Source: Fimbriimonadaceae bacterium (lineage in GTDB: Bacteria > Armatimonadota > UBA10988). Taken from it: a DNA stretch of 34,423 nt. Under the pieces are notes generated by a model. That model had not been told where the DNA came from, did no database searches, and saw only the letters and a program-made list of their open reading frames with translations. This document shows positions 1-34,423 of the stretch, in pieces. Both the position numbers and the translations under genes were made by a program. Within the stretch, counting starts at the first letter, position 1. The number at the start of each line of letters is the position of its first letter. The DNA lies in assembly GCA_020850355.1 (NCBI GenBank), contig JADZEX010000065.1, positions 1 through 34,423 on the forward strand. Reading direction: 5' to 3'.

Positions 1-184
1 GGCGACACGACGCAGACGGGCGCCAGGTCGGTGTGGTCGGGCAGGAGTGGCCCGGCCAGCGCACCGCACGTGTGCCCCAAAGGCCGTAGGCGAGACGACG
101 GCCGGGCTATTGGCAACGGGCTCCTAGCCACCACACCCCGCGTCGTTCCGCCGCCGCGCGACGTGAAATGTCAGCGCCATTCGG

Positions 185-1579
185 CTACGAACCGAATAGC
201 CGTACCGCGGTCAACGCCACCTGGGCGCCGTTAGAGTTCGCCAGGTAGGTGCGGTCGGCGCCGCTGTCGTGGCGGCCAGTCAGTTCAAGGTAGTCACCGG
301 CCGACAAGCTGCCCAGCCACTGCGTCTGCAGGATGCAGGTTGACGAACCGCCGGTCACGGGTAGCCAGCTCTGTGTAAGGACGGCGGTGCCATTCTTCCA
401 GACGGCTATGATGCGGCGTCCGGTGGCGTTGGCGTCCCATGCCAGGATGCCCAGCACCAGGTAGACGCCCCCGTAGCCAGTGTCCACCGTGAAGCGCGTC
501 GGGCTTCCCGCGGACCAGGTGAACCCGACCAGCGTGCGGCTGGCCGACGTGAAGTCGACGGCCACGTAGGTGCCGGTGGCGACGGCCGTCTGATTCGTGG
601 TTAGAATGCCACTCAGCCTTGCCTGAGCCACTTGCGACGGGATGCTGACAGTTCCGGTGAGGGTGAGGTTCGCCGCCTGGTCGAGCGACAGGCCGTCGCT
701 GTCACGGACCAAGGCTGCGCCGGTCGACTTCAGCTTCACCCGCACGCCGTTGCTGCCGTCGAACTCCAGACCAGGGTTGGACGCCAGCACGACGCCGATT
801 CCGCTGCTGGTTTTCTCAATAGCCTTGGCGCCGTTGGCCTTCGCGGCCAGGCCAGGTGCTCCCAACTCCAAGCCACCAACTGGATCCAGCTTGGCGCTCA
901 GACCACTGCTGCTCAGTTGCAGGCTGCCGTCGGCGACATCGACGCGCAACTGGCCGGCGTTGTACTCCAGGCCGGAATCGGCATCAAGTGCCACCGCGCC
1001 GAGGTCGGCCCAGGTGGTGCCGTCGTTGCTGAACTGCCAGCAATTGCCGCTGGCCTGGTACCGTAGGGCCGGCAGATTGGCGTCGCCGTTTCGCGCGTAC
1101 AGCACCAGGTCGGCGTCCATCCCGGCGCCGATGGCCAGACTGTTGCGCCGCACGCCACTCTGCTCAGTGAAGCTGCTGAACGCGCTATCTGCCACAGTAC
1201 CACTGCCCAACAAGAGGCTGTCGGCGGGGGCAGTACCCTGGGCTACCAGGCTGAACGACCCAATCTGCCCGGACACATAGCTCGGCAACACGCTGTCGTC
1301 GAACGGCACCAGGTAGAGCCCACAGGTGCCGCTGGTATCCACGAATTCGATGGGCACCGGGCTGGCGGCGCCGGTCGGCCAGAGGCGACCGCTGTCGTCC
1401 CGAACCAGCGCCAGGAAGGCCGGGTAGGTTGTGCCGATGCCCCCGAAGTCGCCCTGACTGGCGGCGCCACCCCAGCACAAACCCTCGCCGGTATCGCTGC
1501 TCGGCGCCGTCACCGTCAGCCGCCCCAGCCAGTCGGTCAACGCCTCGTACGGCGTGGTGGTCTGATAGCGTGTCGGCAT
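185..1579 (-). CDS. Phage tail-fibre-like protein with C1q-like C-terminus
   Basis: The 464-residue product has the look of a trimeric fibre or receptor-binding protein. Residues about 200-300 hold short repeated units of the form GLEYNAGQLRVDV / GLSAKL / GLEFDGSNGVRVKL / DGLSLD, the kind of repeat common in phage tail fibres. Residues about 330-464 are beta-rich and end like a C1q/TNF-type jelly roll (GTYVAVDF, YGGVYLVLGILAW, GDYLELTGRH, VALTAVRLFGS). I see no signal peptide and no membrane segment. The ATG at 1579 is preceded by AGGAG about 6 nt upstream, which supports this start. It lies downstream of the giant RHS gene in the same orientation, with only a short coding remnant between them, so the three may be co-transcribed. 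It could equally be a bacterial surface or secreted adhesin; no other phage structural gene is visible. The exact function and ligand are unknown. Confidence 0.7.
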   Translation of the reverse strand: MPTRYQTTTPYEALTDWLGRLTVTAPSSDTGEGLCWGGAASQGDFGGIGTTYPAFLALVRDDSGRLWPTGAASPVPIEFVDTSGTCGLYLVPFDDSVLPSYVSGQIGSFSLVAQGTAPADSLLLGSGTVADSAFSSFTEQSGVRRNSLAIGAGMDADLVLYARNGDANLPALRYQASGNCWQFSNDGTTWADLGAVALDADSGLEYNAGQLRVDVADGSLQLSSSGLSAKLDPVGGLELGAPGLAAKANGAKAIEKTSSGIGVVLASNPGLEFDGSNGVRVKLKSTGAALVRDSDGLSLDQAANLTLTGTVSIPSQVAQARLSGILTTNQTAVATGTYVAVDFTSASRTLVGFTWSAGSPTRFTVDTGYGGVYLVLGILAWDANATGRRIIAVWKNGTAVLTQSWLPVTGGSSTCILQTQWLGSLSAGDYLELTGRHDSGADRTYLANSNGAQVALTAVRLFGS

Positions 1580-4500
1580 CTTCTTCTCCTGCGCCTACGC
1601 GGCGCCTGCCCGACGGGTGTGCTCAGTTCCGCAGCAGACCGATTCGCTCTCCATCCGGCTGCGCCTCCGCGCGCCAGCCGGCGAGCGGCAAGACCTCGCC
1701 AAGCGGCAACAGCAACACCGGCCCGTGCCGCCTGGCCACCATCGAGCGCGACCGGCCGGCCGCGGCGACTTGCACCGGATGCGGCCCAGGCCCACCCGGC
1801 ACCGGCTGCGCCACGACCACCGTCACCGCCAGCAGCCGTTCCAGCGCCGCCAACTGCGCCCGCCGTCCGACGGCTGCTGAGGCCGCCCCAGTGGCCGGGG
1901 AAGTCGGTGTTGTGCACCGTCGTCGATCCCGCCCCATCCAGCTCCGCCAGCAGGTTCTGCCCGTCCCACACGAACTGCGCCGTCCCCTCACCCGTCACCT
2001 TCCGCCGCCGCAGGCCGTCCGCGGCGTAGGTGTAGGTCTCGAGTCCGGTCAATGTCTCGACCGCCACCAGTCGATCCTCCGCGTCCCAGGTGTAACTGGT
2101 CAGCCCGCCGGGGCGCGACTCACTCAGCGTATTCCCATTCTGATCGTAACTTATGCTCGTGATTCCGGCCTCGCCGGAGCCATCGAACGTCGCCGTGCCG
2201 CTGGCGCGGAGCAGCAGGCCCGGGTTGCCGACGCGCTCGAAGGCGATGGCCAGCAGCGGCTTCGTGTCGGCTTCGACCTCAACCGGCGCGGGCAGCGCCA
2301 GGATCACCTGGTGCGCACCGGCCGCGGTCACTGTGCCCGTGGCGAGGGTTTCCAACACGGTCCAGTCCGCGGCGCGAGTCTGCAGGGCGACGGTCCACTT
2401 GTTCGAGGCGTCCCAGGTCCCCGTCGCCCCGACCACGCGGACCGTCGCGCCGGTCAGGCGATAGCTCGCGCCCGCCGACAACGGCAGGAGCAGGGCCAAC
2501 GCATCGCCCGAGTAGGGTGCCGGCAGGAGCGGTGGCAACTCCGGCGCGGCGCCACCCGCCGGCACCCAGGCGCCGCCGACCTGCTGTTGCAGCGCCACGC
2601 TGCCGGTCACCCGCAGCAGGTTCGGCGGCTGGCCGAGCGGCTCGCCGCGGACCGCCAAGAGCGGAGCCGTCGCGCCGTCGACCTCGCGGTCCGGCACGGG
2701 CACCGGCAGCCGCACGATTCCGGCCCCGGCCTGTTCATAGGTCGCCGTCGCCAAGGTCGTCACCGACCCCAGGCTGCCGTCACCCGCCAGCAGGCTGAAC
2801 AGCCAACAGTTCGCGGCGTCCCACGTCCCGGCGGCGCCGACCACCGCGATGCTGGTCTGCTCGACTCGGAACTCGTCGGCGCTGAGCTCGTGGCTCATGG
2901 CCACCGCCGCTTGGCTGTAGGGGCCGGCAGTCAGTTCACGCAGCGCGCAGACCGTGGCGCTCTGGTCACCGACCGCGGCATTGCTCTCAGACTGCCGCAC
3001 CTGGTCGGCCAGGTCGTAAACGTAGGTGGTGACCTGCCCGGTCTGCCGCTCCATCAGCAGCCGGTTACCCACCGCATCGTAGGTATAGGTAGTGTGGTAG
3101 GCATAGCTGCCCGTCCGCTGCTCCGAGGTCAGTTGCTGTGTGCGGTCATAGCCGTAGTACCAGGTGCCCTCGATCTCATCGACCTGAGTCCGGTTGCCGA
3201 CCGCGTCGTAGGTCGCGGTGTAGGCGGCGAAGACGACGCCGTCGGGGCGGAGCTGGCGCAAGCTGCTGGCCTGCCCGCGCGAGTTGTAAGTGTGGCTGGC
3301 CCGCACGCCATTGGCCAAGGTTTGCTCCGCGACGCGGCCCAGGCGGTCCCAGGTCCAGGTGGTGGTCTCGGCGCAGGGATTGACCAGGTGCTCGAGCTGG
3401 TCGTTGGCGTTGTAGGTGTAGGTGGTCCGACCGCCCGCCTGATCGCGCAAGGTGAGCCGATTGCCGACGGGGTCGTAGGTGTAGCGCAACGTCACGCCAG
3501 AGGGATCGTCCACGCTGCTGCGCCGGCCGAGGGGATCGAGGGTGAAGCTGCTGATCCCGGACTCGTCGCGCACCGCCAGCACCCGCCCGGCCGGGTCGTA
3601 GGTTGAGGTGACCCGGGCGTCGTTCGGGTAGATGCGCTGGATCTCGCGGCCGACGGGGTCGTAGAGGTAGGTCGTGACCCAGCCCCGGCCGTCCGTGCGG
3701 GTCGCCAGTTGGCCCCGCCCGTCGTAGGTGTAGAGCGTCCATTGCCCCAACGGATCCTGCGTCCCGACCTGTTGCCCGGCCAGGTCGTAGACGGTGGTCG
3801 TCCGCGCGCCGCGGGGATCGATGGCGGCGGACCACCAGCCGAGGTCGTCGTAGATGTTGGTGAAGACGTGCCCTTCGGCGTTCTGCGTCGCCGCCGTCCG
3901 GCCCAGCGCGTCGTAGAGATGGGTCGTGCGGCAACCGGCAGCGTCCTCGGCGGCGAGCAGTCGACCGAGCGGATCGTAGTACTGGGTGGTGCGGTAGCCT
4001 GCCGGATCGGCCGCGGCGACCCGCCCATCGGACTCGTAGTGCGTCGTGAAGGTGTGCTGTTCGGCATTGGTCGTCGCCGTCGAGCGGCCCAGCCCGTCGT
4101 ACGCGAAGCCGGTGGTCTCGCCCTGCGGCTGGACGCTGGCCACCTGCCGGCCATCGGCGTCGTAGGTGGTGCTCGAGAGGTGGTTGTTGGCGTCCTGCAG
4201 GGCGATGCTGCGGCCGCGGGCATCCGGCGTCGAGACCGTCGTGCCGCCGAGGTGGTCCGTGGTGGTGATTGGCCGGTACAGCGCGTCGTAGGTGGTCGTG
4301 GTGGTCGTGCCGACGGGATCGACGAGCACGCGCTGCTGGCCCGCCGCCAGGTTGGTCGTGGTGGTCCGCGCCCCCAGCGCGTCGACCGTGGCGACGGACT
4401 CGCTGCCGGCGTTGTAGATCGTGCTGGTGCGGTACCCGAGGGGATCGATGCTGGCGACCACCCGCCCGTCGTCGTCGTAGAGCTGGGTCGTGGCGCGGCC

Positions 4501-7500
4501 GAGGGGGTCGGTGGTGGCGACGTTCCGCCCAGCGGCGTCGTAGGTGGCGGTGGTCCGGCCACCGTGCGGTGCGATCTGCGCAATGACCGCCCCAGCGGCG
4601 TCGTAGACCGTCTCGCTGATGAGGCCCAAGGCGTTCTGTGACGCCGTCCGCTGGCCCGCGGCATCGTAGACCGCGGTGCTGCGGTAGCCAAGGGCGTCGA
4701 CCTGGGCGATGGCCTGGTTCGCCGGGTCGTAGACGGTGGTCGAGCGGTAGCCCCGGGTGTCGAGCGCGGCGATGCTGCGGCCCGCCGGGTCGTAGATCGT
4801 GGTGCGCACGCCGCCCACGGCGTCGATGGACGCCACCGGCCGGTCCAGGTCGTCGTAGGCCGTTGTCGTGCGGTAGCCCAAAGGCGTGACCTGGGCGATG
4901 GTCCGGCTGAGGTGGTCGTAGACCGTGGTGGCAGTGTTGCCCAACGCGTCGGTCTGCCCCACCGGCCGGCTGTGGGCGTCGTAGGTCGTCGTGGTGACGT
5001 GGTGCAGCGCGTCTTCAACCTCGTGGACGCGGCTGTACTGGTCGAAGCGGGTGAGGGTGCGGTAGTTGTTCGGGTCGACGCTCGCGATCGCGCGACCGTA
5101 GCCGTCGTAGACCGTCTGGTTGAGGTAGCCGAGGGGATCGGTCGTCGACCGCACCTGGCCGTAGGCGTTGTGGGTGTACGAGGTGCGGAAGCCGAGGGGA
5201 GTCCGCTCGGCCCGCAGGTGGCCCTCGGGGTCGTAGGCGAAGGAATGGGTCTGGCCGAGGGGATTGGTCTCCTGGAGGTGGTGCCCACCCGGACCGTAGG
5301 TGCTGGTCCAGACGTGGTGCAACGGGTTGACCCGGAGCACCTGATCGTCGGCCAGATCGTAGAGATAGGTGGTCACGTGCCCCAGCGGATCGGTCTGCGA
5401 GTGCTGCCGGCTGTAGCGATCGTAACCGTACACCCAACTGTGGCCCAACGGATTGGTGCGGCTGACCACCCGGTCGTGAGCGTCATAGCCCGCGGTGGTG
5501 ATGGCGCCCAGCGGGTTGGTCGTGGCGATGCGGTTGTCGCGGTTGTCGTAAGCGTAGCTGGTGAGATAGCCCAGAGCGTCCTGGGTCCGCACCAGCCGAC
5601 CGCCGGGATCGTAGGTGTTGCTGATCAGCGTTACGGCGCCGCGAACCTGGGTCTTGAGCTGGCCGATGCCTTGGGAGCAGACCTCGTAGGTGTAGGTGGT
5701 GACGTTGCCGAGGGCATCGCTGACGCTGGTCGGCTGGCCCCGCAGATTGTAGGTGGTGGTGGTGATCGAGCCATCGGCGTCGATCAACGTGGTCGGCTTC
5801 CGCGGGTTGTGCTCGTCCTCGTAGAGGTAGTCCGGCGAGCCCGGGTAGCCGCTGTCGGTCAGCATCTGGTTGGCGGCGAAATCCAAGCGCCAGACGCCGA
5901 CTGGCTCGTCCGCGGCCCCAGCGATCTTCGCGACGACCTGGTCCGTGCCGCCGTAGACGTAGATCTTCTCGGCCTCGCGGGCGTCGGTCAGGTAAGCCAG
6001 ACGATAGCTGTCCTCGTAGTAGGCCAGCCGCGCCGTGCTAGTCTCGCCGTCTTCCGGCCCGAGCGAGGTGAGCGTCCGCAGCAGTAGAAAGACGCCGGTC
6101 TGCGGAGCCAGTTCCGGATACTGCTGGTACGAGTAGCTCCAGCGCGGCGCGGCCGGAGCGGTCGGGCCTTCGTACAGCGAGGAGACCGCGACGAGCGTCG
6201 GGGCGCACTCCTCGACCGCGGCAAACGTATAGGCGACGCGACGGCCGTACCAGTCCTCCAAGCCGCCGAGCTGCCCATTGCCGTCGTAGGTGAAGTCCAG
6301 AACGGTGTTGCTGTCGTCGGCGGTGACCGCGGTCAGCCGCCGGTTGTTGTCCCAAGCAAACGCGAGGTGGCCCCCGGCGCTGTCCTGGCGCTTGATGATG
6401 GCGTAGGTGTCGCTGCTGTGGTAGGCAAAGTGCCAGATCGTCGAGCAACTCCAGACGACGGTCAGGCTGGTCCACTGTCCCGGCGTGGCCGCCGGTACGC
6501 CGGTCACCACGCACGGCCAGCCGGTTTCGACGACGAAGCTCCCCGTCGGCGCCCCGCCGGCGAGATCGACCGCCAAGCGGATGGTCGCGCCGAGGGGCAA
6601 CCGCAGCTCGAGGTCGGGCCAGGTAGCGGGCTCGCCGGTGTCGGCGATCACGATGTCCCAGTTGTGTTTCCAGCCCCGCGCCAGCCCCGGTGACGACTCG
6701 TTGAAGAGGGCCCAGTCGTTGCGCCAGACTCGCCGGAAGTTGACGGCGTAGCGCGGATCCTGGACCGCCAGGTCGGCCCCGGGGGCGTGCCAGACCACGC
6801 CGACGTGCGGCCGTGGCCGGAGCGTGTTGCCAGGACCGGACCCACCACGATCGGCGGCGCCACGGCAGAGGCCCCCTTCGTGGGGCGAATAGGTCAGCTC
6901 GCCGATGGCGGGATCCGGCGGCTGCCAGCAGTAGTCGTCGCGGCCGAGTGGCGGCGAGTTGGCGGGCAGGCCGCTGAGGTCCAGCGCCGTCAACCGACGC
7001 ACCGCCACGGTGAAGGGTCTGTTGACGACGAGGCGCTCGTCGGCGAGCATCTCCGCATAGCTCGCGGGGTCGTTCAGATCGTACGCAGCCCACGGCGCGC
7101 CGGCGTCACACCAGAACTGCAGCAGGTACTCGATGTCGGCGGTGTCCGTATGATCCGCCGGATTCGTTCCCCGGGCGGTGTTCCAGACACGGGTCCGGCT
7201 CGGTTTGAGGCCAGGCGTGATGAACAGCCCGTGCTGGTCCAGCCGCTCCCAGAGCCCGCCGCTCTCGGTCTGGAGCCATTCGTCAAGGGCGGGACAGCCG
7301 GCCGGGGCTGTGATTGGGTTGCCACTCTGGTCGAGGTAGGCCGTGACCCGTGACCAGATGACCCACTCCGAGGAGTGCGCCGCGACCGAGTCTCGGATCA
7401 CGCGCCGCCGTCCATCCGGCGACCGCACCAGGCCCCAGGCGGCGCCGCCGAGCGCCTTGCGGAGGCAGAGGGTGTAGGGAATCCCGCGCGCCAGGCTCTG

Positions 7501-9961
7501 CGAGCGCACATGGACACTCGCCGGCAAGGGCAGGCCTGGTTCGTCCTGCCGACCGGGGACCAGCCAGGGCTGGTTGGCGCCCCAGTACATCAACGCGGTG
7601 CCCAGACTCTCGTTGACGCCCCCGGCGCCGGGAGCGTCGGTCAGGTCGCTGGCGTCGACCTCGGCGGCGAGGCCCTCGACGTACCGCGCGGCGGCCAGGT
7701 CGGCGATCGGGCGGGCGTAGTGCAGGAGCCCGGTATTCGGATTGGTCGGGCAGTGTTGCAGCGGCTCGACGTAGCCCCGGCCCTGTTCAGGTCCGCTCTT
7801 GGACCAGGGGTCGCCGGGCCACTCGAGAACCCGGTGATTGCCGTCGCGAGCAAGGCTGAGGCCTTGCCAGTCAGCCAGGAAGTCCCACGTCGTTTTGACG
7901 GAAGCGAGTGTGCGGGGCTGCGGCTGGGCCTGGCGGCCGGTGTGGTCGCTACCGGGGTCATCCTCCAGCGCGAACTCCTCGACCACCAGGTCGACCGCTT
8001 CGTCGGCTGGGTTGGCCAACCCCTCGAGCCGCACCTGATCGACGACATAGAGCCGCGGCAGCGTGCCCTCGTCGGGACAGAGCAGGTCGATGTGGACCGT
8101 TTCCTGGTCCAGCTCCAGCGGAATGCTGTAGGTCACCAGGCCGGTTGAGCGCGTGTAGCTCCACTCCTCGGCGCGCAACCCGCCGCAGGTGTAGTGGGGG
8201 TCCGAGACGGTGATCGTGGAGTACTCCAGGACCAGGGTGAGCGCGGGCAGTGGATAGCCCCCGGGGCGGGTCAGCTTGAGACGCAGGTAACTGCTGCCAC
8301 CGAAATGGAAAACGTCTTCGGCGTAGGCCGGCTCGCGCGGGTCCCAGGTCTGGGTCTGTTCGTCGAACGAAGCTAAGTCCTCGGCGTAGGCCGCGGCCTT
8401 GAGGTGCCACGGCCAGGCCCAGTCCTTCGGCACGGGGGTCGGGGGGTTGCCGCTCTCGGTCTGGCTGCACAGCGCCAGGCGATCCCAGAGCCGGGTGATC
8501 GGCGTGTACGCCGCCGTGCCCTCGCCGGCGGCGGCGACCGTGAAGGCCGGTTCCGTCCGCGTGGAGTTCGTGGATTCCGTGACGTCCCCGGTGCAGTTCC
8601 AGCGCAGGTCTGGATCCCCGGTCAGCCCGGGCGCCAACGGCAGCGCCGACTTCTCGACGCCGCTCACGCCACCGACCGGCTGCGTCCCGCCTTCGACCCC
8701 GGCGTTGACGCCCGGCGCGTAGAGCGTGAGGTAGCGGTCATCGAAGCTGACTTCGCTCTCGTCGAGACTCGCCACCGCGGTTGGGCAGACCCAGGTCTTG
8801 AGCGCCCACTCCTCGTCAATGGAGAGCGCGAAAGTCGCTGAAGGGTGAATATCATGGCGTGGCGCCGGGTCGTAGACCGTCCCAGAGGTGTCGCTGAGCG
8901 GCAGCGCCGGACCGCTGGGCAACTCACTTAGCGCGTAGGCTGCGTCCTGCGCGGCGCTGTCGAGGAAGCCGCCCCGGACCGTCGGGTCCAGACCGCTGAG
9001 TCGTTCGAAGAGCCCACAGGTGGCATCCCACGCGAACTGCAGCGGCGGCGCGAGGTACCCGGTGAAGTCGCTCCAGTCGCCGGTCGGCGAGCCGATGCAG
9101 CGGCCGGTGAGGGTCTCGGAGCTGCCATAGGCCCGGAAGCCGTACTCCTCACCGACCGGCCCGCCGCCCCAGGTGGTGGCGTCGAAACTGCGTTCGAGGC
9201 CACTGAGGTCGAGGCCGGCCACGGTAATCGCTGCCAGATCATGGCCGACCATTGGCCAGCCGGCATAGCGGTGCATTCCGAACTGAAGGTGCGGGTCACC
9301 GAGCAACAGGTCGCCGATTTGGGCGTCGCTCTGCCCCGCGTACGCGGTGGCATTGCGGCGGGCGCCACTGCTGGCCGTGGCGTCACCACAGCGGACCACG
9401 ACCGTCGCCCCCGGGGTGAGGTACCAAGAGTCCTGGATGGACGCGTCGACCGGATGCATGTGATTGCGGTTGGCTGGCGGGTCGGCCCCGTAGCTGCGCT
9501 TGATCAACAACCCGGTGGCGGTGATCGAGAAGCTCGCCGCGACTTCCGGAAGGCGCTGAATCCAGTGCGGTGGGGCACCTGGGTCGCTGCCGCCCCAGTC
9601 GAAGGCCGCGAAGAGAGCCTGGGCGTCTGCGGTGGTGGTGGCCTGGTCCCACCCGGCCGCGACGGCAACCTCGAACACCAGGACGCTGACGTTCGCACCC
9701 GCTTGCAGCAGGGCCATCACCTCGTCGTAGTACGGATAGCCGGGGTCCGGCATGGAGGGGCTTGGCGGCGGCCCGAAGGCGGCCGCAAGATGAATGCTGG
9801 CCGTCACCGCGATGCCGCTGACCACGGCGGAGGCGAACCCGGTGGGGGGGGACTGTCTGGTCGTAGGCCAACTGCGGCCCGGCATCGTCCGGGAAGAGTA
9901 CCGCCCGCAGGCTACCCGACCACCCGAAGGCGCCCTCGGTGCCCACTACCCGCACGGCCAT
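1537..9961 (-). CDS. Giant RHS/YD-repeat protein, frameshifted at both ends
   Basis: This RHS-family protein of about 2,800 residues would form a large beta-cocoon at the cell surface or outside the cell. The open frame from 9885 to 1537 carries an N-terminal region of about 1,000 residues without YD repeats, then an RHS leader (ARGWKHNWDI, FAWDNNRRLTAVTADD), then about 40 copies of the 21-residue YD repeat (for example YDPAGR..A..DPLGYRTTT). Two beta modules of about 90-100 residues containing GTWDA interrupt the repeats, and the last recognisable RHS core is TDFPGHWGGLSS near 1873. The first 37 codons lie in another frame: an ATG at 9961 preceded by AGGGAG about 8 nt upstream gives MAVRVVGTEGAFGW..AYDQTVPP, which joins TGFASAVVSG only if the G8 tract at 9844-9851 has seven G. 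After WGGLSS the frame becomes low-complexity, so the usual DPxG(L/F) core end and toxin tip are missing. The gene may therefore be decaying, phase-variable, or affected by sequencing errors. Confidence 0.8.
1623..1853 (-). CDS. Short coding remnant between RHS and fibre genes
   Basis: This frame has a strong coding signature (third codon positions almost all G or C) from about 1853 down to a TGA at 1623. It encodes about 76 residues ending with GWRAEAQPDGERIGLLRN. It is not the frame of the RHS gene, which overlaps it as a low-complexity Gly/Ala/Arg run. No ATG with a good ribosome site is visible: a TTG at 1853 or GTG codons near 1826 are the only candidates. It may be the 3' end of a gene whose front was replaced by the RHS sequence, or a small independent gene. 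It stops 44 nt before the start of the fibre-like gene. I do not recognise the family. Confidence 0.35.
   Translation of the reverse strand: MAALERLLAVTVVVAQPVPGGPGPHPVQVAAAGRSRSMVARRHGPVLLLPLGEVLPLAGWRAEAQPDGERIGLLRN
3070..5760 (-). repeat. Degenerate 63-bp tandem array encoding YD repeats
   Basis: The DNA shows a strong 63-bp periodicity, for example gtcgtag or gtcgtaggt recurring every unit on the plus strand. Each unit encodes one 21-residue YD repeat of the RHS protein. The copies are diverged rather than identical, so this is an old coding repeat and not a recent DNA-level expansion. Confidence 0.75.
9844..9851. repeat. G8 homopolymer that breaks the RHS reading frame
   Basis: Eight consecutive G on the plus strand (eight C in the RHS coding strand) sit about 110 nt after the RHS start at 9961. 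Seven residues would join the N-terminal frame to the main frame. The tract is either a sequencing or assembly error or a slippage site that switches the gene on and off. Confidence 0.75.
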
Positions 9962-10155
9962 TGGCGAACTCCCTGCTGCGACTTCCGTACCCGGTGCAGT
10001 GGTACCTGAGCGAAGGGCCGCCTGTCAAGTCCAGATTACGGCCGGTGTTCGCCAAGCCGCTTCGCCAATCATTGCGGCATCGCGTCCCTGGTACAGACAG
10101 TGTTTGGTTTGGGCGCGGCGTGTTCCGAGGTCTGGTCCTGCGCGCCAACTGGGCT

Positions 10156-10210
10156 GCCGCGTTCCGCGGTGGCCCGCGCCGCGTTCCGCGGTGGCCCGCG
10201 CCGCGTTCCG
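10156..10210. repeat. 22-bp direct repeat, 2.5 copies, after glycosyltransferase gene
   Basis: The unit gccgcgttccgcggtggcccgc occurs at 10156-10177 and 10178-10199, with an 11-nt partial copy at 10200-10210. Each unit holds the small palindrome CCGCG-GAA-CGCGG (minus-strand reading). The array begins directly after the stop codon of the glycosyltransferase gene, within the 250-nt space before the RHS start. It could act in transcription termination, but no U-tract follows, so this is weak. Confidence 0.6.
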
Positions 10211-10211
10211 G

Positions 10212-13200
10212 TCAGGTGGCTCCGGTGCCGGCAGAGGCGGGGCCAGCGGACGAGGGCGGCAGCGCCTGGCCCTGGGCCATCGCCGCCCGGGCCTCTTGGT
10301 GGCGCCCGAGCCGGCCGAGGACCTCGGCCAGACCGAACCAGGCGGGAGCGAACGTCGGGCGATCGGCCAGAGCCGCCCGGAACTCGTCGACGGCGAGGTC
10401 GCAGCGGCCCTGGTCGCGAAAGACCAGCGCGAGGTTGTGCCGGGCCTTGAACCCCAGAATAGTGACGTCGAGGCTGTCGAGGTGGCCGCCGTCGCGAGCG
10501 GTCAGCAGCGCCCGGTAGGCCTGCTCTGCGGCGGTCAGCGCCCCACTCTCGCGGAGGATCGCGCCGGCGCGGAAGAGCAACTCGGGATCGCGCGGGTACT
10601 GGCCCAGGCCACGGTCGATCCAGCGCCGCGCCCCGGCCAGGTCGCCCTGCTCGTGGCGGCAGGCGGCCAGCATCGCAAACACCTTGCGGAGGGTTGATTC
10701 GCGTGGTCCGCTGACCTCCAGGCACCTCTCCAGGGCTTGCTCCGCCTTGGACCAGTCCCGCATGTGAAAGGCCGTCAGGCCGATGTTGAACAGCACAAAC
10801 GGATGGTCTGGGCGCTCCGCCAGGTCGAGCTCAAGCAGCCGCAGGTCACGCTGGCGCTTGCGCTCCTGACCGGCGGGGCTATGGTCGTACCCGGCGTGGA
10901 CGACGTACAGATCGGTGCGCTCGACCTGCCCGCCGGCCCGCTGGATCGACGCCAGAATCTGCTCGTGGATCCGGCCCTCGAAGCGCAACGAGGGCAGGTT
11001 GCGGAAGAGCTTCACATGGTCGACCACGGTGAGGCCATCCTGGCCGGGCGCCGGCGGGCAATGAACCTGCATCAACAGCCCGCAGGTCTGGTCGTCGGCG
11101 CGCAACAGGGTTGGGTGGAGCTGGCTGCCCCAGTCGGCGGGCAGGACGTCGTCCGCGTCCATCCAGCAGATCCACTCCCGCGTCGCGTGCCCCAGCGATT
11201 CGTTGCGGGCCGCGCTGAAGTCGTCGCACCACGGGAAGTGGAACACGCGCGCGCCGTGGGCGGCAGCGATCGCGGGGGTGGCGTCGGTGGAGCCGGTGTC
11301 GACCACCACCAACTCGTCGACCCACGGCTGGGCGCTGGCCAGCGCCTTGGCCAGCACGCGCTCCTCGTTGCGGACGATCATGCAGAGCGTGAGGCCCGGC
11401 GTGGCGCGCCGGCCGCTCGTGGTGAGACTCGTCAGCGCGCGTCGGCGGCCGCGCCGCGGGACCGGCGCCGCAGACCGGACAGGACGGGCAGCCAGCGCTG
11501 CCAGACGCTCCCGGAGCACCTGACGGCTGTGATCCCAGGTCCAGCCTGCGAGGACCTTGGCCCGTCCCGCAGCCCCCCGCCGGGCGGCTTCCGCCGGGTC
11601 CTGGACGATCGACCGCAGCAACCTCGCCAGGTGGCTCGGGTCCACCTCCAACTGCCAGCCCGGGCCGGCCAGGTCCCAGTCGCCGACCCGCGCCGGCTGC
11701 AGTGGGCGCTGCGCGGCCGGCGCCTGCCAGCCGACGGTTGGGTCGACGAAGTCGTCGGTCGGGCCGCCGGCGGTCACGACCACCGGTCGCCCGCAGGCCA
11801 ACGCTTCCAGCGCCGGCAGCAAGAAGCCCTCGCCGCGGTAGGGCGCCACGAGGCAGTCGGCCGCGGTGTAGACGCCAGCCAGTTGGTGCGGCGCCAGGTC
11901 CTCGTCGAAATAGACCACCGGGGCCGCGGTCGGATCCTCGGCCAGGGCCCGGACGCGGTCGGCGTAGTGCTGCCCGCGGTAGACCGTCCGCGTGCCGCTG
12001 TCCTTCACCAGCAAGAGCACCTCGTCGAGCGGCGTGAAGGCTTGCCGCCAGGCAGCCAGCAGAATGTCGATCCCCTTGCGCTCCACGGTGCCGCCGACAA
12101 AGGCAAACACGAACGGTCGCTGGGACCGCCGACTCAGTGCTGGCGCGCCCAGTTCAAGGGTCGGCACCCAGGGCGGCGCCTCGGGACAGAACACCCCGGC
12201 ATCGACGCCCAGCGGCACCACAGCCAGCAGCTCCTCGGGGATGCCGCTGCGGCGGTAGACTTCCCGGACGTACTGGCTGTAGCACCACACTTCGCTGACA
12301 TTCGCACAGATGGGAGCGATCCAATCTTGCGGCAGATAGCCGTACTCCCACGGCTGCATGAGCACCAGGTGGCCTTCGGCCGGCCGTTCGAAGCGCGGCG
12401 GGAAGTAGTGCCGGACATGGACTTTAGCGGGGCCGCCAAGGGGGCGGCCGCAGAGCGGTGCGAGCCGTGCGCCGCGGGGATCCGCGGTCGGCGCGAACTC
12501 GGGCGCCTCCCACGGCACGATCGCCAGCTCCAGCGTGTCGTCGTCGAGCAGGCCGCAGCAGAGCTCGCGGTTGACGAGGGCGAGACTGTGCCAGCGGAAG
12601 AGCGCTCCTTCCCATCGGACACCGACCTTCGCGGCGGCGGTGGCCATGGCCGCCGGGTGAGCGCCGGCGCGCTCCCGCAGCCCCTCGATCGCGGCCGTCA
12701 TCTGCCGGGCCACGCGCCGCCGGTCGAAGCGGCTGAGGACCTCTTGCCGCGCTCGCTGCCCGCGCTGCACGGCCTCCGCGCGCTCTTCGACGACGCGCTG
12801 GAGCGCCGCCTTCAGTTGCGCCAGGCTGGGTTCGGCCCAGCGGTGGCCGCGGTAGGTTGGCACCTCCCGCCAGCCACGTTCTGGCACCTCCACGACCACG
12901 GCGTCGACCAGATAGCTGTTCTCGTCGGACATGAAGGCGGTGTTGCCGCTCCAGCGCGTGCCGATGGTCGGCAGGCCGCAAGCCATCGCTTCGAGATACG
13001 GCCGGCCCCAGCCTTCGCCACGACTTGGCAAGACGTAGGCATCGGCCGCGTTGTAGAAGGCCGGAAGGTCTGCGGCCGGGAGCGTCCGCTGCACAAACCG
13101 GATCCGGGGGTCGGCCAGTAGATCGTGAGCGAGCTGCTCCTGGGCCCACGCGGCGGCCTGCTGCCGGATCCCGTCCGGCCCGTAGCCGAGGGTCGACCAG

Positions 13201-15893
13201 ACCTTAAGGACCAGCTCGACGTCCTGGCGACCTTCAAAGGCCTCGAGAAAGCCACGGAGCAGGATGTCCCAGCCCTTGTGCCAGGTCCAGTCGAACACGG
13301 CCAGGAATCGGAACGGCCGGTCGCCCCCCCGGTCGGGCTCCGGCAGCGCGAGGTACGGCGCCGGATCGAGACAGCCCGGAATCACCTGGAGCTTGTCGGC
13401 GACCACTCCAGCCAACGCGAAGGTCCGTCGGTTGAACTCGCTCGGGACCCACACAGCATCCATGCGGTTGCAGCCGCAGACCCAGTCCGGTGGCAGCCGG
13501 TCGGTCTCGAACATCGTGCGCCCGATCTGCAGCGCGGCCTGCGGGTGGCGGGCGAAGGCCGGCGCGAAATCCTGCACGAGATGCACGAATCCCGGCCGCA
13601 CCGGCCGCGCAGCGAGGTGCTGCAGCCGGGTCGCAAGGGCCGGTTCGAGGCTTGGACGGGCGGCACTCCAGGGCAGCACGCGGACCGCCAGCGAGGCCTC
13701 GCCGGCGTCCAGCCCGAGCACGAACTGGCGACTCTCCTCGCCATACCCACTGGGGTCCTCCAGCGGTCCGGACCAGAGCACCGCGGCGTCGTCGGGACCG
13801 CCGATCCGGACCGGTGCAGCAGGCGCCAGCGGCCGCTCACGAGCCACTGCCAGGGCGTAGGTGAGGACCTCCTCGACGCTGGCCGGCACCTGCTCTTCGG
13901 GCGCCTGGAGTTGGCCGTCGCGGAACCGCCGCTCATACAGCTTGGCGTGTTGCTCGAAGCGGTAGAACCCACCGCAGAAGCTGTAGAGGAGACCATGGAC
14001 GCCGTCGCGGCTGGCGCCGCCGTCGTCGTAGTAGGCGCGGAAGTCCTGGACCAGGTGGCGCACCGCTGCGCGCCAGTCGTACTGCTGGCCCCGGCGGTGC
14101 ATCGTTAGGGCTTCGCCATCCGTGTAGCGATTCAGCTTCTCGAGGTAGTGGGCACAACTGTCGTAGGAGTAGTGCAGCACGGCCAGTTCCGGGTCGGCCG
14201 CCGGGAATGGCAGGATGCGGCCGTCGACGGCGGCCCCCGAGTGGAGTGCCGCCCGAAACACAAACCGACCGTTCTTCAGGAGCCGCGGCGAAGTGTAGCC
14301 GGGGTACAGCGACCGCATCCAGCGGCCCGCGAAGTGGTGCCGGAATGGGAGCAGCAGGGCTTCGAAGGTGTGGCCGCGGGAGGCGACCAGTTCGCGTAAG
14401 GCGCGGCCCAGGGCGGCCGGCACGCGCTCGTCGGCGTCCAGGTAGACGACCCAGCGGTAGTTGGCGCACATCGCCGAGACGTTCCGGGCGCGGTCGAAGT
14501 CGGGAATCAGGGGATGCTGCACCACCGCCGCGCCATGCCGTGCGGCGATGTCGAGCATGTCGTCCGTGCTCTCCATGTCGCACACAATCAACTCGTCGGT
14601 CCAGCCCCGCAGGCTCTGCAGGCATTCCCCCAAGCGCTGGGCTTCATTGCGGGTGTGGACAATCGCCGTCAGCCCGTCCGGGTAGGCTTCCGCCGGCGGC
14701 GTGGCGAGGGTCCGCAAGGCCGCTGTGGCCGGCTGGCCGCGCAAGATGGCCAGGACGTAGGCGCGCCCGCCGTCCGGCGCGTCGCCATAGTACCGGAGTG
14801 TCTCGACCTCAAACGGCGCCAGCAGCTCCCGCCAGACTGCCAGCGGCAGGAGCCGCTCGTCGCCGGCCTCTGCTGCCGGGTGGTGGTACACCGACGGCAC
14901 CGTGAACACGACCCCGCGGGCGGCCAGGACCTGGGCAGCCAGCACGGCGCGGACCACCGCGGCGTCGTAGTGCTGCAGCAGGCCCTGGTGGTGGATCACC
15001 GCGTACCGACCCGGTGCGCCAGACGCTGGGTCGAGCAACGCGCCGACACGATATCGCGCCGACCCCGCCAGCACCTCGTTGGCCTGCCGCGCCCACTCGA
15101 CACGCTCGGCGAGCGGGTCGGCGCCTGTCGCTACCACCCCGCGACGCGACAGCCAGATGCTGTTCAGCCCCACGGCCAGTCCCGCTTCGAGGGCCGGCTC
15201 GCCGCGCGGGCAGCGCTCCAGGACTGCCGACAGGTGCGCCAGGTGGGTGGAGCTCCGCTGGAGCTGCGCAAAGAGCCGTGGCGCGTCGCCCAACGCGGGC
15301 AGCGTCAACGGCTGCGGTCGCGGCAGGAGCCGTACCCGGCTGGCGGCCAGGGCAGCCTCCACCGCAGCACTGGGCGCCAGCGCCGGGCGCTCGAAACCCC
15401 GGCCGAGCAGGAGTTGGTACCCTTCGGCGAGCGGCACAAAGCCGTCGGCGAGAGCCAGGGGCAGGACCAGTTCGCCCTTCCCGCCGCGGCCGTCGAAACC
15501 CCAGTCGTCGATCAGCAGCAGCGCTCGCGCGGCGAGGGTCGCGGCCTGGTAGATCTGCCGGTGTGTCTCCTTGTAGCCCGGTACGAAGCAGTCGGTGGCG
15601 TCGAGATAGAGGAAGTCAATCGGCCGCTCGAAGCGCGCCAGGAACTCACGGGCATCCTGGTTGACGGTGGTGCAGACCGCCGAGTCCACCTGCTGCCGGC
15701 AGTAGGCTGTCGCCGCGGGATCGAGGTCGACCGTCCAGAGGTGGCCGCCCCGCTCCCGGCAGTACGCGGCCCAGGTCGTGGTTCCGGAGCCATCGGCCAC
15801 GCCCTCTCGCAGCGAACCGCATTCCACGAGCACCGTCGCGCCGAGGTCCCGGAGCGCCTCCAAGGCAATCAGAGTGGTCGCACTCCGATCCAT
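10212..15893 (-). CDS. Multidomain methyltransferase/glycosyltransferase/TPR fusion
   Basis: I prefer the ATG at 15893, which has GGAGG 5 nt upstream (1893 residues), over the ATG at 15944 (1910 residues, used for numbering here). Domains in order: a class I methyltransferase-like region, about 35-185 (VLVECGSLREGVADGSGTT, then VDLD, LYLDATD, LLLIDDWG); a second, weaker methyltransferase-like region, about 245-405 (AGLAVGLN.., FTVPSVYHH); a family 2 glycosyltransferase, about 424-660 (AIVHTRNEAQRLGECL, YLDADERV); a GT4/GT-B domain, about 720-1090 (PSRGEGWGRPYLEAMACG); a second GT4 domain, about 1190-1480 (FVGGTVERKGIDILL, PYRGEGFLLPALEALACG); a second GT2 domain, about 1516-1710 (CMIVRNEERVLAKAL, MDADD); and TPR repeats, about 1715-1890. 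It is probably a cytoplasmic enzyme that builds or transfers a methylated glycan, perhaps onto a surface protein. The substrate is unknown. The neighbouring RHS and fibre genes are plausible targets, which is inference. Confidence 0.8.
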   Translation of the reverse strand: MDRSATTLIALEALRDLGATVLVECGSLREGVADGSGTTTWAAYCRERGGHLWTVDLDPAATAYCRQQVDSAVCTTVNQDAREFLARFERPIDFLYLDATDCFVPGYKETHRQIYQAATLAARALLLIDDWGFDGRGGKGELVLPLALADGFVPLAEGYQLLLGRGFERPALAPSAAVEAALAASRVRLLPRPQPLTLPALGDAPRLFAQLQRSSTHLAHLSAVLERCPRGEPALEAGLAVGLNSIWLSRRGVVATGADPLAERVEWARQANEVLAGSARYRVGALLDPASGAPGRYAVIHHQGLLQHYDAAVVRAVLAAQVLAARGVVFTVPSVYHHPAAEAGDERLLPLAVWRELLAPFEVETLRYYGDAPDGGRAYVLAILRGQPATAALRTLATPPAEAYPDGLTAIVHTRNEAQRLGECLQSLRGWTDELIVCDMESTDDMLDIAARHGAAVVQHPLIPDFDRARNVSAMCANYRWVVYLDADERVPAALGRALRELVASRGHTFEALLLPFRHHFAGRWMRSLYPGYTSPRLLKNGRFVFRAALHSGAAVDGRILPFPAADPELAVLHYSYDSCAHYLEKLNRYTDGEALTMHRRGQQYDWRAAVRHLVQDFRAYYDDGGASRDGVHGLLYSFCGGFYRFEQHAKLYERRFRDGQLQAPEEQVPASVEEVLTYALAVARERPLAPAAPVRIGGPDDAAVLWSGPLEDPSGYGEESRQFVLGLDAGEASLAVRVLPWSAARPSLEPALATRLQHLAARPVRPGFVHLVQDFAPAFARHPQAALQIGRTMFETDRLPPDWVCGCNRMDAVWVPSEFNRRTFALAGVVADKLQVIPGCLDPAPYLALPEPDRGGDRPFRFLAVFDWTWHKGWDILLRGFLEAFEGRQDVELVLKVWSTLGYGPDGIRQQAAAWAQEQLAHDLLADPRIRFVQRTLPAADLPAFYNAADAYVLPSRGEGWGRPYLEAMACGLPTIGTRWSGNTAFMSDENSYLVDAVVVEVPERGWREVPTYRGHRWAEPSLAQLKAALQRVVEERAEAVQRGQRARQEVLSRFDRRRVARQMTAAIEGLRERAGAHPAAMATAAAKVGVRWEGALFRWHSLALVNRELCCGLLDDDTLELAIVPWEAPEFAPTADPRGARLAPLCGRPLGGPAKVHVRHYFPPRFERPAEGHLVLMQPWEYGYLPQDWIAPICANVSEVWCYSQYVREVYRRSGIPEELLAVVPLGVDAGVFCPEAPPWVPTLELGAPALSRRSQRPFVFAFVGGTVERKGIDILLAAWRQAFTPLDEVLLLVKDSGTRTVYRGQHYADRVRALAEDPTAAPVVYFDEDLAPHQLAGVYTAADCLVAPYRGEGFLLPALEALACGRPVVVTAGGPTDDFVDPTVGWQAPAAQRPLQPARVGDWDLAGPGWQLEVDPSHLARLLRSIVQDPAEAARRGAAGRAKVLAGWTWDHSRQVLRERLAALAARPVRSAAPVPRRGRRRALTSLTTSGRRATPGLTLCMIVRNEERVLAKALASAQPWVDELVVVDTGSTDATPAIAAAHGARVFHFPWCDDFSAARNESLGHATREWICWMDADDVLPADWGSQLHPTLLRADDQTCGLLMQVHCPPAPGQDGLTVVDHVKLFRNLPSLRFEGRIHEQILASIQRAGGQVERTDLYVVHAGYDHSPAGQERKRQRDLRLLELDLAERPDHPFVLFNIGLTAFHMRDWSKAEQALERCLEVSGPRESTLRKVFAMLAACRHEQGDLAGARRWIDRGLGQYPRDPELLFRAGAILRESGALTAAEQAYRALLTARDGGHLDSLDVTILGFKARHNLALVFRDQGRCDLAVDEFRAALADRPTFAPAWFGLAEVLGRLGRHQEARAAMAQGQALPPSSAGPASAGTGAT

Positions 15894-16272
15894 CTCACCC
15901 TCCAACGCTGGCATCGGAGCAACGCTTGCCAACCGGCCGCTCACGGAAACTTGGCCGCGGGGCCGGTCGATCCTGCCAACTTCATGCCGCGTGACGCGGG
16001 CTGTTGAGGCGCTGCATCGCTCGCGTGGTACCGCAAGCGCCCGAGGATCGATCGCCGCGTTCCCACGACCGTGGCAGCGGACGCTGCCGCCGCCGCGCCG
16101 CAGCGAGTTCGGAGACGACCAGAGGTCGGCCGCGCGACTACTCTCAGGCGGCGGTCCTCTTCCGGGCCTTGAAGCCCTCGAAGGTGCACCGCAAGAAGCG
16201 CCAGCATCCGTCGCTGGGCGACGTCCCGCCCTGCGTTCGAGACCCTCTGGCTACCGCTCACGCGGCCATCAG
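15894..16272. other. Intergenic gap upstream of glycosyltransferase gene
   Basis: About 380 nt separate the preferred glycosyltransferase start from the next candidate ORF. I see no convincing promoter, RNA gene or conserved ORF. A plus-strand frame near 16116-16165 reads GRPRDYSQAAVLF, faintly like the N-terminus of IS5-type transposases, but it is too short to call. Any promoter for the glycosyltransferase gene would lie here. Confidence 0.4.
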
Positions 16273-16617
16273 TCAACGGTGACCGGGGTGCCGGCCCGGC
16301 GCGAGGGCCTCAACGCATGGTGACCGCGTCCCGCCGGTGCGACCACCAGCCGCCGGCGTGCTGTTGAGCGCCCCCGGGCGTGGTCCGTCACGATCGATCC
16401 AGGCCGCAACCTGCTGCAGCACGGTGCCAGGCGGCGTGGTCGCCAGCGCTCCAAGTTGGGCAGCCGCCACGCGTCCGAGGTGCTCGCCGCGTGGGTAGTC
16501 CTCGAGCCAGCCGTCCAGTGCCTGCCAGGCCGCCTTGGCAACCAACGCACGAATGCTCCCCGGCCGCAGTCGTCTTGCGTCCAGGCGGCTAATCGCGGCC
16601 CATCGCGGACCGGACAT
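16273..16617 (-). CDS. Hypothetical small protein downstream of drmC
   Basis: An ATG 16 nt after the drmC stop opens a 114-residue frame. The first 80 residues look protein-like (RLRPGSIRALVAKAAWQALD, WLEDYPRGEHLGRVAAAQL) and use mostly G/C-ending codons; the last 30 look random. No Shine-Dalgarno sequence is visible before the ATG. It could be the last gene of the DISARM operon, translated by coupling, or a chance frame in GC-rich DNA. I do not recognise the family. Confidence 0.35.
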   Translation of the reverse strand: MSGPRWAAISRLDARRLRPGSIRALVAKAAWQALDGWLEDYPRGEHLGRVAAAQLGALATTPPGTVLQQVAAWIDRDGPRPGALNSTPAAGGRTGGTRSPCVEALAPGRHPGHR

Positions 16618-16635
16618 GGCGAAGCGGTAGCACGT

Positions 16636-17436
16636 TCAGCCAACGCTCTCGGCGACGACGCAGCGGCTGAGCTGCGCGCTTTTGATCAACCCCTCGAAGT
16701 AACCAGCCAGTCTCTCTGCCAGCGGGGCGTGGCGCACGAGCACGCCGGCCTCGATGTTGCGCTCCTGGCCCGCGGCCGTGAAGTTGGCCGAGGTGACCAA
16801 CGCCACCCGCCGGTCCACGACAATGCACTTCGCGTGCAGGCTCGCGCGCTCGCTACCCGTGCTGAGCGAGCGTGGGTCAAACCACACTTCCGGCAGCTCC
16901 GGCCAGGGCCAGTGGTGCCGGCGGAACTCGGCCGCGAAGTGTTGCAGCGCCTGCTCTGGATCAGTTGCCGGCCGGTGAGCCATGGCATTCAGGCAGAACA
17001 CCACGCGCAGGCCAGGCACCGCCCGCATCCGTTCGACCAGCGGTGCAAACATCGGCGCGGCGTTGTAGAACGCATAGCCCACAACGAGGACCTCTGTCTG
17101 GGCCGCCTCGAACAACGACCGCATCTGCGCCGGCGTGTCGGCCGTTGGCACTCCCGGCACTTCTGGACCAGACAAGACCAGCTCCACCAGCCGTCCGGGA
17201 TCAGCGCCCGAGACGCGCTCGGCCAGCACCGCGTCCACCAGCACGGCCATCTGCCCGGCCGCATAGCCTTCTCGCTGCAACGTCGACAGCAGTGCTGCGA
17301 GCCGGCCTCCACTACCAGGAAACTGGCGCTCCAACACGGCGGTCGACCAGCCAACGGCCAGCCGACCGCGTCCCAGCGAGTCGGCCAGCTCGCGAAGTTC
17401 AGGGGTCGAGAGACGGTGCAGGGCTTCCCAGTTCAT
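16636..17436 (-). CDS. drmC: DISARM phospholipase D-like protein DrmC
   Basis: The 266-residue protein carries a single phospholipase D catalytic motif: LHAKCIVVDRRVALVTSANF at 200-219, with H201, K203 and D208 in HxKx4D spacing, followed by the typical ERNIEAGVLV. Residues 114-150 (TEVLVVGYAFYN, LRVVFCLN) are the usual core strands of a PLD half-domain. PLD enzymes of this size act as dimers that form one active site, so a nuclease or phosphodiesterase role is expected. Its ATG overlaps the drmB stop by 4 nt (ATGA), which indicates translational coupling. In characterised DISARM systems DrmC was found dispensable for defence. The assignment rests on the PLD motif plus its position after drmA and drmB. 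Confidence 0.88.
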   Translation of the reverse strand: MNWEALHRLSTPELRELADSLGRGRLAVGWSTAVLERQFPGSGGRLAALLSTLQREGYAAGQMAVLVDAVLAERVSGADPGRLVELVLSGPEVPGVPTADTPAQMRSLFEAAQTEVLVVGYAFYNAAPMFAPLVERMRAVPGLRVVFCLNAMAHRPATDPEQALQHFAAEFRRHHWPWPELPEVWFDPRSLSTGSERASLHAKCIVVDRRVALVTSANFTAAGQERNIEAGVLVRHAPLAERLAGYFEGLIKSAQLSRCVVAESVG

Positions 17437-19253
17437 GGCAGGTCGAACAGCGCCGTGGCCGGAGGTTGACCCATCGTGGGGACCACCAACGACCGGTCAA
17501 GGTAGTCGTTGCTCTGCTCGCAGCTCGTCTCAGCGATCAGCAAGCACCCGTGGCAGGCAGAGCCATGCAGAAGCTGGTGCGCCTGGTCGCCGGGCGCGTG
17601 ACCGGCGCACACAGGATCGTTCGAGCACAGGGAGCCCAACTCCAACGCCCGCCGCAGGTGGGCCTCGATCCGCCGGCCGGCGTCCACCAAGCCGCCGAGC
17701 GTACCCTCCGAATCCGATGAGCCGGTCAGAATCAGGATGCCGTACTTGCCTGGCTCCGCGTAGACACGCTCGGTCAGAGACGAGCATGGATAGCCGCAAT
17801 CGAGCGCGATGGCGGTCATCAGGAGGTGCGACAGCGAGTGCATCAGGTAGTACTTGGCACCTGGGAACGCTCGATGCTGGCTCTGATGCTCGCGGCGCCA
17901 CAAGTCGTGTCCCTGTCTGTGTTGCCGCTCGCGGGCTTGGACTTCTGGGCGCGACGCCCACTCCTCAACGGCCGCCGCACGGAACAGCAGAAAGATGCCT
18001 TCCCCACGGTTTTCGGATGCCGGCACCCAGCGCTCGTGGCGCGAGAGCGGCGCGCGCTCCACCTGCGGGTCGAGTTCGCCGCTGGTGTCCGGGCCAGCAG
18101 CCTCGAACCGGGTGAACCCCACCAGCGCAGTCACCTGGCGAAGTCGGTGGACGAGCACGACCCTCTCAACTGGGGCCATCCAGCTCGGCCAGTCTGGGTT
18201 GCTCGGCAGGGCCCGGGCGTCGAACTCGTCCTTCGGCGGCGCCATCGCGGCGGATGTCAGTGGGGCCGCCGCCAAGGCGTCGAACTCGGCCGCTTTGACC
18301 GATCCCGACGCGACCACTGTGTCGTCAGCGCCTGCTCGCACTGCGCGGACGGCCGCCAGCACCTCCTCGTTGTCTAGATCGCCTAGCTCCTGATCAAGCA
18401 GCGGAATGGCGCTCCGCAGCGTCGCCAGCGTGCCGAGGTCATCCACCTGCTCGAAGTAGGTCGACCAGAGCCGTTTGACCACATCGGCGCCACGGTCCTC
18501 GGTCTCCGGAATCGACAGAACCGACATGACCTGCGCAAACCAGGCGTTGCTGGCCGTGCGGATCAACAGGCGGCTCGGCTCGTTGCAGCCGTTTCGCTCG
18601 TCAGGCCCGAGCCACGGCTGTTCACCGCGGCAGTACCCGAGGGCGCCAGCGCGACCAAGCGTCGCATCGGTCATCTGGCGCGCGGCTCCACAGTCGCACA
18701 CAGCCCAGATGTCCCTCAGGTCGCCGCTGGTGCCGCGTTCCTCCAACCAGAGCTGGCGCACGCAGTCCGGGTTGGGCCTACCGTGCACAAAGGCCGGCCA
18801 GTCGAGGTCGGCGAGGTGTCCCTTGCGGCAAGCCCGGACAAACCGTACAGCGACCACCCGGGAGCTCTTCCGGGTGACTGGATGCCGGTACTTCATCTGC
18901 TGGTGCTTGATGCTGTCGAGATGCACCAGGGGCCTTCGCAGCCATTCGTCGCGGGTGTGCTCAGGGCAGTTCGCGACGAACCAGCAGGGGAACCGCCAGG
19001 CCTTCACACCCGGCCGGTCCGTGGCATGTGGATCGTCACAGGCCGGAGGTGGCGGGCGCAACGCCAGGTCGCCGACCCCCAGGAGCGCTCGCAGCTTGGC
19101 CTGGAGGCGTGGCTCCTCAATCCTCGGCCACGTCCCTCGGCCGTAGTACCAGGTCTCGAGCCCCCCGACGAGTACCGCGCCGTCGGGCAGGTCCACCATC
19201 GCCCCTGGACCGAACGGCCCCAGCAGTTGTCCGGCCCTGAGTTGGTCGTGCAT
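17433..19253 (-). CDS. drmB: DISARM protein DrmB (DUF1998)
   Basis: The 606-residue protein has the DUF1998 region at about 465-580: KYYLMHSLSHLLMTAIALDC, then PGKYGILILTGSSDSEGTLG, then a Cys-rich end (C543, C549, C567-x2-C570, C578). Further Cys residues at C90, C96, C142, C186 and C188 suggest additional zinc binding. The N-terminus (LRAGQLLGPFGPGAMVDLPD) is typical of DrmB proteins, which partner the helicase DrmA; the DrmA-DrmB complex loads on DNA with a 5' end in characterised systems. Its ATG lies 11 nt after the drmA stop, with a GGGGG tract about 9 nt upstream, and its stop overlaps drmC. The family assignment is strong because sequence and context agree. Confidence 0.92.
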   Translation of the reverse strand: MHDQLRAGQLLGPFGPGAMVDLPDGAVLVGGLETWYYGRGTWPRIEEPRLQAKLRALLGVGDLALRPPPPACDDPHATDRPGVKAWRFPCWFVANCPEHTRDEWLRRPLVHLDSIKHQQMKYRHPVTRKSSRVVAVRFVRACRKGHLADLDWPAFVHGRPNPDCVRQLWLEERGTSGDLRDIWAVCDCGAARQMTDATLGRAGALGYCRGEQPWLGPDERNGCNEPSRLLIRTASNAWFAQVMSVLSIPETEDRGADVVKRLWSTYFEQVDDLGTLATLRSAIPLLDQELGDLDNEEVLAAVRAVRAGADDTVVASGSVKAAEFDALAAAPLTSAAMAPPKDEFDARALPSNPDWPSWMAPVERVVLVHRLRQVTALVGFTRFEAAGPDTSGELDPQVERAPLSRHERWVPASENRGEGIFLLFRAAAVEEWASRPEVQARERQHRQGHDLWRREHQSQHRAFPGAKYYLMHSLSHLLMTAIALDCGYPCSSLTERVYAEPGKYGILILTGSSDSEGTLGGLVDAGRRIEAHLRRALELGSLCSNDPVCAGHAPGDQAHQLLHGSACHGCLLIAETSCEQSNDYLDRSLVVPTMGQPPATALFDLP

Positions 19254-19264
19254 CGGCCCACCCC

Positions 19265-22200
19265 CTACAGATCCGAGCGCAGCAGCTCAACCGTCGGCTC
19301 GACGTCACGCAGGGATCGGTTGGCCCGGAAGTGCCGCTCCTGGGGTGGCAGCGACGGCAGTTGCGGGTCCAGCACGTCATGCAGGAGCGGCTTGCCGGCC
19401 AGGCGGGTGTTGCCTTCGTAGGCCTGGTAGATCAGCGGTGTCGCGTGCGACGTGGCGTCTTGGGCGATCCGCAACCAGGCATCCGCCAGACCGCTACAAC
19501 GGCTGCGCACCTCGTTGGCCAGCGCGTCGATCTCCTCGGGCGCCAGGTGCGGCGCGTGGTCACGGGCGCGAGCCACCAGCAACTCCAACAACGCATCCAC
19601 CCGCGCTCGAACCTGCGGCATCGCGGCCGCTCCCTCCGGTGCGTTCAGTGCCGCCTCTCCCTGACGGCACAACCCAACCAGCACGGCGGCCAAGGCCCGG
19701 TCCAAGGCGCGGGGTGCGAAGGGGGTCACGCTGGCCGGCTCGACCTCCCGGTAGAACGACTCATGCCAGGTCACAAAGCGCTCGAAGTGAGAGCGGTCGC
19801 GCGGCTTGTGCAGGTTGAGCAGAGCCAGCACCAGGCCAGGACGGTCGCGGTCCCGACCGACCCGGCTGGTCGCCTGAATGTACTCGGCGCAGGCCTTCGG
19901 CTGGCCGAGCACCACCATCAGTCCAAGCCGTAAGATGTCCAGTCCAACCGAGATCATGTTCGTGGCCAAGGCCACATCCACGCGGCCTTCGCGGTGGAAC
20001 TCGGTGGCGAGCCGGGCCTTGGCGTCGGCCACTGCATTGGTGCCGACCCGCGAGGTCAGCTCGAGTGGCTCTGGACTGATCTCCCGGTCGGCGAACAGAT
20101 GCTCCGGCGGATCCAGGCGCCGACGGTGCGAGTACTGCCGGATCTGCAACGTCACCTGGTCCTCGATCAGGTGGCGGCTGCCACCCAGTTCTCGGAGGCT
20201 GCTGAAGTAGCCCAGCAGCGTCATGTAGGGATCGGCCGGGTTGGGCGCTTTCCCGCCGGCCGCGGCCCACGCCACTTGCCCGGCTCCAAGCAGCGTCAGG
20301 GCCGTGCGCAGCAATACCACTTTCATGCTGCGCCCCTGCGCTGCCGCGCCCACATACCAGCGCGCCGGGGCCGCGGTGGCCTGTTTGGTCTCGGCGAAGA
20401 ACGAGTCTCGGCGGTTGGGCACCGGTGGCGGGAAGACCGCCGTGTCCGTACGACCGAACAGGGCCCGAATCTGGCTCTGGGCCCGCCTGACCGTGGCCGT
20501 GCTGGCGATGATCTTCGGCCCGCTCACCCGACCCTCACCAGCGGGCTGGGAGGCCAGTGCTTCGATGGCGGCTTCATACAGACCAGCCACGGTGCCCAGC
20601 GGCCCGGAGATCAGGTGCAGTTCGTCCTGGATGATCAGGTCCGGCGGCGGGAGGTGGTCGCCGCCCAACGGGTGGCCCCGACCAGGGTCGCACGGGCCGT
20701 AGTAGCCGTCGGCGTCATGCCGGTCCACGCGGCCGAAGAGAGCCCCCACCCGGCCCGCCCAAGGCAGCGCGGCGAACTTGTCCAAGGTCGCGACCACGAA
20801 GGCCGGCAGTCGCCGGTAGATCACCTCGTCGACCACCAGAATCGGCAGGGCGCGCCCCCGGCCGATCTCGCAGCGGTAGTTGCTGCAACCAATCGCCAGG
20901 TTCGTCGGCCGACGTTCGTCCGGCACCAGCCGGAGCCCTGTCTTCTCCAGGGTCTTCCCGCACCACGGGCAGCGGGTCAACGGCACCGGCGAGGGATAGC
21001 GGGAACTATCCCGCCGGTACTCGCCCAGTCGCCGGTGCGCCGTGTCGTCCGCCCCCGGTCCACGATAGCCGCTGCCACCCAACCGATTCGGCGTGGCGGC
21101 TGCGCCAACCCACAAGCCGATCTCGAACGGCCAGGCTCCCAGCAGTTCCGGGCGTCGCTCACGCTCCAGTTCCAGGGCACAGATCACCGCAGCAGCACGC
21201 TCCAACTGGTCCAGCGTCAGCAGCCGCAGCGTGTACCGCATCAGCACACTCAAGCCGCCGCCCAGCGGACCCTCGTGGCACAGCCGCCGCCAGACCAGGC
21301 AGAAGGCCGCCAGGCCCAGGTAGGCCTCGGTCTTGCCGCCGCCAGTGGGGAAGAACAGGAGGTCCACCACCCGCCGGTCGGCCGACTGCTCCTGCACCAG
21401 CCCGGGCAGACACATCAACTGGAACGCCAACTGGAACGGCCGCCAGGTGGGCGGCGACACCTGGTCTGGAGTCCCGCCCTGGTCGGCAGCACGGCGCCGG
21501 CGCTGGGCCTGCGCCATGCAGCGGTTCGCGGTTCGGAAGGCCTCCCGGACCTGCTCGTTGTCGCGCAACAGCTCCACACCCCGGCGCATCCGGGAGGCCG
21601 CGTAGCGGGCATCGTCGAGCAGGTCGTGGGCGGTCTGGCTACGGCGTTCGCTCAGCCCGTCGAGGGTCGCCGCTTGGGCCCCGAGCCACGCCTCGTACTG
21701 CTCCACCAGCGGCCGCATCGCCGCCACCACGTCGGCGCCAGTGGCCAACTCGGCGAGCGCCTCCATGGCGAGCTCGACGCCGGGCACCGGTGGTGCTTCG
21801 ACCCGCTCCACGCCCGCGCACGGCAGCCAGCAGGTGGCCACGACCCGACAGCTACCCTCCGCCGTGCGTTCGGCGCGGGTGGCCACGCCGTGACCGACCG
21901 CGTATTCGTGGCAGTCCCGGTACTGCAGGTCCGCCACCCGTTCGTCCCACTCGTCGGCGACCCCGCTGCCGCCCAGCCCGCGGAGGTTGGGCCGGCCGAG
22001 GAAGCCCCTCGCGGCTGCGAGCCGCAACTCCACCTGGAACGCAAAGCTCTGGTCCGGCTCATCTTGCTCACGCGGCTGGCGCTCGTTGACCACAAAGGCC
22101 GAAACGGATCGGGCCCCCGGAGGCAGCCTGTCCTCGCCGATCGCCGCCGCCCCCACCGGCCGGAGCTCCACCACCACCACCAACCCCGCGCTGCCCGGCA

Positions 22201-22714
22201 CGCCGTACCGGTCGGAGTCTCCCGCCGTCAAGCTGATCGACAGCGTCTCCGCATGGGGCAGGCGCCGCCACGGACCGTCCGCTGCCGCGGGCGGCGTCGC
22301 GGGCGCTTCGCCCGCAACCGGTTCGGCAGCAGGCGTCGCCTGCTCGGGGACGTAGTCGCCCCAAGAGACGGTGGCGGTCAGGCTCTCCTCAGCGCCGTCC
22401 ACAAACGCCGTCAGACCGATCGACGCGGGGAACAGACTGCGTCGCGCCGCAGTGCGCTCGGGCGCGCCACCATCATCCGCCGCTGGGGCATCGTCGCCGA
22501 AGTCCAACTCCTCCTGGGCCGCTGGATCAGAACGGTCCTCGGGCGGCGCGCCGATGGGCGCCAGAAAGCCGGTCAGGTACCAGCTCGTCGGCCGTTCCGG
22601 CAGCAGTTCGCAGGCGTAGCCCGGATCGGCGTCAGGCCCCACCAAGTTGAGCTGCAAGGCTCTCACCAGCCCTGCCCGGACCTGCTCGGAACTGGCCGTG
22701 CCTTGCTCCGTCAT
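19265..22714 (-). CDS. drmA: DISARM helicase DrmA
   Basis: The 1149-residue superfamily 2 helicase has a Walker A motif FFPTGGGKTEAYLG at 454-467, a DExH box QDELHLISG at 696-704, STATVRR at 738-744, and the C-terminal helicase motifs ATNMISVGLDI (917-927) and EYIQATSRVGRDRDRPG (944-960). Four Cys at 582, 585, 610 and 615 (CPWC...C...C) probably bind zinc between the motor motifs, a DrmA feature. The first 300 residues are a beta-rich N-terminal domain containing an acidic linker (about 58-80). DrmA translocates on DNA with DrmB and is part of the core restriction complex. The ATG at 22714 has GGGGAG 4-5 nt upstream. It is separated from the upstream HD/YwgA/AlbA_2 block by a short gap with direct repeats, so it may have its own promoter. 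Confidence 0.93.
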   Translation of the reverse strand: MTEQGTASSEQVRAGLVRALQLNLVGPDADPGYACELLPERPTSWYLTGFLAPIGAPPEDRSDPAAQEELDFGDDAPAADDGGAPERTAARRSLFPASIGLTAFVDGAEESLTATVSWGDYVPEQATPAAEPVAGEAPATPPAAADGPWRRLPHAETLSISLTAGDSDRYGVPGSAGLVVVVELRPVGAAAIGEDRLPPGARSVSAFVVNERQPREQDEPDQSFAFQVELRLAAARGFLGRPNLRGLGGSGVADEWDERVADLQYRDCHEYAVGHGVATRAERTAEGSCRVVATCWLPCAGVERVEAPPVPGVELAMEALAELATGADVVAAMRPLVEQYEAWLGAQAATLDGLSERRSQTAHDLLDDARYAASRMRRGVELLRDNEQVREAFRTANRCMAQAQRRRRAADQGGTPDQVSPPTWRPFQLAFQLMCLPGLVQEQSADRRVVDLLFFPTGGGKTEAYLGLAAFCLVWRRLCHEGPLGGGLSVLMRYTLRLLTLDQLERAAAVICALELERERRPELLGAWPFEIGLWVGAAATPNRLGGSGYRGPGADDTAHRRLGEYRRDSSRYPSPVPLTRCPWCGKTLEKTGLRLVPDERRPTNLAIGCSNYRCEIGRGRALPILVVDEVIYRRLPAFVVATLDKFAALPWAGRVGALFGRVDRHDADGYYGPCDPGRGHPLGGDHLPPPDLIIQDELHLISGPLGTVAGLYEAAIEALASQPAGEGRVSGPKIIASTATVRRAQSQIRALFGRTDTAVFPPPVPNRRDSFFAETKQATAAPARWYVGAAAQGRSMKVVLLRTALTLLGAGQVAWAAAGGKAPNPADPYMTLLGYFSSLRELGGSRHLIEDQVTLQIRQYSHRRRLDPPEHLFADREISPEPLELTSRVGTNAVADAKARLATEFHREGRVDVALATNMISVGLDILRLGLMVVLGQPKACAEYIQATSRVGRDRDRPGLVLALLNLHKPRDRSHFERFVTWHESFYREVEPASVTPFAPRALDRALAAVLVGLCRQGEAALNAPEGAAAMPQVRARVDALLELLVARARDHAPHLAPEEIDALANEVRSRCSGLADAWLRIAQDATSHATPLIYQAYEGNTRLAGKPLLHDVLDPQLPSLPPQERHFRANRSLRDVEPTVELLRSDL

Positions 22715-22757
22715 CGCACTCCCCGTTCGCGCCGTGGATGGCGCGCACTGGCACCGA

Positions 22758-22862
22758 ACTTGCGCTATTGCGCGCCATGCCAGATCCGCTCCCAGAGCAG
22801 CTTGGCGCCATCATCTCGGACCCAACTTGCGCATCAACTTGCGCATCACTTGCGCGATCGCA
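22758..22862. repeat. acttgcgc direct repeats upstream of drmA
   Basis: The octamer acttgcgc recurs at 22825, 22837 and 22848 with 12- and 11-nt spacing (acttgcgcatc units), and once more at 22758. The last unit runs into the palindrome gcgcgatcgc. These lie about 45-150 nt upstream of the drmA ATG, in the only real gap of the operon after the broken AlbA_2 gene, whose stop at 22846 falls inside the array. Near one-turn spacing suggests binding sites for a regulator, which is inference. Confidence 0.55.
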
Positions 22863-23216
22863 GACCGTCCTCGGCCGGCTCGTCTGGCTCGACCCCCTCC
22901 GCGGGCCCCGGATACCAACGGGCAGCGCTGGTCCGGCCCACCGAATGGATCCGGGCAGAGGCCCGTAGTTCCGCAAGCAGTTTCTGAAGCTGGGCCAGGC
23001 TCAATGCCGGCAGCACCTGCGGGAGATCCCGCAAGGGACTGCCCTCGTCGGCACCGCGTTGCTCACGCCCAGCACCAGGTGGCCCCCACCCACGTTGGCC
23101 AGCGCGACGCAGTAGCGCCGCAGTTCGCGCGAGTCGAACTGGGCCTTGGCCTCCTTGAACTCCAGATGCTCGCCTTCGCGCGGCTCGGCCAGCCACGCGT
23201 GGAGCTGGGCCAACAT
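22846..23216 (-). pseudogene. Broken AlbA_2 (Schlafen-type) DNA-binding domain gene
   Basis: An ATG at 23216 with GAGGTGA about 5 nt upstream (a GTG at 23225 also fits) opens a typical AlbA_2 N-terminus: EHLEFKEAKAQFD, then RRYCVALANVGGGHLVLGVS. The frame stops after about 70 residues, at 23001. A second frame, entered around 23035-23060 and ending at 22846, encodes LRDLPQVLPALSLAQLQKLL AELR..GRTSAARWYPG, which resembles the winged-helix end common in AlbA_2 proteins. Full-length members are usually several hundred residues, so the middle appears deleted and the two ends are out of frame. In Schlafen-type proteins the AlbA_2 domain is a nucleic-acid-binding or nuclease module. It lies 27 nt after the YwgA-like gene and was probably once a full accessory gene of this cassette. 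The product is likely non-functional. Confidence 0.7.
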
Positions 23217-23243
23217 CACACTCACCTCGCCACCGCCCGTGCC

Positions 23244-23807
23244 TTACGCCAGCAGGCCGGCCTGGCTCATCTGGTCGTAGGTGCGATCCACGTCGGCAGC
23301 GGCGAACCTGCCAGGCTTGACCTCCTGGAGGCGCTGCGCCACGGCCGCCTTGTCCGGTGTCGCGCCCTTGGCCTTCTCCCAGCGGTAGAGGTAGTCCAAC
23401 GTGGCCAACAGCTCCAGCCGGACAGGGCTTAGCGGCACCAGCGCTTGCACGACGCCGCGCACGATGTCTCGGTTGGCATCGAGGTGTGCACGATGCTGGT
23501 CGAGCAGCTCGTTGAGTTTCGCCCCCGGCGCGTAATCCGAGTAGCGGTCAGCACCCGACCGATCGGCGATGACGCCATCGGTCAGTAAGTACTTCACGTC
23601 GCGCGTCAGTTCATCGCAGTACGGCCCGTAGTGGTAGAGCTCGAACCGGTAGCCCATCGGGACCCCGGCGCGGCGTGCGAAGTACACCAGTTTCTGAATG
23701 GCCGTGCGGCCAACCCACCCGCGTTGCTGATCGGCGACGAGGCGTGCCTCTCCGATGACCATCGCCACCAGGGCCTGATCACGATCCCCCGTTAGTAGCA
23801 GCGCCAT
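23244..23807 (-). CDS. YwgA-like protein
   Basis: The 187-residue protein resembles the B. subtilis YwgA family, distantly like Panacea/SocA antitoxins: AIQKLVYFARRAGVPMGYRF at 36-55, then ELYHYGPYCDELTRDVKYLL at 56-75. The rest is helical, with no membrane segment. The ATG at 23807 has GGAGG about 7 nt upstream and lies inside the 3' end of the HD gene, overlapping it by 29 nt, so the two are translationally coupled. YwgA-like genes are often found next to YwfO-like HD phosphohydrolases, as here, which suggests a protein partnership or regulation of the HD enzyme. The biochemical role is unknown. A toxin-antitoxin-like relation with the HD enzyme is possible but not shown. Confidence 0.72.
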   Translation of the reverse strand: MALLLTGDRDQALVAMVIGEARLVADQQRGWVGRTAIQKLVYFARRAGVPMGYRFELYHYGPYCDELTRDVKYLLTDGVIADRSGADRYSDYAPGAKLNELLDQHRAHLDANRDIVRGVVQALVPLSPVRLELLATLDYLYRWEKAKGATPDKAAVAQRLQEVKPGRFAAADVDRTYDQMSQAGLLA

Positions 23808-25161
23808 CGATTCCCTCCGCCGGCGGCTCCGTCTCTCGCGCCATCCTCGCCATACTCCGCCGCGTGACCATGTCCTCCGGGTCCACCGCAGCGAAAACGC
23901 GGCTGCACTGGAACTGGCGGGGCAAGGTCCGCAAGACCTGGCTGCGGTCGGCCAGCAACCACTGCTCGTCGCCGTCCAGGACCCACAACTCCACCCCGGG
24001 CTCGCGATCCGGACCGTCCAGACGCGCCAGTTTGTGGATCTTGCCCTTGGCCTGATCCAGTATGATCTCGTGCTGGGTAAAATGTTCCTGCAAGGCTTTC
24101 GCCACCGTCCCGGCCCGTGCCGCGGCATTGGCGTCGTCGCTCAGCGGTGTCTCGTAGACGACGCGATGGTGGTTGCGGTCCCAGATGCGACGGGCCAGCG
24201 CGCGACGGTCGCCGTCGCCCGCTACGGCATCTTGCCGGATCTGCTCGAGCATGCCGACATCGGTGGCCGCCAGAATGGCCGCATCGCCCCGCGGCGCTGC
24301 GTCTCCCAGTGCCTTGAAGTAAGCCACCAGGTAGTGGTCGTAGATCCGCCGCAGCCGGTGGTAGTACACCTGCGCGTTCATCTGGTAGCGGGCGAGGATG
24401 AGGGCCTCAAAGGTGTGGATGCCGCCCTTGTGGAGCGCCACCTGAAGGCCGCCGCCCTCCACTTGGCGAAGCTCCAGGCACTCGATCATCCGGCGGTAGT
24501 CAAACCGACCGTAGTCGACACCACAATGGAGCGAATCACGCAGCAGGTAATCCGTACGATCGGCGTCCATCTCGCCGGACACGATGTCGTGCAGCAAGGC
24601 TAGTTGCGGCGCGATGGCCTCGCCGCCTTCAACGATGGCGGCCACCCGTCCGGCTGTGCGCTCGCCGTAGTACCTATCGATCTCACTGCCCAGCAGATCG
24701 GCTTCGCGGATCACGCGGAGACTCAGTTGCTCGTGGCCACCTTCGTGCAGCACCTCCTCAGCGGCGTGTGAGAATGGCCCATGCCCCACGTCATGCAGCA
24801 GAGCGGCCAGTCGCAAGTCCTGCCGGGCCTTCGCCAGCGTATCGTACGCGTAGCCCGGCACCTGCTTGAAGACCTCGTCCATCAGCCCGCCGTGCTTCGA
24901 CGCAAGCGAATCAAAGGCCCGGGTGGCCACCTCCATGACGCCCAGTGAGTGCTCGAATCGCGTGTGGCTGGCCCCAGGGTAGACCAGCTCCGTGAGCGCC
25001 AACTGCCTGATGTAGCGCAGCCGCCGGAACAGTGGGTGGTCGATGATCCGGCGCTCGTACTCCGAAAACCGGATGAAGCCGTGCACCGGGCAGCGCACCC
25101 GCTTCAGCGGCTCGTTCGCATCGCCGGCCAGGAACTCCGGGCCACGGTAATCATTCGGCAC
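23779..25161 (-). CDS. SAMHD1/YwfO-like HD-domain phosphohydrolase
   Basis: The 460-residue HD protein has the full set of metal ligands of the SAMHD1/dGTPase branch: RFEHSLGV with H71, LLHDVGHGPFSH with H123 and D124, and SGEMDADRTDYLLRDSLHCG with D201. The N-terminal VHGFIRFSEYERRIIDHPLF RRLRYIRQL is also typical. Such enzymes cleave dNTPs to the nucleoside and triphosphate; SAMHD1 and some bacterial dGTPases restrict viruses by depleting dNTPs. The start is a GTG at 25161 with AGGGAGG about 8 nt upstream, 29 nt after the drmMI stop. It is not a standard DISARM component, so its placement inside the operon suggests an accessory defence or housekeeping role. Substrate specificity cannot be read from the sequence. 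Confidence 0.85.
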   Translation of the reverse strand: MPNDYRGPEFLAGDANEPLKRVRCPVHGFIRFSEYERRIIDHPLFRRLRYIRQLALTELVYPGASHTRFEHSLGVMEVATRAFDSLASKHGGLMDEVFKQVPGYAYDTLAKARQDLRLAALLHDVGHGPFSHAAEEVLHEGGHEQLSLRVIREADLLGSEIDRYYGERTAGRVAAIVEGGEAIAPQLALLHDIVSGEMDADRTDYLLRDSLHCGVDYGRFDYRRMIECLELRQVEGGGLQVALHKGGIHTFEALILARYQMNAQVYYHRLRRIYDHYLVAYFKALGDAAPRGDAAILAATDVGMLEQIRQDAVAGDGDRRALARRIWDRNHHRVVYETPLSDDANAAARAGTVAKALQEHFTQHEIILDQAKGKIHKLARLDGPDREPGVELWVLDGDEQWLLADRSQVLRTLPRQFQCSRVFAAVDPEDMVTRRSMARMARETEPPAEGIDGAATNGGS

Positions 25162-25190
25162 GCCTCAACCTCCCTGCTCCATCCTGCCCG

Positions 25191-28100
25191 TCACTCCGCC
25201 AACAACCCCCCATCCTCCTGCCGCTTCCCGCGCCCACCACGCTTCGTCGTTGAACCCCTGTTACCTCCCGCCGCCAGCCCGGCCAGCCGCTCCTCCTCCG
25301 CCCGCTCCGCGTTCAGCGCCAGCAGCCGCGCCAGCACCTCGTCGCGCACCGCGTCGGGCCAGCGGTAGCGCCAGGGCTTGCGGCGCCGGCGGGGTGAACG
25401 GGGAGCGGCGAACGGCGAACCGTCATCGCCCCCACCGTTCGCCGTTCCCTGTTCTCCGTTCGCCTCGTCCTCCTCGTCCTCATACTCCAGCAGGAACTCA
25501 CACGCCGTCGGCAGGTCGCTCCAGCCGTAGGCGTCCAGCACCGCGCGGTCCATCTCCGCGTGCAGCTCGCGCAGCCGCAGGAGGTCCGGATTCCGCTCGT
25601 CGGGGTCGTGGAAGCGGTTGTAGGTCTTCGTCAGGCCCTCGTTGTGGCAGACCATCAGGTCGGCGCGGAAGTCGTAGTAGGTCTGGCCGATGGACTCCAG
25701 GGCGGGGTTGGATTCCCAGTTGCGGGGGAAGGGGAAGGTCTCGAAGCAGTCAGAGGGGGTGTAGCGGAACCGCTCCTCGAGTGACGATCCAAAGAAGCGA
25801 GCCCAAGCCTCATGCACGCGGCACTGGAGCAAAGCCAACCCACCGCAGGGCGGCACGACGAAGCAGTTGAGTGTGTGGCCGAAGACACCACCAGTCGGGA
25901 GGATGGCAAAGGCGACGTGCGAGGAGACCTGCGAGTTCGCAAGCACCCGAGCCATGCCTTCGATGGCACCATAGAGCTCTTTGGCAGTATGGCCGAACTG
26001 CCAGAACTGCTCGACGATGGCGCCGCTGCTCGATGCCGCTGAGGAACTCGCCCTTGCGGGCAGGACTCTACTCTCCACGATCTGGAACAACTCAGGCCAC
26101 TTCCGGGCCTCTGGCTCTGTCATCTCGCCGAAGTTGATGATGTACCTGTGATGCGAGTGGGTTGGGCTGTCGTTGACTTCCTCGCCGCCAAGGTACGGGA
26201 AGATCCGCTCCGCGTTCCGCGGGTCGCGCGACACCAAGTCGGCCATCACAGCCAGCGGGCTGGCGACTTGTTTCGTGTCCGTGTCATCGAAAGTGAAGCC
26301 CATGCCACGGACCACACTCCCCTGGAAGCTCTTTGCGGTGTTCGCGCGTAGCCTTGCTGGGTCGTCGTGCCCGCCGGCATGGAAGAGGTAAGCGGTGATG
26401 ATCGGCACCGAACGGCCATTGAGCTGGAACGGGCCGGTCACCTTCCTCTTAGCCAGGTGGACAACACTCACCACGACGGCGGCTTGGCCGGGCCAACGAT
26501 AGCGCTTCTGCGCGGCGTAGATGGTGCCGCCATGCCCGCAGGTCCAGCGTAACCCCGATGAGCGGGTGTCGCCCTGTCCGATGGTGTTTGTCGCGATCAG
26601 CCCGAAACAGCCGTTCGGCCGCAGTAGTTCGAACGCGCGCCGAAAGAAGAAAGCGACCAAGTCGCACTTCCCGCCGCTCTCGGGGTTCATCGCTCGCAGG
26701 TAGTCAGTGAACCCAGGACCATTGCTTGTCGTGACCGTGACGTGCCCGGCGAATGGTGGGTTCCCGACGATGCCATCGAACCCCGCCCGCTCGCCCCCAA
26801 ACACCTCCGGGAACTCAATCTCCCAGTGGAACGGGGACACGGGTGAATGGTGAATGGTGAGTGGTGAATGGCCGGAGCCGGCGCGGAGCTCGTCGCGCGC
26901 CGCCGTGGGCAAGTGCCGGACGTCACCCGTCTCCAGCGCCGCCAGCACCGCCTCCAGCAGCGCATCGCGCCGGGCCTGCCGCTCCTTGTCCTTGCTGCCG
27001 CCGAAGAACGCGGCGATCACCAGGTCGCCATACAGCCGCACCACATCGAGCTTGCCGTCGGCCACGGCCAGCCAGCGGCTCTTCTCGGCCGGGCTGAGGT
27101 GGTCGCCGCCGTCGAGCACGCGGCGGCGGCAGAGCACGGCCTGGTCGATGTGCGCTTCGAGGTCCTGCTGCCCGAACACGCGGTCGCCGGTCGGCCGCCA
27201 ATGGAAGCCGAGGATCTGCCGGCGGGTCAGCCCGACCAGCGAGTCGCCGGCCCGCAGCGAGTGGTCGACGAAGGTGAAGGGATGGTCCTTGGCCAGGGTC
27301 GCCAGCCAGAGCGAGAGCTTGGCCAGGTCGACGGCCATCGGGTTCTTGTCCACGCCGTAGAGGCAGCGCTGGGCGATCAGGCGCTTGGCCAGCATCAGCT
27401 CGTCTTCGTCGGGCGGGACCGCCGGCACTTCGCCGTGGTGATGCCAGGCTTCGACCAGCACGTCGGCGAGCTGGCGGCAGGCTTCCACCAGGAACGCCCC
27501 GGATCCCATGGCGGGGTCGCAGACCTTCAGGTCGAGGATCAGCGATTCGGCGAACAGCCAACGGCGAACAGCGAACGGGGTCAGGCGCCAGAGGCGTCCG
27601 GTGGCGTCGTCCGGCGCTTCAAACTGCGTTCCAGGCTCAGGATCTGCCGACCCAGAATGGCCAGTTCCTCCAACAGCGGCTGAGCATGCGGCTCGCTCAC
27701 CAGACCCAGATCGATGCTCAGGAGCAACTGGGTCTCCAACTCCGCCGTGCTGCCGTTCGCAATGCGGATAAACTGGATGAACTCCGCCGGGTAGTGCCTC
27801 GCCCAACCCTCGGCCAGGTTCGAGGGAATGGACACCGCCGCCCGCCGCATCTGCGAGGTCAGCCCGAACCGTTCCTCGCTCGGGAAGCCGCGCGTCAGGT
27901 CGTACACCTCCCGTACCACCCTCCGCCCGCGCTGCCACACGTCCAGGTCGCGATAGGATTCGATGGACATAGTCGCGCTGCTCCTCATTCACCCAAGCCG
28001 GCGAACGGTGACCGGTGAGCGGCGAACCGCCGGTCGCACCAGTCGCTGTTCGCCATTCGCCGTTCGCCCCGTCCCGCCATTCGCCGTTCGCCAGTCGCAG

Positions 28101-29849
28101 GGCATCCTCACCGAGCTGCGCCAGCACCGGCTCCAACGTCTTCCGGACAATCGGCGCGGTGAGCTTGCGCGGGGTGTAGTGCGAGCCGGTGCGGCGGCGC
28201 TCGTCGGTCGGCTGGAGCACCAGGCCGCCAGCCGGCACCGGGGCCGGTGTGGCGTGCCGGGCGATGCGCTTGTCGAGCGCCGCGAGCAGCTCGTCCAGCG
28301 TGCCGGCGTCCTTCAGGCCGCTGTACGTCTTGCCTGTCCAGTCGTGGCCGGTGGCGTCGGCGAGCCACTTGCCGCGGTCCCTGGCTGGGGTGGCGAGCAA
28401 CGCCTCGAGGTTGATCACCACCGGCGCGGCGACCTCGGATTTGTGCTTGCGCTGGCCGACGATGGCGATGGACGTGCCGGCCACCCGTTCGAGCGCGAAG
28501 CCCATGATGGTCTGGTAGACCGAGCCGATCTCCTCGACGTCGAGGGTGCGGTAGGAGAGCCGTTCGCCGTTGAGGATCAGCAGGTTGCGGAGGACGCGCT
28601 CCAGGCAGCCGTCGGCGAGGCGGGGGAGAGGCGACTGGTGGGTGGCGAGTGGCGAATGGTCGGCATCGTCCGCGCCCGTCTCCGTTCGCTGTTCGCCATT
28701 CGCCATGCGCCCCACCAGGAACGGGTACCGCTCGGGGTCGAACAGGTGACCCTCACGCGGCGGCATCGCCAACTCGGGGTGGCGGCAGCCGCCGTGGACC
28801 GCGCCGAACAGGGCCACGAGCTGGGCCCAGCCGCCGTAGCGCTGGTCCATCGTGTCGGGGTAGCGCTCGCGGTCGGCGCGCAGCCGCTCGAACAGGCCGT
28901 GGACCGAGTAGTGGCGCAGGTAGAGCGGCGTGCCCGGCAGCAGGCCGCGGTCTTCGGCGTAGAGCAGGAACACCAGGCGCATCAGCACCGCCAGCAGGCC
29001 GGCGTAGATCGAGTCCGGGTCGTCGCGCAGCGCCTCGGCCAGCAGCTCGCCGTTGGTCGCCGCGTCGGCCGCCTGGAAGCCGCGCAGCAGCTCGTACAGC
29101 GCTTCGAGCACCTGACCCGCCAGGGCCGTGGAGACCTGGCTCTGGTAGTCGCGACTCCTGGCCAGCAACGCCGGCAGCCGCGCCGACCGGGGCCCGGTGA
29201 GCAGGCGCCCGACCGACAGCAGCAGGTCGAGTGCGCCAACCAGCGGCCGGCCGGCGACTTCGGTCAGATGGGTGATCGGCCAGGTCAGGCTGCCCGAACT
29301 CTCGCCGCGCGGCGCGTAGATCAGGCGCAGGTGACGGCCGTTGCAGAGCACGCCGATGGCGACCCCGGTCTCGCGCAACAGCCGCTCGCAGCGCTGGCTG
29401 GCCGACGCCGACCAGGCGGCCTGGTCGCCGGTCGTCGCCGCGTCCAAGCTGGTCGACGGGGCGATCTCCTGGACCAGCACGAGCGGCACCCCTGCCTCTT
29501 CGCTGGTGTCCACAAAGGCCAGGGTCGGCGAGAGGATCTCCTGGAGGTCCGGCAACGGCACGACCAGGCTGTCGGGCACTGGACGCGCTGGTTCGAGGCC
29601 GAGCAGGCACTCCTCTGGCCAGCCCAGGAACTCGCGGACGAAGCGCGTGCAGTCGGCGATGGCCGGGACGGTCTCGGCGCCGGCCTCGACCTCGGCGACG
29701 TGCTCCAGGAAGCGCTGCTGCAACTCGGTGGCGTTGCGGTCCAGGACGACCTGCGCATCGACCAGAGCGGCGGCGGAGACGACCAGCCCGTCGGGCTGGA
29801 GGTACCCGAGCCAGGCCTGGTGGTCGTGCAAGGCGGGATCGTAGGTCAT
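25191..29849 (-). CDS. drmMI: DISARM adenine methyltransferase DrmMI, with inserted elements
   Basis: The 1552-residue frame encodes the large N6-adenine methyltransferase of class 1 DISARM, which modifies host DNA so that it is spared. AdoMet motif I is VCDPAMGSGAFLVEACR at 776-792 and the catalytic motif is GNPPF at 1029-1033. The specificity and C-terminal half include CFETFPFPRNW and YNRFHDP. The N-terminal third (AEDRGLLP, GSHYTPRKLTAP) is standard for the family. The ATG at 29849 lies 4 nt after the drmD stop. Four foreign-looking stretches interrupt it in frame: about 383-407, 586-767 (an entire four-helix-bundle gene element), about 993-1005, and about 1478-1503. Without the large one, LEPVLAQLGEDA would join ESLILDLKVCDPAMGSG, as in normal homologues. 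Whether the enlarged protein is active is unknown. Confidence 0.9.
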   Translation of the reverse strand: MTYDPALHDHQAWLGYLQPDGLVVSAAALVDAQVVLDRNATELQQRFLEHVAEVEAGAETVPAIADCTRFVREFLGWPEECLLGLEPARPVPDSLVVPLPDLQEILSPTLAFVDTSEEAGVPLVLVQEIAPSTSLDAATTGDQAAWSASASQRCERLLRETGVAIGVLCNGRHLRLIYAPRGESSGSLTWPITHLTEVAGRPLVGALDLLLSVGRLLTGPRSARLPALLARSRDYQSQVSTALAGQVLEALYELLRGFQAADAATNGELLAEALRDDPDSIYAGLLAVLMRLVFLLYAEDRGLLPGTPLYLRHYSVHGLFERLRADRERYPDTMDQRYGGWAQLVALFGAVHGGCRHPELAMPPREGHLFDPERYPFLVGRMANGEQRTETGADDADHSPLATHQSPLPRLADGCLERVLRNLLILNGERLSYRTLDVEEIGSVYQTIMGFALERVAGTSIAIVGQRKHKSEVAAPVVINLEALLATPARDRGKWLADATGHDWTGKTYSGLKDAGTLDELLAALDKRIARHATPAPVPAGGLVLQPTDERRRTGSHYTPRKLTAPIVRKTLEPVLAQLGEDALRLANGEWRDGANGEWRTATGATGGSPLTGHRSPAWVNEEQRDYVHRILSRPGRVAARAEGGTGGVRPDARLPERGTVRADLADAAGGGVHSLEPGRGLGEALPGGVHPVYPHCERQHGGVGDPVAPEHRSGSGERAACSAAVGGTGHSGSADPEPGTQFEAPDDATGRLWRLTPFAVRRWLFAESLILDLKVCDPAMGSGAFLVEACRQLADVLVEAWHHHGEVPAVPPDEDELMLAKRLIAQRCLYGVDKNPMAVDLAKLSLWLATLAKDHPFTFVDHSLRAGDSLVGLTRRQILGFHWRPTGDRVFGQQDLEAHIDQAVLCRRRVLDGGDHLSPAEKSRWLAVADGKLDVVRLYGDLVIAAFFGGSKDKERQARRDALLEAVLAALETGDVRHLPTAARDELRAGSGHSPLTIHHSPVSPFHWEIEFPEVFGGERAGFDGIVGNPPFAGHVTVTTSNGPGFTDYLRAMNPESGGKCDLVAFFFRRAFELLRPNGCFGLIATNTIGQGDTRSSGLRWTCGHGGTIYAAQKRYRWPGQAAVVVSVVHLAKRKVTGPFQLNGRSVPIITAYLFHAGGHDDPARLRANTAKSFQGSVVRGMGFTFDDTDTKQVASPLAVMADLVSRDPRNAERIFPYLGGEEVNDSPTHSHHRYIINFGEMTEPEARKWPELFQIVESRVLPARASSSAASSSGAIVEQFWQFGHTAKELYGAIEGMARVLANSQVSSHVAFAILPTGGVFGHTLNCFVVPPCGGLALLQCRVHEAWARFFGSSLEERFRYTPSDCFETFPFPRNWESNPALESIGQTYYDFRADLMVCHNEGLTKTYNRFHDPDERNPDLLRLRELHAEMDRAVLDAYGWSDLPTACEFLLEYEDEEDEANGEQGTANGGGDDGSPFAAPRSPRRRRKPWRYRWPDAVRDEVLARLLALNAERAEEERLAGLAAGGNRGSTTKRGGRGKRQEDGGLLAE
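25395..25465. repeat. gcgaac-type inverted repeat inside drmMI 3' end
   Basis: The left arm gaacggggagcggcgaacgg and its continuation, and the right arm gttcgccgttccctgttctc and its continuation, are imperfect inverted repeats of about 26-28 nt around a 15-nt loop. In the protein it encodes an ANGEQGTANGG...GSPFAAPRSP stretch next to an acidic run. It shares sequence with the flanks of the nested four-helix-bundle element in the same gene. Confidence 0.7.
26840..26875. repeat. gtgaatg-type short direct repeats inside drmMI
   Basis: The plus strand reads ggtgaatgg-tgaatgg-tgagtgg-tgaatgg, encoding HSPLTIHHSP on the minus strand just before HWEIEFPEVF. It resembles one arm of the gcgaatggcgaac hairpins elsewhere in drmMI but has no clear opposite arm. 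Confidence 0.6.
27549..28094 (-). mobile_element. IVS-like element: four-helix-bundle gene flanked by inverted gcgaac repeats
   Basis: An insertion of about 546 nt, a multiple of three, interrupts drmMI between LGEDA and ESLILDLKV. Its 5' flank on the minus strand (about 28094-28005) repeats GGCGAACGGCGAATGGCG twice and folds on itself. Its 3' flank (about 27578-27550) reads CCGTTCGCTGTTCGCCGTTG.., the inverse complement of the 5' flank. Between them lies a complete gene for a 23S-rRNA-IVS-type four-helix-bundle protein. This architecture (terminal inverted repeats around an S23/IVS ORF) is that of intervening sequences known from 23S rRNA genes, here placed in a protein-coding gene. Exact ends and any target duplication are not resolved. 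Confidence 0.7.
27581..27970 (-). CDS. Four-helix-bundle (23S rRNA IVS / S23-type) protein, nested in drmMI
   Basis: The 129-residue protein matches the S23/IVS four-helix-bundle family throughout: YRDLDVWQRG, VVREVYDLTRGFPSEERFGL, TSQMRRAAVSIPSNLAEGWA, FIRIANGSTAELETQLLLS. Members are encoded by intervening sequences in 23S rRNA genes and are related to Avd proteins of diversity-generating retroelements; they form pentameric barrels and are thought to bind nucleic acid. I chose the ATG at 27970 because the family starts there and GAGGAG lies about 10 nt upstream; an in-frame ATG at 27988 would add six residues. It is on the same strand as drmMI but in a different frame, lies wholly inside it, and has its own stop. 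The host frame is open across it. Confidence 0.85.
   Translation of the reverse strand: MSIESYRDLDVWQRGRRVVREVYDLTRGFPSEERFGLTSQMRRAAVSIPSNLAEGWARHYPAEFIQFIRIANGSTAELETQLLLSIDLGLVSEPHAQPLLEELAILGRQILSLERSLKRRTTPPDASGA
28005..28096. repeat. 5' flank of the nested element: gcgaac repeats with internal inverted arms
   Basis: In minus-strand reading, two direct copies of GGCGAACGGCGAATGGCG are followed after a short spacer by GGTTCGCCGCTCACCGGTCA.. in inverse orientation. The region can form a local hairpin or pair with the 3' flank near 27550-27578. It encodes LANGEWRDGANGEWRTATG.. in the drmMI frame. Confidence 0.7.
28625..28712. repeat. gcgaatggcgaac-type inverted repeat inside drmMI 5' third
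   Basis: The left arm ggcgactggtgggtggcgag plus tggcgaatgg and the right arm ccgttcgctgttcgccattc plus gccatgcgcc are imperfect inverted repeats of about 30 nt around a spacer of about 21-23 nt. It encodes ANGEQRTETGADDADHSPLA in an otherwise conserved region. It is the same family as the hairpins at 25395 and 28005. Confidence 0.7.
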
Positions 29850-29853
29850 GGCG

Positions 29854-32800
29854 TTACCCCGTGACCGGCCACAGGTAGGCCAGCCCGACCGGCTCCAAGC
29901 GCGACGAGGTCACCTCGTAGAACTCCCGGATGCGCTCCGGCTCGCGGGCTCGCTGGTCGTCAAACCGACCCAGCCAACGCTCCCAGGCGCGGCGGTTGGC
30001 TTCGAGCTGCCGCTCCTCCTCGGCGGTCAGCGCTCCGGGCAGGAGGCCTTGCGGTGAGCCGCCGCGCAGTTTGGCCTGCTCATCGAGGACGCGCCGCTTC
30101 TGCTGGTCCAGCATGTCAGCCATCGCCTCAGCCTCGATCCGTCCGCGATCCGCGAGGCGCCGTGTGGCGTCCACCTGCGCCGCGGCGCCGCGGTCGGACA
30201 GGTGCGGCAGGAGTTCGCCGATGTCCTGGGCCACCGACGCCTCGAAGCGCGCGGCCACCGTCGGCGCCACCCGGCCCGGCCCGGGCTTCAGGGCCGCCTC
30301 CAGCAGGTCCAGGGTGCGGCCTTCGGCCTCCCGCGCATAGGGCGCCAGGGTACCGTGGCGCACCTCCGGGGCCGTCCAGCGGGCGGTCACGGTCAGCACC
30401 TCCTCGTGCAGCCGCACCGCACCGCGACCGTACAGGGCCAGGCGGCCGATCAGCACCACGCGCGGGATGCTGTCCTCGCTCTGAGCCAGGCAGGCGCGCG
30501 ACAGGTCGTGGTAAACGAAGCCCTGGGCCGTGAACCGTGAGAGCAGCCGCTGCACGACGCGGTGGGACAAGTGGAGCTGCACGACGTCGTCGTCGAGTCC
30601 CGGCGGCGGTTGGAAGACCACCGGCCGAAGGGGCTTCTGCTGGCGCCACTGGTAGGTGCGATCGCCGTCCTCGGGCAACTCCCGGAGCGTGTCGAGCGTG
30701 CCCGCCCAGCCCGGATCGGAGCCGTGACGGGTGTCCAGATTCGGGAACACGAAGCGCTGCGGCTCGCCGCTGGGCGTGTCTGCTGGCGCGAGGGGCTTGA
30801 CTCGCAGCATCTCCAGCGAACAGGACAACGCGTCACGCAACGCGCCCTCGTCCAAGCCGATCCGGCGCCGGGAGCTGTCCAGGTAGGTGCGCAGCGTGTC
30901 GATCTCCCGCTGCAGATCGGCTCGGCGCAAGCGAGTGGCCTCGAGCTCCTCGTCGACCACCGCCTGCCGCTCCGGGTCGGGACCGATGGCTTGGATGTCG
31001 GCCGTGATCCGCGCCACCTCGGCATGGCGGATCCCGCCCTGCTGGAGCATGTCGGCCAGGCGCTTCTCCAAGACCTGTGAGAGGCTGCCGAGTTCGGCGC
31101 GGATGGTCTCCGTCTTCTGCACCAGCGTCCTCAGAACGCGGTCCTCGGGCCGTTGGGTGTAGACGAAGTAGTGGCAGAACACCTTGTCGCGAGGCTGGAG
31201 TTTGCGGTCGATGCGGCCATTCCGCTGTTCGAGGCGGGCCGGGTTCCAGGGCACATCGAAGTGGAAGAGGTGGCTGCAGTGCGCCTGCAGGTTCAGACCT
31301 TCGCGCGCGGCGTCGGTGGCCACGAGAATGCGCAGCGGGTGCTCGGCGGGGGCCAGGTTGAAGGCGCGTTGGATGGCCCGGCGGCGGTCCATGGACGTGG
31401 CGCCGCTGTAGAAATCGAGGCGCTGCTCGGCCAGGTCGGTGCCTCTGACCGCCTCGCGCAACCTGCCCACCAGCCACCGCCGGGTGTCTTCGTACTCGGT
31501 GAAGATCAGCAGCCGCCGGTCCGACCATCGGGCGTCGCGCTGACCGCTGGGCTCGTCGGGCAGACGGGCACCGGCACACAGATGCTCGCGGACCCAGGCG
31601 ATCAGGTGCCGCACGCGCGCGTCAGGCAGGCCGCGAGTTGATTCCGCGATCCGGACCATCTCGTCCAGCAACTGCCGCTCGCGGGGAACGTCGGCGGAGG
31701 TCGGCGTGCCCGCTGTGGCCAGGGTGGCACGCTCGAAGGCGACCTCCTCCAAGCGACCGCGGTCAGCATCGTCGAGGGCCGCGCAGTCGTCGTCCGGATC
31801 GCCGGCACCCACCAAGGCGCCCTGGTCGCAGCGCCCCGCAGTCGTCGCCTCGCCAGCCCAGAGTCGCTCCATCGTCCGACGATGCACCGCCAGCGTCCGC
31901 GCAAAGGCCTCGACCGACGAGAGCAGCCGCTGTTGCAGGCCCGAGAGGAGCAGCGCAGCTTGGGCCTGCTGGCGTTTGGACGCTGCGGCCACCCGGCGCT
32001 GGCGCACGTCGCGGTACGCGTTGAGCAACTCCGATAGCCGCAACTCGGGAGCGTCCGGCGGCAGACCGGCGAGGTCGACCTGCCGCACGGCGCGCTCGGG
32101 GAAGCCGCCCTGCAAAGCCCGAATGTCGTCTTTCAGCCGGCGCACCATAACCTGGTCGCGGTTCTTGGGCAGTACCTGCACCCCCCGCACGAACCTGTCC
32201 GGGTCAAGCAGTTCCAGCAGTGCGCTGAAGCTATTGGAGTGGCCATTGTGCGGGGTGGCTGAGAGGAACAGGCGGTGCTCGAAATGCGGCGCCAGATCGC
32301 GGATGGCCCGGGTGATTCGACTGTCGATGGCGTAGCGGGAGCTGCTGGCCGGGGCAGCGTGGTGGGCCTCGTCCAGGATCAGCAGGCTGCCCGTGCGCAG
32401 CTCGCCGAGCCAGGCGCGGAGCGGGCCGGCGTAGCTCTCATCGATCAGCAGCTTGTGCGAGACGATGAAGCGGGGGTAAGTCAGCCAGGGATTGGCCCCG
32501 AAACCATGCTCACGCCGGATCCGGTCGACGTACTCGCGGTCCAGGACCTCGAAGGTCAGCCCAAAGCGCGACTCCATCTCCTCCTGCCACTGCGGGATCA
32601 TCGACGGCGGGCAGGCGACCACGATCTCGCGCACGCGGCGCCGGAGCAGCAGCTCGGAGGCGATCAGGCCAGCCTCGATGGTCTTGCCGAGGCCCACATC
32701 GTCGGCGATGAACAAGCTGACCCGCGGCAGGACGAGGGCCTTGCGGAGCGGCTCAAGCTGGTAGGCGTCGAGCTTGATACCTGCGCGGAATGGCGACTGG

Positions 32801-33111
32801 AACAGACGCGGCTCGGTGGCGGTGACGCAGTTCCAGCGCAGCGTGTGAAGGTAGGCACTGAACCATGACTTCGCGTCGAAGCCCCGCGCGCCGATGCTCT
32901 GCCAGGCCTCCTCATCGAGGATCTGAGCCTCTGGTTCCAGTTCCCAGATGACCTCAAGCGGTTGGCCTTGGGCATCGTCATCGAGGCAGGACAGTCGGAC
33001 CAGCGCGCCGTGGCCCGTGGTGCTGTCCACGGCTTCGGTGAGGTAGGTGCGCATCCGCAGGCGCACGACTTGCCCGGGCGCTGGGATCGGAGCTGGGGTG
33101 GGAGTGCTCAC
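29854..33111 (-). CDS. drmD: DISARM SNF2-like helicase DrmD
   Basis: The 1085-residue SNF2/Rad54-type helicase has Walker A IADDVGLGKTIEAGL at 135-149, the DEAH box ILDEAHHAAP at 245-254, motif III LSATPHNGHSNSF at 283-295, motif V VATDAAREGLNLQ at 597-609, and motif VI PARLEQRNGRIDR at 624-636. A coiled-coil-prone segment (about 690-780) and a C-terminal DrmD-type region follow. DrmD marks class 1 DISARM, where it is encoded next to drmMI, as here. It is thought to remodel or translocate on DNA during restriction. The start is a GTG at 33111 with GAGAGGG about 7 nt upstream; this GTG overlaps the stop of a small upstream frame (GTGA). It is the first clear gene of the operon, so the promoter should lie upstream of 33111. 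Confidence 0.92.
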   Translation of the reverse strand: MSTPTPAPIPAPGQVVRLRMRTYLTEAVDSTTGHGALVRLSCLDDDAQGQPLEVIWELEPEAQILDEEAWQSIGARGFDAKSWFSAYLHTLRWNCVTATEPRLFQSPFRAGIKLDAYQLEPLRKALVLPRVSLFIADDVGLGKTIEAGLIASELLLRRRVREIVVACPPSMIPQWQEEMESRFGLTFEVLDREYVDRIRREHGFGANPWLTYPRFIVSHKLLIDESYAGPLRAWLGELRTGSLLILDEAHHAAPASSSRYAIDSRITRAIRDLAPHFEHRLFLSATPHNGHSNSFSALLELLDPDRFVRGVQVLPKNRDQVMVRRLKDDIRALQGGFPERAVRQVDLAGLPPDAPELRLSELLNAYRDVRQRRVAAASKRQQAQAALLLSGLQQRLLSSVEAFARTLAVHRRTMERLWAGEATTAGRCDQGALVGAGDPDDDCAALDDADRGRLEEVAFERATLATAGTPTSADVPRERQLLDEMVRIAESTRGLPDARVRHLIAWVREHLCAGARLPDEPSGQRDARWSDRRLLIFTEYEDTRRWLVGRLREAVRGTDLAEQRLDFYSGATSMDRRRAIQRAFNLAPAEHPLRILVATDAAREGLNLQAHCSHLFHFDVPWNPARLEQRNGRIDRKLQPRDKVFCHYFVYTQRPEDRVLRTLVQKTETIRAELGSLSQVLEKRLADMLQQGGIRHAEVARITADIQAIGPDPERQAVVDEELEATRLRRADLQREIDTLRTYLDSSRRRIGLDEGALRDALSCSLEMLRVKPLAPADTPSGEPQRFVFPNLDTRHGSDPGWAGTLDTLRELPEDGDRTYQWRQQKPLRPVVFQPPPGLDDDVVQLHLSHRVVQRLLSRFTAQGFVYHDLSRACLAQSEDSIPRVVLIGRLALYGRGAVRLHEEVLTVTARWTAPEVRHGTLAPYAREAEGRTLDLLEAALKPGPGRVAPTVAARFEASVAQDIGELLPHLSDRGAAAQVDATRRLADRGRIEAEAMADMLDQQKRRVLDEQAKLRGGSPQGLLPGALTAEEERQLEANRRAWERWLGRFDDQRAREPERIREFYEVTSSRLEPVGLAYLWPVTG

Positions 33112-33353
33112 CGCGACGCCCTCTCGTTGAACCGGGCTGGCGAGGCCAGCCCCCCGTTGATCAGCTCGGGATCAATGCCCTGGCAGACCATCACCCGCAC
33201 CTCCGACCGCAACCGCTGTGACCAGGCCGTCGGGCCCGGGCTCGACTCGCACAGGTCGTCGCTGGACCCTGGCGCGTTGCTCGGTACAGAGCGGAAACAG
33301 GAACCAGGTAGCGCATCGGGGTGCCGCCAGAACGTTCTGCCAAGCACCCCCAT
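33108..33353 (-). CDS. Small ORF or gene tail coupled to drmD
   Basis: A minus-strand frame of up to 81 residues ends at a TGA that overlaps the drmD GTG by 4 nt. The last 35 residues (SEVRVMVCQGIDPELINGGL..) look protein-like, the front less so. The overlap is what one sees between co-translated genes. It may be the surviving 3' end of a gene cut off by the IS630-like remnant that starts near 33350, or a chance frame. The family is not recognised. Confidence 0.3.
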   Translation of the reverse strand: MGVLGRTFWRHPDALPGSCFRSVPSNAPGSSDDLCESSPGPTAWSQRLRSEVRVMVCQGIDPELINGGLASPARFNERASR

Positions 33354-34170
33354 CGTGGACTCCCAGAGCCGCTACCCGGTGGTTCTGCAAGCTGCCCAGG
33401 TCGCCTTCCTGACCCGTGTGGCCGACGGCCGGCAGACGCCTGACCGCGACTGCCGGGCCGCCGCCATCCTCCTGGGCCGCGCGGCACAGCCAGGCGTCGG
33501 CGAGGTGGCGGCGGCTGGCCGTTGCGCCAGCCGGCGGGTCGTCGACGCGGTCGGCGCTTCGCCGCCGGGGGCTGGTCGCTGGCCTGGCTCCAGCACTGCT
33601 GCAAGCGCCATTCGCAGCGTCCCGCGCCCACCCACTCGACCCTGCGCTCCTGGCCGGTAGCCGCCCGCGTGCCGGGTCCCAAACCCGCCCCTGGTGCCGC
33701 TCCAGCGAGCCCTGCGACGCAGCCCAACGGCGCGCCGTCTGCGACGCTGACCGCGCCGCGGACGCGGCCACTACCGTGCTCTGCGGTGTCCAGCAGCCGC
33801 TCCTCCCAGCGCTCCCGCGCCGCCACCGCCGGCGCGCGACGCCGTCCGGCCGTCCGGGCCAACGCGACCGCGACGATCACCGCCGCGGCCGGTAGGCTCG
33901 CGCCACCCGCCACAACCACCACTCGGCCACCATCGCCAAGCTCCGGCGAGCCCGCTGCGCCCGCCGCCGGGAGCCCCGCGTGGTGCTCCTGACGGACAAC
34001 GTGCACACCAACCACGCCCCGCCCGCGAAGGCTGCCCTGGCGGCCTGTGGCCAGGAAGTGACCGTCCTGGCCAACCCGACCTGCAGCTCCTGGGTGAACC
34101 AGGTGGCGGCGCTCTTCAGCCACCTCCAACGCCACCTGCCAGACAACCTGCCGAGCTGGGGCACCGCGCG
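33340..34170 (+). pseudogene. Degenerate IS630-family transposase
   Basis: Pieces of an IS630-type transposase occur in order but in different plus-strand frames. The N-terminal helix-turn-helix region at about 33361-33520 reads RYPVVLQAAQVAFLTRVADG followed by RAAAILLGRAAQPGVGEVAA. The C-terminal part of the DDE domain at about 33930-34160 reads VVLLTDNVHTNHAPPAKAAL, then SSWVNQVAALFSHLQRHLPD. The second catalytic Asp is present (LLTDN), but the expected Glu in the SWLNQxE motif is Ala (VNQVAA). The middle is frameshifted and not recognisable. The element is therefore dead. I could not define terminal inverted repeats or a TA target duplication. Confidence 0.65.
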
Positions 34171-34185
34171 CCTGGCTGGCCAGCG

Positions 34186-34423
34186 CCGCGTCGAGCAGGC
34201 CAGCCTCGCGGCGCTGCCGGCGACGGGAACCTGGGACGGCTCGCACCGCCCCGCTGCTGGCAATCACCTTCCAACGCGTCGGCCATCCGGGCCCGCTCCT
34301 GAGCGCCAACGCCACGGCCGCCGTCGCCGCCGGGGACTCCTCGATTGTCAGCATATCGTACGAAGCTAATGGGAATACGCTCACTGAGACGCGCCCCGGC
34401 GGGTTGACCAGTTACACCTGGGA
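34186..34423 (+). pseudogene. Degenerate RHS/YD-repeat gene fragment, partial at right edge
   Basis: The plus strand encodes RVEQASLAALPATGTWDG (about 34189-34240), then in another frame APLLAITFQRVGHPGPLL and SISYEANGNTLTETRPGGLT SYTW to the window end. These match the minus-strand RHS protein (RVEQTSIAVVGAAGTWDA; PLLAIAFERVGNPGLLL; SISYDQNGNTLSESRPGGLT SYTW). At DNA level the last 56 nt (34368-34423) are about 90% identical to the reverse complement of 2084-2139. Most of a beta module between GTWDG and APLLA is missing, and a frame change occurs there, so the start of this copy is broken. The rest may continue as a real RHS gene beyond the window. Confidence 0.7.

What the first reader, a model, noticed from the sequence alone, without database searches (positions are those of the whole stretch)
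23244..25161. HD phosphohydrolase and YwgA-like genes overlap by 29 nt
The pair has translational coupling and matches the known neighbourhood of ywfO and ywgA in Bacillus. Here it has been moved into a defence operon. The YwgA-like protein resembles Panacea-type antitoxin folds, so it may restrain the HD enzyme until infection.
Basis: inference. Interest (0 to 1): 0.5.

Follow-up and report, generated by a model that had tools for sequence, protein, structure and literature searches.

The report
dNTPase–regulator pair inside DISARM
A bacterial antiviral gene cluster (DISARM) carries, at a spot where other such clusters carry different add-on genes, a two-gene unit made of an enzyme related to the nucleotide-destroying human protein SAMHD1 and a small protein related to the part of a known antitoxin that holds its toxin off, which suggests a plug-in weapon with a safety catch.

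Summary
In detail: on the minus strand an HD gene (23779-25161) and a YwgA-like gene (23244-23807) overlap by 29 nt. They lie between drmMI and drmA of a complete class 1 DISARM operon. The HD protein is of the SAMHD1/E. faecalis dNTPase type with its active-site motifs intact. The small protein is a stand-alone relative of the C-terminal domain of DarG, the part that blocks the toxin DarT (fold Z 17.1; profile E 5e-20); the Panacea resemblance is much weaker. Of 20 decidable stand-alone homologues in the phylum, window included, 19 adjoin an HD gene: an old conserved unit, often in ordinary neighbourhoods. New here: the drmMI-drmA junction is a variable cargo slot, filled in 14 of 22 loci examined, elsewhere with PARIS-like, RmrA-like or PIN/DUF4209 genes; HD-YwgA sits there in two deeply separated DrmA lineages (one clade rejected, p 4.6e-71). 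Best reading: a plug-in dNTP-depleting effector with a DarG-like protein regulator. Restraint of HD by YwgA is inferred; against an obligate antitoxin speak HD genes without YwgA in 3 of 4 Bacillota records and a YwgA that is not acidic.

The parts
23779..25161 (-). HD-domain protein, 460 aa, SAMHD1/EF1143-type dNTP triphosphohydrolase by homology; kept: H71, H123-D124 and D199 (metal-site positions), H132/E135 (HxxE, the place of the HE dyad), H143-E144 (residue roles recalled from SAMHD1 and Dgt)
   Evidence: Pfam HD 1.9e-9 and HD_assoc_2 9.6e-12; PDB 2hek 2.3e-46, E. faecalis HD protein 2o6i 8.8e-33, SAMHD1 from 6.3e-24; these residues invariant in 7 aligned homologues; model pLDDT 85.8, Foldseek 2hek 3.3e-20, 3irh 3.7e-18, SAMHD1 7.2e-18
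23244..23807 (-). YwgA-like protein, 187 aa: stand-alone homologue of the DarG C-terminal domain; overlaps HD by 29 nt
   Evidence: NCBIfam DarG 1.2e-11, residues 20-177 to profile 176-335, 44.5 bits, below the whole-protein cut-off 250 as expected for one domain; model pLDDT 91.7; 7yk3 DarG chain TM 0.71, Z 17.1; hhalign to DarG CTDs E 5.1e-20
25191..29849 (-). drmMI, MmeI/Eco57I-like adenine methylase of DISARM class 1
   Evidence: PADLOC DrmMI E 0; Pfam Eco57I 3.7e-20, MmeI_Mtase 2.3e-17
29854..33111 (-). drmD, SNF2-type helicase of DISARM class 1
   Evidence: PADLOC DrmD E 0, 1018.8 bits
19265..22714 (-). drmA helicase
   Evidence: NF038325 1070 bits, cut-off 950; PADLOC 5.6e-263
17433..19253 (-). 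drmB (MZB domain)
   Evidence: NF038324 557.7 bits, cut-off 240; Pfam MZB 4.5e-7
16636..17436 (-). drmC, phospholipase-D-like
   Evidence: NF038319 171 bits, cut-off 133
23001..23225 (-). 74-aa ORF: start of a decayed Schlafen AlbA_2-type gene between ywgA and drmA, read as a relic of another cargo gene
   Evidence: Pfam SLFN_AlbA_2 9.3e-8, 33.1 bits, cut-off 25.3, residues 17-56 to profile 1-41 of 118; the frame then stops

Best explanation
HD-YwgA is an accessory effector module plugged into the drmMI-drmA junction of a class 1 DISARM operon. The HD protein is a SAMHD1-type enzyme that hydrolyses dNTPs and so starves phage replication. YwgA, a stand-alone relative of the DarG domain that occupies DarT's active site, binds the HD enzyme and keeps it idle in healthy cells; infection, or failure or overload of DISARM, relieves the block. 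Shown here: the operon anatomy, the family and intact active-site motifs of HD, the DarG-domain identity of YwgA, the conservation of the pair, the variable slot and the presence of the pair in two separate DISARM lineages. Inferred: dNTPase activity, physical HD-YwgA binding, direction of control (inhibition), the trigger, and that the module acts in defence.
For: Complete class 1 DISARM around the pair. HD belongs to a dNTPase fold with invariant active-site motifs. YwgA has the fold and sequence of the DarG C-terminal domain; that domain blocks DarT by mimicking ssDNA (passage in PMC11481870). 19 of 20 decidable stand-alone YwgA loci, window included, adjoin HD. Same arrangement in G113 (L032, complete operon) and G212 (L031, contig cut upstream of ywgA). 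The slot is occupied in 14 of 22 loci; others hold genes matching PARIS-type AriA/PtuA and, weakly, AriB models, RmrA, PDC-S39/DUF4209 and PIN, and an annotated MqsA-family antitoxin plus SecB next to an IS element; L032 also has an AbiGi-antitoxin-like ORF. The three HD-YwgA DrmAs are not one clade (AU p 4.6e-71; fewest changes of the label 3), while one clade of their YwgAs is not rejected (p 0.148): cargo and backbone have different histories. Clover shows an HD dNTPase defence effector restrained by its partner gene (PMC12265719).
Against: Of 12 named loci only L048 (the same sequence as L031) shows DISARM genes in the DNA held; neighbours are of housekeeping type in 5 of 7 named loci scanned. 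HD lacks a detectable YwgA within 3 kb in 3 of 4 Bacillota records examined, so HD is probably not obligately toxic there. The window YwgA is not acidic (net +1, pI 7.8), and the 11 aligned sequences range from -10 to +13, so whole-protein ssDNA mimicry is not supported. 0 of 18 plasmid DISARM regions examined carry the pair in the slot. No interface, toxicity or enzyme activity was tested.
Confidence: 0.4

Rival explanations
1. YwgA is not an inhibitor but an activator, adaptor or sensor: its winged-helix-like N-terminal part senses DNA or docks HD onto the DISARM machinery, switching HD on.
For: VIA also aligns residues of about 1-120 with winged-helix DNA binders and ORC/Cdc6 domains at Z about 8-10. 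3 of 4 Bacillota records have HD without a detected YwgA, easier to explain for a co-activator than for an antitoxin. Pairs also sit beside type I R-M genes.
Against: The match to the DarG inhibitor domain over nearly the whole protein (Z 17.1) stands far above the winged-helix rows, which the tool flags as a common arrangement. Gene order does not decide.
Confidence: 0.25
2. The pair is a housekeeping nucleotide-pool unit (as in Bacillaceae) that was captured by the DISARM operon and has no role in defence.
For: Housekeeping-type neighbours in 5 of 7 named loci scanned; Priestia keeps the pair in an ordinary gene order.
Against: Same junction in two deeply separate DISARM lineages; the same slot in other loci holds genes that match defence and toxin-antitoxin models; 2 of 11 stand-alone loci in the phylum adjoin type I R-M genes, one lies beside a DrmD-like helicase (L042), another pair beside DrmA (L094); 2 of 7 named loci scanned have an SNF2 helicase (L051) or a DNA methylase (L050) next to them.
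Confidence: 0.2
3. HD acts on another substrate (nucleic acid or a signalling nucleotide) rather than dNTPs.
For: HD enzymes are chemically diverse (start of the abstract of PMC8177086 in the listing); residues that bind activator nucleotides in SAMHD1 look only partly kept (by eye; residue roles recalled).
Against: Best homologues by sequence and fold are the SAMHD1/E. faecalis dNTPase group, including structures with bound dNTPs; active-site motifs intact.
Confidence: 0.1

Closest known systems
DISARM class 1 (drmD, drmMI, drmA, drmB, drmC)
   Same: All five core genes on one strand in the order drmD-drmMI-drmA-drmB-drmC, as in plasmid loci such as L102-L105.
   Different: Two extra genes, HD and ywgA, and an AlbA_2 relic between drmMI and drmA. 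PMC9142583 says the operon holds 'additional auxiliary genes' but the passages I saw name no HD gene; PMC12458937 has no hit for HD domain, YwgA or DarG.
Clover (CloA dNTPase + CloB nucleotidyltransferase)
   Same: HD-type dNTPase encoded next to a partner gene that, in Clover, restrains it.
   Different: Partner here is a DarG-domain protein, not a nucleotidyltransferase; HD here is closest to SAMHD1/EF1143. CloA itself was not compared.
DarTG
   Same: YwgA shares fold and sequence with the DarT-binding C-terminal domain of DarG.
   Different: No macrodomain in the protein; an HD enzyme, not DarT, as neighbour.
YwfO-YwgA pair of Bacillaceae
   Same: HD gene followed by a YwgA-like gene in Priestia.
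   Different: There an ordinary neighbourhood; here inside DISARM and overlapping.
Panacea (SocA/DUF4065) antitoxins
   Same: Weak local similarity around a QK-[LI]-x-Y-F ... Y-G-P stretch.
   Different: About 48 columns only; the window protein itself has no Pfam Panacea match.

Membership tests
DISARM class 1 | drmD + drmMI + drmA + drmB + drmC in one operon | tested here: met
   all five by PADLOC; drmA, drmB, drmC over NCBIfam cut-offs (drmD and drmMI were not scanned in NCBIfam)
DISARM class 1 | methylation-sensitive phage restriction | not testable with these tools
   needs phage challenge
SAMHD1/EF1143-type dNTPase | HD metal site and HE (HxxE) dyad positions | tested here: met
   H71, H123, D124, D199, H132, E135, also H143-E144, invariant in 7 aligned homologues; roles recalled from SAMHD1 and Dgt
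SAMHD1/EF1143-type dNTPase | overall fold | tested here: met
   Foldseek 3irh 3.7e-18, SAMHD1 7.2e-18
SAMHD1/EF1143-type dNTPase | dNTP triphosphohydrolase activity | not testable with these tools
   needs enzyme assay
DarG C-terminal-domain superfamily | sequence and fold homology over the domain | tested here: met
   hhalign E 5.1e-20 over 161 columns; Z 17.1 over 172 of 187
DarTG toxin-antitoxin system | DarG macrodomain and DarT neighbour | tested here: not met
   187-aa protein aligns only to DarG profile 176-335 of 338; neighbours are HD and DrmA
Panacea antitoxins | Pfam SocA_Panacea domain | tested here: inconclusive
   no match in the window protein; 2 of 11 relatives, best E 0.0065; hhalign prob 19.7
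Clover | CloB nucleotidyltransferase next to the dNTPase | tested here: not met
   adjacent genes are DrmMI and YwgA
Clover | HD enzyme of the CloA family | tested here: inconclusive
   CloA not compared; antiphage dGTPase model NF041026 24.4 bits against cut-off 400, PADLOC dGTPase 40.1 bits; best kin SAMHD1/EF1143
Type II toxin-antitoxin pair | HD toxic alone, neutralised by YwgA binding | not testable with these tools
   needs co-expression

The most novel reading that the evidence does not exclude
The drmMI-drmA junction of class 1 DISARM is a general socket for interchangeable back-up killers (PARIS-like, RmrA-like, PIN/DUF4209, HD-YwgA), each with its own safety catch, that fire when DISARM is blocked or overrun; HD-YwgA would be a dNTP-depleting toxin-antitoxin pair neutralised by a DarG-type protein domain, and that domain a transferable neutraliser serving at least two unrelated enzymes.
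Probability: 0.3. Interest if true: 0.78.

Novelty: new variant of a known kind. Interest (0 to 1): 0.57.

Why it matters
It links three separate stories: SAMHD1-like dNTP depletion, the DarG toxin-blocking domain and DISARM. If HD is held by YwgA, the DarG domain is a portable inhibitor used against unrelated enzymes, and the ywfO-ywgA-type pair of Bacillaceae gets a testable function. The variable slot gives a simple rule for finding new defence modules: look between drmMI and drmA.

Tried and rejected
Panacea as the main identity of YwgA: rejected in favour of the DarG C-terminal domain; no Panacea structure appeared among the rows shown by the fold searches, which proves nothing. Global acidity as a sign of DNA mimicry: not seen. 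A phage or plasmid home for this YwgA: no plasmid match, no viral-contig relative among 21 pattern matches. HD relatives: 11 phage records not followed; of 39 plasmid records 4 were opened. More DISARM loci with the pair in G113's order (113 genomes) and G000's class (5 genomes): none new. Six DrmA homologues below the family cut-off (L095-L100) have no HD or YwgA hit. ORF 22846-23196 as a gene: no family match; perhaps part of the AlbA_2 relic. Defence-island look at 63 neighbours of 11 stand-alone pairs: the lists are capped (25 of 122 PADLOC and 25 of 46 Pfam families shown) and mix restriction and helicase families with housekeeping ones; only some hits were traced to loci, L035 and L045 beside type I R-M, while the L045 563-aa and L044 960-aa neighbours gave no restriction match. 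No control set was run, so no enrichment is claimed.

Rows dropped or set aside: the DrmA tree (21 rows, quick method, composition warning for the window, L031 and L108) leaves out L095-L100 and L133-L138; in the label count the contig-cut, no-drmMI and L094 rows were left out. In the YwgA tree (30 rows, some long branches) L048 was left out as the duplicate of L031, and upstream leaders were left on some rows. Of 45 YwgA places, 30 were fetched: 8 DarG-type ORFs and 2 contig-cut loci (L002, L006) were set aside before the count 19 of 20; the one without HD is L016. Of the 12 named loci, 9 adjoin HD (HD split over two frames in L049 and L054), 2 are contig-cut (L048, L050), 1 shows none (L057). 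The 22 slot loci are the window, L032, L089, L091, L092 and 17 plasmid regions; L109 has no drmMI upstream in the record; L031, L090, L093 and L094 are contig-cut. The plasmid regions are 18 of the top 19 hits of 53.

Full report
Observation. HD occupies 23779-25161 on the minus strand (460 aa). The YwgA-like protein starts at the ATG at 23807 and ends at 23244 (187 aa), so the genes overlap by 29 nt. The start is backed by conserved residues directly after this Met in relatives, though the frame is open further upstream. Nine comparable loci have junctions from -4 to +53 nt, -4 in four of them, so tight coupling is the rule and 29 nt is at the long end.

Operon. PADLOC and NCBIfam models identify drmD 29854-33111, drmMI 25191-29849, drmA 19265-22714, drmB 17433-19253 and drmC 16636-17436. 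This is a complete class 1 DISARM with HD and ywgA between drmMI and drmA. The window is one whole contig of its genome.

HD protein. It matches Pfam HD and HD_assoc_2, PDB 2hek (2.3e-46), the E. faecalis HD protein (2o6i 8.8e-33, further entries 3irh and 4lrl with bound dNTPs) and SAMHD1 (best 6.3e-24). H71, H123, D124, D199, H132, E135, H143 and E144 are invariant in seven homologues (window, three Planctomycetota, Sumerlaeota, Chloroflexota, Acidobacteriota by record title). By motif spacing H132/E135 takes the place of the HE dyad that PMC12265719 gives for CloA as H126/E129; the other roles are recalled from SAMHD1. A model (pLDDT 85.8) finds the same structures by fold. It scores 24.4 bits on the antiphage dGTPase model, cut-off 400, and 40.1 bits on PADLOC's dGTPase, so its nearest known kin are SAMHD1 and EF1143 rather than the known antiphage dGTPases. 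Activity on dNTPs is inferred.

YwgA-like protein. In one search no Pfam family matches the window protein up to E 1, but NCBIfam and PADLOC DarG models match residues 20-177 and 29-182 at the DarG C-terminal domain. An AlphaFold2 model from 11 sequences (pLDDT 91.7, pTM 0.88) has only two PDB matches below E 0.001, both DarG chains of the DarTG complex 7yk3; VIA gives Z 17.1 over 172 of 187 residues against 10.0 for the next entry. Profile comparison with seven DarG C-terminal domains from the same phylum gives prob 99.3, E 5.1e-20 over 161 columns. With twelve Panacea proteins it gives prob 19.7, E 0.0012 over 48 columns, and DarG with Panacea prob 68.7, E 4.6e-5. So YwgA is a stand-alone relative of the DarG C-terminal domain; a remote tie to Panacea is possible. 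According to the passage in PMC11481870, this DarG domain occludes DarT's active site by mimicking ssDNA. The window protein is not acidic overall, so mimicry cannot be carried over directly.

The pair. In 291 genomes of the window's phylum 40 have a YwgA match, at 45 places. Of the 30 loci fetched, 8 are DarG-type ORFs (6 of 6 scanned match DarG, and 3 of 3 scanned neighbours match DarT), 2 are cut by contig ends, and of the remaining 20 stand-alone genes, window included, 19 adjoin an HD gene. In this phylum the domain thus has two kinds of partner: DarT when fused to a macrodomain, HD when alone. In 12 named loci, mostly Planctomycetota, 9 adjoin HD, 2 are cut and 1 shows none. Neighbour genes were scanned in 7 of them: 5 look like housekeeping (such as tRNA synthetase, AcrB, PrpF), L051 has an SNF2 helicase and L050 a DNA methylase. 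Two of 11 stand-alone loci in the phylum adjoin type I restriction genes (L035: HsdR 3.9e-27 and HsdS 3.1e-37; L045: HsdR 6.2e-241).

The slot. Two further genomes of the phylum have the pair in DISARM: G113 (L032, drmD-drmMI-HD-ywgA-drmA-drmB-drmC complete) and G212 (L031, ywgA-drmA-drmB, contig cut upstream of ywgA); in G131 (L094) an HD-YwgA pair lies divergently beside drmA. Of 8 genomes with a DrmA over the cut-off, 3 have YwgA in this place, 3 do not and 2 are contig-cut. Across 22 loci with both drmMI and drmA, the junction holds cargo in 14 (gap over 800 bp with an ORF), is under 100 bp in 7, and is 840 bp without a clear gene in 1 (the window's own junction). Cargo elsewhere: in L102 an ATPase (best PtuA 3.2e-31, AriA 2.2e-26) and a DUF4435 protein (AriB 4.5e-6; Pfam DUF4435 just under its cut-off), with the same layout by annotation in L134, L135 and L138; in L106 an HTH-M78 protein matching RmrA 2.3e-18 beside PLD and DUF2188 genes, with XRE-type genes by annotation in L107 and L110; PIN_4 plus DUF4209/PDC-S39 in L089; an annotated MqsA-family antitoxin, SecB and a transposase in L101; ORFs without a family match in L092 and L105 and L137 (Pfam only). 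Related loci are counted singly, so the 14 are not independent. L032 has in addition an AbiGi-antitoxin-like ORF on the other strand. In the window itself the start of a decayed AlbA_2 gene remains between ywgA and drmA, which looks like an older cargo. 0 of 18 plasmid regions have HD-YwgA there.

Movement of the cargo. In a DrmA tree the window groups with Thiodictyon (SH-aLRT 99), while G212 and G113 fall in a separate deep clade (100); holding the three together is rejected (p-AU 4.6e-71). In the YwgA tree the window is sister to G212 (92/93, not starred) and one clade of the three is not rejected (p 0.148). So the module moved between, or was recruited separately by, two DISARM lineages at the same junction.

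Mechanism. The closest functional precedent is Clover, in which CloA, an HD dNTPase, is toxic without its partner CloB, whose product p3diT suppresses it until dTTP rises (PMC12265719: abstract and outline, passages, sections 5 and 26 seen). By analogy HD depletes dNTPs and YwgA is the brake, acting as a protein and not through a nucleotide. Direction of control, trigger and even a role in defence are inferred. HD without YwgA in some Bacillota suggests that the enzyme needs no such brake there.

Literature. Searches for YwgA (8 papers), DISARM with DrmA and DrmB, drmMI (20 of 24 listed), DISARM with 'embedded' and 'accessory genes' (15 of 38 listed), 'genetically embedded' (8 of 10 listed) and dNTPase/SAMHD1/EF1143 terms (12 of 15 listed) listed no paper whose title or abstract start describes HD-YwgA or a drmMI-drmA cargo slot; 'HD domain' with DISARM and drmA gave none. 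PMC12458937 was searched for HD domain, YwgA, DarG and related terms and its sections 5 and 26 read. PMC9142583 was seen in passages only; it mentions 'additional auxiliary genes' in DISARM operons. PMC10440598 and PMC8832971 were searched for terms only. The library holds open-licence papers only. That defence genes can be embedded in other defence operons is known in general (recalled, not read here).

Verdict. A real, conserved unit in an unexpected place; a new variant of known kinds, with a sharp testable mechanism.

Noticed in passing
window 23001-23225 (-): Start of a Schlafen AlbA_2-type gene (Pfam 9.3e-8) that breaks off: relic of another gene in the same slot.
   Followed up: partly
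window 25439-25466, 27549-27588, 28043-28108, 28686-28713: Short TCGCxGTTCGCC-type repeats in both orientations lie inside the drmMI open frame.
   Followed up: partly
L032:7495-8187 (-): AbiGi-antitoxin-like ORF (Pfam 3.2e-6) between drmMI and HD in the G113 DISARM operon.
   Followed up: partly
L035 and L045: HD-YwgA pairs directly beside type I restriction genes (HsdS/HsdR).
   Followed up: partly
L094 (G131:C80): A more distant HD-YwgA pair lies divergently next to a DISARM drmA.
   Followed up: no
L111:22924-24359: Macrodomain protein with a YwgA/DarG-type domain and a DUF4433 gene (DarTG-like), about 9 kb from a plasmid DISARM in Paracoccus.
   Followed up: no
window 10212-15944 (-): 1910-aa protein with several glycosyltransferase, methyltransferase and TPR domains beside the DISARM operon.
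   Followed up: no

Follow-up and report, generated by a model that had tools for sequence, protein, structure and literature searches.

An IVS-type element with inverted heptamer arms and an out-of-frame S23 gene lies inside the DISARM methyltransferase gene drmMI

The window analyzed here, a whole stretch of 34,423 nucleotides from a Fimbriimonadaceae contig, carries a DISARM defense locus on its minus strand, composed of the following genes.

16636-17436, minus strand: PLD-domain gene (Pfam PLDc_2), probably drmC, named from position and domain
17433-19253, minus strand: drmB (PADLOC DrmB)
19265-22714, minus strand: drmA (PADLOC DrmA)
25191-29849, minus strand: drmMI, DISARM class 1 methyltransferase, MmeI/Eco57I-like (Pfam and PADLOC)
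29854-33111, minus strand: drmD (PADLOC DrmD)

The four genes that together define a class 1 system (drmD, drmMI, drmA, and drmB) were all identified by PADLOC on the contig, and the naming of DISARM in the first-pass annotation was therefore right. Between drmA and drmMI, a gene at 23779-25161 (minus strand) codes for an HD-domain protein that weakly matches dGTPase and may be an accessory of the locus. The DISARM genes are also adjoined by a gene for a 2782-aa RHS-repeat protein (1537-9885, minus strand), and beside them lies a gene (10212-15944, minus strand) whose 1910-aa product contains several domains of the glycosyltransferase, methyltransferase, and TPR types.

The drmMI open reading frame spans 1552 codons and contains a large insert throughout which it remains open. 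PADLOC matches DrmMI in two stretches (residues 8-577 and 770-1543) separated by this insert, and both motif I (DPAMGSGAF) and motif IV (NPPF) of the methyltransferase are intact. The features of the insert are as follows.

27549-28094, minus strand: IVS-type insertion of 546 nt covering host residues 586-767, delimited by the empty site in homologues
27581-27970, minus strand: nested S23/PF05635 four-helix-bundle gene, frame offset +1 relative to the host
27981-27986, minus strand: Shine-Dalgarno site GAGGAG of the nested gene
28041-28068, minus strand: 5' (G-rich) heptamer arm, coding strand
28072-28099, minus strand: outer heptamer units adjoining the 5' arm
28000-28027, minus strand: C-rich heptamer array just 5' of the nested start codon
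27548-27576, minus strand: 3' (C-rich) heptamer arm, coding strand

The nested gene encodes a 129-amino-acid protein (P0001) that matches PF05635 with an E value of 1.3e-36 (125.4 bits versus a cut-off of 33.8) and TIGR02436 with an E value of 5.5e-34. AlphaFold (AF2) models this protein as a four-helix bundle with a pLDDT of 95.9, for which the best fold match is 2gsc, a five-bundle assembly according to its title in the reference list of PMC3936711, Avd being more distant. The first-pass annotation had proposed a complete S23/IVS gene in another frame of drmMI with its own Shine-Dalgarno site, and both points were confirmed: the family match is clear at an offset of +1, and GAGGAG gives a calculated duplex energy of -7.5 kcal/mol, a value reached by 6% of the ATG/GTG sites that lie out of frame in drmMI. 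Since the heptamer arrays consist of degenerate short tandem repeats and long spurious open reading frames arise in DNA of high G+C content, it could be argued that no real gene lies between these repeats. This reading is already refuted by the PF05635 family match, and the confident AF2 model, the fold match to 2gsc, and the purifying-selection codon pattern between related nested copies (see below) also speak against it.

Like an rRNA IVS, in which pairable terminal inverted repeats surround the S23 ORF, the element is framed by inverted arms (27549-27574 versus 28043-28068); these are 88% complementary over 26 nt, and their pairing closes the element in the predicted RNA fold. The only recognized gene between the arms is S23. 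A second small inverted pair (28000-28027 and 28041-28068) is located just 5' of the nested start codon, and 28000-28027 is able to form a small hairpin with 28041-28068 that competes against the 3' arm. The inverted gcgaac repeats reported at first pass can thus pair in the predicted fold but are not simple terminal repeats, as these ends are actually tandem heptanucleotide arrays in inverted orientation.

An alignment for an empty site was performed with 80 host homologues from many phyla, in which residues were counted between fixed columns. The homologues spanning the site have 33 to 80 residues there, mostly 33 or 37, rather than unrelated sequence of equal length, compared with 216 residues in the DrmMI of the window (P0002), and the element is absent from most homologous methyltransferases. 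The extra segment of 546 nt, or 182 codons, is located between LGED and ILDLKVCDPAMGSG, before AdoMet motif I, with exact ends that are uncertain by a few residues because the homologues are about 55% identical. The earlier claim of a frame-preserving element of about 182 codons placed before motif I is thereby upheld. In an AlphaFold model of DrmMI residues 470 to 1120, the methyltransferase parts flanking the insert are mostly well scored and the insert has a pLDDT of about 30, consistent with the long disordered host insert suggested previously; low pLDDT says little about disorder in a segment that has no homologues, and the 182 residues probably form a long unstructured loop.

Three further heptamer insertions, devoid of the S23 gene, are found elsewhere in drmMI.

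28630-28711, minus strand: site A, gene-less inverted heptamer pair
26838-26873, minus strand: site C, single heptamer array, before PFHWEIEF
25393-25464, minus strand: site D, gene-less inverted heptamer pair

Three tandem copies of RGYGARY (21 nt) match the 6.67-Mb genome four times, always in drmMI, compared with zero matches for a reversed control pattern, and 13 of the 15 genome matches at no more than one mismatch are also in drmMI. The idea that the heptamer is dispersed across the home genome was thus rejected, the unit being practically confined to this gene. The second S23 match of the genome (L002, G000:C62:11950-15147) is not the same element: it is weak and divergent, and its four-helix gene has 9-nt GACCGATCY repeats at several places in its own coding frame. 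Gene-less arrays with units other than that of the window occur in DrmMI homologues of Planctomycetota/Verrucomicrobia (L151, L153, and L156), among which L151 has the heptamer CTAGCAA before PFHWEIEF, in the same loop as site C of the window, and L153 has ATCACGS at site A. Furthermore, a genome of the same family as that of the window (G002) has GGTGAAC/GGTGAGC heptamers on many contigs, with several inverted pairs 10 to 100 nt apart (C230, C359, and C507) that resemble a MITE family.

As suggested in the first-pass annotation, S23/IVS genes located inside other genes were searched for. A methyltransferase profile was run on all six-frame ORFs of the first S23 locus set, an open frame not being required. 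Seven S23 genes, including that of the window and thus six more, were found nested in DrmMI/type IIG-like methyltransferase ORFs: one each in G000 (the window), G101, G037, G007, and G153 (Phormidium) and two in G155 (Candidatus Chloroploca). The window case is thus not a one-off. At 58 further S23 loci from the cyanobacterial and gammaproteobacterial phyla, no methyltransferase nesting was observed. The seven genes represent at least four S23 lineages and are inserted before motif I in four hosts, after motif I in two, and near the C-terminus in one. In the related hosts L177 and L178, the S23 genes occupy one and the same position but are unrelated, and sister S23 genes are found in the divergent hosts L001 and L177. 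Because the copies in L204 and L205 are sisters, and the L001/L177 pair may likewise not be independent, the seven cases correspond to about five or six events. Gene-less heptamer arrays also occur at other places in the ORF of most nested hosts, usually with the same unit as the element. A candidate nesting in another gene (L025/L180) lies where the contig ends inside the S23 gene, and the antisense frame open over the S23 gene of L182 is probably a spurious high-G+C frame.

The recurrence of nesting in one class of defense methyltransferases, the conservation of the S23 frame, and the presence of other S23 genes inside CRISPR-Cas operons (PMC3936711) could mean that the methyltransferase has the nested S23 protein as a functional partner or regulator, one that might bind the arms and so set expression, in which case nesting would be adaptive rather than passenger-like. 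We consider this unlikely given that most homologous methyltransferases have no S23 gene, that the S23 lineages and insertion positions differ, and that the majority of S23 genes are found outside methyltransferases.

All seven nested S23 genes are in sense orientation at a frame offset of +1 in hosts that form one open frame, which for the hosts cut by a contig end or by the fetched stretch (L178 and L204 at the start, L206 near the end) is known for the visible part. The frame used by the host is free of stop codons over the S23 domain in 7/7 nested genes versus 5/103 other S23 genes. Upon synonymous shuffling of P0001, the host frame stayed open in 4% of trials, and for the other six nested genes in 2 to 69% (2 to 15% for three and 38 to 69% for three). 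The S23 frame itself is under purifying selection in related nested copies, as judged from the codon pattern, L204 and L205 showing 15, 11, and 37 differences at codon positions 1, 2, and 3, respectively. Moreover, with the exception of L205, the Shine-Dalgarno energies of nested starts mostly rank in the best few per cent when compared with out-of-frame starts in the same gene.

These data bear on two further explanations. If drmMI had been inactivated by the insertion, the open frame would be a coincidence of high G+C content, as the shuffling results of the three most permissive genes would allow; the low values for the window gene and three others, the in-frame state of all seven hosts, and the intact catalytic motifs make this very unlikely. 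Alternatively, the element could act as in rRNA, RNase III cutting the paired arms and the IVS RNA being lost without ligation, so that the drmMI mRNA would be fragmented and DrmMI lowered or split. Pairing of the arms in the predicted fold and the excision of the Coxiella IVS, which has heptameric repeats at its 5' end, by RNase III (PMC4990558) are in line with this possibility. However, constant cutting of the transcripts would leave no selection for an open host frame, and this frame lacks stop codons in every nested case; we regard this explanation as fairly unlikely.

The arms were next considered for S23 genes at large, using as criterion an inverted repeat score of at least 14 between the upstream and downstream flanks. 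In the home phylum, arms were found at 70 of 90 S23 loci versus 1 of 84 farther flanks and 0.5% for flanks of different loci. In the phyla of a cyanobacterium and of a gammaproteobacterium, arms were detected at 25/29 and 17/29 loci, respectively, compared with 0/27 far flanks in each. Overall, 129 of 170 S23 loci have complementary inverted arms, typically built of tandem 7- or 8-mers (far flanks, 1/138 combined), and 41 lack them, so an S23 gene is usually set between heptamer-type arms. The upstream arm has more G than C at 118 loci. The tandem period in home-phylum arms is 7, followed by 8, other periods being rare except for the double period 14. Repeat units of the two arms of one locus match at no more than one mismatch in 17/25 cases versus 15/552 for mispaired arms; the unit differs by locus, and close relatives of an S23 protein tend to have it in common. 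No rRNA was detected at the 36 S23 loci scanned with Rfam, and the L019 group, suspected of being rRNA from its conservation, instead lies beside groEL-like genes. Another group of related S23 genes (L012, L021, L024, L026, L076, and L077) has orthologous neighbors in common; at L012 and L021, the S23 gene is surrounded by genes that Rfam identifies as bacterial large SRP RNA and tRNA, and longer imperfect repeats take the place of plain heptamers.

The architecture is borne out by examples on complete plasmids. On a Nostoc edaphicum plasmid, an S23 gene with TAGGGAG arms is located between nrdB and nrdA, and the same site without the S23 element in Calothrix NIES-4105 constitutes an independent, intergenic empty site. 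An empty site in relatives, as looked for in a transposable element, is thus present both for the drmMI homologues and for the nrdB-nrdA site. Calothrix brevissima offers a further plasmid example of the heptamer-arm architecture. On plasmids of Pseudanabaena galeata (L226) and Anabaena sp. 90 (L228), type I-D CRISPR operons contain a heptamer-flanked S23 gene between their cas6 and cas4 genes, and bare heptamers are found at the cas6-cas4 junction of Pseudanabaena ABRG5-3. The Anabaena/Dolichospermum cas6-cas4 junction was rejected as a clean empty site because it holds a different palindromic element in Dolichospermum, which makes it a hot spot. No clear target-site duplication and no mobilizing enzyme were found for the element, no identical copy was present at an unrelated site among the S23 loci examined, and tblastn against 50,697 phage records gave no match. 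The closest pairs of copies (L199/L201 and the Calothrix plasmids L223/L224) have adjoining genes in common and hence do not prove movement.

With a probability of about 0.7, we interpret 27549-28094 as a heptamer-armed IVS-type element that forms a frame-preserving disordered loop in DrmMI and from which the S23 protein is separately translated. The element would have inserted into drmMI where an inter-domain loop precedes AdoMet motif I. Reading through the element, the host frame would give DrmMI its 182-residue loop, and the S23 protein would be translated in the +1 frame from its own Shine-Dalgarno site on the same mRNA. We infer production of both proteins and movement of the element as one unit, its arms presumably pairing in the RNA as modeled; the element is probably mobile. 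The mirror-image repeats around most S23 genes in three phyla suggest a little-recognized mobile class that can enter genes without loss of frame. In its widest form, an idea to which we give even odds, S23/IVS genes would be a widespread mobile class with locus-specific inverted 7- to 8-mer arms, with rRNA IVSs as one small branch of it and heptamer pairs lacking the gene as its non-autonomous form, able to persist in coding genes as frame-preserving inserts with a functional out-of-frame gene, i.e., as mobile overlapping genes. If true, this would define the S23/IVS family in general terms, as genes enclosed by inverted heptamer arrays, and tie it to the separately described heptanucleotide repeats of Xanthomonas, Geobacter, and Nostoc. 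It would also offer repeated natural cases of overlapping genes born by insertion, show that large defense methyltransferases tolerate passengers next to their catalytic core, and make the recognition by S23 of its own repeat unit testable. In the open-access literature, which leaves out most subscription papers, we found no paper tying S23 genes generally to heptamer arms and no description of S23 nesting in methyltransferases.

The S23/IVS family has been known for decades from rRNA cases. Avd of diversity-generating retroelements, whose function involves a reverse transcriptase together with template and variable repeats, is a homologous four-helix bundle (fold match and weak NCBIfam match). 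Unlike a retroelement Avd, the nested protein scored 22 bits with NF033474 against a cut-off of 80, its arms enclose an S23 gene only, and no reverse transcriptase was present among the window proteins scanned. As in MITE/REP-type elements, gene-less inverted pairs occur alongside gene-bearing copies, but the arrays are tandem and of variable length, with locus-specific units and no known transposase or fixed ends.

The heptanucleotide repeats of Xanthomonas and Nostoc (PMC4692102), which form inverted pairs in Xanthomonas, and the heptamer elements of Geobacter, also found within genes (PMC2700814), resemble the arms in being tandem heptamers, often in convergent inverted pairs. Unlike the window element, they are discussed as quadruplexes or in terms of regulation, and a search of both texts for IVS and four-helix terms revealed no link to S23 genes. 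S23 (23S_rRNA_IVP) genes of CRISPR-Cas loci (PMC3936711) share the defense-locus setting, and the Pseudanabaena and Anabaena plasmid examples are also heptamer-armed; those genes lie between operon genes, whereas that of the window lies inside a gene in another frame. A close parallel in architecture is the 23S rRNA IVS, such as that of Coxiella burnetii (PMC4990558), with an S23/PF05635 ORF, pairable inverted ends, heptameric repeats beside the ORF, and a similar size (about 430 to 550 nt). An rRNA IVS proper was rejected, as the window has no rRNA and the host is drmMI. In contrast to the 23S rRNA IVS, the window element has inverted heptamer arrays as its ends and resides in a protein-coding gene, where it preserves the reading frame and its S23 gene overlaps the frame of the host.
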